Positions 1 to 64,000 of a stretch of 64,000 nucleotides of DNA are shown in pieces. Under the pieces are notes generated by a model. The model was not told the origin of the DNA. It worked only from the letters and a program-made list of their open reading frames with translations, and made no database searches. Each line of letters begins with the position of its first letter. Position 1 is the first letter of the stretch. A program made the translations under genes and the position numbers. Source of the DNA: Tubulanus polymorphus (Eukaryota > Nemertea > Palaeonemertea > Tubulaniformes > Tubulanidae); contig NC_134028.1 of assembly GCF_964204645.1 (NCBI RefSeq), forward strand, positions 20,806,153 through 20,870,152, read 5' to 3'.

Positions 1-1502
1 GTGTCTTTATACATGCTTAAAAAGGTAACAACTGTTCGAAGAAATTTACAACTAATTAACGCAAATTTCAAACGCCATCAATTCAATGCGTAAATACTTT
101 TCCTAGAATCAAATCCAAACCGTGATTAGAAATTGTCATGAAACCCACGCACTGGGTGCAGTAAGGCATCTTCCCGTATGATCACAATCTTTTCAAACTA
201 TATCAATCTCAAGCTGGCAATGATCCTGTTCTTATGGGGGCTGATTCTGGCCATAGTAAAATATTACGTACGGCTAGAGCAATGATAAAAAACATTTTCA
301 CATTGGCCCGTTTTTTTTTCTCGCGCGAAAAACCAAAATGTTTTGTTTTCTCGCGTGAGAAAACCAAAAGTTTTTAATTCTTGCGCTAGAAAACCAAGCG
401 TTTTGAATTCTCACGCGAGAAAACAAAAAAAACGGGCCAATGTGAAAATAAGTGTGTTTATCTTTGCTCTAACAGAAAATGTTTTTACTGTGGCCCGAAT
501 CAGCCACCATATGTTCCTCCGTTCAGAGTTAACCATAATTTCATTCATTTGTTTATATTGATTGCATGTATCTGTAATAAAACTGTCATCGTTTGTAGCG
601 AAAAAAGAATCAATCATGAATTTGCATTTTCCATACTAGCAGGTTCGAATCCCGAATTTTGCTAATGCCCTCATTTGTTTAATTGTTACGTATCGTGTGT
701 AACGGTTATATACTATGGATTTACGTTGTATAAAATATATAGGCTGTAATATTCTATGAATTATCAATGAGGGTTTGTGTGTTTGTATATTGATCGTATA
801 GGGACCATGCACATTTCACAAAAAATGACATTAGCAATATGTAATCAAGGCTACCACGTTCATGAAACTTGAATACGTATGTGAAGCGCCCCTCCAGCTT
901 ATGACTTTTGAAGTTTGCGTCACACATTTTTCATTAAAAACAAGCGAGGTCAACTGGCGGACTTTTTGTTAATAGCGCAGCAGATAATCTGAATGTATTT
1001 ATACATGACTGATATTCAATAAGGGATTAAATATAGTATAACGGAATGAAGTCTGCGCGTTATTAGAATAAAAACCAGTGTCGGTTATAACGGTATATAC
1101 GTACACAACCTTCACAGGTGAGTGTCTTCTATGGTAATCAATCTGATAATCTTGTTTATTCGATTAGCTATTCGATCTTAATTGCAATTTGTTAACTGTT
1201 TGCTTAAAACGATAAGGACCCAGTTCCCAGAATTGAATCTAAAACCTAAAACATCAGGAGGGAGTTTGTGTTAGATTTACGACCCTACCTAAGCTTATTT
1301 TTGGTTTCGTAACGTATATAACGCCTGAACACCAGTCTGAGGTTTGCTGAGGTTCTAAAGCGATTCTGATATCTTAAGACTGGCTCACAGTAATAATGCA
1401 CAGGTGTGACATTTTAAATCTAGATTGATCTGCGAGTACTATGCAACATGGCCCCCGGTGAATAAAGTTTTATCGTCCTATCATTTTACAGCAGTTTCAA
1501 AG
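1..1502. other. Non-coding stretch before the first gene
   Basis: I see no convincing exon here. The stretch holds one palindromic MITE at 233-511, described separately. The rest is AT-rich DNA with no clear reading frame. A likely 3' splice site (tttacag) just before 1492 suggests an upstream 5' untranslated exon of the gene that starts at 1503, but I could not locate that exon. Confidence 0.4.
233..511. repeat. Palindromic MITE, TGGTGGCTGATT family, copy 1
   Basis: The ends are inverted copies of TATGGTGGCTGATTCGGGCC, with a few mismatches on the left. A possible TA target duplication lies at the outer edge. A second inverted pair (CACATTGGCCCG and its complement) lies inside, at about 299-311 and 435-447. 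The core at about 312-432 is four imperfect tandem units of roughly 30 bp, each centred on a small palindrome of the form CTCGCGCGAG followed by AAAACCAAA. Related copies lie at 13120-13341, 18674-19022 and 26182-26402. There is no coding capacity; mobilisation in trans is inferred. Confidence 0.8.
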
Positions 1503-2596
1503 ATGACAACAACTCAGACATCGTCGATACGTAACGAGAGTCCCGGAGCGACCTCTAAACCGGCCAGTATATGTGGAATAGTCCAATCATTACCTAATGA
1601 CAATTCATTCTTATTACCGGAAGAATGGACGTTACCTCACGAACATATGATGGAGAAACGGGAACCTTACATGGCAAGTATAAAGGGGGGGGGGGGTATT
1701 TGTTTTAAGACGAATTCTAAGTCTTAAAGCAAGAATATCATATAAACCTTAACAGGTTTCTTCATGTTTCTCTCCATCTTGAATTTTTGTATTTGTACTA
1801 CTTTGTACGATTATTATAATTCAAAATGGAAAAATTAAATTATTATTGTTATTACTAAGACTCGGGAGCCGAGTTCCAATCGTTCCAGGAAAATGCATCC
1901 CACGATAAGTTCATTTCCAATATCGGTTGTTTATTGCTAATTCATGAGCACGACTCTAGTAGACCTAGTCAGTAACCTGACTGTGGTTTAGTTTCACGAT
2001 CGGATATTTTCACAAACCACATGTTGGTATAAGCCCATCCCATTATAAAAAGCTTACCACCAACGATTAGGTAACTAACTATAGTAGACCATACTTTCTC
2101 GCTTGTAAGGCTCGCGCTATTACTAAGCTGACACCAACCCAGCCCCTGTTCGTTAACTACCTTCTTTGGTATATCATACGATATTCTTTTTGATGCAGGT
2201 TACCAAGTCTTAAACCTAATGCATCAAACATATAGCTTAGTAAAGTGAAAATTCCTCTTTTCTTAGAATTGGAAGAAAGACGTTCAAAACCAGATCCTGA
2301 ATTTAGCCACGCGACTGGTAAGTGTTAATCCTAAAAAGCTGCACAGTTCCATCGATTTCCTCTCATTTGTCACAAAGTCTACTCGAACTCGGCGTTTCTT
2401 TCAGGAATTATCACTACGACAAAATCCACATCCCGAATGCGGACAAAGTCTACTCGATGGAACTCCAGATTGGAACCAGCCTACTCCTAAACAGTCGCAC
2501 GATGACGGAGCGCAGCCACCAGCTACGTGGGGTCATCCAACATATGGACGGGGGACTACGTTCAGTAAAACTGAAATCGATCTACAAGCCTTTTGA
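1503..2596 (+). CDS. Small three-exon gene of unknown function (137 aa)
   Basis: I do not recognise the product. Three exons join in phase: 1503-1673, 2267-2317 and 2405-2596, giving 57, 17 and 63 residues before a TGA. Exon 1 begins MTTTQTSS and contains the segment LPEEWTLPHEHMMEKREPYM. Exon 2 is a predicted helix (NWKKDVQNQILNLATRL). Exon 3 is rich in Pro, His and Gln and ends GTTFSKTEIDLQAF. Exons 2 and 3 use good acceptors (tttcttag, tttcag), and exon 2 has a gtaagt donor. The first intron would use a GC-AG donor (ATG/gcaagt). No signal peptide, membrane segment or known domain is visible. The case rests on three phase-compatible exons without stops and protein-like composition. A short cytosolic or axonemal protein is possible but unproven. 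Confidence 0.55.
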
Positions 2597-3281
2597 AAAC
2601 TTTCTAATTCTTAAAAATCTCTTCACTTGTGAAAATTGATTGTTTTATCTACACCATTAACAGTGCAAGAATATTACATATCACATCGAAAATTGTTTTA
2701 AGATCAGTGAGGTGGAGGTTTCATTTCTGTCAAGGTTACATGATATTACACGTACAACTGTTTGTGATTGAGTTTGGTAAACAACGACTTCCTGAAAGAG
2801 AGTGAAACAGTTATTAAGGAAGTTCGCATGGAAAGAGTTAACCGGTACTGCAATAGACTCATCATATCAAATCCCTACACACAGACAGATAGCTATATTT
2901 GTGAACTACGTTATATTAATTCATACAATTGATATTATCATTGATCCCAGTTTCACAGTTTCTCAGTTGATGTTCGACTATCGAAAATGAACTAGTTTAA
3001 CGGTGGTCAAAACTCGGGTCAGGTCTAACCAGAAACTATAACCCGATCCTAGAGTTTGGATGACCGTAGTCATAATATATATGATTTATAATATACTTCG
3101 TGTAGATTGGTAAGAAAGCATGAAGACGTTTTCTGTCATAGTTCATGATACTTTTACTCAACAACTATTACTTGCATTATGGGGACATGATTATGGGAAA
3201 ATATTACTAAGTAATAGGAATGATATTCTCAAAAACCTAGAAACCAATAGCGCCATTTAGTGGACCCTCACCCGCAAAAAG
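2597..3281. other. Intergenic gap between convergent genes
   Basis: The stretch lies between the stop of the small plus-strand gene and the stop of the minus-strand ROCO gene, so both 3' ends face each other here. It is AT-rich, has only short chance reading frames, and shows no repeat I could pair. Confidence 0.4.
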
Positions 3282-6200
3282 CTAGATCCTCGATTGCCAC
3301 GTAGCTACGAAAGCTCCCCTATTGTAAGATTTACCTTTTACAATAGCTTGTGCTCGTCCAACTTTTCGCACGGCCACATCTACAGACCTCACCGCGCCTA
3401 GCACCGCCTTAGCAGCGCCATCTATATCACCTGATTGAGTAGCTGCTGCTGCATCTGCCGTTACTTTAGCAGCTGTGACCTGACGTAGAAAATAGAACTC
3501 ATGAACTTTCACTAGATACTAAAATCGAACATCTTTATAACGATTGAACGTATCAGAAATTCATAGTTTTTATGAATTTGAATAGGCCCTGTCGGTATAG
3601 GTACGAATAGGCGTTTGATAAGGAACCATTCACACGATACAAACCCCTCCCCTCAAAGTGGCGTTCCAAGAATTTTAAGAGTGGCCACGCGCTTGATGTC
3701 GAAACATACCTATTTCATATTGAAATCATAATTTTTGAAGGTTATTTAGGCCATCGAAAAAGGCCATGTTGCTAAGCAAACCGCGCGCGATTTATATTGA
3801 CCACCGCTTTTGAATGCAAAATGTATAGATGTTTCGTACTGCTGGCTCCTATCAAACAAACTCAATCTGGACGGTTACACGGTTCATATTTCGTTGATAG
3901 TCTAAAGATAGGGAATGGATTCGAACCTGAGCCGAATTGATAACGCTTTGTATCGAGTCAGACTTTTGTTCGCTACACTTATATTCTTCTTCTATCAAAT
4001 CAGCAACAGACTGAGCCAATATGGCCGCTACGAAACCGGAAGCCATACGACTGACTTCCCGTTCCTGTTCGGAATGGTTTCTAATGACCGTATCTGTAGA
4101 AGCGGTTAATCTGTCATCACTAGTGATAGACTGAGGGGTAGTTGACTGATCCATGGTAACTGGTTGTGGAAGAGGGTGGTTTATTGTATTCCCTTCAGGA
4201 GAATGGTGCGGTGTAAAAATAATCCCACTCTCGGAATCGTCCAGTTTCCACTTGATGTTTGCGTTCTGAAATACAAAATCGAAATATCGCAGCTCAAGAA
4301 ATTTGAATTATGCAAATAGAATTAACCAAGGTCAATTTTACTGAAAATTGCTAAAAACAATTGAAACGTGTAGCTCTTAACTTTGAATCAAGCGCCATAG
4401 CGCCCATACATTCAATTCTACAACTAATTTCCTATTTCGAATGTTTTAAACATCGGATTCTAAGAGACGACTGCTGCACTTGGTTCTACTAAGCTGGGCC
4501 CTAGGGTTCTTGCTGTGAAGTTAACGCAAGTTTTGAACGAGTTATTAGACCAAGTAATTTCCTCAAACCAAACCTTCTTTTTCTTCTTCCTCGGTTTCTC
4601 TGACCCACTATTTTCTTCCTCCGACGGCTGCTGGTGATTCGATTTAGTGCCCGGCGTTTCGTCTGATAGATTATCATCATTGATCGCAAACAGGAGATTT
4701 TCTCTTCTGATGTTTAATTTTCTCAACCAATGAATCAAACTGGGAACTTCATAAACTAAAAACAAAAATAAAGCGACTACAAAACAATAAGAACTCAGGG
4801 CAGTTGAGCAGTCAAACCTTTCATTTTTAAGACCAGTATGAAAGGCCGTCTTAATAGTTCTGTAAGGCCACAGGAAAAGAAAACCCCGTTTCTCAGGCCC
4901 GACCAACCCGAGATTTCGTCGTTTCAAATAATCATTTTCAGAATAGAATATAATTGCCCACCCTTTTTCAAATTTTGGTTGAAATAATTTTTTTCAAAAA
5001 TATATATGTGGCCGTCCGACTATCAAACTCTCCATTCGCGTAAATACTTTTTTCAAATCGTGATGTCGGCTGAGATCAATTTCATAAAAATATTCTATAA
5101 CATCGGATTTAACAATTTGATTCTGGAAATGGTGCAGCCATGCTCAGACAACTTTGCTAATCGGACATTGATGGCGACCTAGGATTGTAAAATTCCAGGA
5201 ATTCCGTGGAATATGTTCAAAATAAGTAATCGTAAAAACACCTAATTTTTTTCATTAATCATTGTGGTCTACTAGCTGTTAATCATATTCCTAACTAAAA
5301 GTTTGGTCCAGTTAAAAGTGTATTTACGGCGACCTACCCCATTTCCAAAAGTATACCAAAATTGTTTTTCTATAAAAAGAAAAAAAACCTACCTACCCAG
5401 TTTGGTGGTTGCCCCGACCGAGTAACGGGAATTTTTTAGTGTGGCGTAACTTACAAATACAAACCTGAACCTGGTTGCACAGTCGAGACCTAGATCCAAA
5501 AGTACTCATATACAGCTCAAGTTATTAGGTCCAAGAATATTGAAACATCGTAAATTATTATATAGAACAGACCATGGACGTCTGAATGCCGATAACGTTC
5601 ATGGCTTTGAGTTATCTAAAATCGGCTAGGCCTTGACTGAACATCTGATCGCTAGGAACCTCTGTCAAAACATTACTTAATAATGTATTTAAGCCAATTA
5701 ACATCCCATTCTGTGAATTCAGAAACATCCATGATAAGATCAAATCTGCCAATAAGCTCAAATGGGCAAAGGCAATCTTTGGTATACAGTTTCATAAAGT
5801 TTGAAACTGCGTTAACTATCCTCTAAAGCATTCGGGTACCCGCGTACCGGATAGGGAACCCACGCCTAGTCAGTGTCAGTCTTACTAACCTTCATCTGGT
5901 ATCAGAAAATCTAAATTGACATTAATTGCAGGGTCCGTAGATGCATTCAGTATAGGCAATCCCTCTAGACACTTATACAAGTCAATAGCAGGTTCATCGG
6001 TGACGTCATCCTCTTCATAGAATACATCCCCATAAGATATCAGATTCACCTACATATTATGATTAATGATTAACGCGTAACATTACAAACTGGTTTATTG
6101 GTTTATTCTATTCTGGACCCCGGCCCTCCCCTCACCGAGAATGGCTGTGCTCCCTCGAAAAATCGACGATGTAACATGTTAAACGTAACAAAAAGAAAAT

Positions 6201-9200
6201 TGGAGTAGGCCCACATATCCTCCGCAATTCTACCCTTTCGACAAAGCTTCTCCTGGACGATAGTCCCGCTGTCCTCGGCATTGAAAACGTGGGAAATGTA
6301 CTAATTAACTTGAGTTAAACTTAATCATGGACCGAGAACTATGTGGCTCCTAGGATACTTTCCACGTGCTGTGGATATGTGAGTTTCTCGGGTGGAATAG
6401 CCCAACGGGTCTTTTATCATCATATCATATTTTCATTTACCATCAAAGGAGGCCATATTCACAGCCTCTTAGGAAGGGAAGTGTAATGACACTTCCCTGG
6501 TTTGCGCATTTCATTTCCATTTTCAATTAGTAACACGCCATTCTACGTTCTATTTAGGATTCTGTTAATTTTAGCTGACAAATCTTACCTTTGTATAAAG
6601 ACCTCGCCACTCAAAGAGTATCTTATCAATTAATTGTATGAAGAATGATAAATGTGCCCAGACGTCGGACACGGCGTTCAGTCGACGATTGGACCCACTG
6701 TCTTCACTGTCCGCGTTCATTCTACAACTGACGTCTATATACAGGGTGTCTTCACATTGGATACAGATTATTGCCTGAAACGTGTAAACAGAATAAACAT
6801 CATTAAAATACTCATGACTCAGAAAGACCAGCCCGATTCAACTAAAATGGTTTTAGACCGTGAGTCGAGATGAAAACAGGATATCCGTGTATGATGAATA
6901 AACGCGAAAAAATCCCATATTAAATACAGCCAAAACGAGAAACTTGAATAGAACTGTATAGTATTTTCGCAACGTTTCGGCTTAAGACAATTAGCCATCA
7001 TCAGTATGCATATATTCAAGTTTCTCTCTTTGGCTGTATTTATTGTGGAATTTCTCGCGTTTATGGATTTAGATCGTTGGCCCAGTTGCACATTCATTCA
7101 TCTTATCCGATTAAGTTATACATGTAGAACAAAAATGAGCTAAGACTGGTTTTGTTATTAGACCGACAGAACAATAAGAGAAGACTGTTCTTAAAAGTTT
7201 TAAAATTTGGTTATAGAACCAATTCTTTTTATTAGCTTTCACAAAGAGAGAATTTTAAGACTGGTCCGTTGATTTGTAGATTCGCTATAGAAACAAAATG
7301 ACCTGAGACTGGTCTTAAAAGCGTTGACAGTAGAAACAAATCGATTGGTGCAACTGGGTCCTTTATTAGATCTGATGTCAGTGATTGATGCCGCGCAAGA
7401 TCAGCATAATCCACAAATCCCACTCCTAATTTGCATATCCAAATTACTTTACCTCTGCTATTTTCAGTAACATGCCTCGTTTCCACGTGTATTGATATGA
7501 CTCGCAAGCACGTGATGTGTGAATACAGCCAATCAACCGCTCGAAACAACCCGGGGGAATCCCAACGGGAAACACGAGTCGCCACGTGATCTGTAAATCG
7601 CCCGGGAACGGTTTTGGCGTCCAATTTAATTGCTGAAAGGAAGATGAAGATTTGATAGACTTTCTTCAATCAGTTACTTAAAACGTCTTTCGCAATCAGA
7701 ACGTTTTGATTATGTTACGTTTACACTGCACTATAGGCCAGTTCCATCATATCTCTCGTAACAGGCTGCATACGTTAAAATATACGTAAACTCGGTAAAT
7801 TTCGGGATTTCTATCAACGAGCATTCAACGATGGAGATCTGGGACCACAAGGTCCGGGTTGATTTTTCCCAACGGTCTAGTGATCTGGTGGTATAGTGTA
7901 CGGGGTGTATTTTTTAGTGATGGGTTACTCAAAGAACTATGGGACCGAGTCCTAAACAATCAAATGCGTAGATATTAGTAGAAGAACAAGTTATTTGAGG
8001 TGATTGAAATTAAACGAATTATACTGTAATCATTGATTAAAGATGATTACTGTAATTTAACTTACCGGTGTTTGATTTGGAAGTAGACGCATTAGTGTTA
8101 TATAGTATTGAGTGGTCGATGAAAGATTCGGGAATAAACTCAATGATAAACCATTATCTATTGGTTTATTCTGTATATAAGGCATCAATATACCCAATCG
8201 ACATAAAAGTTTCATCATCAGCTGAATCTGATCTTCATTAAATGGAATAGTCTAAAAAATAGCACAAAAAACATGCGTGACGTATCAAACCAGGACCAAG
8301 TTCCACATATTGTATGGGTTTGATTTGGACCTATTTTTTACAGTTGTGTGGGTTTTGTTTTAACCTGGACCCAGTTCCTCAATTGTATGAGCTAACCCAG
8401 TTCCACATTTGTGTAGGCTCACCAATTTCCACAGTTGTGTGGGTTTTCTTTGCATCTTGACCCAGTTCCACAATCGTATGGGCTTACCCAGTTCCACAGT
8501 TGTGTGGTTTTGATTCAACTTTGATTGTGCAGGCCTAAATCATAGTTTTTTTTTATTGCTATCCCTAGGTCTACCTACCTGCCACAGCAGAGGAAACAGT
8601 ATCTCCCTGACAACGCCCCGTAATGGAATATCCTCCAATGCTCTTACTAGTACCGACGGGTTGGGTTTACTAACACTGCCCCCTGGTGGCCAGAACCGTC
8701 GAGATTCGAATTTGAACGATTTTTTGTCGTCGTCGATCAACAGTAGACAGATGGAGTTAGCGAGAGCGGACGGATCGAGGCAGACGAAATGGTTATATAA
8801 CCCATCAGGAAACATGTTAAACCGAATATCTAGAATAGCTCCCTAAAACATAGACAACAATAACAACAACAACGTTAGATAACGAGAAGAAAGATTCCAA
8901 CAGCGCTTGTTGTGAGTTTAATGTGACCAAAAAGCCAAAGATCCCAGTTTCAAAAATCTCCATTAAGACTAAACTCGAGAGTTTTGAATCAATTCATTAC
9001 AAATGTTTTATCAATAACCCTCGGGACAAATCTTAACGCGAACTGTGGAACTGGATCCTGAGCAGAACTGGTTCGGGTAGATTAGGGAAATAGGAGAAGG
9101 TACAATATCGATACCTACTGCATTTTGTAGAAATCTGAGTTGATTTTCAAATAGATCCTCGTTAGTAATACAGCTAGCAGTGAATGCTATATCTCTGATC

Positions 9201-12200
9201 TGAGCTCCAGTCAGTAATACACATCCAGAATGTTTCAATTTCAACAATTCGCTATATAACTCCACAGTTGACGAATCCACCTGGTTTACTATGTGCGGAA
9301 ATAACTGAACGTCCAGTGATAGATTAACTAATACTTCAGCGAGCTTATCCAAACCCTGCAAGAATAACATTTCAATCGTAGTCTAATATTTGTTTTCATA
9401 ATTTATTAGTACATAATTTGTGATATTCGAGATTTTTCTATTGAATAAGATATTATTGATATTTTTCTCGAAAATTCTTTTAACCAATAATTGACGAAAG
9501 AGATTTACTTTAGAACCGATTTTAGATCTGCTGTGTCATTTGATATCAGACGTGTGTGTAAAATCGATAGAGTAAATGAGAAAACTGATTTGATACCTTT
9601 CCAGTAATGAGATCAACGGAGAGAATTTCGTGGTGAAATATCGGTCTTTTGTACAACAAATACTGTAGATTATCGATCCGATTATCGATATTAGGATTCA
9701 ATTGAAGCGATCTAAAGAAAAGAATAAAAACAGAAAATGAACGATTAGAAATGAGTGGAACCGGGTCCAGTAACTGTGGTTCGAACTGGGAACTGGACTG
9801 TGGAGCTGGGTGGAACCGGGACGAGTAGCTGTGGATCGAACTTGGTCCAGAACTGTGGAACTTGATCTAGTCCAGTCTCAATTGACACTGACTCTCGAGA
9901 ATTTAGACAGACAAATGTTGCTGCTAGTTTGTCGTCATCCCTTAGGATACGGCATTATTTTCTGCGCACTGACCGCGGCATTTGCGCAAAGGTTATTTAG
10001 TTCGTTTTTTAAGGGGAATGGAGAGGGGTGTAACGCTTGTAATCATTACTATTGGATTTTAGTTCACGTTCCGCGCTTTAGAGTGATTTTTTCAAGGCGG
10101 TAATAAAAGGCAGCAGACAATCCCGCTTTAAAACATAGTACCAGACACCACAGACACCGGCACTGGGCTACCCGGAATTATGTAATTTATCCTATCCCAA
10201 GTAATAAGCCGTCTTGGTTGCATTCATTGACGTCACAGTAGGGGGGGATTAGAGATAATTACCTCATTGATAATTGATGAAAAACATAGACGGGCGCGAA
10301 TCCGAACGAAAATACGTTATAGCGCGAGTAAGCCGGATAGCGTAACGTGTTCATTATCAATAAGAATTATTTCTGCTAAATTAACTCAACCTCCATCTCT
10401 CATTATCCACCCTATAGAACTCTTGCAGCATCCACTTTCCTCGTCAGCTTTCTCTAGCATTTTAGAGGAGCGGTTCTTTTCCAAGAAAACGGACACACTT
10501 TTCAACCGTTTGCCCTATTAAAAAGGGACAGATCGTTGAAATGTGAAGTGCATGGGGGTACCTGAATAAATCATTTGAGAAATGGATTACTTTTCATTTT
10601 CTAAATTATATATGTCAATTGTATCCGAAATCGTGACCCAAAAAATCTTGACCCATAAATGTTTTCATATTGACTTTTTGGAGGACGCTTTGAAGATAAG
10701 AGGGGGTTCGTTCGCTACCTTTCGGCACGCCTGCACCCTTCCTCCTTCCCTCGATACCTCCACATTTAGAAAACTTATCACTTCGTTAAGATATCGTATT
10801 TACGGTAACCACGGTAACGTATCGATGATATCTTTTTTTGTGTCTCATTAAGAGAGGAATGATAAAATGGAGTAACTCGTTCGCTCTACGCTGAGAGTCG
10901 TCTAGCGATTAATTATTCTAGTTTCTAATAGCGCAATGAATGACTCGATATTTCCGTCAATTTTTCCTATGGGGTTCCCCGCGTGGAATGAAAAGGGAGT
11001 TTTATATATAGATTCAGATATGAACGAATTGATGGTTGATTTAGATGATCTAATGAGAATCGGTGTGGTTTTCGTTTTTCTACACTATCTCGTGCGCGTT
11101 CTACTCGAGCTCAGTTGCTGGAAATCAAGCGCAGCCGAGACGACATAAGCAGGGCCGCGATCCAGCTATTTCGCGGTTGGGTCAGGGGCGGATCCAAACG
11201 GGACAGTACAGAGAGCACGTGCTCCCGTCACAATTTTCCAGTGTCCTATTGAAAATACAACGGCAATATTTTTCAGGGCACTTTTTGCACCCACAACTAA
11301 TAAGACAGCGTATATATGTAATTTTCATTACAAATTCTGCTCCTCGATCCGGCCCTGTGCGTTTATATCTTTTGCCTCTCGCAAAACCGCGGCCAACAAT
11401 AGCCGTTTAAGCAACGTAACTACACCGTTGTGAACTGCTGAACGAAAGACACTTAACTCCGTTTAATCCAAAGAGTTCTAAGTAAGGAAATAACAGTTAA
11501 ATCCTACTAAAAGCGCCTTTAGTGGGATTAAAATCGGAATATAGGAAATAACAACTAAATTAAATCCATTCAACGTACGTGGGGTGATTACAGACAGCAT
11601 TTGGTTTATGGTTAGATCTAGACATTTATTGTAGAAATTACGTTTACCACCTTAACGTCTGGTCATTGAGCTTAACCTCAAATTTTTCATAGTTTTTTTT
11701 TATCTTTCTCCCACAAAGTGCATGTAGCCTGTATCTCTGGGCCTAGTGAGGAATATTGTATGCATAAATGTAGCCATAAAAACAAATTTAGCCCGGAACA
11801 AATGTTCACACGGGTGGCAAATGGGCCCGGTCCAAAGAGGCACTGGCAAATTTGGCCCAACTGAAAACGTCGGACCATTTCATCGGATAAATGATTGCGT
11901 TTTTTATTGCAACTGGTACCGGAAATAATCCACTTCGCTTCGTTTGAACATTGTTTAGTATCGAGTGAGTGGTTTACGTGCGAACGCACTCTCTACTAAG
12001 ACACGGTACAAATTTGGCTCGAGCCTGATCCGTGCCAATTTTGCCCGGGCCAAATCGTCTCCGTGTGATCGCGGCCTTGGTATGCATTATTTGTATGGGG
12101 CGCTACTCGGAAAATAACACGCGTTTTCCTTGATTTACCGAATAAACAAGATTTCGCCACATTTCAATTTGCATTCATTTCCTACTTAGATATGTAATCT

Positions 12201-15200
12201 AAACTTACTTTAAGTATTCTATTTCATCCGAAATAGCAGACACCTGATTGGTCTCCATATTAGTCAGTTGTTTTTGAATGTTGCGGTGTATCTCTTTGAT
12301 CTCGTTTTCGTCCGTACATTTATTGCGCCTGCTCGACACTACGATAATAATACCACCGGGAACCTGAAAACACGTAACGCAAAATACTTAAAAGTTTGAG
12401 TTGGAAAAGTCGACGTGATCCTACAGTAAACTGCGCTTTCCTCGGATGAGACCGGTGCATCTTTCTCCGACGCAGCAAGTGAATTACGGAAAGTCATCGC
12501 ATGAATTGGAGTTGGGAAAATTTAAGCTCGCCCACGCGGGGCACGTGATCGTCGAGGCAAGCCATAATCCGAGGCATCGGCCCCGTGGCAAGTCCGGGCA
12601 TGCCTGCGCTCGGGGCAATCGGCTCCACGGCGAGTGGCATATCTTACCTTAGCTTGTATAGAGTTCACACAGAGTAGTATATTATCACAGCTAACCTGAT
12701 CAGTGACGTCGCAAACGATGACGAACAAAATATCCCGTGTCATATAGATCTGATGAGCGCCTTGAGTTAACTATACAAAAATGATCACATCCGATAGAAT
12801 ATACGAATGTTCGAAAAACGTCAGCCGTTTGTTTGCACACAAGTGTTTTCTTAGCGATAGATCGACCAAGTTCATCGACGGGTATTTTACTCGGGAGTAT
12901 CGCCATCTAGTCCGTAAATTGACGAAGAGATAGGTCTCGAATGATTTTTCTCGCAAATACAACGATCAATTTTCTCACAAATTAAAAGTAGCCCGTCGAA
13001 AATACAACGTCAATGCGCAATGGTCCATCCATAGCAGAAATTACAACAGGTATATACCTCGTAATTATAGTTACACGAAATTCAGCATAAGATTATGAAT
13101 ATGTTAGTACACAGCAACTAATAGGAAATTTTCACATTGGCCCGATTTTTGGTTTTCTCGCGCGAGAAAACAAAACATTTTGGTCTGAAAATGTTTCTGA
13201 CTGGCCAGTAACTAAAAGTAAACAAAAATATCTTGTGTATTCTCACGCAAGAAAACCAAAAATGAGTCAATGTGAAAATTTTTTATCGTTCCTCTAGTCG
13301 TACAAAAAAATATTTTAGTATGGCCCGAATCAGCCACCATAGATGTACTACTATTAATTACATTTTTTACAAGTGAATTCTGGCAAAAAGTGAATAGCTT
13401 AGACTGAATGATACTTGAAGAGTTAAGTAATGATTTGTGAATGTCATAGTGATATTATAATGATATTGTATTTCTGCATGATGTTGTGAATTTGAGAATA
13501 CTCGGACCATTTACAAACCCATAAATGGAGACACGTTTCCACGAAACTTAGATTTACCAAAAAGTAAATATTCAACACACCTGACGCCCCGACAGATCCC
13601 AAAATTCCAACCGAAGATTCTTCCGTGCCCCGCATACTTCAACCTCTGGTACCGCGACACCTGGGGTGTTCAAAATATCTCAAATAACAATAAATAGCCG
13701 TTTATTTCAGAAATATACCGAGATCGTACCAGCGCATATACTCACCCCCTTCGCGGAACGGGTACCAACACGTGACATCAACGCCTTCTGTCGGTGAGTT
13801 ATGAAGTTTCGTGGTACCCGTCGTTATTGATTCTATTAAACTGGTTTTACCGCTTTCAGAATCACCCATCATGAACACCTTCAATCTATAGGAATAACAA
13901 ATACAGTTGGTAGATTTCATTATGTAGTTAGAATTTAGCTTGTTTTCGATGCCATTGAAAACAAGCTAACCCCCTGTTTCGCTCCCGGCAGGTGTGGTGG
14001 GTCTGTAAGGGACACTCAATCGAAAAATCAAACAAAATTTACCAACTAAATTGATAAATAACGGGGACAATCCCTATTTTAAGATTTAAAAACAGAAAAT
14101 TTCGCTAAAAGCTAATTTCGATTAAATGCCGATTTCGGACATGCTCTGAATATTGTCGCGGCGAATTTACTTAATTTCTTCAAAAACGTGGTATTCAAAG
14201 AAAAAAAACGTCATTCAGTAAATCATTGCCGCGGCTTTCTCCACTGCAGTCGCTGCACTTCTAACGCCGCTGAATGGGATACCCGCAACGCTAGGTTACT
14301 CGGTTACAGCGCTTCAATTTCTTCTACATTTCAATTAAATTCGAGTGAACTTTTCTCATTAGTAAATCAATTTCTAATAAAACTATACCATTTACTTATT
14401 GGGAACGCCAATCTTATATTTATTTGATAACTTATTAGACGACATTCCCATTTGTGAGCCTAAAAATCCAGTTCTAAGTTCATTGAAAATGAACTAATTT
14501 TTACTACGTAATAACTTAGTGTATTGTAGCGCCATCTGGTTCGTGCCAATATCCCATTAGTCTTATTCAGCGTCAAATATTCAATTAAGATTTGTAGAGT
14601 GCAGGGTGCTCATAAGTATGTTAATTTTAACTAGTCGCTAAGCTTAACGACCGGTTGAAATCCCTAACGTTAGTTCACATCCGCGTTAAAAGTGTCGCTT
14701 AAAAAAAACCGCTCGAAAAACCGGCGGCTTACAACCACAGTCGTTAAAACCCTGTAACGAGTCATTTAGAATCTCACTCAAAAAATGGCTACCTTCATTC
14801 CCAAGCTGCCGTTCAAGTGAAAATGCTCCTATTCTAGAACGTTAAGGTAAAGAAAACGTCAAGTTCTCTTCACAGGTGATTGCCCTTTTAAACGCGGCCT
14901 TTTTCAACCATCTCCTAAAATGGTCGCGTTTCAAAGCTCTTCATCCGACAGCTCAGGCTCTTGGTGGCCATTAACAGACAGATTATCATAATTTTCACCA
15001 TAGATGTTGTTGATGTGCCATTTTCTATTAAGATAAATGGCCGCGTTAAGGGGATTACGTGACTACAGGAGGTAAAAAATGTAACGACTGGTTTGGGAGT
15101 TTTAACGATACGATTACTTTTGAGCAACCTCAAAAGTACCTATCGTCAAAAAGCAACCTATCGTCTGGCTACGAAATAACGACTCGATAAGTCATTTAAC

Positions 15201-18200
15201 GACCCGTTAACAAACATTTCCTCTGATCTTGGGTTAAATTTGACTGGAAAATCAGTTCATTATCAGTTATCCTGACTATGATTAAAAACTCAGGGTTCAT
15301 ATATTCACTCAAAGTTGGTTTAAGCAGGGAAGTGTTATGAGATTACAATGAGTCAACCATCGCTTGGATGATAGATGCCGTTTTAAATGTCACTACCAAT
15401 GTCAGTTGTGCTCTAATTGACCAACTTCAGAGCTACAGATCTCAAACCTGTATTTACAACCAAAAAAAAAAAACAAAATGAATGTGACCGATAGTACGGT
15501 ACAATGACAAATTTGAATACCAATAATCGTTTCATCGATAAATTTGGTATGTTACGAGTGTGTACAATTTTTCTGGCGTTGGATATGTACAGGTATGTAA
15601 ACGTAATAATTAGAATGATCAAGTCCTTGATTAGAACTTCATTCTCGTCGTAACGGAAATTAGCAGGTATTTATACCTGCAGGGATAATTGCATCAGATA
15701 ATGAGACCAGTCACGTGACCTGTAACCTGTATTTGTGACGCGATGTTACGATCGATTTGGAGTGAAAACCTTGTAAGGAGTTGATACAGACCCAGAGCTA
15801 CTGCTACTGCTGGTGGTGGTAATATGATAGAAAATTAATTACGACCTTATGCACGATATCTTTAGGTGAAAACACATAGTCAGTTTCTTCCGTTAACAAG
15901 GACACAATATATCTAAGAGCTGATCGTTCACAATATTGTTCATTACAACGAGCTCATCCATAGCTCGCATACCCCTCACATCGAGCTACACAACTAGGAT
16001 TATAGCCCTCACATCGAGCTACACAGCTAGCATTATACCCCTCACATCGAGCTACACAGCTAGAATAATGCCCCTTTTATCAAGACGCAGCTAGCATACC
16101 GGCCTTCACATCGAGCTACACAGCTAGCAAGCATATAACCCACAGCGAACTACACAGCTACCATACCCCTCGCAGCGAGCTACACAGCTAGCATTATACC
16201 CCTTTCACCGAGCTCCACAGCTAGAATACCCCTCGCAGCTAGCATACGCGGAAGCGATAAAGGGCCTCGAGTTGTCGCGTTTCAACTCGACAAGTCGCCA
16301 TATTTATGTCGACGTATCGCGATATATCGCGTCAAGTCGACATGAATATGTCGACATATCGTGACGTTTTGACGACATATTTCGTTTTCACGACCATTTT
16401 CCTCGCGACAAGTCGACATATTCATGACGACTTGAAACTCAGTCGTCATATGACTGGCGTCCTCATCTTACATTTCGACGTGTCTTCAAATGACGGCTTG
16501 TCCCGTGGAAAATGGGCGAAAAAGCGAAATTTGTCGTGAAAACTTCACGATATGTCGACATATTCATGTCGACTTGACGCGATATATCGCGATACGTCGA
16601 CATAAATATGGCGACTTGTCGAGTTGGAACGCGACTACTCGAGGCCCTTTATCGCTTCCGTAAGCATACCCTTCACATCGAACTACACAGCTAGAATACA
16701 CCTCACAGCGATCGAGCTACGCAGCTAGCATTATACCCCACACAGCGTGCTACACAGCTAGCAAGCATACCCGTCCATCGAAATACAAATCATACCTCCT
16801 ACACTAATCGTTTGTATGTAACCGGAGGGTGCATTGGTAACGCGCCAGCAGGTTAACTAGGTTGGAGCCGAGATTCCTTTTTTTCAATTTCAAAATATAA
16901 TTGGGAATTCTTTATTGATGGTACACTTACCTGTCCAACGAAACTGTCGGCTATTACCTGACATTTTACAAACCAATGTGTTCAGAGTCGGTGTAACCCT
17001 TGCATTTTCTCTGATTAAAACGTTTTCCGACACAAACCTGATCGATGACTGAAGGGGAAGATTCGAGGTGACGGATGACACTGATCTGATATCCACGACG
17101 AAATATCGCGCTACTCGGATATTACGCCAGATCGAAACCATTCAACGGATTGATTTAATGTTCTGGTGCTAAAATTGCCCCTCGTAGGCCTACTAATAAG
17201 ACCAGTAACCTATCTGTCCATAAACCCCAGGACCGGTTTCATATATAGACTAAATCCAACTCATTACCTCAGGACTAATCTAATTGACATATTTTGCGTA
17301 AAGTTTAAGCCCAGAACCGTGTTTGTGACGTATTTAAATTGGTGCTATAGAACTATGATGTCCTTATACGGGCCTCAAATCTAAATATTCGCCGCGCAAC
17401 CGGAGGCCACGAGGCTGAAATTAAAACTGGTCTACAAAACCGGTCCCTGGTACGTGATGCCTTGAATAAGTTCCCTTACCTGTAGTTGAGGCAAAACGGT
17501 TTGTAGTAATCGAGCAGCGAGTCTGTGTCTAATTGAGCAATATCTGGGGAAGGTTTCACCAATAGAGGGCAGTCAGCGATGTTTAATTCTTTCAGACGAC
17601 TGAGGCAGACAATATCACGTGGTATGATTTTGATATTAGTTTTACTGAAGTTTACTGTTTCTAACTGGAGACAAAAGCGAATCAGAGACGCTAATGATTT
17701 ATCAGTTAAACGCGGACAGCCGGAAAAATTCACCCGTTCGAGTAAAGAACATTTTTGAGCCAGTGACGTCACACAGTGGTCCGTTATACGTTTACAATAA
17801 GAGAAATCTGCGTGTATAAGCCTCGGGCACCTGTCAGCTATCAGACACACGCCGACATCGGTTAGATCAGCTCCTGAGAATCCTAGTTTCCTCAGAACTC
17901 GACAACTTGTCGTTAACGATACCATACTCTGGTCGGTAATCAGCGGACACTCGTTGAAAATCACCTCGGATAAATCTCCGTAACATTCCGTGACGTAGTT
18001 CACGGCCATGTCGTTAATTTCCGGAAACCCGACGAGCGCTAACGAGTGTAACTCCTCGATACAGCTACGAACGATCACGTTCAAGATTTCCTCGTTTCCC
18101 GCCGAACGTTTCCGACTAGTTCCGACGCCTACCGAATTCGTCCGAACGAAAGTCAATTGGCTGAGTTTTTTCAATCGTTTCGCTATGGATGGAATCACGT

Positions 18201-21200
18201 TTAGGTCGATATCGTGACAGTTGATGAATTTCAGCGATTTTATGAATTTACAGTTGTTGACGATTTCGTCCAGACCGCGTTCAGTAAACGTCACCCGATT
18301 CATAATGAGATTTTTAAGTTTTGGGTTCAGTAAGTGACAGCTGAAACTGATATCGGTATCAGTGAGTTTCTCGCAATCTTCGAATTCAACGGTCTCCACT
18401 GCAACATTCTTTGATAAAGTCGCCTGCAATTGATAGAAATAAGAAAATCATCAAAACTCCAGGCTGTGTATCAGTGACGTAACCGAATTTTCCAATTTTC
18501 TCGGATTCACGCACTAAACGGGAAAGTCATAATCTCTATTTCAAGATGAACGATCATGTGTCACAAATGCAAAAATCATAATCGTGTGATCTCAATCTAT
18601 TATAGCCAATTCCAAATCTGGATCAATTAAGGCGGCTGTACAAAATAAATACCCACCAGTTGCTTGCCGGTTCTATGGTGGCTGATAAGGGCCAAATGCA
18701 TTAATTTTTACACGACCTCGATTATAGAAAAACGCAAAACGAAACCTATAGAGCAAAAACAAATTTTATGGCGCAAAAACGAAAAATCATGGAGCAAAAA
18801 CGAATATTTTCCTTTTTTGCGCTATAATATTTCGTTTTTGTGCGGTAGCAAAACGAAAGTTCGTTTTTGCTAGGGTGCAAAAACGAAAAATCATAGAGCA
18901 AAAACGAATATTTTCGTTTTTGCGCGGTAAAATTCGTTTTTGCTCTATAAGTTTCGTTTTGTGTTTTTCTATAATCGAGGTCGTGTGAAAATTAAAGCAT
19001 TTGGCCCTTATCAGCCACCATACGGTTCAGACTGGATTGACGACTGTCTGAATGAACCGAAAACGGAATTTCCAATTACTTATGTACTTTGATTTAAAAA
19101 ACGACTCAATTACATATTGTTATTCGATTTCCGATTTCTAAACCGCTGGTTTGCTCCCGGCAGGTGTCTGAGTTTGTAAGGGATACCAAATCATGCCGAA
19201 TTACAGAGATGAAGATGATCGGATATTCCACAAACGATAATTTATTTAGCAGAACCTAGTAGTCTCTTAATGATAAAAAGATTCCATTGATTTCCTAATT
19301 CAAGATGCGATCCTGGCCCAATAGAACTAGATTTGGCCACGAATATACCGATGAATTCTCAATGCAGGAGATAAGCTTACTTTCGAAAAATTAATATTAG
19401 ATATCATCAATCGCGATATTGTTCATCCATATTATTCTTTTTGAATTTCTTCAAAAGTTATTTTTTGCTAAAACGAAAAAAACTTTGTTGCCAAAAAAAT
19501 AAATGTGTTGTACTAAAATAACGTTATAAGACGTGCACCGACCAGGCATCAGAGAAAAATACAAGCAAAGAAAGCGTTGGAATAAAATCTAAATATAGGG
19601 GTAGAAAAACAAAACTTCGAATCGAGGAAACCCTTCAAAATATGTTGTTTCCTCCACAATCTAACCCTGATTTTTGCTTCTAATTTGTCTCCGGCAGGTT
19701 TTGGCGACGGGAAACCATTGAGTTCCCCACGTAAAATAAGACATATCTTTTAGATCGAAAGCAATGGACGACACAGAAGCCGTACAGGCATTGTTACTAA
19801 TAATGCTCATTGAACGGTTTACAATAATGTAATTGCGATTACCAATCATTCTTAAACCACCACGCCTTTCTATATCATTCTATTGTTCAGACTTACATCA
19901 TCTAAATATGTGAAATATTGATGTGGAATCTAAATTAGATTATTATCAGATTATTGGTATTTGTCATTACGATACTCTTTGATATATTGATACTCGAATT
20001 ACTTGTCACGTGTACAGGGCAACACTTCGTATACTTTGTCTTGGAACTAACATAAGAATGTTGACACTAGTCGCTTCTTTCATTCAGGCGGCCACCTTCT
20101 CTAACTATCAGCAATATCCACCACTTAAATACTTGAAAGTTAAATCGCTAGTTGCTTCTTTCATTCAGGTGGCCACCTTCTCCAATCAGTACTTCGTTAA
20201 GCTTTGTTTAACTTAAATAAATCTCTGAAAATGAAAATAGATGGAAGAAACCTATATCCGAAATGTCAATATAGTGCTATTTTTTAAATCCTCAATAAAC
20301 CGTCAAGTTATTTTTCTTGTTCAATGGTAGAACTGTGCGTGCGTGCGTGCGTGCGTGCGTGTGGATCTTCTATTTGAAGTGCACTGAGTGCTGTACTGAT
20401 GATTTTAGAATTCAGCCACACACACCACACGGACTGAGGGCAGTTTATTACGCGATGTTCATTAATTATTCAATATCTATTTCTTGGTAAATGATAAGTA
20501 GTAAACAGTAATATCTGATTGTGTTTTATTTCGCCATTGTGTTCAGTACCCCAGTATCCAGTACTAGTGTTCGGTACCAGTGTTCAGATTTCAATGATTT
20601 ACGTAAAAGTTAAACGTGGATTCGTTTTATAGAGTCCATGGTTAAAGTAAGGTGATTATGGGATTTGGAAATGATTAAAATTGGTTAACAGATTTTCCGT
20701 CACCAGCTACGATATCAAGCCGCTCAAACTTATCGAACATTTAAACACGGCGTTTTGATTGCAATTTGTTTAAAGATGTGAATTCGATCAGTGAATCAAT
20801 CCCCTAGGTAAATTTCCCCTGAGTAAAAATCCCAAATATTCTTACTAGGTACAAATTCACACTTGGTGATTTATAAGAACATTTCAAAACAAAATATTTC
20901 TCCAATTTTATTCATTCGCAGTGAGACTGAAATGTGTTTGAACTGCGCGATGAAATCTTTCGTTGCAATATCTTAAGTAAACTGTTAGAATAAAATAAAT
21001 TGTTAGAATTAATATTATGATAATGAAATGAAGTTTTGAACTTTAATAATGAACTTTTTATTTGTAATATCTTACAGTTCGAACTGGAATATTTTTTCAC
21101 CGTGAAATTTTGAGGACTTGTGGGATATTTGAGCTGTGCGATGCCATGAATTGTAAGAAATAATGAACTTCTAATTTGAAATATTTCAGATACAAGCTAG

Positions 21201-22649
21201 TGTATATTTGAAATGTGCGATGAACCCTAGCTGTGTGATAACTTTAAGTTCTAATTTGGTACTAATGAACTGTTAATTGTTTTGTATGCTTTAATGCAAA
21301 TAGTGTGTACTATAGTTTGTATGCTCATGATATCCTTATGGTGTTCCACAGAAAAATATGAATAAATTGGATATATGTATCAATAATATGAATCAATTGA
21401 CCTTAAGATTGTATCTACTTAGATTGCATTCAAAAGGAGGGGGATTTTTACCTACTTTGAAGAATTGGGGATTTATACCGAGGGGATTTTTATTATGGAG
21501 ATTTTTACCGCTAACCGTAATTTCAGATGGCTGGAAGCTGCTTGGTTCGCTACGTGCAACTGACACTGCACCTGACCGGTGCACCTGTTGCTAACAGAGA
21601 TTATCAACGCTTCACTAAATATTACATTCAATGTTCATCATAAGTACCGATCCAGAATATCGCGGAGCGTATGAGAAATACATTTTCGCGTTCTTCAAAA
21701 ATTGACCCTCTGAGCGCCACTCGAGGTAATAGTACTAGGTTCAAGGTTAGCGCCACTCGAGGTAATAGTACTAGGTTCAAGGTTTTGATTTGCCTCTCTT
21801 GGAGACATAGAAATATTCCCGCAATCACAATTCGAACCAATGGATCCTTGAATCCGTGAATTGATCCGAGAAGAAATTCCGGCATCGTTGTCCGAATGAC
21901 ACACCAAGGGGATCCTCACTTGCCACAAGAACACTATGTTGGTCGAATGAGTCGCGTTATTAGATTTATAGTGATTTTTTTTTCTATCGGTTGGAACTGA
22001 GCGTCGTCATGTTTATATAATATACAAAAAATACATCATTTGGAATGCACATCCCGCGGAAAGAAGGATTTAGAGGCATTTGACCTTTGACGTAAAAATA
22101 CTGGTCATACGGCACCATATTTTCTTGATTCAAACGATGGCAAACATACGTTGTTGTATTACGTACTATTCATAGTACGTACTATTCAGAACCATGTTAG
22201 ATAAATCTAAGAATTTGAAATGGGAGTTTCGATCATTCGAAAAAAAATTATTTCCAATATGGCGGCAAACGACGTTGATTTGGATTTTCTCATAACGTAG
22301 CCACCGATAACATAATTCGTAGATGTGAATTATTAATAAAAAGAAATTTCAGCGCCTTTTCAGCGATTGTCCAACAGGTTTTATTGTATACAAAAGAATG
22401 AATCTACAGAAAATGAATTCCAATTTTTTCCCTGTAATGCTCAGGAAAATTCCAGAATGATCAGATTTCGACAGAAAATTGAGACAAAACGATTGTAAGT
22501 ACAACTGTGAAACCTAATCCAATTAGCACGTTATAGTTTCCGTTTCTCCACTAAGGCATGTGATAAATGGTGCGATTTGAATTTAGCAGGTAACATACCT
22601 TCAACGACAATACAGTGGAGTCTTTATCAAATTTAACGTGTTTATCCAT
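3282..22649 (-). CDS. ROCO-family protein: Cys-type LRRs, Roc GTPase and COR domain (about 1179 aa)
   Basis: Sixteen exons join in phase, listed in transcript order: 22649-22599, 18423-17480, 13885-13746, 13660-13581, 12770-12648, 12363-12209, 9711-9597, 9355-9119, 8842-8579, 8251-8066, 7632-7453, 6774-6589, 6049-5890, 4755-4574, 4265-3927, 3479-3282. Residues 18-331 are about ten leucine-rich repeats of the cysteine-containing F-box/AMN1 type (C..LTD..V motifs). No F-box is seen. Roc spans about 332-510: P-loop GDSESGKTS, switch II WDLSGRQ, then VPGGIIIVVSSRRNKCTDE near the guanine-specificity loop. COR follows to about 887, with the hallmark WRLVFPVGIPPGCFERLI near 785. The tail has a basic run, a Ser/Thr-rich part and an Ala-rich end. 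No kinase or death domain is seen. ROCO proteins are large GTPases that signal as dimers; this one's role is unknown. Least certain: the last two junctions and the final exon, which could instead splice at 3335. An exon between 18.4 and 22.6 kb could be missed. Confidence 0.85.
8290..8520. repeat. Degenerate minisatellite around CCCAGTTCCACAGTTGTG
   Basis: About six imperfect units of 35-45 bp share the core CCCAGTTCCACA(G/A)TTGTGTGGG. They lie between ROCO exons 9 and 10. The same core, inverted, recurs at about 9755-9865 and as the terminal repeat of a small element at 35533-35651. Confidence 0.65.
11183..11356. repeat. hAT-like MITE remnant with CAGGGGCGGATCC end
   Basis: The left end reads CAGGGGCGGATCCAAAC and the right end GATCCGGCCCTG, a degraded inverted pair. 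Other members of this family in the window are at 30053-30325, 36271-36725, 37838-38098 and 48641-48882, with a lone end near 53853. CAGGGG-type ends are typical of hAT elements; no target duplication is clear here. Confidence 0.55.
13120..13341. repeat. MITE, TGGTGGCTGATT family, copy 2 (left end decayed)
   Basis: The right end reads GGCCCGAATCAGCCACCATA. Inner inverted repeats TTTTCACATTGGCCCG and TGAGTCAATGTGAAAA flank a core with CTCGCGCGAGAAAAC palindromes, as in the copy at 233-511. The outer left terminus is not recognisable. It lies between Roc-encoding exons 4 and 5 of the ROCO gene. Confidence 0.7.
15950..16795. repeat. 30-bp minisatellite (TCGAGCTACACAGCTAGCAT), split by a MITE
   Basis: Units of about 28-32 bp contain CTCACATCGAGCTACACAGC, followed by TAGCATTATACCC or variants. 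They run from about 15950 to 16250 and resume from about 16665 to 16795. The interruption is the palindromic element at 16251-16660, so the array is older than that insertion. It lies in ROCO intron 2. Confidence 0.85.
16251..16660. repeat. 410-bp palindromic MITE inside a minisatellite
   Basis: Terminal inverted repeats of about 100 bp begin CGGAAGCGATAAAGGGCCTC and contain many nested short palindromes (CGATATATCG, GTCGACAT). The two arms match almost base for base (16251-16350 against 16560-16660). A decayed relative lies at about 57345-57500. No open frame is present, and the family is not identified. Confidence 0.8.
18674..19022. repeat. MITE, TGGTGGCTGATT family, copy 3 (GCAAAAACGAA core)
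   Basis: Near-perfect ends TATGGTGGCTGATAAGGGCC and complement, then inverted CACGACCTCGATTATAGAAA arms. The core at about 18735-18960 is tandem and inverted copies of GAGCAAAAACGAAATT-like words. The ends match copies 1 and 2, but the core is unrelated to theirs. It sits between ROCO exons 1 and 2. Confidence 0.85.
20055..20362. repeat. Local duplication and GTGC microsatellite
   Basis: A stretch with CGCTTCTTTCATTCAGGCGG at about 20070 is repeated about 80 bp downstream with a few changes. A (TGCG)n microsatellite of roughly five units follows at 20337-20361. Both lie in intron 1 of the ROCO gene. Confidence 0.6.
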
Positions 22650-23472
22650 CGTTTCACTGGGATAAAATCATTTCTGGTTCAATATGCCAAACGTTACCAT
22701 GGTAAACACTGTGGAGTTTGTGAAAAGCGTCAGCTGCAGTGGCGGTATAAGCGCCACTCGGCGGCTGTATCGTAAACAAATATATTTATCGTTTCCGATA
22801 GATTTTATGACCGGGTTTTATAGTTCTATAGCCAATAAACAACTATGTCCAACCTTTAGATCTAAGATCATTTTGGACACGAGTCACGACTGTACGGTAA
22901 CTACGCCCAGGTCAGATTAGACAGTTGTGTAGTCATTGGATTTAACACCAGTACGCAATGGCTCACTCAATCCAGGGAACGAACCCTTAAACAAATCAGC
23001 TCAGGTCTCAATAACAGAATGACTTAACAATTTCATTGAAATCTTTATGATACATGTAAACAATCAAACTTGTTCTGTGAAATGCCAGAATTGAAAATGT
23101 GTTCTAAACTCGCGAGTTTCCCAGAACATTTTGAAATTATTCATTCCCAATCAAAACGTTCGAAAAGGTTTTACATTATCCCCAAATTCCTCTTGAATAT
23201 TTCATTTTGTGAATTAAACTCAAGCTTTATCTATAGTCAAATGATTGATAACAGTTTTCCGAGTTTGCAGTGCGATAAATGCTGTCCGCTGGAAGAGTCC
23301 AATATCATAGCCCCGTCCGCCACTGGGGATTGGCCAGTACTTGATTACGTCACACGTATCATTTGAACGCGCGCCAAGCGACAAATAAATATGTATAGAA
23401 GTTTATTAATTTGTAAGAAAGAGAATATATTATCGCGATAACGATAACTGCGGTTGAATCTCTAAATAAAAC
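22650..23472. other. Shared upstream region of the divergent ROCO and receptor genes
   Basis: This 820-bp gap lies between the ROCO start codon (minus strand) and the receptor start codon (plus strand), so both promoters probably lie here. I see no TATA-box motif I would trust and no repeat. Short reading frames in it look like chance. Confidence 0.35.
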
Positions 23473-24411
23473 ATGGTCGCCTGGTTCAAATCCGTTTTGT
23501 TGCCGGTATCGTTTATATTAGCAATATTTATCGGGAACGCAATTATCATAAGGATTATAATGATCAGAAAAAAAGATACGTTATTACTACATTTAAGTCT
23601 AGGATTGGCAAACGTAGCGGTTGGTATGGTTCTATTGTTGCACGTTGTCCGTTTGGCGATCATCAACGGTGGGTTGGGCGGAGAGGACGTTGTCAAGACA
23701 TTGGTGATTTGTTTGTGGAATACATCACGTTTCGCTCTGTTGGGGACACTGGTGTGCATTGTTGCCTATCGTAGCCTGAAGATAAACTTTCCGTTGCGTT
23801 TTCCGGCTATCGTTACGCGTAAAAAGATTATATGCTTACTGTTGTGCGTCTGGCTTTTATCTTCAACTATTGGAATTGTGATTTCAATTTTTGTCGACGA
23901 CTTAAATGTTATGTTGATTACACCCGTAAGCGTTTCAATTGTTGCCGTTGTCATAGCGGTCGCGGACGCGCAGATTTTTTACGTAGCTCACCGCCACAGA
24001 TGTAACATGGGAAAGATGAATCGGGCGACTCCGAATTTGGGACAATTGCCGAATATCAAGTCGGTCGGAAGATCGCTACGAACTTTGATCACGTCGACAA
24101 TTCTATTTTGCTTATTCAATTTACCCTGTTGTATTTCGTGTATTGTGGAAATTCGCACGGGTTCGATCAACCCGACAACTAGATTAACTACAAACTATTT
24201 AATGTTTGCATTTTCGATCGTAAATCAGATTGTATATATGAAATTTAGGAAGTGTTCCATACATCACGTGCCACAGCAGCAAACTATTTCGTCTATATCT
24301 CGACAGGATAATCCCAGTATTGCGACATCTGGACAGGACAATCCCTGTATTGTGATATCTGGACCGAACAATCCCAGTATTGTGATTGACCCATCGACAT
24401 TAAACTTATGA
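23473..24411 (+). CDS. Intronless seven-transmembrane receptor, rhodopsin-like GPCR (312 aa)
   Basis: A single uninterrupted frame encodes seven hydrophobic segments at about residues 8-30, 38-62, 78-98, 118-140, 148-170, 203-226 and 238-258. Marks of the rhodopsin-like class are G21-N22 in TM1, LSLGLAN in TM2 (Asn47 where Asp is usual), Cys80 at the top of TM3 and Pro218 in TM6 (FNLPCC). The DRY box is AYR (98-100) and NPxxY is NQIVY (251-255), so both activation motifs are altered. The extracellular N-terminus is very short. The C-tail carries three repeats of a ten-residue unit built on (D/N)NP(S/C)I. Ligand and G-protein coupling are unknown; invertebrate genomes hold many such orphan receptors. 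The length, intactness and start codon are all consistent with a real gene. It is divergent from the ROCO gene. Confidence 0.8.
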   Translation: MVAWFKSVLLPVSFILAIFIGNAIIIRIIMIRKKDTLLLHLSLGLANVAVGMVLLLHVVRLAIINGGLGGEDVVKTLVICLWNTSRFALLGTLVCIVAYRSLKINFPLRFPAIVTRKKIICLLLCVWLLSSTIGIVISIFVDDLNVMLITPVSVSIVAVVIAVADAQIFYVAHRHRCNMGKMNRATPNLGQLPNIKSVGRSLRTLITSTILFCLFNLPCCISCIVEIRTGSINPTTRLTTNYLMFAFSIVNQIVYMKFRKCSIHHVPQQQTISSISRQDNPSIATSGQDNPCIVISGPNNPSIVIDPSTLNL

Positions 24412-26181
24412 TCTATCATATTTTTAGATTTTCACGTCACGCGCATTTAGAAAAAGCAAGTTGCCTACTCCTCGGGTGCATCGGGGGCCTTGCAGCACTT
24501 GGTCAAAATGTATGCAACTGTTTTAAAGCGGTGGATGACCCTAGGAATTGAGCATCGTGATAATCTTCATAAACAAACCCACAATAATTATGATATGTAA
24601 CAATCTCATCGTCAGGAAAACGAACACATTAATTTCCGATCCTCTGATGATGAGATTTATAAAAACTGTTCACAAACTTCGAAACGTTTGAACAATAGAT
24701 TTATTTTTATGTGATGATCAAGCCGGTTTCTTCATCAACTTTGATAACTGAGTAAACATTCGACTGCCAGTCCTATGGTGATATTATCTTGTATTTGTTT
24801 GAATAAATAATATTAAAAAGTATCCATGGTATCGAATTGTTATTTATAGGGAATGTTTATGAAATGTTATAGTGACACTCAAGAGTCGGAAATGTGGTAG
24901 AATCCGTGGCAATAATAGGTGATAATTGCTGGTGACATCTTTCGCCCGCCAGGAAGCAATCGCTACACAGAACTTCCATCAGCACGAGAGGAAAAAGAGA
25001 GGAAGAGAGTCTAAGAGGGCTGAATATGCTATAGATCCTTCTTGATATAATATACATAGATCCTTCTTGAACTGTCGATGTTACTGGCCAGTGTAGGCAC
25101 ATCGATTCAATTAAATTCAATTCAAAGTGTATTTACATAGGAACATTCAACAGATACAATCTACGCAGGCAAAAGATGCTGCTAAGTTAATTCTATAATT
25201 ATACATTTGAGGGATTTGATAATCTTAAATGACAGTAATAACAGTAAATGTTATTGCAAAAAGGTCTACCATGTGGAGATGCGATAGGTCTTCAATCTAA
25301 GTGGGATCTTAAGCGTGTCACGTGCGTACTGTGAGGCGCGTTTTTGGCGCATAAGAAATCGAGCAACGTTTCCGCTCAATACGGTTTCGCTCAATCAGCC
25401 ATCATCAGTATACGCCTGATGATGGCTAATAGTCTTTCTTTTGCCGAGGTTGCTCGAAATGTCGACTTATATTTAGGAAATTTTCATGTTTGGCGAAATT
25501 TATTGTAGGATTTCTCTCTAATCCTGTCATCAAGAATTTGTTCTTCACAGTCAATGAGGACATGTGTTTATCGTGTGCAAATTGAAGGATATACGTAAGG
25601 AGATTGTGCATGACTTTTTGATTGTCTGTTATATAGTTTAACTCAAAAACTGATCATCTCCGTTTTACCTCAATACGCATGGTTTATCGACCCAATGGCT
25701 ATGTACTTACAGGTTCTGACTTACAGGTTTCGATTGATTCCTTATGTAAACAATCAGTGGAAACTAACGAATCCCTGTTTGAAATATGCCGCAATTGTGT
25801 TGAGTCGGTTACTCGTAAAAAACCGCTCTGATATTTTTGCTCAAACTGTGTAGGTTTTCAACAAAACAAAGTGCTGCTTTTGAGCAAATCGTCTAAACAA
25901 ATGTTAGAAAGCGTCTTGAGGACACAATATTTTTTCACATTTTCTGCGAATTTTTTTCACGGGAAAGTGATTTCCGATTGGTAATTTTTCGTGGCGACTT
26001 TGCTGTGTATTTTCTCTCAGAAACAAAATTTGCTACGTATAAATTTCTTTCGGTCACTTCAATAGCCACGTAGATGAAACGTTAATAGCGATGCATCTTA
26101 CCGACGATTTCAGTTCGTCTTGCATATTAATGATATAACCTCGAAGCTGCAAATATTTTCTTTTTCGATATGAATATATAC

Positions 26182-26402
26182 TAATGTGGCTGGCTATTCG
26201 GGAAATGAAAAGATATTTTTTTCGTCCTCCACGAAAACGCGCAAAAACAAATCTGACCGCGCAAAAACAAACATTACCGTGCAAAAACAAACTTTTAACG
26301 CATAAAAACGAAATAATCCGTTTTTGCGCGGTCAGATTTGTTTTTGCGCGTATCCGTGGAGGACGAAAAAATTTTACATGTCCCGAATCTCATGCCACCA
26401 TA
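26182..26402. repeat. MITE, TGGTGGCTGATT family, copy 4 (GCAAAAACAAA core)
   Basis: The right end CCCGAATCTCATGCCACCATA pairs with a decayed left end. Well-matched inner inverted repeats, CGTCCTCCACGAAAACGCGC and complement, surround a core of GCGCAAAAACAAATCTGACC repeats in both orientations. It resembles copy 3 in core vocabulary but not in exact sequence. Confidence 0.75.
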
Positions 26403-27237
26403 GAATACTGAGGCGCAATGACGAATTTTTGTTTCCAGCACAAGTAAATAAATTATGTACAACGCGACAGCATTTGGCAATTTATAATCATTATCTGAAC
26501 ATAACCTTACATAAAGGTATCTGATAACTTCGAATGATAATTGTGACTTACTTATTTTGAAAAATCTAACGTACGGTTTTTTCGGACATAGAGTCCGCTG
26601 CCGTGTCCGCAAACCGTTCAATCGAAGGTCGTGTGGATGCGGAAATAGCGGGAGCAAATCAGAAAATTTCGAAATTTAAAGGATAGGATTGTCTAATTAA
26701 TCTGATTGAAATCAGCAGCTGAGGTAAGTTTCATCATCGAGTCTGAGCGTGGGTGCACCGCAGTTTTGCCATGACGAGTTACATCGTCATCGTTTCAATG
26801 TCATTTCATAGCGTTATGAATGACCTGGCAGAGGCGAGAAACCAGCTTATTAATTAATAATTGTCTCGAATGGAAGTATGGACTAGGAGAGACTATAAGA
26901 TATTATTTATGGGGGTAACTCAAGTTTTACAATAAAAGTTTTTACACTCATTTTTACAATAAAACTTTAATTCTTTTAGATTTTTATTTGATTTTTCACA
27001 CTTTTCACTGGCAATGGGGACAAGAAAAAATTTAGAATCTCTTCACCAGTGCCAGTGACAAGTAATCTCGTCATTGGTTTTTTATACTAGAATAGATCAG
27101 TATATTGATTAATCAATGTACAAATAGTGCTGGCAGCATATAGATTGTATAATGTCAAAAATTAGCGTTGGCAATGGCGACCGGACCTTAAACCGCTAGG
27201 TGACAGCGAATGTGTTGAGCTTAGTGTACATTGACAA

Positions 27238-27630
27238 AGCGATTGGAGACAACTAGTTGCTAGTAAGCGAATACCTAGCGCACATCAAAAATCTAATGGA
27301 AGCCAGCAACTGCGTGGCTCATGTCCATAGCTAGGTCCACAGCGCACACATCAACAGCGAAAATTCTTGAGGGCATCTGATGTGACGTGACGAATTGCTT
27401 TGTTTTAGTCAGTTGCGCCATAAGTTGTTGATTATGGAGCGCTCACATCAACAGATATGATAGCAACTGAGTACAACTAGTTGCTCAAAAGTAGAACATG
27501 AGCAACTGGCTGGAACTGGAGATAGATGGACGCTAGCCAGTCGTAAGCTCGCTCACATCGAAAAAATTTGAGCGCCGAGTTCCTCTCGTGCGCCGAAACC
27601 AGCCCGACAACTAGTTGTCTCCAAGATCGC
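27238..27630. repeat. Inverted-repeat element just upstream of MRE11
   Basis: The left arm carries GCGATTGGAGACAACTAGTT at about 27238, and the complement (ACTAGTTGTCTCCAAGATCGC) ends at about 27630. Internal copies of the word CAACTAGTTG and of CGCTCACATC occur in both orientations. It ends about 130 bp before the MRE11 start codon, so the proximal MRE11 promoter or 5' untranslated region probably includes it. Confidence 0.65.
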
Positions 27631-27763
27631 AATGTTTATGTACGCTATCCCTTACACTACTACCAACAACTCTGATATCGCCGACCCGTTCGATCATCTT
27701 CGTTGAAACGTTGTTTGTAAATATAATTGTCCGTATGTTTTTCAGGTTTGTGCAGCCGAAACG

Positions 27764-30700
27764 ATGTCGGACGTCGAAACCGATGAGACGTTTAATATTC
27801 TGATCGCCACCGATATCCACCTGGGATTCATGGAGAAAGACGCCGTGCGCGGCAACGATTCGTTCGTCACGTTCGAGGAGATTCTCAAACACGCCGTCCG
27901 AGAACGCGTCGACTCCGTGCTGCTCGGCGGCGACCTGTTCCACGAGAACAAACCGTCGCGATTCGCGATGAACTGCGCGACCGACCTGCTGCGTAAATAC
28001 TGCACCGGAAACAAACCGGTCGAATTCGACCTCGTCAGCGATCCGAAGATCAACTTCCCCACGCACCGAAACCCGACCGTCAATTTCAAAGATCCGCACA
28101 TCAACATCGCCATTCCGGTCTTCTCTATTCACGGTAACCATGACGACCCGGCCGGTAAAGGCAATCTGTGCGCGATCGACGTTTTAGCGTCGGCCGGACT
28201 TTTGAATCACTTCGGCAAAAGCGACTCGCTGGAGGAGGTGACGATGTCGCCGGTGTTGTTGCAGAAAGGCGCGACTCGTCTGGCTCTGTACGGGCTCGGT
28301 TCGATACGCGACGAACGGCTCCATCGGTTGTTCGTCAACGATAAAGTGACGATGTTGCGGCCGGCGGAGACGCCCGACGACTGGTTCAGTTTACTCGTCC
28401 TGCACCAGAACCACGGCAAACACAGCGACACGAATTACATCCCCGAACAATTCTTGGACGATTTTTTGGATTTGGTATTCTGGGGCCACGAGCACGAGTG
28501 TTTGATCGAGCCTCAATACGCGAAAACGAAACAGGATTTGTTCATTACTCAACCGGGGAGTTCAGTGGCGACGTCGCTCTCCGAAGGCGAAGCCAAGCGC
28601 AAACATATCGGGCTGTTGAGTGTTCATAAAAAACGGTTTAAACTGAAGAAGATTCCGCTGACGACCGTGCGGCAGTTTTATATCGAGGATATCGTACTGT
28701 CTCAGACTACGCTCGATCCGACGGCAAAAAATGCTCAGAAAAACCTCGAATCCTACATCAAAGAACGTGTAGAGACTATACTTGAGCAAGCAGGTGAAAA
28801 CTTGATTCTTACATTAACCACAATCCAGTTACACAGTTCTGAATCTAGTTCGATAGTTCTGAATCTAGTTCGATATTCCGAATCTAGTTCGATAGTTCTG
28901 AATCTAGTTCGATAGTTCTGAATCTAGTTCGATAGTTCTGAATTTAGTTCGATAGTTCTGAATCTAGTTCGATAGTTCTGAATCTAGTTCGATAGTTCTG
29001 AATCTAGTTCGATAGTTCTGAATCTAGTTCGATAGTTCTGAATCTAGTTCGATAGTTCTGAATCTAGTTCGATAGTTCTGAATCTAGTTCGATAGTTCTG
29101 AATTTATTTCGATAGTTCTGAATCTAGTTCGATAGTTCTGAATTTAGTTCGATAGTTCTGAATCTAGTTCGATAGTTCTGCAGGGAGGAAAATCTTCCGA
29201 CCATAGACGGATTTCCGACCTTTTCTAACATTTTCTTTATTCCTGAGAACAGTGTAATTCACTTCAATCGCTTTAATCACCTCAATCGCGGGCGTCACAT
29301 CAGAGCGCTCCGTAGCCGTAGTAAGGAGTGCTCCTTAAGATGGTTTTCGGCAGTTGTTAGCTCAACTGTGGAGTCGGAGAAACCAATATCGCGTCTCATT
29401 CAAAAAGCGGCTCTTATTCAGGCCCAAACGATTAACATTTTGACCAAAAGGAAGTAAGTTTTTTGGCTAAAAGTTACTGATTTTTGTTCCCCAAAAAAAT
29501 TCTGAAAATATTTTCTGACTTTTTCAATATGGGCCGTTTTCATCCCTGGTTCTGAATCTAGTTCGATAATTTGAATCACTGAATCTAGTTCGATAGTTCT
29601 GAATCTAATTCTGAATCTAGTTCGATAGTTCTGAATCTAGTTCGATAGTTCTGAATCTAGTTCGATAGTTGTGAATCTAGTTCAATAGTTCTGAATCTAG
29701 TTCAACAGTTCTGAATCTAATTCAACAGTTCTGAATCCAGTTCTACAGTTCAGAATCCAGTTCAACAGTTCAGAATCCAGTTCAACAGTTCAGAATCTAG
29801 TTCAGCAGTTATGGATCCAATTCGACTGAGCTCCTTAACCATAACTTCCCATTCGTTGTGCTTTGGAAATCCAGCAAAATTCCTTTATAACGCTACTGTT
29901 TGGACCAGTGAAAAATATGGCATTATACCGTATGGTATTTTAATTGAATTTGAGTTAGATTGAGCAAATTTGTTTACTGAAAAATGTTGGCGTTAAGCGA
30001 GCTGCAGTAGCATTAAAATGGAAGTCATTTTAACAGACTTTGACATTAACTTCAGAGGCGGATCCAGAGGGGGGTCCGAGGGTTCTGGAGTACCGGTGAG
30101 CTTCGTCTGTGCCCATTGGAGATGCCCCTAAATCCATGGATTTGACGCAAAAAAGTGACCTCGTTTGGCATGATTTAGCATTGTAAGTGCCCCTCAAAAA
30201 CCACAAGTTTGATGTGTAGTGCCCTTTTTGCCGTAATTTGACATGGAAAGTGCCCTCCCCAGTAATAGTGAGTGCCCTTATGCAATTCAGAACCCCCTCG
30301 AGATAGGGCCCCGGATCCGCCCCTGAACTTTGAGTTCATTTATCACGCGATTAGTTTTAAAGTTGTTGAAATGTGATTTCAGAAATTGAACACATGGAAA
30401 ATGACAATTCGTTACAACCCGAAGAACCGCTGATTCGTTTAAGACTCGAATACACCGGATTCGAACCGTTTAACGTCATCAGGTAAAATATATCGCTAAC
30501 CGGTCCGGAGTGACATCCGAAATCAGGAATGAGTTTGTTGCACATTATAAGCTGGATAACCACTGGCCAAGTGGACTAGTTCTATTGGTCTACTGGGACC
30601 AGTTGCATAGTCATGGCTTAGACTTAAGACCAGTCTAAGACCAACTTTGTTCTATAGCTATTCTAACAAATTAAGACCGGTCTTAAGATTTAAGACCACT

Positions 30701-33700
30701 TTTGGACTTAAGTCACGACTGTCCAACTGGCCCCAGGGGCCGGTTGCATAGTCACGGCTTGTACTTAAGACCAGTCTAAGACCAACTTAGTTCTATTGCC
30801 AATATAACAACTTAAGACCAGTCTTAAGATTTAAGACCATTTTTGGACTTAAGCCATGACTGTGCAAATGGCCCCTGGTCTACAAATCACCTGAGAAAGG
30901 TCGATGTTAGAGTGGAGGTGTTGTTACGCAAGCTGTATATAACAGGGTGGCTACTTACTTGGAAATCAGGAAGAAGTTGGGAAATTTTCTTTTCTAAAAA
31001 AAGTCAGGGAATAGTCACAGGGAATTTTATAAAAAAGCTGAAAATCAGGGAAAAGTCAGGAAAATTTGTTAGGATAGTTAGATCCCAATTAATTCTTAGC
31101 AGATCAAGTCGGGGAAAACAACCTGCATCTCGGGGAATATTCAGGGAAGAGTCCCGAAAAAGAAAGTCAAATAAAAGTGGCCACCCTCTGTATAAACACT
31201 GGCCAAGTGGCCTAAGTCTACAGGGGCCAGTTGAACAGTCGCGACTTAAGTCCAAAAGTGGTCTTAGATCTTTAGACTGGTCTTAAATTGTTAGATTGGC
31301 TATAGAACTAAGTTGGTTTTAGACTGGTCTTAAGTCTAAGCCATGACTATGCAACCAGCCCCTGGAGCCAGTTGCGCAGTCGTGACTTAAGTCCAAAAGT
31401 TATCTTGAATCTTAAGATCAGTCTTAAGTTGTTAGATTGGCTATAGAACTAAGTTGGTCTTAGACTGGTCTTAGCCATGACTATGGAACCGGCCCCTGGT
31501 CTAATGGCAAGCACGCTCATTTTCTACGTACGAGAGGCGGGTTCGATCCCGCGCTGAGCGCGCGTGATTTCTCTGTCGCTGCCCTAATCGTGTCGAAATT
31601 AACGAATTGTAAACGATTTATTATTTTCACAGATTTAGTAATCATTTCACGGGAAGAGTCGCCAATCCGCGCGATATGATTAAATTTCATCGTAAAAAAC
31701 TGCTGAAAGAGGAAATCAAAACGGACGTCGAAGCGATGAATAAAGCGCTAGCTCCGGTCAGACTGGACGCCGCCCGCGTCGAGGACATGGTCAAGCAATA
31801 CTTCGCTAATGCGAACAAGGTCAGAAAATGGAAAGTAGTGTAACAATGAAGCTATTGATGAGTCAAGAAACATCCATAGAGGGAAAGGGTGGTTATATCT
31901 CTGTGCCTGTGCTCAGTACGTACCCACTAGTTGGGGAAAGAAGGCGGGTTGAAAAGGCTTATGTCTATTCAACTTTGCTTCAGTGGACACTGGGTAGCCT
32001 AGCAGCAGTCAGTTAGCTGATTGCGTGAAAATGAGACAAAGATTTTTTGAAAATTTCTGGGGATGACAGGCCTGCAGAGCACCCCCCCTTTGAAAATCCG
32101 GTCCCAACCCTGCCCTTCAACCCTTTATAACCGATTGTGTTTTATTATGAATTAAAGGGTAGTCGACTGGCACTGCTCACAGAACGTGGTTTAGGAGAAG
32201 CAGTTCAAGAATTTGTGGATAAAGAAGAGAAAGACGCGATACCCGAACTAGTCAATTATCAGATTAGAAAAACACAGGTATCTATCGAATTACGGAAAGT
32301 CTGGTTTAGACTCGGAGCTGACATCTCTTAACCCTTTCAGTGCTGACTAATTAATACCCTAGTGCTGGAGATAATTTGAAAATTCTAAAAAATTCCGCCC
32401 TAGTGTGTTGAACAAGGGGAATACCACTATAGTGCTTCTCACTGCGGTGCAGTGTACCGTTAGTAACTAATATTTCACTATGTTTGACAGGTGCTGCCAT
32501 TTTTCAAGAGAGATAATTACTAATTACATCAATACACCGCAGTGCGGTGTACTAGCAAAATCTATCACTGATTTATACACCGCACTGCGGTGTAGATGCA
32601 CTGAAAGGGTTAAGACAAAAAACAAAACGAGAGTGCTTCAACTCACTGTGAATTTTTACAAGAATTATTTGTCTGTGGAGGAGCTCTTTGATATCCTTGA
32701 TTCTCAAATAGATACAGTCAAAGCGACGTTATACCGCCATCCGTAATACCGCCAAATTCACCTATCACCAAGAATTTCCTTCTTAACAGTTCATTTGGTA
32801 TGTATAGCTCTCGTTATACCGCCAGAACGCCAACGAAATCCTAGAACGGTCCAATTCAAACCCATAGAGAAAACATTCCTCATACCGCCAATGATCTTTC
32901 ATTAACGGCGTTTCCAGTCTTTTGGTTAAAAATCGATACATGCGGTCGGCAGTATCACACATCTACTTCATTATTTTTTTCTATTATCTAAATGAAATGA
33001 GCTAAGACCTTTACCCTTTCCTGAATTAAGTTCATCTAATGGCTAATTCTGGATTTGGTCAATAGTCATGTCTTGTGTACTATGTCAACTCTCATGATCA
33101 CCATTTCGTTATACCGCCAAAATTTTGACAGTCCCGGGCTGGCGTTATAACGAGCTTTGACTGCACTTTCAAATCTATTAAGATATTTAACCCTTTCAGT
33201 GCATCTACACCACAGTGCGGTGTATAAATCGGTGATGGATGTTGCTAGTACCCCGCACTGCGGTGTATTGGTGTAATTAGTAATTAGTTTTTATCTCTAT
33301 TGAAAGATGGCAACACCTGTCAAACATAGTGAAATAATAGGGCCTAGTAACTAACAATACACCTCACCGCGGTATAGAGGCATTATATAGGTATTCCGGT
33401 GATTCAACATACTAGGGTGGAATTTTCATCTCGAGCACTATAAAGAATTAATCAGTCGGCACTGAAAGGGTTAAAGCCTACTTATCGACGTAACGAGCAA
33501 AACGGAGTCTGTATTTGATTTCTGGTTGAAATGTGATTTGATTTTACGAATATTCGATTATTCCCTAGACGCATTTGAAACAACGAGAAGCCGAAGAAGA
33601 GGTGATCGAAGAAGAACTCGAGAAATTCAAAGAGGAGCGACGAAAACGACCGTCCGAACTCGAGGAGCAAGAAACTCAAGAAGCGCTGAGTATCGCGCGC

Positions 33701-36009
33701 AAAAAACCATACGGACAAAAAACATCGCCGGAGACAGATCAGACAAATTCATCGGTTACTGCGAACACCACCAGAGGGGGTAAAATATGTCTTATATTCA
33801 TTGTCAAACCACGGTCAAACTCACGTTGTCATCGAATAAGTCTTCTGTGACAAAAACTTGGCAATTTTTAAATAAGAATTCCCAGTTAGGAAATATTTGG
33901 GAATTTAAAATCTTTTCCTCAAATCAGAGAAATATTCGGGAATTCATTTAAATTTCACCTGTTGCATTTGCCTGGTGTGATTTTGTCCCGCGCTTTCCCT
34001 TGAGAATCACCTTTATTAACCAGTCACCAATTAAATGTTGACTCCCAAATGAAAATGAACAGATACGGTCATTATGACCGTATCTGCTAATTTTCATTTG
34101 GGAAAATTGAAAAATCACGCACGAAATACTTGGGGAATTCTTAATGCATGTAACTGTGGGAACCATGGTTTTCAATATTCAAGTCTCAATTTATATTTCC
34201 AATTCAACTTTACGAAACGTAGGCCTAAGTCATAATTTGGATCAGTCATCAGCATAATGACCGTTCTTGGACCTTCAATTGTACTCTTAACTGTACATTT
34301 ACTTAATTTTTTTCCGTATCGAAAATTAGCAGGTTTTTTGTTGGTGCTAATTGAAAATTTAATGTTCAGTGGTAAGAACCGGAAGGAGATCAAAAACTGT
34401 TAATGGAAATCTAGCCACTAATTATTGTCACATTGTCAGTTGCTCAGAAGTTGGTTAAATTTAACTCGTAATCCCGTTGTGACAATTGAAATTGCCTTTC
34501 ATCTATTAACTTTAACCATGTTTGAGCAACCAAATCCTGAACTGTCGAGGTGCCTACGACTCCTTGATTCCTTGAAATGTTTTTCATGGTCCTTGTATTA
34601 TATCCTTGAATTTGAACAAAATGCTAAAAACTCCTTGAATTTTGAGAAATTGGCCGTAAGAAAAATTTTTAGGCTTTAAGCCTAGTTATTACACGTGGAT
34701 TCCATTGAATTAAATTAATTACTACGATAAACAGTACCGATGGAGGAGCCTACACTACAGAAATTTTCGCTGTTACAACTCCTTGGATATTGGAATGACT
34801 GATTTGTAGGGACCCTGACTGTATATTATAGTTAGTTACCTTTAATAAACAAGAATGCAACTATCAAAATATTCGTTTTGATCAGACGATTTTATCTAAA
34901 TGTTTCGATCAATTTTGACTCCTTTTCAATATCAATTGAAATCAAATTAAACATGTAAATGAAATCATCCAATCAAAATGAAGATTTTGATAGTTGTGTT
35001 CCTGTTGTAATTTAACTTACTGGATACTCTTTCTAAACTATATTATCATTGTTAAACCTATATGAACGACTGTGTTGGTATATATCAAACTGCAGGTCGT
35101 GGCAGAGGTCGTGGTCGTGGAAGAGGAGCGGCTTCCACCTCGACTCGAGGTGGAAGAGGAAAGAAAACAGACTCCAGAAACTCGACAATTCAAGAAGCTT
35201 TTTCAACTCAAACTTCAAGACAAAAGACAAGAACTACATAGTAAGTAGTGGGAGTTTCCTCTCTATCTCTATACCATACCATAATGGATCTGCTCGGTGA
35301 GATGTCAATGACTAGGAAATGTTTGTTTTTGGGGGGAGGCATTTGGATCAGACCCAAAGGGATGTCCACTTCAGGCCCGTACACAGTGGGGTCCATCAGG
35401 TGAACGCACCTCCCCACAAGATCCCGAGTCTGCTATTTTTGTCAAAGAAAATTTATTAGATTTAGTGTTTCAGTGACTTATGTTATATAAAACATTCACT
35501 AACATTGGTCGGTAAGACATCTAAGACATTTCAGGATCCAGTTCCACAGTTCTGAGTTCAGAGTAAACTCTGAGTTTAAATTAGTTCATGTTCAATGAGT
35601 TAACTCTTGAGTCAAATCTTTACTCTAACTCACACTGTGGAACTGGGTCCAAAAATTTCTGGCTTAAGAAAATGTTCTTACAAGAGGACCCCAAAAACTT
35701 GCTACACCATCAAATAAGTTCCGCCTTATCACCCACCCAAAATAGAGGCTGCATACAGGCCAGCCCTCGGGGTCTTAATCAGACAATTTCAACCTTCACC
35801 ACCCCCTTGTGAACGTAATCTGGTAATTCCGGTATTTCAGCTCCGACTCCGACTCTGATGAAGCTGATATTCTGATTATTTCCGAGGATGAAGAGGTTTC
35901 ATCAAAACAAACGAAGAAAACTCGCGGCGGTAAAAGAGGAGGTGTTCTATTCGATGACCAATCCGATGACGATGAGGCGCCCCCTACGAGGAGGAAACGC
36001 AAACGTTAA
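27764..36009 (+). CDS. MRE11: MRE11 double-strand-break repair nuclease (653 aa)
   Basis: Coding exons: 27764-28793, 30383-30482, 31633-31819, 32158-32277, 33569-33779, 35096-35240 and 35841-36009, all joining in phase to a TAA. MRE11 is the nuclease of the MRE11-RAD50-NBS1 complex, which senses and resects DNA breaks in the nucleus. The phosphoesterase motifs are all visible: D17/H19 (TDIHLG), D57 ([11 protein letters not shown]), N125/H126 (GNHDDP), H214/H217 (LHQNHGKHS) and H242/H244 (WGHEHE). The capping domain includes EYTGFEPFN and [20 protein letters not shown]. The C-terminal part has a [11 protein letters not shown] arginine-glycine run, the segment methylated in other animals, then an acidic Ser/Asp stretch and a basic end (RRKRKR). 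Length is close to the human protein (about 708). A 3' splice site at 27744 precedes the start codon, so a 5' untranslated exon exists upstream. Introns are packed with mobile elements. Identity is certain. Confidence 0.97.
28832..29180. repeat. 20-bp satellite array A in MRE11 intron
   Basis: About 17 head-to-tail copies of GTTCGATAGTTCTGAATCTA start about 40 bp after the donor of the large first coding exon. Units are nearly identical, with occasional T-for-C changes, suggesting recent expansion. Confidence 0.95.
29548..29825. repeat. 20-bp satellite array B, diverging towards its 3' end
   Basis: About 13 copies of the same 20-bp unit as the array at 28832. The first copies are exact, while later ones grade into GTTCAACAGTTCAGAATCCA. 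The gradient gives an internal record of the array's growth. It is separated from array A by about 370 bp of unrelated DNA. Confidence 0.9.
30053..30325. repeat. hAT-like MITE, CAGRGGCGGATCCAG family
   Basis: Ends CAGAGGCGGATCCAG and GGATCCGCCCCTG form inverted termini, with GTGCCC/TGCCCT-rich subterminal repeats. It lies in MRE11 intron 2 (the second intron counted among coding exons is at 30483), immediately before exon 2 of the coding set. Confidence 0.75.
30595..30873. repeat. Tandem dimer of a 140-bp palindromic hAT-like MITE
   Basis: Two palindromic monomers (30595-30733 and 30734-30873) sit head to tail. Each begins near GGGGCCGGTTGCATAGTC and ends in its complement, with GACTTAAGACCAGTCTAAG in the arms. 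The dimer is bounded by GGTCTACT on the left and GGTCTACA on the right, a probable 8-bp target duplication as expected for hAT. Single copies are at 41221-41325 and 47735-47880. Confidence 0.75.
30943..31190. repeat. hAT-like MITE with CAGGGTGGC ends
   Basis: Termini CAGGGTGGCTAC and GTGGCCACCCTCTG enclose TCAGGGAAAAGTCAGG-like repeats. Flanks GTATATAA and GTATAAAC suggest an 8-bp target duplication with decay. It lies between the two palindromic dimers of this intron. Confidence 0.7.
31221..31498. repeat. Second tandem dimer of the 140-bp hAT-like MITE
   Basis: Same family as the dimer at 30595-30873, in the same intron. It opens CAGGGGCCAGTTG and closes CCGGCCCCTG, with the monomer junction near 31364. 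The sequence before both dimers is also shared (CACTGGCCAAGTGG), so the two look like copies of one larger duplicated block. Confidence 0.75.
32332..32609. mobile_element. piggyBac-like MITE copy 1 (TTAA target site)
   Basis: Begins CCCTTTCAGTGC and ends GCACTGAAAGGG, flanked on both sides by TTAA, the exact target duplication and CCC-type terminus expected of piggyBac elements. Subterminal palindrome ACACCGCACTGCGGTGT. There is no transposase. It starts 54 bp after MRE11 exon 32158-32277. Confidence 0.88.
33191..33470. mobile_element. piggyBac-like MITE copy 2, inverted relative to copy 1
   Basis: Same CCCTTTCAGTGC ends and TTAA flanks (33187-33190 and 33471-33474), 280 bp long, in the opposite orientation to the copy at 32332. 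It ends about 100 bp before the next MRE11 exon (33569). Confidence 0.88.
34044..34102. repeat. 59-bp near-perfect palindrome in MRE11 intron
   Basis: CCCAAATGAAAATGAACAGA is followed by TACGGTCAT, and the complement reads back outward from 34073. One base pair is unpaired. No element ends are visible beyond the palindrome. Confidence 0.8.
35533..35651. repeat. Small inverted-repeat element with GGACCCAGTTCCACAGT ends
   Basis: Ends GGATCCAGTTCCACAGT and ACTGTGGAACTGGGTCC pair over about 17 bp around an AACTCTGAGTTTAAA-like core. It lies in the last MRE11 intron. The same terminal word occurs in the minisatellite at 8290 and near 9755-9865. Confidence 0.65.
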
Positions 36010-36270
36010 CATCATCGGTGATTGTATAGTCGAACTCAGTAGATAAGTTGTGATATAACTGAATTTGTCTCTATTTTTTGAGTCCCATTTTGTATTTCCA
36101 GTTAACTTCACTAAGCTGTCATTTGGCCCTGTCTTAGAAAAAATAATGACCGTCAGTGGAACCTCGTTTTAACTAACTTGGACACCATGGGTGCTCAGGG
36201 CAGGAGCACAAGGAGCACGTGCTCCTGTTGCAATTTTCCCGTACCCTTTTGGCAGCGGCAATACTATTAG

Positions 36271-36725
36271 CAGGTGCGGATCCAGGGCCATTCCATGACT
36301 ACAGCACAGTGAAAAAAGGGAACCAACTTTGAAAAGGACCAGTATTAATGCCCAGCGAGTGAGTTTGAGTGCCATTCATTGGTATCATGCCACTAAATTT
36401 GCCTTCACATTCAATTTGCTGGTGCCTTTTTAAGATTTTTGGCGAAATTTGCCCTTTTTCGATTAGATTTATAGAGCAACAATAATGTCTCTTTTCGAAT
36501 AGTGCCCTTTTGAGTAATGGAAAATGCCTTAGATTGCCTTTTTTGGATTTGGGCAATTTATTTTCATTCACATTTTGCTTTAGTCCTAGTACAGAAAGGC
36601 AATTATTTTTCATGGTGCACAAATTGTGTGCCCTTTTATTTACTTTTTTCCTGAAACAAAGATTTTTCAAGGGCTTTTGAAAACTGCGACTACCGCACGT
36701 GCTGCATGTGCTGGATCTGCGCCTG
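36271..36725. repeat. hAT-like MITE, CAGGTGCGGATCCAG ends
   Basis: Ends CAGGTGCGGATCCAG and CTGGATCTGCGCCTG are inverted. ATTAG occurs at both outer edges, a possible part of the target duplication. The interior is rich in GCCCTTTT-like words. The frame of about 167 codons on the minus strand inside it is not a gene. Confidence 0.65.
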
Positions 36726-37837
36726 ATTAGGGCACTTTTTCCGCCTGCAATTAATAAGACATCAGCAGTTCTCAGTGAAAGATTTTGCTTATACGCTCTC
36801 AAATGCCCCTCAAGTTCCTAGAAATTGTATGAAAATGCACCGAAGTTTTCCAAACCCTTGTTTTGGCTGCGTGGCGACTTAACTTGCCTTTTTTCAGTAC
36901 ATATAATAGACTTCGCTTGAGTCGGATCTTTTGGGACCGTAAAAATGTGTCTGACTTAAATGATATCTGAGGTGGATGTTACGGTATGTATTTCATATAT
37001 AGTGTCACAAAAATATTTTCGAAAAAACATCACGAGTTGAGCGGTTATCTCAAGTTTTATCGGATCCGACTTTATTCATTTCTTTGTGCTCCAGTCATAG
37101 TCTGCACCAAGACACGACGATTCATTGTATGTAACAATATAGAATTTTTTTCTATTCATTATTCCCTTTAATTTCCATCAGATAATTCGTAAATCGTAGC
37201 CCTTCTCTTTTAAACGATTGAAAATGCGATGCATAATTCGTATCACATTGTTCTGTCTGCTGGCAGTGATTGGCAAGCTCATCGATTACTCGTCAGTCAT
37301 TGAGTCATTGGAACGGAGCGTGCCGCGGCCACACGACGCATTTTTCCGCCAGTTAAGTCTCAAACAATGAATGGCCGTGGCGTTTGTTCCAACGCCAGTG
37401 AAAACGATTTTTAGCAGGTTTTTATTCGTAGTTCATACGAATCAATAGATAAATCGTTAATTCTACGAATCATACACAATTCATTGAAAATACGAATTAC
37501 GTATAATCCGTATAATGTCTAATTCGTAGTAAAAACCACGGTCCCAAGAGATACGAAGTAAGCGAGGTTGACTGTATTAAAGCCAGATTTTGAGGTCCTG
37601 TGAAGTTAGTCGTAGACAACGAAGTTCCGCTGATCTGAATTTCGCTGTATCATGAAATTTTCTGAATTTTGTATTACGAATTGAATTGTTATTATGTGAA
37701 ATGTATAAAAATGATGCTATATTTTCATGTTTCTGATTGCGATTTTAATTATTGTTTCTTTCTTGAAATAAAATTAAATTCATCAAAAAATGTCGTCGGT
37801 AAGGTTTCAGTGTCGTTTTTATAGTACAGTAGACTCT

Positions 37838-38098
37838 AGGGCGGATCTAGGAAAAATGGAGGGCCAGGGTCCAGAGAAAAGGTATTGCTCAAATAAAGCA
37901 GCCAAAAGCTTTTATTGGGGTTCCGTCCTCGGTTTAGATATTTTTGAAGATAAACGTACATCCATTCCAAAAGGTTGCAATTTCCGAGAGGACGAGTGTC
38001 AAATTAAAGGTTTTTATGATTTCTGTGTTGACAAAAGGGGCCACATAAATTGGAAGGCGGGGTCTGGACCCCGAGACCACCCCCTAAATCCGCCCCTG
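37838..38098. repeat. hAT-like MITE, GGGCGGATCTAGG ends
   Basis: Ends AGGGCGGATCTAGG and TAAATCCGCCCCT are inverted, with flanks AGACTCTA and AGACTATG suggesting an 8-bp target duplication with changes. It covers the small plus-strand frame seen here. Confidence 0.7.
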
Positions 38099-39349
38099 AG
38101 ACTATGCTTAAATCGGATCTTTTGACTCGAGATTGATATCTGAGTTGGTTGATGCAGCTCGAGTAGGATCTTATGACTAGAGTGATATCTGAGTCGGATG
38201 GTACAGCTCAAGTAGGAACTTTGACTCGAGAGTGATATTCGAGTCGGATGGTACAGCTCAACACGTAGGAACTTATGACTCCAGATATCTGAGTTGGATG
38301 ACACATCTATACCAGTAATCTCTCCACCCTGCCTGCCACAAACTGATTAGCCTATTTCCCAACAACTAATACAGGTCTAAACCCAGGGAGGAGTGGGTTG
38401 GATGCGAACGCACCTCCTTGCAAGCTCCATAGTCCACTCTTGCCATAGAAAATTTATTAGCAGATTACATTATTAGTGTTTCAGTGACTTAGTTATATGA
38501 AATATTCGCTAAAATTGGCCGGAAATGCATCTAAAACGCTTCAAATTTTCAACTTTAGGAGGATCCCAAACCCTACGGCAATCGCCGCTGCTGGCTATGA
38601 GATCAAATAATCAGTATTGCGTTATCTAAATTTGCACCCACCCAAAATGGCTGCTGCGTAGGGGGCCTGGAGATACAATGACGAAAAGTTCATTTATAGT
38701 CATTAAATATTACATTTTATATTATTCCGAGTCGAATTGAGACAAAATTAAAAATATTGCAAACGGAATATTGAAATATTACCGGTAAATTCTTCACCGC
38801 GAGGGACCGTTCATAAAGTGCGTACGATAAGAAAGAAAATTGATCATCTTTTTAAGGTCCTATCTTGTGTATGCACATCGTGCTGTATCATCAACATCAA
38901 TTTCATTTAAGGGTCCCCATATGCAGCTATCAACATGCTGTCTACTCACCCCTGCTCGGACGTTCGACCCAGATACTCACCGTTTTTCCAAAACATGTTC
39001 GCCTAGGCGTCACTACCCCCTGTGGCAGTAACTCCGGACATTTTTTCTTAGGAAATGAATTTAAGTGTCATATCCGAACATGTCTGAACATCGACATTCA
39101 CCAATTGTGAAAAATGTGTTCGTCCATTTAAAAAGAGATCGTCTGAGGGGTAGGTTCAAACAGCCGATTGACCGCTGCAAAAATTTAAACACAAGGCTAA
39201 ACAAAAATGATACCTTGTTTCTCCGCAGCGGCCGGGTCATTTTTGTAAAATATGATAAAATTTGTAAATTGATCACGATTTTAAACTAGGGGTCCAGGGA
39301 CACCATGCCCACTTGGGAAGTGGTTTCAGATGCTCAACAATCTAACAAT

Positions 39350-39975
39350 TTCAACATTCAACGCCCCCTGGTGACCATTTACAAAAACCAATGACCTTGA
39401 AACTCACCACAATCATAGAACCTGTCAGCAGCTACGATTTTGTAATTGATTGTGATAACAAAATATGCCTCGTTACCAATTTAATATGGAAATACTAAGT
39501 CATTCTACTATTCAACGCCCCCTGGTGACCATATTCAAAACCCAATGACCTCGAAACTCACCACAATCATAGAAACTCACCACAATCATGAACTACAACT
39601 TTGCAATTGATCATGGTAACAAAATATGCCTAGGTACCAATATAATAAGGAAATACTAAGTTATTCTACTATTCAACGCCCCCTGGTGACCATATAGATA
39701 AACTTATGTCCTTAAAACTCGCAACAATCATAGATGATGTCATGAGCTACAACTTTCCAATTGATTGTGGTTACAAAATATGCATAGGTACGAATATAAT
39801 AAAGAAATGCTAAGATATTGTATTATTCAACGCCCCCCTGGTGGCCATATACAAAATCCAATTACCATGAAACTCACCACAATCATAGAACACGTTATGA
39901 GCTACAACTTTCTAATTGATTGTGGTAGCAAAATATGCTTAGGTATCAATATAATGTGGAAAAACTTTTTCCCAC
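39350..39975. repeat. 155-bp tandem repeat, four units
   Basis: Units start with CAACGCCCCCTGGTGACC at 39359, 39514, 39674 and 39828, and contain AACTCACCACAATCATAGAA and GTAACAAAATATGCCTAGG. Spacing is 154-160 bp, with 10-15 percent divergence by eye. Confidence 0.85.
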
Positions 39976-39989
39976 TTACGAATGAGTAC

Positions 39990-40556
39990 TGGTGACACCA
40001 AGATGGCCGCCAATTGCGTCATAATTGGCTGATGAAAAATACCTGTCTCAGGTATAAAACATCCCTTTCCAAAGAATACCCATCACAAATTGCAATGAGA
40101 AATGATAAACCAGTAGGAAGCTACAGGACTCAGAATTTGGGCCAAAATTAACATTTTTGGGCACTAAAAAGGTCATAGGACGGCCATCTTGAGTCCGATC
40201 GACCCAATTTTTGTTAAGTTGATGGGCCCTGGGGGGATTCACATACATCCGAAAGATCAAGGTAATTGATCAAAGCGTCTTCAAAATTTCCCTCAAAAAG
40301 TTCAAAAATGTGTAAAAAGTGCTGATTTTGGCGAACAACAATGGTTGCCAGTCGGCCATCTTGATTCTGACAGGGGCAGTTTTTGGGCTGAAGATGTGTC
40401 TAGGGTAGATACATGTGTAACCCAAATATCAAGACGTTACCTTGAAGCGTCTTCAAAACTTCCCAAAATAACTGGATTCCGTCTACGGACGGACGGACGA
40501 TGGACGAAAAGTGAACGCAATAGCCCGCTGGGACTAAAGTCCCAAGTGGGCTAAAA
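39990..40556 (+). repeat. Dispersed repeat ending in a GGACGGACGG run and hairpin
   Basis: The sequence contains GCCATCTTGA words, AAATATCAAGACGTTACC and GCGTCTTCAAAACTTCCC, then ACGGACGGACGGACGA. It ends with a hairpin, AGCCCGCTGGGACT/AGTCCCAAGTGGGCT (about 40522-40552), and an A-run. A diverged second copy of the middle part is at about 41510-41660, without the hairpin. Retroposon-like, but the family is unknown to me. Confidence 0.6.
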
Positions 40557-41059
40557 AAGTAATGTACAGGGTAGATAGGCGGCCGGCCTGATCAACTTTT
40601 AAGCTCAGCAGAGCGGAGAAACAAGGTATCAACTTTTTTTTAGCCTAAAGGCTGAATTTTGAAGTCAACTTGGTTAATACACAAAGCCAGGTACTTAATA
40701 CTAGTAAAACTGATTCTTTAAGTACAGTACGTACAGTTTGTTGCGAATTATTCGCAGATCGTACGAATTTGACATCGAGGTCTTGGCCCCGATGGCTTGC
40801 GTACGTACTTCATGAACGGGCCCCCCCCGAGAAGAAATTCCGCGACATTCTTTTCTTGTTTAGTATAAAATTAATTCGCTCGTATAGCTTCCGCATTATT
40901 TATAAACTCCGAATTAATTTAACGAACAAATATTCCACACACGCGTTTATCGATGACGAATTCAGGAGTTCAACACAGGTTCTCCAAACTGTAACCGGAC
41001 AGAGCGCACAATCTTTCGTACATAATATAGCACATTTCTCTCGACAGCACCATCTATTA

Positions 41060-44000
41060 TCACGTTTCCGACGTCATTTCGAAGTCCCAGGCCGCATCGG
41101 TGTTGGTTAAACTTTCCATATGGGCATCGGTTAAACTGCCGCAGAATTCGTTCAACCTGTAATAAACGAAATACACGCGTTTAAATTCGACATTTTAGCG
41201 GCGCATAGATCACGAGTCCCAGGGGCCAGTTGTGCAGTCATCGCTTAGAATGTTAGACCAGTCAAAGGCGAGCTTAGTTCTATAGCCAAGGGTCATGGAC
41301 TTCAGTCACGACTGGGCCCTGAAGCATCTATTTATCAAACACTCGAGATTTTCCAGGGTAAAAACCGCCTGCATTATGAAGGCATTGCTTATTTTTAGAA
41401 TGAATTGAAAATGTTTGAGCAGTTTGAAGCTCGGGACTGAATTCCAAATTTCTCTGTTAGAGTTTGACTCATGGGTTCAGAATCAAACTTAGCATCTCAA
41501 AATTTCCATTGAAAACTTCAAAATGTGTTAAAAGTGACGATTTCAGATCCTGACCGGGCTAGTTTCTGGGTTGAAGATGTGTTACCATCAGCCAAATATC
41601 AAGACAATCCATAGAAGTATCTTCAAAACTTTCCAAAATGACTAGAATGGATGACAAGTGAACGAAATGATAATAAAGTTGAGTGAATGGCAGTGTACCC
41701 AACATTGGGTTTCCTGTTTAGGCGGGTCTCACACCACTAACGCAGCGTTAGGGAGGGTTACTTCGTTAAGGGCAGAGTTTATAGGAGGGTTTCACCACTA
41801 GGGGGGCAATTTTTAGGAGGGTTTTTCACCACTAGAGGGCAGTGTTTAACGAACCTCGTGCGCGTTTCATTGTTCTCCGTAATAACCATCATCGATTCTT
41901 CCATCGACCGGTCGAAGAACGATAAATCGCCGCCGGGCTCCGAATCGCCAATACTCGTACCGGTGCTGGTCGTCGACGAACACCGAGCCGTCGTAGTCGA
42001 CGTCGACGTGTCGGCATTCACGAGTTTCTTACTCCGATCGGAACACTGCGAAAAACATTACAAACATTACATTTCAATCGTAGGAGAACAAGGAAACTAA
42101 AGCGAAAGTTAATTGACACCTTGAAGAAAAGTAGTATATGTGTACATGTACAGTGGAACCTCGTCACAGGACCTAAAGCATTGTTTTTTAATCCATTATT
42201 TACTGTATTGAAGGATTGAAAAAAGGCTGCACTGAAAGGGGTTCATGAGAGAAAAGAGACTCCATGATTTGAAAGTTTAACAATATGTTTCCATGCCTAC
42301 CAACTGAACTTTGGTATGTACTTAGGCATGAAAACATATTGTTAAACTTTCAAATTATGGAGTCACTTTTCAACCCCTTTCAATGAAGACTTTTTTTGAT
42401 ATCCTTTAATACAGTTTAGAATGGATTAAAAATCAATGGTTTAGGTCAACTGCCAGTGCTTCCTGGTCCTAAGAAGACTTTTATCAGGTATGTACCGCAA
42501 ACAATAAGCGAGTTAGGCCACCTGATGTGCTCTCAAGTCAAGTTGAAATAGACATTAGTAGGTATCAATGTATAAAAACAATATCGTAACACTTTTTGAG
42601 GGATGTAAAATTCCATTGCCTACTGGAACCGGGGTCAGTAATTACTAATCAAACTCACCGCTACTTTCACTAATTTCCAGATATCATCTTGTCGTTTATT
42701 CTGAAATTTCTCCAGTTCAACGATCGCTTTATTTATCAAATCTATCAATGCTTCGACGCGCGGAATTATCTGCAGTAGTTGGAATTTATAGTTTAGGATT
42801 TTACTGAAAAAAAAAAAAAGCGAAAATACTGTGAAACAACATGGACTACGAAATAGACACGCAATCCACCATCACTCGCCAGGGCTCGGTTTCCTCTGTC
42901 TTGCCCCGGCAAGCTAGGGTCGAAAATGGATTCTTCTTACTCTAGATTAATGTATAAATCTTTAACTAGTTTCTCCCACGTATTTTGCGACCTCAAAACC
43001 AACTGGTTCATCTTTACATTTCCGTCTTTGATGAATTTGTGCAAATCTGAAATAGATACAGTAACCGTTTTTAAGAAGGATATTTAACAGATTGTGTAGG
43101 TTGTTAGAAGCAATATTCACCACTGTTTACATCGACCTAACTCATAGATGTAATAATATTTACCATTGCTTGGATCAAACTGACTTATTTCATGAATTCC
43201 ATGTTTATTTTTTAATTCTAAACACAACCTTTCGATCTCCGATGATCTGGAAAATAAACACGCGTGACAGTATTCGGATAAATGAACTACGACCTGATTC
43301 GAGGGGGATGGCGCAGGGAGTGAATGGCGCAGGGAGTGAAATCGATTGGTTTCCGGCGAGAGATAGAGAAAGAACTTATCCTTCATTTACCATATACATT
43401 ATCACTACTGTCATTATTATATCTCGTACATGTATTCCCTTATAGTTAAATGACAAATAAAACTATTAGATTATTAGATTATTATTAGGGGTCATTCATT
43501 TATTACGTACGCATTAGGGGAGGGGGGAGGGGTCAGTGCAATTGTGTACTGTAATGCTTAATGTATACGAAAAAATGGCCGATTTTGCGTACAGAGGGGG
43601 AGGGGGGGTTTAAAAATTCAAATTTTATGCGTACGTAATAAATGAATGATCCCTTACTTACATCTCCATTAAAGTATCAACAGGTTTACAACGAGCGAAT
43701 GGCGATTTTTGTAGCTCGATTATCTTCGTTTGCATCTCGATGCATTTACCGTCGATTTGTTCAACTTCACCCGACTGCAATATAACAGGAGTACCTATCA
43801 CCGCATATCGACATTGAAATACAGACAACAGAGAGAAACCACACCCGTAACAAAGACGTACCAGTGATAACATTGACTTGATGTCTCCGTTCATTTTCAG
43901 CCATCTTTCATACATTTTTTCCGACCCTAGAAATCAAACAATGACGTAAGTCTTAATTCGATTCTCGGCACGTTAAACCGCATTCGATCTCACGGGACCA

Positions 44001-47000
44001 ATATCCTCGACGAGGCAGTAAGTGAATCCCTGGACAATCGGGGTAACGATCAGTCATTACCACATGAATTAGAGTTGAAAACATTTTAAGTACTTTTGTC
44101 ACACGCGGCATGCGATAACCAGAGGCAATCAGCTCCGTAGCAACCCGAGTCCCGGGCTCGCGCGCTTATCATAGACAATGGCACGTGCATGCAGTCTTCT
44201 GTATTTACTTGTATCATTAGATTAGTATTTAACTCACTTATTCCTGTGTCAAATTGATCCATATATTTCTTCATGTCATGGTTCAAACTGTAACAGATCA
44301 GAAAAACGTATGAATTCCAGTTCATAGTGGTACACAGGTCAGGGGTTGGAAATCAATAGGGTGCGGCAAAACCATCAGAATCCGGTTCGACGTTTGTCCG
44401 CAAGTTTACTTTCTTTCTCTCTACATCACAAAATTCGACAACAACTGTAGAACTAGATCCTGATAAATACCGTGAGGACATAATACAACTGGTTAACCTG
44501 AATATCACACGGCTAAGCTCTGCTGAAATTGATTCTATCATTCTTACCTCGTTTCAAAGAATTCTCTCTTAGCCAAAAAACTTTTCAAATAATGGGATAA
44601 TTTTTCCTTTTTCTTCGAAAAACTTGAGTTTATTCGCAACAAATTCAACCTGTAAATGTAACAGCCACATTCCTATTGGTTAATACGTATGAGATATCGA
44701 CAATGTTCAATGAGAGCTAAGGACATTTAAATTTAACAACGTACATAGCGGCTTTCCGTCCCTGTGCTAATCGTAGATAAGACTCGTTATTGGTGCGACA
44801 ATAAAACACCGCTTCGCCCCAACACTTCTTCTATAAAACATCACATCAAAATATCGCCTTTAAGATTCGGTAGATCAGGATATCCGTGATAAGACAATAC
44901 GAGTAAAATCCCACGATAAATGAATCACTGACACCAGAAATGTTTCGGGTGGTTACTACCACCCTTCTTCATGCAGCGGTCAATGAGAATCCTGTATCCC
45001 CCTAGTCAGGAACTAGACACTAGATCGATACCATTACCATTTTCTTACTCTCATCAGGATACGATATCAAAACACTCATATTAATAACCCTTGATCGACA
45101 GGTTTATCACTCGATCATAAGATCATCAAGGATAGCGAATTCACTGACACCTGGACGTTGTTATACACAGTCCCTTCAAGTCATGAGGGGTTAACCATGA
45201 TAAAAGTTTTCATAGTAATGCCCTATATGAATAAATAAATCATTATTTTATAATTACCTTTATTAATTAAGGTTTACAATAGTAATGTAAATTTATCATC
45301 GATAGAAATTCGTCATTGATAAAAAGTATGGTCGACAGGAATTTGTTGTTGTCTGAAATGTGTTTTCATCACGAATTTGATGTCTAATACGTGACTATGT
45401 CTGACAGGAGGGGAGGGGTCGGGTGCAGGATTATCATTGACTGATGCATCAGTCTAAAATGAGTGTACATATATTCGAACTTACGCAGTTATGAACCGCA
45501 TCTTGAGGATTATTAATCATTTTTCTGACGATCGAACTCGGTTCCGGGGGTTGAATTTCGGAAGAGATCGAACTCGTAAATTCTTCATCGTGTTGTTTGA
45601 ACAGATAAACATGAACAGGCCATTCAACGGTCTAAAAGGATTATAAATCCTGAATTAAATCATCTGAAAGCATTTCGACAAATGGAGGGAATGATATTCG
45701 ACGTACCGGTTCGACCCAGAATTGTGTGGCTGGTTTAGTTACGTCGGGAGCTTGACCCAATGCGTAGATCAACTCCTGTTCACATTTCGGTATCTTAGTT
45801 TCCTTTTCCAGAGCGACCTGAATTTCATCCACTGAATGTCGGTCTTTCACCGGATACGATAAAATCTGATTCGTGGTCATACATAAGACTTGTATTATCT
45901 ACAAATACAGAATACATAGAACCCTGTTCTCATTCTGAGTGAGCGAGTGTGGGTGAGTGGTTAGAGCGTTCGACTCTGGGAAGCCAGGTCATGGGTTCCA
46001 TCCCTGTACGTTACCATAGTGTCCTCGGGCAAGACACTCATCCTCATTGCCTCTCTCCACCCAGGAGTAAATGGGTAAATGGGCACCTGGCCTGATAGAT
46101 GACTCCGGAGTGCTTGTTAGCTGCTTGGATGCTACTTCTCCCCAGGGAGAGATGACTGATAAATGGTTAGAGTTTATAGGCTGGGGTAATGATACCAATC
46201 TAATGGAACACGTCGTTCAACATTGGATGACAGTGAAAAGGGTGCTATGGAAATTAAATTACCATCACTATGATCTACAATACAGAATACGTAGAACCAT
46301 GTACTGTCTACGAATACAGAATACACAGGACCTGTATCATCTACAAATACAGAGTACATTGAACCTGCACTGTCTACAAATACAGAATACACAGGACCTG
46401 TATTATCTACAAATACAGAGTACATAGAAGCTGCACTGTCTACAAATACAGAATACACAGGACCTGTATTATCTACAAATACAGAATACGTAGAACCTGT
46501 ACTGTCTAGCTGTATTAACTACAAATACAGAATACATAGAACCTGTACCGTCTACAAATACAGAATACATAGAACACATACGATATAAAGTATTCCATAG
46601 TTTCTACAGATACTGAATAGGTACTTTCTCTACGTACTTTAGAATCAAGTATATCGTCTAACATTTTAAAACAAGCAGGTCGTCTATTCTCCTGATCAAC
46701 CGGACCTCCTCTCTGTCTGGGATCCCATAATAGCATCAATCGTAGAAACTTCTCCATATACACTTTCATCGTTCTAAAATGCAAAAATTTCCAGGAATTA
46801 AAATCAGCGCAAAATACAGACAGGACCAGGTTCAGAAACAACCAACCAACTGACAATGAATGACTAACCGACCTAACAAATAAAAACCCACAGTTAGATC
46901 TGTAAAAACAGTTTATTTTCCTTACAGTTTCAAGGCCTCATCATCAGAGGAACAAAAAACACAAGTATATTGTGTTTTTAGTTCCTCTGATAATGAGGCT

Positions 47001-50000
47001 TAGTTAAAGCCTCAAAACTGTAAGGAAAATAAACTGTTTTTACAGATCTGTGGGTTTTTATTTGTTAACTCTACGCTGAGAATGATATCAGTTAATTGCA
47101 GACTAACCGACCTACTGACTGGCTGACTGACCTGCTCAAGTGATGAGGGCTCGGTATCAATTGACTATAAACTATTTGTTTCTGTTCGTCCTGATAAACA
47201 TAGATATCATTATTATTCTTCTTTCTGATATTCTCATGCCTGCAAATACATAATAAAACATAACGTATCTGCTGCGGGGACCTGCGGGCACGAATAAACG
47301 TGATAACACTGACCAGTGGTACGGAATGAAATGTGGTAAAAATGGCCGAAATCCTGTAATGATCTCGAACACGACGGTCCCGAAACACCAATAATCAACG
47401 GTTTTAGAGTATTTCTGCGTTATCAGCTCTGGAGCCTATAATTACACATCAAACACATATATAAACTGTCGAGGACGACGCATAACATTATATCAAAACG
47501 GTTTCCGTTTTTATTTTCGGTTTTCGTTCTCACCAGATATTCGTAAGTTCCGACGAGACTCTGAGCCATACTGGAATCGTTCAACTCTTTAGCGTATCCT
47601 AAGTCGATTAGCTTATAGACCAGCTAGAAATGAAATAATCGAGTACCAGTGAATACTACCGAATCAGTAGCAGCTTCCACGCTGATTAATACGCTCTGAG
47701 AGTACTCATCTGTGCTCCTGTATGCAATAATCCTCTGGGGCCAGTTGCACAATCGTGACTTAACACCAAAAGTAGTCTTAAATCTTAAGACAGGTCATAA
47801 TTTCTTAGATTGGCTTTAGAACTAAGTTAGTCTTAGACTGGTCTTAAGTCTAAGCCATGACTATGCAACTGACCCCTGGACAATAGAAAATCCCATCATT
47901 CTTTTTATCTATTTTCCATACTAATTTTATCGAGTACCCAAACATGAGCACCAATCTGAGTCCCACACATCAGTTATTTCTATAGGGAGTATTCAAGGAG
48001 TTTAAAAGAAGGAAATTTCGAATTCCGAGGGAAGTGTCTGCATCACTTTCATATCCTAATTACTGTAGACTCCTCCAAAATCGGTACTGTTTTTCCCAGT
48101 AAACCATTAAATCTAATTCAGTGGTTTTGCAGGCAAATTTTTATCCTTTACACTACTAAACTCGGTTTGTAATTCAGGAACCGTCTAATAGGGTAAAGAA
48201 AAGATCTCATCCCAACTGTATCGATTCAGGCACAGCTTACTGCATGACTACAAATATTTCTAGTTGCTTATTTCTCAAAGTTGACGCAGTTCTGGGAATT
48301 TTGCTCAAATTAAAGGAGTTTCAATCATATTCAAAATCAATCAGTGTTTTGAAGTTTTCAAGGAATCAAGGATTCGTGGCAACCCTGCAAGTAACGCAGA
48401 TGATATTAGATATTTAGGCCTACAACGTAATACTCTAATGAGTACCTTATCATCGACATGTTGTATGACGATATTTTCAGGTTTAATATCGCGATGAATC
48501 ACGTGTTTGGAATGCAGATATTCAACGGCAGCCATCACGTCGTGACACACAGACCTCAGCTCATATTCGTTTAAACCGCAGTAATTCACCGGATGCGTCA
48601 ACACCTAGAATAATTACAAACCGCAATCGTGTAACTCCATGGGCGGATCTAGGGTTAGATTCAGGGAGGGATGCCCAAAAATTGGACATATCGTAATTCG
48701 AAGGGTACACTGAAAGCTCGGCGGAAAAAATTAACGGTAGCGCAATTCTTGGAAATACAAAGAACAAGATAACGACTTTAAAACTTTTTCCGGTCTCAGT
48801 TTAATATTTTTTATTTCCCCATAAAATTTCAGGGCAAGGGGGCGGTGCACACCCCTGGACCCTCCCCTTGGATCCGCTGATGAATTCAGACATCCATCTG
48901 AAGGCTGGAGCAAGCAACCCCTCCATTGAACCACCTCTTCAGGCATCCAATATTGCAGTGTGGATGATCAGTTTTGGAAATTGTGCTGTATCACAGTAGT
49001 TCAATTTCGACGAAAAATGTGACTCTCCGAACATAGGTGATGTCTTGTGCGAGGTGCGGGTTTGCAGGCTAAGGGAATGAAGAGGGTGCAGGCTGAAGGG
49101 ATGAAGAGGTGCAGGCTGAGGGGATGTATAAGTGCTAACAGTTGTTACCCGTCTGAGATCTCCTCCCGAACAGTATTCCATCGCCAGTAGAGGCGATGTC
49201 ACTATATTCTGTAGCGAAGCCGGTATCTCCAAAGCTCGCACTACGTTATCGTGATTCAGTAAATGCATGATTTTGATCTCTTGAATCCAGCGATCGTACG
49301 TCGATTGTTTTATCGATTCTTCGGGCGTAAAACGTAGATGTTTCAACGCGATGAATTCGTGCGACTCCTGAAATAAAATCGATCACGATCAATTAGGCAT
49401 ACGAAACGTACTGAAACTCATCCCAGACTCCGGGTCCATTTTCACGAAAATAGTTTACAGCATGGCTATCCGACTGAACTGGCTGGATAGTTGCCTGAAC
49501 TATGCCGACTGCGTCCGATCTGCCGTACTCAAGAAAATTCTCAGAAATAACCCACAAAAATTGGGATTCGAACATCCGCAGCACTAGCACAGCGCTCACA
49601 TCACTAGAGCCAGATGCTAGCCAACAACATCCTTAAAACTTATAGCCTAACGCTTACCTACCACATCCTCACTCGCCCGGTTTTGATTGCCCCCCCCACC
49701 CCCACCAATACAAAGCCTGGCTATAGGTCCCTCATTGTTCGATTACACCACCTAAGATTTCTTTGGCGGACACCAGTCTATATATCTAGCCGATCAGATG
49801 CATTTTATTGATACAGCGAATCTTTCGGTGAAAAACAACGCATCTGATTGGCTTAATACACATAGACTGGTGGCCACTGAGCAGCAACCTGTCCGGCCAA
49901 GACTTTTCTGTGTGGTGTCGGTTGAGTTAATTATGGAATTGTTACTTTTTTTTCTATCAAATGGCCTACACGAAATTCTGTTCGTACGATGATCTTTTAT

Positions 50001-50519
50001 TTTCCCGCGGTCATCGTATTAACCCTTTCAGTGCGTCTTCACCGCAATGCGGTGTATTGATGTAATTAGTAATCATCTCTCTTGAAAAATGGCAGCGCCT
50101 GTCAAACATAGTGAAATACTAGTAACTAACGATACATTGCGCCGCGGTGTAGACGCACTATAGTGGTATTCCCGTTATTCAACACTTTAGGGTGGAATTT
50201 TTTAAAACATTCAAATTATTTCCAGCACTATATGGTATTAATTAGTCAGCACTGAAAGGGTTAACGAGGTTCGACTGTAGTTCAAATTACTCTGGATAAA
50301 CTTGTTGGAAACGTTCAATCAACTCTTTAATCTCTTCTTCGTTAATTCAGTTTTTTTTAAATCGATTCGTTTCGAAGAATGAATTATATTTCTGTTTCAA
50401 GGCACAGAACTGCTTACCTCATTCTGCCATAGTAACACTTTACCGAAGCCGCCCGATCCTAGCGTTTTCTTATGTATCCAGCTGCCGAGTTTCTGACCGG
50501 GTTGAATATTGTTATCCAT
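41060..50519 (-). CDS. IKBKB-like: I-kappa-B kinase, IKK-alpha/beta type (770 aa)
   Basis: Nineteen exons join in phase, in transcript order: 50519-50418, 49367-49149, 48604-48446, 47623-47534, 47435-47314, 47239-47132, 46773-46638, 45898-45707, 45631-45485, 44830-44745, 44649-44548, 44287-44238, 43926-43862, 43774-43662, 43246-43164, 43046-42941, 42803-42659, 42045-41855, 41156-41060. IKK phosphorylates I-kappa-B to release NF-kB. Kinase: glycine loop GSGGFGKV, lysine in [17 protein letters not shown] (167-169), activation-loop serines S178 and S182 matching the two serines phosphorylated in mammals, then [12 protein letters not shown]. The ubiquitin-like domain is about 313-376. The helical scaffold region holds IIELQKSPF and [11 protein letters not shown]. 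After a Ser/Thr-rich exon the protein ends in TDAAWDFEM, where vertebrates have the NEMO-binding LDWSWL. Alpha and beta cannot be told apart; a pre-duplication single IKK is likely. Identity is certain. Confidence 0.95.
42153..42450. repeat. Long imperfect palindrome in IKK intron 17
   Basis: The arms pair from GGACCTAAAGCATTG (left) to CAATGGTTTAGGTCAA (right), with the best-matched part around TTTGAAAGTTTAACAATATG at about 42270-42290 and its complement at 42325-42345. It is MITE-like and has no open frame. Confidence 0.7.
43488..43653. mobile_element. PIF/Harbinger-like MITE abutting an IKK splice donor
   Basis: Inverted ends GGGGTCATTCATTTATTACG and complement, 166 bp in total, with G-runs inside. 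The 3-bp TTA on both sides fits the TWA target duplication of PIF/Harbinger elements. On the minus strand, its right edge lies within nine bases of the end of exon 43774-43662. Confidence 0.75.
45938..46265 (+). mobile_element. tRNA-derived SINE inside an IKK minisatellite
   Basis: The head is tRNA-like: GGTGAGTGGTTAGAGCG resembles an A box and GTCATGGGTTCCATCCC resembles a B box. The body contains CCTCGGGCAAGACACTCATC, CCTCTCTCCACCCAGGAGTA and AAATGGGCACCTGGCC. The tail has AAAAGGGTGCTATGG followed by an AT-rich end. The body reads like the conserved block of widespread marine-invertebrate SINEs (MetaSINE type, from memory). A second copy in reverse is at 58890-59031. Confidence 0.8.
46268..46572. 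repeat. 30-33 bp minisatellite matching the IKK exon 8 splice acceptor
   Basis: About ten units contain CTACAAATACAGAATACA(T/C)AG plus GAACCTGTA or GACCTGTAT. A further one or two units occur at 45895-45925, on the other side of the inserted SINE. On the gene strand each unit reads CTGTATTTGTAGATAATAC or similar, which is the actual acceptor and first bases of exon 45898-45707. Confidence 0.85.
46875..47068. repeat. 194-bp palindromic element in IKK intron 6
   Basis: Arms begin AACAAATAAAAACCCACA and read back to its complement. They pair over about 90 bp, including ACAGTTTATTTTCCTTACAG and CCTCATCATCAGAGGAAC, with the turn near 46970. It lies between the exons at 47132 and 46773. Confidence 0.85.
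47735..47880. repeat. Palindromic hAT-like MITE, single copy
   Basis: Ends TGGGGCCAGTTGCACAATCG and ATGCAACTGACCCCTGG are inverted, with ACTTAACACC/GGTCTTAAGT arms. It is the same family as the tandem dimers in MRE11 intron 3. Confidence 0.75.
48641..48882. repeat. hAT-like MITE, GGGCGGATCTAGG ends, in IKK intron 2
   Basis: Starts GGGCGGATCTAGGG and ends CCCCTTGGATCCGCTGATG, with CCTGGACCCTCCC next to the right end. It lies between the exons starting at 49149 and 48604, just upstream of the exon with the HRD motif. Confidence 0.7.
50023..50260. mobile_element. piggyBac-like MITE copy 3
   Basis: CCCTTTCAGTGC ends flanked by TTAA at 50019-50022 and 50261-50264, 238 bp, same orientation as the copy at 33191. 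It lies in IKK intron 1, about 160 bp after exon 1 on the gene strand. Confidence 0.88.
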
Positions 50520-51514
50520 CGCTACCTCCAACCGGTGTTGTACAACACTAAGTACCTATAGCAACCAGTTTCTTTCGCAGCCAGTGTCCGTAGCAACAAG
50601 TATCTTTTGGAACCAGTGGCAGCACAACCTCCTCTGAATAAACAATACATCTCTAATCAAAATCAAAAATCTAAACCCTCTTTAAATCAACAATTATTCC
50701 AAAACGGCTCATCCTTTATCTTAAATGTATTCAAATAATTAGCTTGTAATCAAATACTCAGTAGTTTGTAATTAGCTTAGAATTTAGCACTTGTAATTTT
50801 GTAACTTATGTTGTATATAAACCTGTAGTTTAATCATTTGATTCACTTGTATTTCACCTGATGAGGGGATATGATATTTTTACATCTCTAATCAATATGC
50901 TAGAATATCAACTCGAATTTGAATACCAGGTGATATGTTACGGGTCGATTTTACAACACGGGTTGCCATCCCCTTAGTGCGTGGTTTTTAGCCCATCACC
51001 CAATATAACCATGTTGGTACGAACAATGTTGGTTATAAAACAATCCGCCGATGATTAGCTAGTACGTACGTAACAGCCACCCCCTTGATTAATTAGCTTT
51101 GACTACGTAACGTTATATGGTTAGTTTGTTATAGGCACATTATTATCATCATTGGTTTCCATAGACGAATGGCTGTCTAATGTCAATAAGTTGATGAGAC
51201 CACAGTGAGAAGAAAAAGCTAAGATATAGTTTAACTTTTCAACTCAATTCTATTTTTTGAAAATGGCTCACAGAATTGAATTGAAACGTTGAATGATCTC
51301 ATAGCTTTTTCTCCTTACTGTGGGTTTATCAACATATTATCATCATTATATTGGACCTCTAAACTGCAGTCAGGAGCATGGCGGCCTAACTAGTCCAGCC
51401 ACACTCAGCAGGGAATCGAACCCGATCGCTAGACTCAGCCACGGCATGAAACCCAGCCACACTAGACCCCATGCGTAGTGGTTTCCGCCGCATCAATACA
51501 GTCACGGACAAAAA

Positions 51515-52250
51515 CGAAGCCGTTTCACCCCTTGTTATTTTATATAGTAAGGCGGCGCGACTGCCTGATAATAATCCTCAACGACCAATTGCTTATCGAA
51601 CTTTATAGCGGATAAATAAATAATATCAACACAAGGTATTTCTGCGATATTTTGAATTTATTTGCAGTTCAAATTTTGCGCCATTCTCGCGAGATTATCA
51701 ACAACCCGCAAGTAAAATCGAAGCCAGTTTACAAGCCCCAACACATAGTGGCATTATTCATGTTTAAATTATTTTGACGACAGCTACAATTCATTAATGA
51801 GATTAAGGCAGGTGATATTTTCCCAATGCGATACCATTGCTGCATTCCTGTTAAAGCTATTTTGCCAATTCTATTGTTTCTTTTATAATGGGCAAAATAT
51901 CCACATTCTAAAATCAACTACTAAAAGCAATAATGAAATCATATTACTTGGTTTACGGTAAGGGTTTTGATAAGGTCAGGGTCTAGGAGTTAGGCCGGGT
52001 TAGGTTAACCTAACAATGTCACAGGGGTTTGGCGATGGGCTTGGATTTTATTTCCGGGTTGTTGATAATCTCGCGAGAATGGCGCTAAATATGAACTGCG
52101 AATAAATTCAAAATATCATGGAAATACCTTGTGTTTATATTGTTTATTTATCCGCTATAAAGTTCCGATAAACAATTGGTCGTTAAGGATCATCACCAGA
52201 TGATCGTCACGCTTTACTATATAAAATCACAAGGGATGAAACGCAGTTCA
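51515..52250. repeat. 730-bp inverted-repeat element (arms 1 and 2)
   Basis: Arm 1 (51515-51720) and arm 2 (52025-52250, inverted) match over about 200 bp. Shared words include TTTATAGCGGATAAATAAA, TTTTGAATTTATT(T/C)GCAGTT and GCGCCATTCTCGCGAGATTA in arm 1, with small differences in arm 2. The 300-bp centre is unrelated and AT-rich. No frame longer than about 60 codons is present. Confidence 0.8.
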
Positions 52251-52559
52251 ATTCGTGCCAGCCAGAAAGTTGGGACAGTCATGTGACAGTCGCGCTTCTT
52301 ATTTGACTGAATGCAAACCCGAAGCATCTAAGAAGGAAACTATGATACGAAAAATATTTGAGAATAACTTACATTCAAATGCATTTTTTGTCTATGAATT
52401 ATATATTTGATCATAATTTATTCTTTATAAGTTATTAATTTCATATGAATCATAATCTGACAATTGATATCGGTCTGTGAATATGTTAACTTTTCATGTT
52501 AAAGTTTTAAATGTGATGACATCATCAGAATGTCACGTGAATGTCCCAACTTTCTGGCT

Positions 52560-52760
52560 GGCACAACTCTGAAGGCGTTTCATCCCTTGTGATTTTATAT
52601 AGAGCGTCACGACCGTCTGATGATGATAAACAATATAAACACAAGGTATTTCCATGATATTTTGAATTTATTCGCAGTTCATATTTAGCGCCATTCTCGC
52701 GAGAGTATCAACAACCCGGAAATGAAATCCAAGCCCATCGCCAAACCCCTGTGAACAATG
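52560..52760. repeat. Arm 3 of the same inverted-repeat family
   Basis: Direct copy of arm 1 and inverted copy of arm 2, starting GGCGTTTCATCCCTTGTGAT. The segments between arms 2 and 3 also carry their own inverted pair, GCCAGCCAGAAAGTTGGGAC and complement, at about 52258-52277 and 52545-52564. Confidence 0.75.
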
Positions 52761-55700
52761 TCAGGTCAACGATCCTTTCTTTCTTGGCAAATTAGCTTTA
52801 ACAGAAATAATGTCACATTGTCATTGACGAAATATCACCTGCATTGGCAAAGTACCATCTGCCCTAAATCTAATCCACCTAAAAAGTCCAAGGAAACCTA
52901 CCCCGTGTCGACTCGCATAAACCTTCTAATTTATTGCATGTAAACGGAGGTTAGACAGAGTATGTGTCCATCGTAAACAATACCGTTTTTTTCTAAACAG
53001 CGGAATTTTCTATCGAATAACGAATGAACTACAGTTAGATTTACCTTCGATAAAACAATCTTGAACTCTTAAAACAGAAATCACTGCAGTGAAAACAGTG
53101 AAATTACCGGTTTTAATGCAGGGTAAAACCCCCGAATAATCGCACTTGTCACAATTCCGGGTTATTCCCTCGCCTGCCACAGCTGAACCGGACTATAAAC
53201 TAAAACCCGGAATTGGACACGGTAAGCCAACTTCCAGCGGTAAACCATACGGCCGTCTCAGAAATGATTGGGAGGTTTCGGCCCGTTTGGGAAGTTTGTT
53301 GGCATTTAGCCTACTTACACCACAGAACTATAACGTTATAGTTCTATGCTAATACCCATCGCGAATCAATATAGATTGTAGGCCGGAAAGGTGGGAATTG
53401 ATCCCGCCCGGCCGCACGAGGCCGCGGTGCGTGGGGGCTCTCATACCCCGGCGCGCGTTGCCTGGTAATATCGTTAGGCCACGCTCAAACGCGGTAAAGC
53501 ATAGGTAATAAGATTTAAAAAACGACTATATATAGCCTACTGTACATTCAGTCTATAATCGAATAAAACCAAAATATGAAATCATATCATCATGTATGCA
53601 ATTTACCACCTGGAAACGCCTTTAGAGACAGCCTCCCTTAGTCTTAGTTTGTTAGATGTACGGTACTACGTTTAGGGTCCTTTTGTTGTAAAGGTACTTA
53701 TACCGGTAAAAAATCGGGTGCGGCCGCGTCCTGCGCGACGAGTTTTTGAAATAGAACGTTCATCTCGGAGTAAATCAGACTGATTTCTCTCCAAGCATAT
53801 ACTTGTCTCGCGGAAATGCATCTGAGTCGATTTACGCGCGAGTGTACTCAGTCAGCGGCGGATCCAGGGGTGCACAGGGAGGCACGTGCACCCCCTAAAG
53901 TCCTCGCTAATTTTTTATGGACTGACCTCTAGATATAGAATAGACAGGGTGTCTCAGAAAATGTGATACCCGTACCGAAACTTAAAGATTAATTATTAAT
54001 TTACTATATTCAAATAACCGTACATTTAGGTAGGGCTGTTTAGACCTGGATATTTGCTCGAGGATGGATCTGTCTTTAAATGTAATCATAAGTCATGCAT
54101 GATTGAGCACTGCCGTGTTATGTTTAATTGTGGAACTGGTCCAGATGTAACAGAGCAGTCGTTTCGATATATTTTCCGAACCAGATCAAACCAGAAGCAT
54201 CCAAGTAAAAGTGAGCATTTATGATAGCGTTTAACAGTTCAGAAATCTTTTTATGTTTGTCCACAGCAGCTTACAAAGTATTTGTGCTCGTCCATCAGAT
54301 AGCTTCTTCTGAACTCCACTTTAACATTCAAAATTTTTCGTAGCTCCGCTAAAGCTATGTTAAAACTTTACAAAAGTTCTTCGACCAACTCTACCAAGCT
54401 CTCCAAGCTATGGTTTTACCTTAAAAAATTCGGGCCTATTTATATCAATTTATCATCCGGGTTGGATATTTAGATCTTTACCTGATCTGCTAATCAACTG
54501 AACTAAAATAATCAATATCTGGATATTCTAGTTGAGTGTTGACCAACAGAATGATTCTTGGGATTTTCTAAAGGATCGGATTTATAAATATGAAATTATT
54601 TCAACACAACAGGATAAAGATCAATTTCTATACCGTACGTATGTACGTATGCATACGTATAATGTGACGATGCGATCGTCACATTTAGAGATCAAGCCCT
54701 GATGAATTAGAAATTCATTTCTTTACAAATGTATTTTAATTCAGATTACTTTACCGGTATATGAAATTCTGATTTTCGTTTTCACAGTGAGATGTGTGAT
54801 TAGACTTTTTGATTACTTTCAAAGTAATGAAATAGAATTAGTATACATGTTTGTTGGAGGCATGGCATTTTCTGTGTTCAGAGTACCGCGTTAATAACAA
54901 TGGGGATTTGAATGGCGGGCGAAAACCACCAAACTATAGCATCAAAATGAAAGATGGTAAAATGATGAAAAGCTCATGAGAAGCTGGTGATAATATAGTG
55001 AAAGGATTGTGATAAGACTAAAGATTGTTCAACAACGATGTATGATAAAAGATATAAAAAGTCAAACGAATGGTGACATGATGAATAAGTGAAATGATAA
55101 AAAGAGCTCAGACCACTATTCCAAAATCTTCTATATCCTGTAGTAAAAACAAGAAATTCGAGAGTTGAGTTCATATTTAAGCGCGTAAATTCAGGGGAAA
55201 TCCTGCTTATGGCTCATAGGCTATCCCATTTGCGGAATTATGACAACATTTATGGGGGACCTCTTCCTCACTCTATGTACTATTTTTGGGGTCCGGCCTT
55301 ACGCATCTTCGAGCTTCTAACCTAATTGTGGTCTGAAGGCAAAACATGAATGATGGATAATAAGTAAAAAGGTTATTATGCACCGGCTGTAGCAATAACA
55401 TAATAGGTGATTGAGACAACAATTCTTACCACAGAACTCGCATGTGGTGTGATGTGTTTAAAACCAGGATGTTTTACCAAATCAGCAACGCTGGCACGTC
55501 ATTGAAGTTCATACAAAAAAATGATACACATGTCATGGCGCATTGTTTGCTTGTTTTGTACACAAATACACAGCATTTATTAGCCTCGCGCCAGTGTGTA
55601 TGGAATCTGAACGGACTGCCCGCATGATGAGTGTCAATGAGCTAGGACCGACTCGGTTCTCTGGCTCCAATTTAAACCCAACATGGCAGTTTTTCCATCA

Positions 55701-55827
55701 GTTTCCTATGTCGATAATATTTGCATGAATCAGACTTCGAATGTAGTTATTCTCTGTATTTCTACAATTCTATTTTGGAACAGAAATATTCACGAATTCT
55801 CGTCCAAGCAAACGACATATGTAGAAG

Positions 55828-56511
55828 TTAACTACATACGGTAGTTACACGAACGAAAATACGAGAATATATCATGAAGAAAATTCTCTTGAGCTCCAAT
55901 GAGATTGGTAAGAACACAGTTACACAGTACCGGTATGGAAGTGTGAATGTTGCAAATGCTAGTGAAACTGTTACAGACATTATTGTTGTACGTTTTGATT
56001 TCGTAGTTTTTTGATCTGACGAAACCATTTTTAAATCCCTGAATAACTGAAATATTATAATGGAATTTGATGAAATTATCAAAGCTAACGGTACAATGAA
56101 AACGCAGTGAAACATTCACGGTAAGATATGTGTATTGGTCTGATAATTCATAGCAACACCCGAAAAACTCGTCGGGAAAATGTATCGACACAGTACTGCA
56201 GTAATAATCAATAAAGCAACTCTTGGAGTACACTATCAACCAGGAGCTAGGATGCAGGCGCCATTACGAATTCATAGATTTGACATCTGAACAGAGAATC
56301 CATAATAAATATTGGACCGATGTCTACGTCAAAGAGAGCAAACTATAAAACAGGCAAAACTATTGCAGCACATAAAATCACTCACTGACAAGACGATGAG
56401 GTAGTTAGCGTAAGATAAACTCCAGAATCTGCGACTTATTATTATCAAGCAAGTAGCCAAATTTCCGAAGGCTGCCGATGGTAATAAGATAAGAAGAATG
56501 ACCAATGACAC
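55828..56511 (-). pseudogene. Broken seven-transmembrane receptor (rhodopsin-like GPCR)
   Basis: Fragments of one receptor lie in order on the minus strand but in more than one frame. At 56511-56329 are TM1 (GNLATCLIIIS) and TM2 (YANYLIVLSVSDF). After a frame change near 56330 come a TM3-like segment with CQIYEFVMAPAS and at least three in-frame stops. At 56115-55828 are TM5-like hydrophobic sequence, a basic loop (QKTTKSKRTTIMSV) and a TM6-like segment ending FTLPYRYCV. The stops and shifts cannot be removed with any splice pattern I could find, so I call it a pseudogene. The alternative is a multi-exon gene with sequence errors. It is not closely similar to the intact receptor at 23473, judging by eye. 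Confidence 0.6.
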
Positions 56512-56528
56512 CGTGCGGTGTCATTGGT
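56501..56528. repeat. 28-bp perfect inverted repeat
   Basis: ACCAATGACACCG, a two-base spacer, then CGGTGTCATTGGT. It lies at the 5' edge of the receptor pseudogene. Confidence 0.8.
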
Positions 56529-56605
56529 CAACTCAGATCTAATATATGCCCTGTTAATAAAATGAAAGCAAAACTCAGAAAACCGTGATTAATTAAAATT
56601 CAATC

Positions 56606-56611
56606 TTTATT
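56606..56611 (-). terminator. Candidate polyadenylation signal (AATAAA)
   Basis: AATAAA on the minus strand, about 280 bp past the stop codon of the PAN-domain gene. It is the nearest plausible signal. Confidence 0.4.
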
Positions 56612-56705
56612 TTCGATAAAATCGGGTATATACATAATAGGAGAAATGATGTTGATAAAGCGCCAGACGCCCAAAAATGTTTTAACGAATACTGAGACTG
56701 GAGCC

Positions 56706-56834
56706 AATAGTTCAAACCGGTTCCTACTAAAAACCGACAGGAGCCGACTGGAGCCGACCGGAACCGACTGGAAACAGACTGGATGAAGGTTCCAGTCGGT
56801 TCCGGTCGGTTTTTTAGTAGGGGCGGAACTATTG
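56706..56834. repeat. Small palindromic element in the 3' UTR of the PAN gene
   Basis: Ends AATAGTTCAAACCGGTTCCTA and the complement of a similar word at 56815-56834. The middle is repeated GGAGCCGACTGGA words in inverted arms, so a transcript would fold into a long hairpin. It lies between the PAN-gene stop and its candidate AATAAA. Confidence 0.7.
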
Positions 56835-56891
56835 ACTATTAGCACAAGTATCATAGAAATGGAAACTAGTATTCAATTTTCTGTATAGAAT

Positions 56892-59800
56892 TCACAGATA
56901 TCTCAGTCTTGATGTGTCCTTATAGATAACTTCATCAGTCGCTTGTTGCCATTTATCATCAGCTATCAGATCTATATTATACAAACGACATTTTACATCG
57001 TTATTTTGTGGTTTGATGACGAACAAATCACATGCGCGATTCATAAGACATTTGGAACCGCATCGGATTGCAGACGCTGTTACTATGGCTGGTTCTAGTG
57101 GGTTGATGTCAGATGAAGGCAGATTCTTAGGCTTTGTATCAATCGCGAATTCTACAAAATATACGAGATCAAAGTTCAACATTACATGCAAACAGACCGC
57201 GCGGTGCATACGGACGGAGCGCTCCTTTGTTGAACATCGACTGGATAACTTTGGGTCGTGCCATCATGCCTTCTTGAATTTGTTGAATTATACCAACTTA
57301 ACCAGTGCTATGGTGATCATTCTCAGAATTTGGAATATGATGATACGGAAGCGATTAAGTACGGAAGCGTATAAGGGCCTCAAGTTGTCGTACGATATTC
57401 AATGAAATCGACATATTTTCCGTGCTTAATTGTTATTAATCGCGTCTTTGCGTCGATTTATTACGCCATATCGCGATATTCATGCTTCAAGACGACCTTT
57501 TTTCGTGGCAAGTCGAGATTATTTCGTTGACTGAAATTGTTTCCGTCATTTTTTGATGACTTGTTTTAATTATCACAACTTGGCGCATAAATATTGCGTT
57601 ATATCACAATCTTTTTTGGTGGTAAATCGACAAATTAAGCCGACTTGTTCTGGAATATTGCTGAATGTCACCAAAATTATATCGCCAAATCGCTATCTTG
57701 CAGTGACAAATCGATATAGTTTCGTCGACTCTTTTACTCTAACTTGTTAGAGCGCCATAAAGATAAGCCGAGTTGAGATGATTCGACATTGGTTCTGTTT
57801 GACTGATTGTCGAATTCCTACAAAGAAATAGCCTCGACATCGATTTCAACTTTGTAATTTACGCCTTTCGCGTCTTAATCTATACTGTTTTTTGCCGCCT
57901 GAACTACTTAACTAGAAAACGGAGTGAGCCATATGATTTAGCGTTTCTAGAACGCGTTTCTGAATTTATTAATATAACTAAATTTGTTGCAAAATCATAA
58001 TTTGAATCCAGGGGAATTACGAGACTTGGTGACCGGGATTTACTCGAGATGTTCCCTGGTAAAAATTTGTTGATTTTGAATGGCAGGGCATCACGACGTA
58101 ACAAGGAACAAGGTACGTAAATATACTTGTTTCCAACCAGCGGACAACAGTGCTGTATAGATTATGGATTACTAGATATTACACTGTCGTATTACACTGA
58201 CCGTGCTATGTTATCACTGAAAGTTACTGATAAGTAATGGTGGTATTCGCGTACATCACACAATTCGCCATAGATACAAATGGTGTAATGTACTGGAAAC
58301 TCAGTTTATTGAAGCTGATGGATGATTTTCAAAGTCTTGATTGTATGCTTTGCTATTCGCTGAATAAGGAAGATGATCATGACTCAATAGATCTGTAATT
58401 AAGTATTCACAATGTGTATTCAAATATAATATCCTTCTGGCAATTTTCCTCTGGCATTTTTACTTCTGACATTATTACCTATTGTATTTTTACCTGTACC
58501 CGAAATGCATCCAGTCATACGAACCGCAGGCTTACGCTTTACCCAAATGAAGCTAAAGACCACTACTAAATGACGATAACCACGGCAAAATTCATGTATG
58601 ATGAAGAGGCTCTTGATGATTTATCATATGCTATAGACTTGTGTAAACCCAGAGATCTCTGGAGAAAATTCAAGGGTGATTGTTCTCAACGGAGTGAGCT
58701 TCCTTGAAATGTGCGAACATTTCAAAAATTCATCAGAGGGACAGAACGTTGATATTTGATAACGTTGACATCGATATGTGAGAACATATTATTCTAGATA
58801 AACCGATATTGAAAGTTGAGGTAATTCAGATCATAAAGAGAAATCAATCTGGAGGTATGGACGGAATCAAGGGTGAGGTTTTCGCAACATCCGAGCAGCT
58901 TAGGAGTCACCTATCAGGCCAGGTACCGGTTTACTCCTGGTGGAGAGAGGCAATGAGGACAATAATGAAAGGTAATGATTACACTAAGGATTCGAACCCA
59001 CGACCTAGAGTCGAACGCTCTAACCACTCGCCCAAATTACCATCGCTCGCACCTATTAGTATCGTGAACACCCGATCACCGATAAATTCATAAATTCAAC
59101 GGGCAAAACAATTTATGTCCAAAACACTTTTAGGTTTTCAAAAGTTATGGAAACCTTAGGACTTAAGTGCAGAATCCGGTTTTAAGTTCCAAGCCGAATC
59201 ACATTTGTATTCATCCGCCCCTTCAGATATATGAGACTATATATGAGCAGCTGACTGTTTGATTGGCTGGATAACTAGACGAGTGCCTGATTGGATGACC
59301 GAGCGACTGTACGACTGGTCGACTGGATGACCGAGTTACTGCATGACTGTACGAATCGGTCATATTGGAACACTGAATGAGATTTATAGTAAAAGGTTTT
59401 CTGAATCATTTCTAGATTGTAAACCATGTAATGCCTTGATGTATACTCGAAAATAATGGTGAATAAAGGAGTAGAAAGTGGTGTCATAAATGGGTGAAAA
59501 ATCGATGAATTGATCATTTCATATTAACTTTAGGTATACCGTTAAATTCCTGTAGGCATATAGATTCAATGATTAGTTATCTACCGGGTACTGGTAATGA
59601 GACTTGACTTTGAATTGAAAATTGAAATCGGCAATTTCACCACATCGGTTTATGAAGCATACATACCTAATTCATCTGTATGTTCACAGTTCCAATCTAT
59701 CAGTTGATACCCTACCCAGACTTTAAACAAATCTGGCCGGGTAAATCTATTTTCTGGCTGAACACAGCATTGCTCGTGTGTTCCCAAATAATCAGCAGAT

Positions 59801-61052
59801 CTACAGAGGGTCTTCGTGAAATTCGCACATAAATTAATACACTGTCTTAAAGTGAGACCGCGAATGCAATCATTTACAAATCCACTCATTGTCTTATCTG
59901 CAATAATGTTCCGTCTGAGTCTTTGCTGCGGTCCACACCTATCTAGAAAAGTAATTTAAAAACGTTACATATTCATATATATTGTCGCCGTCGCGACAAA
60001 ATGAAATGCTGCCATTATGGGCGAGCTAGATCAATATCCTATTATCATCACGGCCCTCCACCTGAGTAGTAGATATTGGTTTCCTATACATGTATGTTCG
60101 CGTGATATCAATTAGATATTATATTCTGCATGTCGTAATACGCAACGAATCGTGAGAGACGAAAGGCTCTTAAAAAGGCTATTAATTGAAAGTGATAGGT
60201 ATTGCAAGCCCTCTTCCTGCGGATAAGCGAATTTGTAAACAATGTAATTTGAATGTAGTCGAGGATAAGAGCATTTTACACCAAACTGTCAACGCTAGGT
60301 AAATAAAAGAAATAGGCGCAAGTCCAGTATACGACATTATTAGTGCGTGTGTAGAGTTACACTGCGCTATTCGGTCAGTTTTCACGCCAGTTGACCGTAG
60401 ACAGCCGACACCTAAAGTAAACTACGAGAACAGGTGGCAACCTGTGAACCCGTTGACAGCCGACACCTAAAATCAACTACGAGAACAGGTTGCAACCTGT
60501 GAACCCGTAGACAGCCGACACCTAAAGTTTTCTTTAATCTTTTTTTCAAACATATCTTTTCAACCTCGTGTACCGGTACATATCTTTTCAACTCATAGTG
60601 TAATCTTTTCGCAACCGTTTTGTAATTTGTATATTTTTTGTCATACTCCATCCCATTGTTGATGAAATGCTATAATGTTTTATTGAAAAATGTAAATAGT
60701 GTCAATAAAGATTGAATTGAATTGGTCACTTCAGTGTCTAGCATTCAAGTTACCAGTATGGGGGCAAAGGACTGAAGATCATCCCGTTAGTTGTTTGAAA
60801 TCAAGCGCAGCCGGCCGACATAAACCTCGGAGGTGTAAACTGAGCTACGATTGCATTTCTTCTCAGATCTGTGCGTTGCAAAAATGACCTGATTCGTTTA
60901 AACCGGTTTCGAAGTGAAGTAGTTGCTGCTTTTTTCAGAACTCAGTTAAACAACAAATAAACATAGTATCGACATCAAAAGAACTTACCTAAAACTGCAG
61001 TTTTCACCTGAATCGTAGCAACAGCCAGGAGACATACACTTAAATAAAACAT
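56892..61052 (-). CDS. Secreted protein with two PAN/apple-like domains (199 aa)
   Basis: Three exons join in phase: 61052-60989 (signal peptide), 59942-59667 and 57151-56892, ending TGA. The start codon opens a signal peptide (MFYLSVCLLAVATIQVKTAV), so the product is probably secreted. Exon 2 has six to eight cysteines with the spacing and flavour of a PAN/apple domain (CIRGLTLRQCINLCANF, then CRSADYL and CCVQPENRF). Exon 3 has a second, shorter unit (IRCGSKCLMNRACDLFVIK, CRLYN) that resembles the core of an apple domain. PAN/apple domains bind proteins or sugars; the partner is unknown. Both introns start with gtaagt or gtatgt and hold retrotransposon debris. An additional exon inside the 2.5-kb second intron cannot be excluded. 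There is no membrane anchor or enzyme domain. Confidence 0.7.
57345..57500. repeat. Decayed relative of the 410-bp palindromic MITE
   Basis: GGAAGCGTATAAGGGCCTCA, then AAGTTGTCG, and later ATATCGCGATATTCATG recall the element at 16251-16660. Only one arm is clear, and similarity fades towards 57780. Confidence 0.5.
58600..58885 (+). pseudogene. Non-LTR retrotransposon fragment (start of reverse transcriptase)
   Basis: Translated pieces read PRDLWRKFKGD and, downstream, EVIQIIKRNQSGGMDGI, the typical join between the linker and the first reverse-transcriptase motif of LINE elements (KNNKSSGIDGI-like). Stops and frame changes lie between them, so it is dead. It lies in intron 2 of the PAN gene and is truncated at about 58885 by a SINE. 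Confidence 0.65.
58890..59031 (-). mobile_element. tRNA-derived SINE, reverse copy
   Basis: On the minus strand it reads GGGCGAGTGGTTAGAGCG, GTCGTGGGTTCGAATCC (B box), CTCATTGCCTCTCTCCACC and GGTACCTGGCCTGATAGG, matching the SINE at 45938-46265. The 3' end stops where the retrotransposon fragment begins. Confidence 0.75.
60370..60722 (+). repeat. Short duplications and a retrotransposon-like 3' end
   Basis: GACAGCCGACACCTAAAGT and CTACGAGAACAGGT occur two or three times between 60399 and 60528. Beyond this, 60600-60722 looks like a LINE 3' tail, ending AATAAAGATTGAATTGAATTGG with the short terminal repeat typical of CR1-like elements. It lies in intron 1 of the PAN gene. Confidence 0.5.
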
Positions 61053-61473
61053 GGTTTGAAATGATTCGAATCCACGCCTAAACAACTCGGCTACAATCGA
61101 CTCTCTGCGGTATTATTTGGTTTAACTTGTCGTTGTCACGGAGAAAAAATAATATACAATGAAGGCAATGGTCGATTTGTTTCTCCTATCTCGATAGGCA
61201 ACAGTATCGTTTTTGAGGCCACGCAAATAAATACCCTGGTTTCTCATCAGCCTTTCTTAGAAAAGTGACGAGGGAGGCAGGTTTTTATTTTCACCCCCTT
61301 TTAAAGAAAAAGAAAGTAGAAAGAAAGAAAAACGAGAGCGTCTACATGTATTTCTTATTTTTTTAGATAGGGGAAATTTAGGCGCATAATTTTGAGCGTA
61401 ATTTGAAGAAAATCTGATAATTATCTCAAAATTCAGTGGTTCAGCGATCCATCAAAATTAGAACATCGTCGTG

Positions 61474-61633
<160 letters not shown>

Positions 61634-61744
61634 ATTGTATTTAATTTATTGTGATAACGAGTGGAAACCACGGGTGATCTTTAAACGCAGAACTTCCAAC
61701 CTTTCAATTCATTGCACGCGAATTTAGTAAGAGTATTTAAAAGT

Positions 61745-62320
61745 GGCCTATTCTCAGAACAGCAGAATAGAATATGTTTTATTGCTGGACAAAAAAATAC
61801 AATTGCTTAGAGCACAAAACAAAATCAAAATTTATAACAATTACAATAATCAATTCAGTTCACAATTAACAGGTAATTAACATACATAGACGCACATACA
61901 CATACAAATACAAAATCAAAATACATACAACAACATATACAAATATGGTCTAGAGAAATTAAGAAGCAGTTTTGATAAATTTGGTGAGTTGAATAAGCTG
62001 TTTCCCTTTAGTTTTAATTAGTTGGGTAAATGTGTAAACGCTTGGTCTAGTTCTGAAAAATTGTTTTAAAACTTTAGTGCGGAAATTTCGGAAAAAGGAC
62101 AATTAATGACGTGATGGAATTCGTCCGCGACATCTTCAGTGTCACAGAGACTACAAATTCTTTCCTCCCTGGGGTTCGATTGTATCGTCCGGTTTCTATG
62201 GGTTATTTGTGGTTTGAGCAACGAAAGCGGCAGAAAATTATTCTTATGTCCGATGGCATTGTGGTGAGATATTCTTCAAAGCCCCATTCACTTTTGAAAT
62301 GTTTATAATATATAGCTGCG
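61745..62320 (-). pseudogene. LINE retrotransposon 3' end (C-terminus of the polyprotein)
   Basis: In minus-strand translation, blocks read KHFKSEWGFEEYLTTMP, RICSLCDTEDVADEFHHV, INCPF and FRTRPSVYTFTQLIKTK, stopping near 61959. The CSLC...EFHHV...CPF pattern is the zinc-knuckle-like tail found after the reverse transcriptase of CR1/RTE-like LINEs. At least two frameshifts and one stop separate the blocks. The 3' end (AATAAAACATATTCTATTCT) near 61745-61775 fits a LINE tail. Confidence 0.7.
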
Positions 62321-62433
62321 TTAGAGTTGTTTAGGGATTCGTGTTTGGATAAACCGATCTGTTAAGCGTTGCTGTACGGTGGAAGCAAAAATATTTAAGT
62401 TTGGGGTAATCTGTGTATACCATGGTGAACGGA

Positions 62434-62549
62434 AAAAATGGCCAAGGAAAAATGGCCAGGAAAAAATGGCCAAGGAAAGAATGGCCAAGGTATTTGCCTA
62501 GGAAAAAATGGCCAAGGTAAAAATGGCCACGGAAAAGTAGGCCAAGGAA
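62434..62549 (+). repeat. GGCCAAGGAAAAAAT minisatellite, left member of an inverted pair
   Basis: About seven 15-bp units of AATGGCCAAGGAAAA, with one variant unit TATTTGCCTAGG. The same array, including the variant unit at the same relative place, is inverted at 63050-63193. Confidence 0.85.
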
Positions 62550-63049
62550 GATTAAATGGAAAACTGACTGTCATTTTACTAACTAACACGAAATCAATTG
62601 CATTGATGTTTTCCGATGTTTTGGCATGTCACTTTTCGAGATTATTAGACAAATTCCTGAATTAGTTTAGGTAAATTTACGACGATCATATCTCACTATG
62701 ATGTTATCAGACACTGCACTAGTTTGCTATATAAGTTACCACATAATTTCGATGCATTTACCTTTGATTTAAGACAGTCTGTGCCCTAATAGCTTATTTA
62801 GATGTTTTGAATTGCCAATTTAGTTATCTTATTAAGTTTAAGTTCATCACTAGTAAGTTTATCCATTGACCACTTGCAGGATAGTTCTTGATATATTCAT
62901 TATATGTAATGAAATGAAATGTAAGTTCATCACATTTCTGAACTCATTAATACCGATATTAATTGTTTTAAGCCCCATGAAAATATATGATGTCTTTAAA
63001 TTGAAAGTTTAATGTTTTTATTAACATTGGCAGTACACATACATTTTTC

Positions 63050-63193
63050 TTGGCCTTTTTTCCGTGGCCATTTTTTCCTTGGCCATTTTTTCCTAGGCAA
63101 ATACCTTGGCCATTTTTCCTTGGCCATTTTTTCCTGGCCATTTTTTCCTTGGCCATTTTTTCCTTGGCCATTTTTTCCTTGGCCATTTTCTCC
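63050..63193 (-). repeat. GGCCAAGGAAAAAAT minisatellite, right member of an inverted pair
   Basis: About nine units, inverted relative to 62434-62549 and sharing the TTTGCCTAGG variant unit. About 500 bp of AT-rich, frame-free DNA separates the two, so the whole may be one element of about 760 bp with repeat-built termini. Confidence 0.85.
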
Positions 63194-64000
63194 TACATTC
63201 GTATACCATATTTCGCCCAACCCATTGGTTTCTACATGTAGAACATGTAGTCAAGCCATTTACTAGTGTTTCTGTCAGTTAAAAAGTGACGGTACAGGGT
63301 TTTACACACATACGATGATAATTTGTTAATATTCCAACAGGTTTCTCCAGAAATTTAATCACTACGTGGCGCATGGACAGACGGAAGAAGTCAGTTTGGC
63401 TTGGGTTTTCCTCGCCGTCGGTCGTGCTTTTACGGTTGTGGTGGTTCACAGCGTGGCTTCTGTGACCGTACTTTTGTTGAACTGTGTGTCCTCCTTTGTG
63501 CAGTTTGGTGTCTGTCACCCGGGGTTTCCACTGTGCAGTGTGGACGTCCAATGTGTTTGGACTTTGAGAATTTTTGATTGCCCACTTCGGTGGTCGGATC
63601 CAATGTGTTTGGACACATTTTATAGTTACGTATGTTTTGATTGCCCACTTCGGTGGTCGCATCCAATGTGTTTGGACAAATCTTGAGGCTACTGTGTGTG
63701 GCTGTTCACTGTGTGTGCACTAGAGGCTGTGTGCCTTGTAGGACTGTGTGTCCTGTTGCCTGCTGTGTGCGGGCTGGTGGGCTGTGTGCCCCGGAGTCCG
63801 CTGTCTGTGAGAAAAGATTGGAAGAATCGTGACGTTAGAATAAAGAGTGATAATGAATAAATGAATTTTAGGGCAGAGAAAACTCGAGAGGTCAGGGTTG
63901 TTGGTTCTCCATATTCTATGTGTGTTTGGAATACTACGTCCCACTATTGTGAGATTTATTATCGTTCAAGGTGTTCGTCTATTATTTCGGTTTTCTGCAG

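Follow-up and report, generated by a model that had tools for sequence, protein, structure and literature searches.

The window analysed here, 64,000 nt of contig NC_134028.1 in the Tubulanus polymorphus assembly GCF_964204645.1 (all coordinates are window-relative), holds on its minus strand a core gene model of 11 consecutive exons and 10 introns running from 18423 to 6589 (Table 1). All core introns are bounded by GT-AG, their phases are compatible throughout, and the spliced core encodes 870 aa with 0 stops and no frameshift. The domains follow one another as FBXL-type leucine-rich repeats (LRRs), Roc and COR; this order and the in-phase joining are read directly from the DNA, and we infer that the gene is transcribed as modelled. 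A sequence-only reading of this stretch had proposed just such an exon set, joined in phase from LRRs into a Roc-COR module, and this held up. The three motifs that it quoted, GDSESGKTS, WDLSGRQ and WRLVFPVGIPPGCFERLI, were located on the minus strand in exons 13885-13746, 13660-13581 and 7632-7453. No further copy of the gene was found in the genome.

Table 1. Core and candidate exons of the modelled gene, listed from its 5′ to its 3′ end
Feature	Position	Strand	Description
Candidate first exon	22599..22649	-	MDKHVKFDKDSTVLSLK, phase 0; basis: ATG at 22649 and strong donor only
LRR exon	17480..18423	-	Phase 0 to 2; roughly ten LRRs, of which several belong to the FBXL/AMN1 cysteine type, followed by one canonical LRR LETVNFSKTNIKIIPRDIVCLSR and linker DCPLLVKPSPDIAQLDTDSLLDYYKPFCLNYR
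Roc exon 1	13746..13885	-	P-loop GDSESGKTS at 13866-13840; Pfam Roc 1.8e-6 with the ORF alone
Roc exon 2	13581..13660	-	G3 WDLSGRQ
Roc exon 3	12648..12770	-	LTQGAHQIYMTRDILFVIVCDVTDQ...; aligns with LRRK2 Roc
Roc exon 4	12209..12363	-	Altered G4 SSRRN at 12336-12322; LRRK2 equivalent GTHLD
Roc exon 5	9597..9711	-	Roc end, ILSVDLITGK; basis: splice sites, phase, position
COR-A exon 1	9119..9355	-	COR-A part of same-genome profile match, 3.8e-5 alone
COR-A exon 2	8579..8842	-	Splicing and same-genome COR profile match
COR exon 3	8066..8251	-	Splicing; within blastp stretch to L009
COR-B exon 1	7453..7632	-	WRLVFPVGIPPGCFERLIG; Pfam COR-B 0.0073-0.0081, under cut-off
Probable COR-B exon 2	6589..6774	-	HLSFFIQLIDKILFEWRGLYTK; splice sites, phase, position
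Candidate tail exon	5890..6049	-	Phase 0 to 1; unproven, no Pfam match
Candidate tail exon	3927..4159	-	Phase 1 to 0; alternative phase-1 acceptors 4192, 4093; unproven
Candidate last exon	3282..3479	-	Alanine-rich stretch, terminates in stop; unproven

At the 17480/13885 junction the LRR exon ends AACTACAG/GTAAGG and Roc begins CTATAG/ATTGAAGGTG, giving the in-phase join LNYR/LKV with a strong donor, a good acceptor and phase 2 on both sides, and the earlier description of this in-phase junction is borne out. On a crude splice score, the acceptor and donor of the LRR exon fall at the 99th and 100th percentiles. One might nevertheless suppose that two adjacent genes lie here, one an FBXL-like LRR gene stopping after LNYR and the other encoding Roc-COR. 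Read unspliced, the LRR exon does meet an in-frame stop directly after LNYR, the intervening intron of 3594 bases is the longest of the core model, and among seven other candidate exons upstream, the one from an ATG at 17141 to 17038 (34 codons, phase 2) could serve as a Roc start. Set against this are the quality and matching phase of the two splice sites, the canonical last LRR and ROCO-like linker that already lie within the LRR exon, and the mid-codon start of the first Roc exon, which requires an exon upstream. We regard two genes as very unlikely, and phase, splice sites and linker support the assignment of the LRR and Roc-COR exons to a single predicted gene.

The repeats had been assigned to the F-box/AMN1 type, and our searches agree. 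The best matches of the LRR exon in phmmer include FBXL2 (2.2e-22), FBXL17 (9.8e-20) and Skp2 (4.7e-6), and the cysteine-type motif C..[ILV]TD occurs four times in 315 aa, compared with a mean of 0.02 and a maximum of 1 in 2000 shuffles. The last repeat of the array is canonical, unlike the FBXL-type repeats that precede it in the same exon; the pattern used for canonical LRRs is a narrow one, with one match in the window, two in L018 and none in L009 or L010. The linker within this exon resembles those of ROCO proteins, its summed pairwise score being reached by 3 of 1000 linker shuffles, and a linker profile built from the three ROCO genes L009, L010 and L018 did not detect it at E 10. Other LRR matches fall at 13 places in the genome; those scanned are FBXL-like, and five of six ORFs carry a Pfam F-box (L028, L029, L031, L033 and L036, the exception being L037). 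Single-sequence structure prediction of the LRR exon was poor (pLDDT 35).

In the spliced protein, Roc matches Pfam PF08477 at 2.7e-14 (53.8 bits against a cut-off of 27), and a PDB search with Roc returned LRRK2 Roc as the best match (1e-6). NCBIfam gave small_GTP at 7.9e-9, under its cut-off, together with two weaker matches, and PADLOC gave no match. The P-loop and WDLSG are retained. The THxD position of G4 reads SRRN, whereas T[HK]xD is kept in all five readable cases among at least seven other ROCO places in the same genome. This comparison set was drawn from the minority of 95 genomic Roc matches that were inspected; L001-L004, L006, L007 and L019-L022 were set aside by eye as Rab, Ras or Rho type, and L005, L008 and L023-L026 also lie outside the set. 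Such an altered G4 places GTP switching in doubt. The change from Asp to Asn suggests that guanine is recognised less strongly or differently, and to judge from these letters the nucleotide handling of Roc is probably altered; the equivalent change in Ras is described as shifting specificity to xanthine nucleotides (PMC7952092).

Pfam finds no COR-A and places COR-B at about 0.008, under its cut-off, and COR alone found no match in the PDB. A profile of three ROCO genes from the same genome matches COR at 3e-7 (best of 3000 shuffles, 1.1), or by part at 3.8e-5 for COR-A and 1.3 for COR-B. In phmmer the match to L009 reached 1.2e-6 (best of 2000 shuffles, 0.37) and that to L010 was 0.2, no better than shuffles (0.37), while blastp in a three-sequence search matched the first COR-B exon to the COR-B stretch of L018 at 3e-6. 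For the last core exon (6774-6589), summed similarity was not significant, being matched by 212 of 1000 shuffles, and similarity to L016 alone was matched by 13 of 1000. The Pfam match to Roc and the same-genome profile match to COR accord with the earlier claim that both are present, and the predicted COR lies directly after Roc. It could be argued that the altered G4 and weak COR are signs of decay in a degenerate or dying ROCO gene, given that G4 is lost here and kept in the five other readable ROCO places and that COR falls under the Pfam cut-offs. Eleven exons without a stop or frameshift, GT-AG at every site and a retained P-loop and WDLSG argue otherwise, and we consider decay unlikely.

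The gene had also been described as having no F-box, kinase or death domain, and Pfam scans, which took individual ORFs and exons as well as the spliced protein as queries, found none of the three in the flanking ORFs scanned. For the kinase this covers every one of the 24 minus-strand ORFs of at least 45 aa lying downstream, and for the F-box 31 of 31 minus-strand ORFs of at least 45 aa at 18.4-26 kb, plus one at 26.3-26.7 kb; smaller exons would escape in both cases. Nor were ankyrin or WD40 domains found in the ORFs scanned. At the ends of the model, the candidate first and tail exons can be joined in phase to the core, but the membership of the alanine-rich tail proposed earlier was not borne out. 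Codon bias is too weak to separate coding from non-coding sequence (leave-one-out scores of the modelled exons scatter around zero), no homologues of the candidate first or last exons were found, and PDB searches with the tail candidates returned no convincing relatives, one match standing at 0.93.

Among known ROCO proteins, those of group 1 are LRR-Roc-COR proteins that have no kinase (MFHAS1, plant Tornado1 and CtRoco), the LRRK proteins of group 2, which include the Parkinson's protein LRRK2, carry a C-terminal kinase, and DAPK1 (group 3) has a kinase ahead of Roc and a death domain but no LRR. The Tubulanus gene shares Roc and COR with LRRK1 and LRRK2 but differs from them in LRR type, and kinase, ankyrin and WD40 domains were not found in the ORFs scanned; it differs from DAPK1 in that LRRs precede Roc and that neither kinase nor death domain was found. 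With FBXL proteins it has the LRR type in common, but here Roc-COR follows the LRRs and an F-box was not found. Its likeness to group 1 lies in LRRs followed by Roc and COR, with no kinase found, and its difference in the altered G4 and in LRRs that are mostly of the FBXL cysteine type; the best reading of the sequence is that it would be a variant of the group 1 LRR-ROCO proteins. The LRRs of Tornado1 are described as ribonuclease-inhibitor-like (PMC4104024).

Two broader claims of the sequence-only reading fared less well. It had limited animal ROCO proteins to LRRK, MFHAS1 and DAPK1, which finds no support in PMC5094078, in the up to forty ROCO domain combinations reported in animals (PMC11378527) or in the Aplysia ROCO proteins reported with TIR, Mbt and EF-hand (PMC9334734). 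It had also suggested an undescribed ROCO subclass, a suggestion weakened by the similar design published as sea-anemone Novel Gene 1. As described in PMC5094078 (BMC Genomics 2016), that gene occurs in every sea anemone examined there and has an LRR region named FBXL by Swiss-Prot BLASTx, followed by Roc, a low-threshold COR and TIR_2. Compared by description only, the two are alike in their FBXL-like LRRs, Roc/Ras, low-scoring COR and identical order, and differ in TIR_2, which was not found in the Tubulanus gene. It is a real possibility, albeit short of an even chance, that the Tubulanus gene is an orthologue from the Novel Gene 1 family whose TIR_2 was lost or is hidden in small unrecognised exons, in which case its role would lie in innate-immune signalling. 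The LRR type, Roc, weak COR and order are all shared on the account given in PMC5094078; against this, TIR_2 was absent from all 24 minus-strand ORFs of at least 45 aa that lie downstream of the model in the window (smaller exons would escape), and a pattern for TIR box-1 had no match on the minus strand of window positions 1-6600 or of L051. Relative to Novel Gene 1, what is new in the predicted protein is that TIR was not found and that G4 reads SRRN.

Our preferred reading, to which we give a probability of about 0.6, is of one intact gene encoding an LRR-Roc-COR protein that has an FBXL-type array except for the last repeat and acts like a group 1 ROCO protein. We infer that the LRR solenoid of such a protein would bind a partner or ligand, and that its Roc-COR module would switch and dimerise with nucleotide state via the LRR-Roc linker hinge, a hinge mechanism described for CtRoco (PMC11052575). 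The output would be scaffolding, because kinase, death and TIR domains were not found. A bolder idea, which we think rather unlikely, combines an LRR sensor taken over from F-box proteins with the G4 Asp-to-Asn change, and would make the protein a naturally occurring switch that prefers a different nucleotide or else a nucleotide-insensitive scaffold. If the reading as one intact gene is true, a ROCO protein can exchange its LRR part for a different class of LRR and still retain the last repeat and the Roc hinge, and such a swap would bear on which part of the LRRs communicates with the switch; taken with the sea-anemone genes, it would also suggest that FBXL-type ROCO proteins form a lineage scattered among animals. 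Whether ROCO proteins require guanine nucleotides could be conveniently tested with a natural Asp-to-Asn change of this kind in G4. Both the canonical last LRR and the altered G4 are absent from the sequence-only reading.

Eleven minus-strand exons (18423-6589), joined across GT-AG introns of matching phase, encode 870 stop-free residues in which F-box-type leucine-rich repeats (LRRs) are followed by Roc and COR. On a crude score referenced to every AG and GT on the minus strand between 3 and 23 kb of the window, acceptors reach at least the 95th percentile in 10 of the 11 core exons and donors in nine of the 11, the weakest being the acceptor of exon Roc3 (12770-12648; percentile 89) and the donors of CORA1 (9355-9119; 77) and Roc5 (9711-9597; 90). 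The LRR exon (18423-17480) finds FBXL2 (2.2e-22) and FBXL17 (1e-19) first in the PDB by phmmer, then Skp2, KDM2 and FBXL5, all at ~1e-5. The motif C..[ILV]TD occurs four times in its 315 residues, against an average of 0.02 in 2000 shuffles, and three other ROCO proteins encoded in this genome lack it in their LRRs. The cysteine-containing F-box/AMN1-type LRRs of the sequence-only reading are thereby borne out. The last LRR, LETVNFSKTNIKIIPRDIVCLSR, which adjoins the linker, is of the canonical type. Across the 267.8-Mb genome the LRR exon retrieves itself and 13 other places (E 1.2e-15 to 0.003), and Pfam F-box was found in five of six ORFs scanned from these, L037 being the exception.

The Roc domain scores 2.7e-14 in Pfam, and its best PDB match is the LRRK2 Roc (1e-6). 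Pfam gives the COR only a COR-B match of 0.008 and no COR-A match; COR-A scores in other ROCO genes of the genome (1.4e-4 in L009, 9.8e-16 in L010, 1.6e-5 in L018) indicate that weak COR scores are not rare here. A profile built from the COR regions of these three genes matches the window COR at 3e-7 (best of 3000 shuffles, 1.1), the signal being carried by the COR-A part (3.8e-5; COR-B by itself, 1.3). Taken singly, L009 matches at 1.2e-6 and L010 at 0.2, a value equalled by shuffles, while the COR-B part matches L018 at 3e-6 in a three-sequence blastp search. Given the profile, L009 and L018 matches beside the weak Pfam scores, we take this COR, on sequence grounds, to be genuine but divergent, and the Roc-COR module claimed earlier holds. 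Among the best candidates scored, a genome search with the Roc-COR exons returned only these exons and L018 (6e-8).

It is improbable that the LRRs and Roc-COR belong to two separate genes. A stop follows LNYR if the LRR exon stays unspliced, ATG 17141 marks a possible alternative upstream exon (one of seven other candidates), and a linker profile from other ROCO genes did not find the window linker. Against this, splice sites and phase agree at 17480/13885, as the seamless junction proposed before would have it, Roc exon 1 begins mid-codon, and the 39-residue linker preceding Roc resembles other ROCO linkers with a summed score reached by 3 of 1000 shuffles (per gene: L009, 41; L010, 164; L018, 10).

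That the gene represents an undescribed subclass is not supported. A review distinguishes three groups of ROCO proteins: LRR-Roc-COR, those with a kinase, and DAPK (PMC6337361). Novel Gene 1, found in all sea anemones examined (dN/dS 0.12), combines LRRs called FBXL by Swiss-Prot with Roc, a low-threshold COR and TIR_2 (PMC5094078). By description both proteins share FBXL-type LRRs, Roc and a weak COR, so the arrangement here is a variation on a published architecture; it differs in that no TIR domain was found in the 24 downstream minus-strand ORFs of at least 45 aa. Searches of open-licence papers yielded no other report of F-box-type LRRs with ROCO. CtRoco undergoes a GTP-driven change in which the linker between LRR and Roc acts as the hinge (PMC11052575). 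Consistent with such a hinge, the switch may require the last LRR and linker, both kept here, and the outer LRRs would be exchangeable. At the G4 motif, the window Roc aligns SSRRN with LRRK2 GTHLD; T[HK]xD is present in all five readable motifs (L009, L010, L013, L014, L018) among the seven other ROCO places found (also L012, L016). In Ras, the equivalent Asp-to-Asn change is reported to shift specificity to xanthine (PMC7952092).

The span 3282..22649 proposed earlier stands as regards phase, since a candidate first exon (ATG 22649) and candidate tail exons to stop 3282 chain in frame; no homologue was found for these candidate exons. Candidate tail exon 4159-3927 (minus strand) contains EVSRMASGFVAAILAQSVADLIEE, which by eye we take to resemble an amphipathic PKA-anchoring helix. 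Among minus-strand ORFs of at least 45 aa (shorter exons would escape), F-box was absent from all 31 upstream to 26 kb and one beyond, and kinase, death and TIR domains from all 24 downstream, in keeping with the lack of F-box, kinase and death domains first noted. The Sushi exons and a signal-peptide-like start (by eye) in L051, the stretch left of the window, on the strand of the ROCO gene, suggest that a separate gene starts immediately there, and the ROCO gene should therefore end within the window.

Other features of the window and of the adjoining stretch L051
Feature	Position	Strand	Pfam score
MRE11-like frame	27707-28912	+	Metallophos 9.8e-16, Mre11_DNA_bind 1e-10
Rhodopsin-type GPCR open frame	23470-24411	+	7tm_1 2.4e-4, below cut-off
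Protein kinase exon	48942-49382	-	2.2e-8
Second 7tm_1 fragment	55831-56115	-	2.8e-4, below cut-off
PAN domain exon	59653-59955	-	7.7e-6
Tandem repeats, in-frame reading STNTEY units	46295-46585	+	
Two Sushi exons; long Ala/Gly-rich frame	L051 4369-6775 and 2516-3244	-	Sushi 3.1e-8, 5.7e-6

The MRE11-like frame lies upstream of the ROCO gene on the opposite strand, and the GPCR frame adjoins the candidate first ROCO exon on its upstream side. The kinase exon is presumably IKK-like, judged by eye. Elsewhere, two LRR match places with Pfam F-box, L029 and L033 (C6, ~9.57 and ~9.50 Mb), have near-identical first parts, FBXL7-like by eye, ~77 kb apart, and are either a recent duplication or an assembly duplicate.
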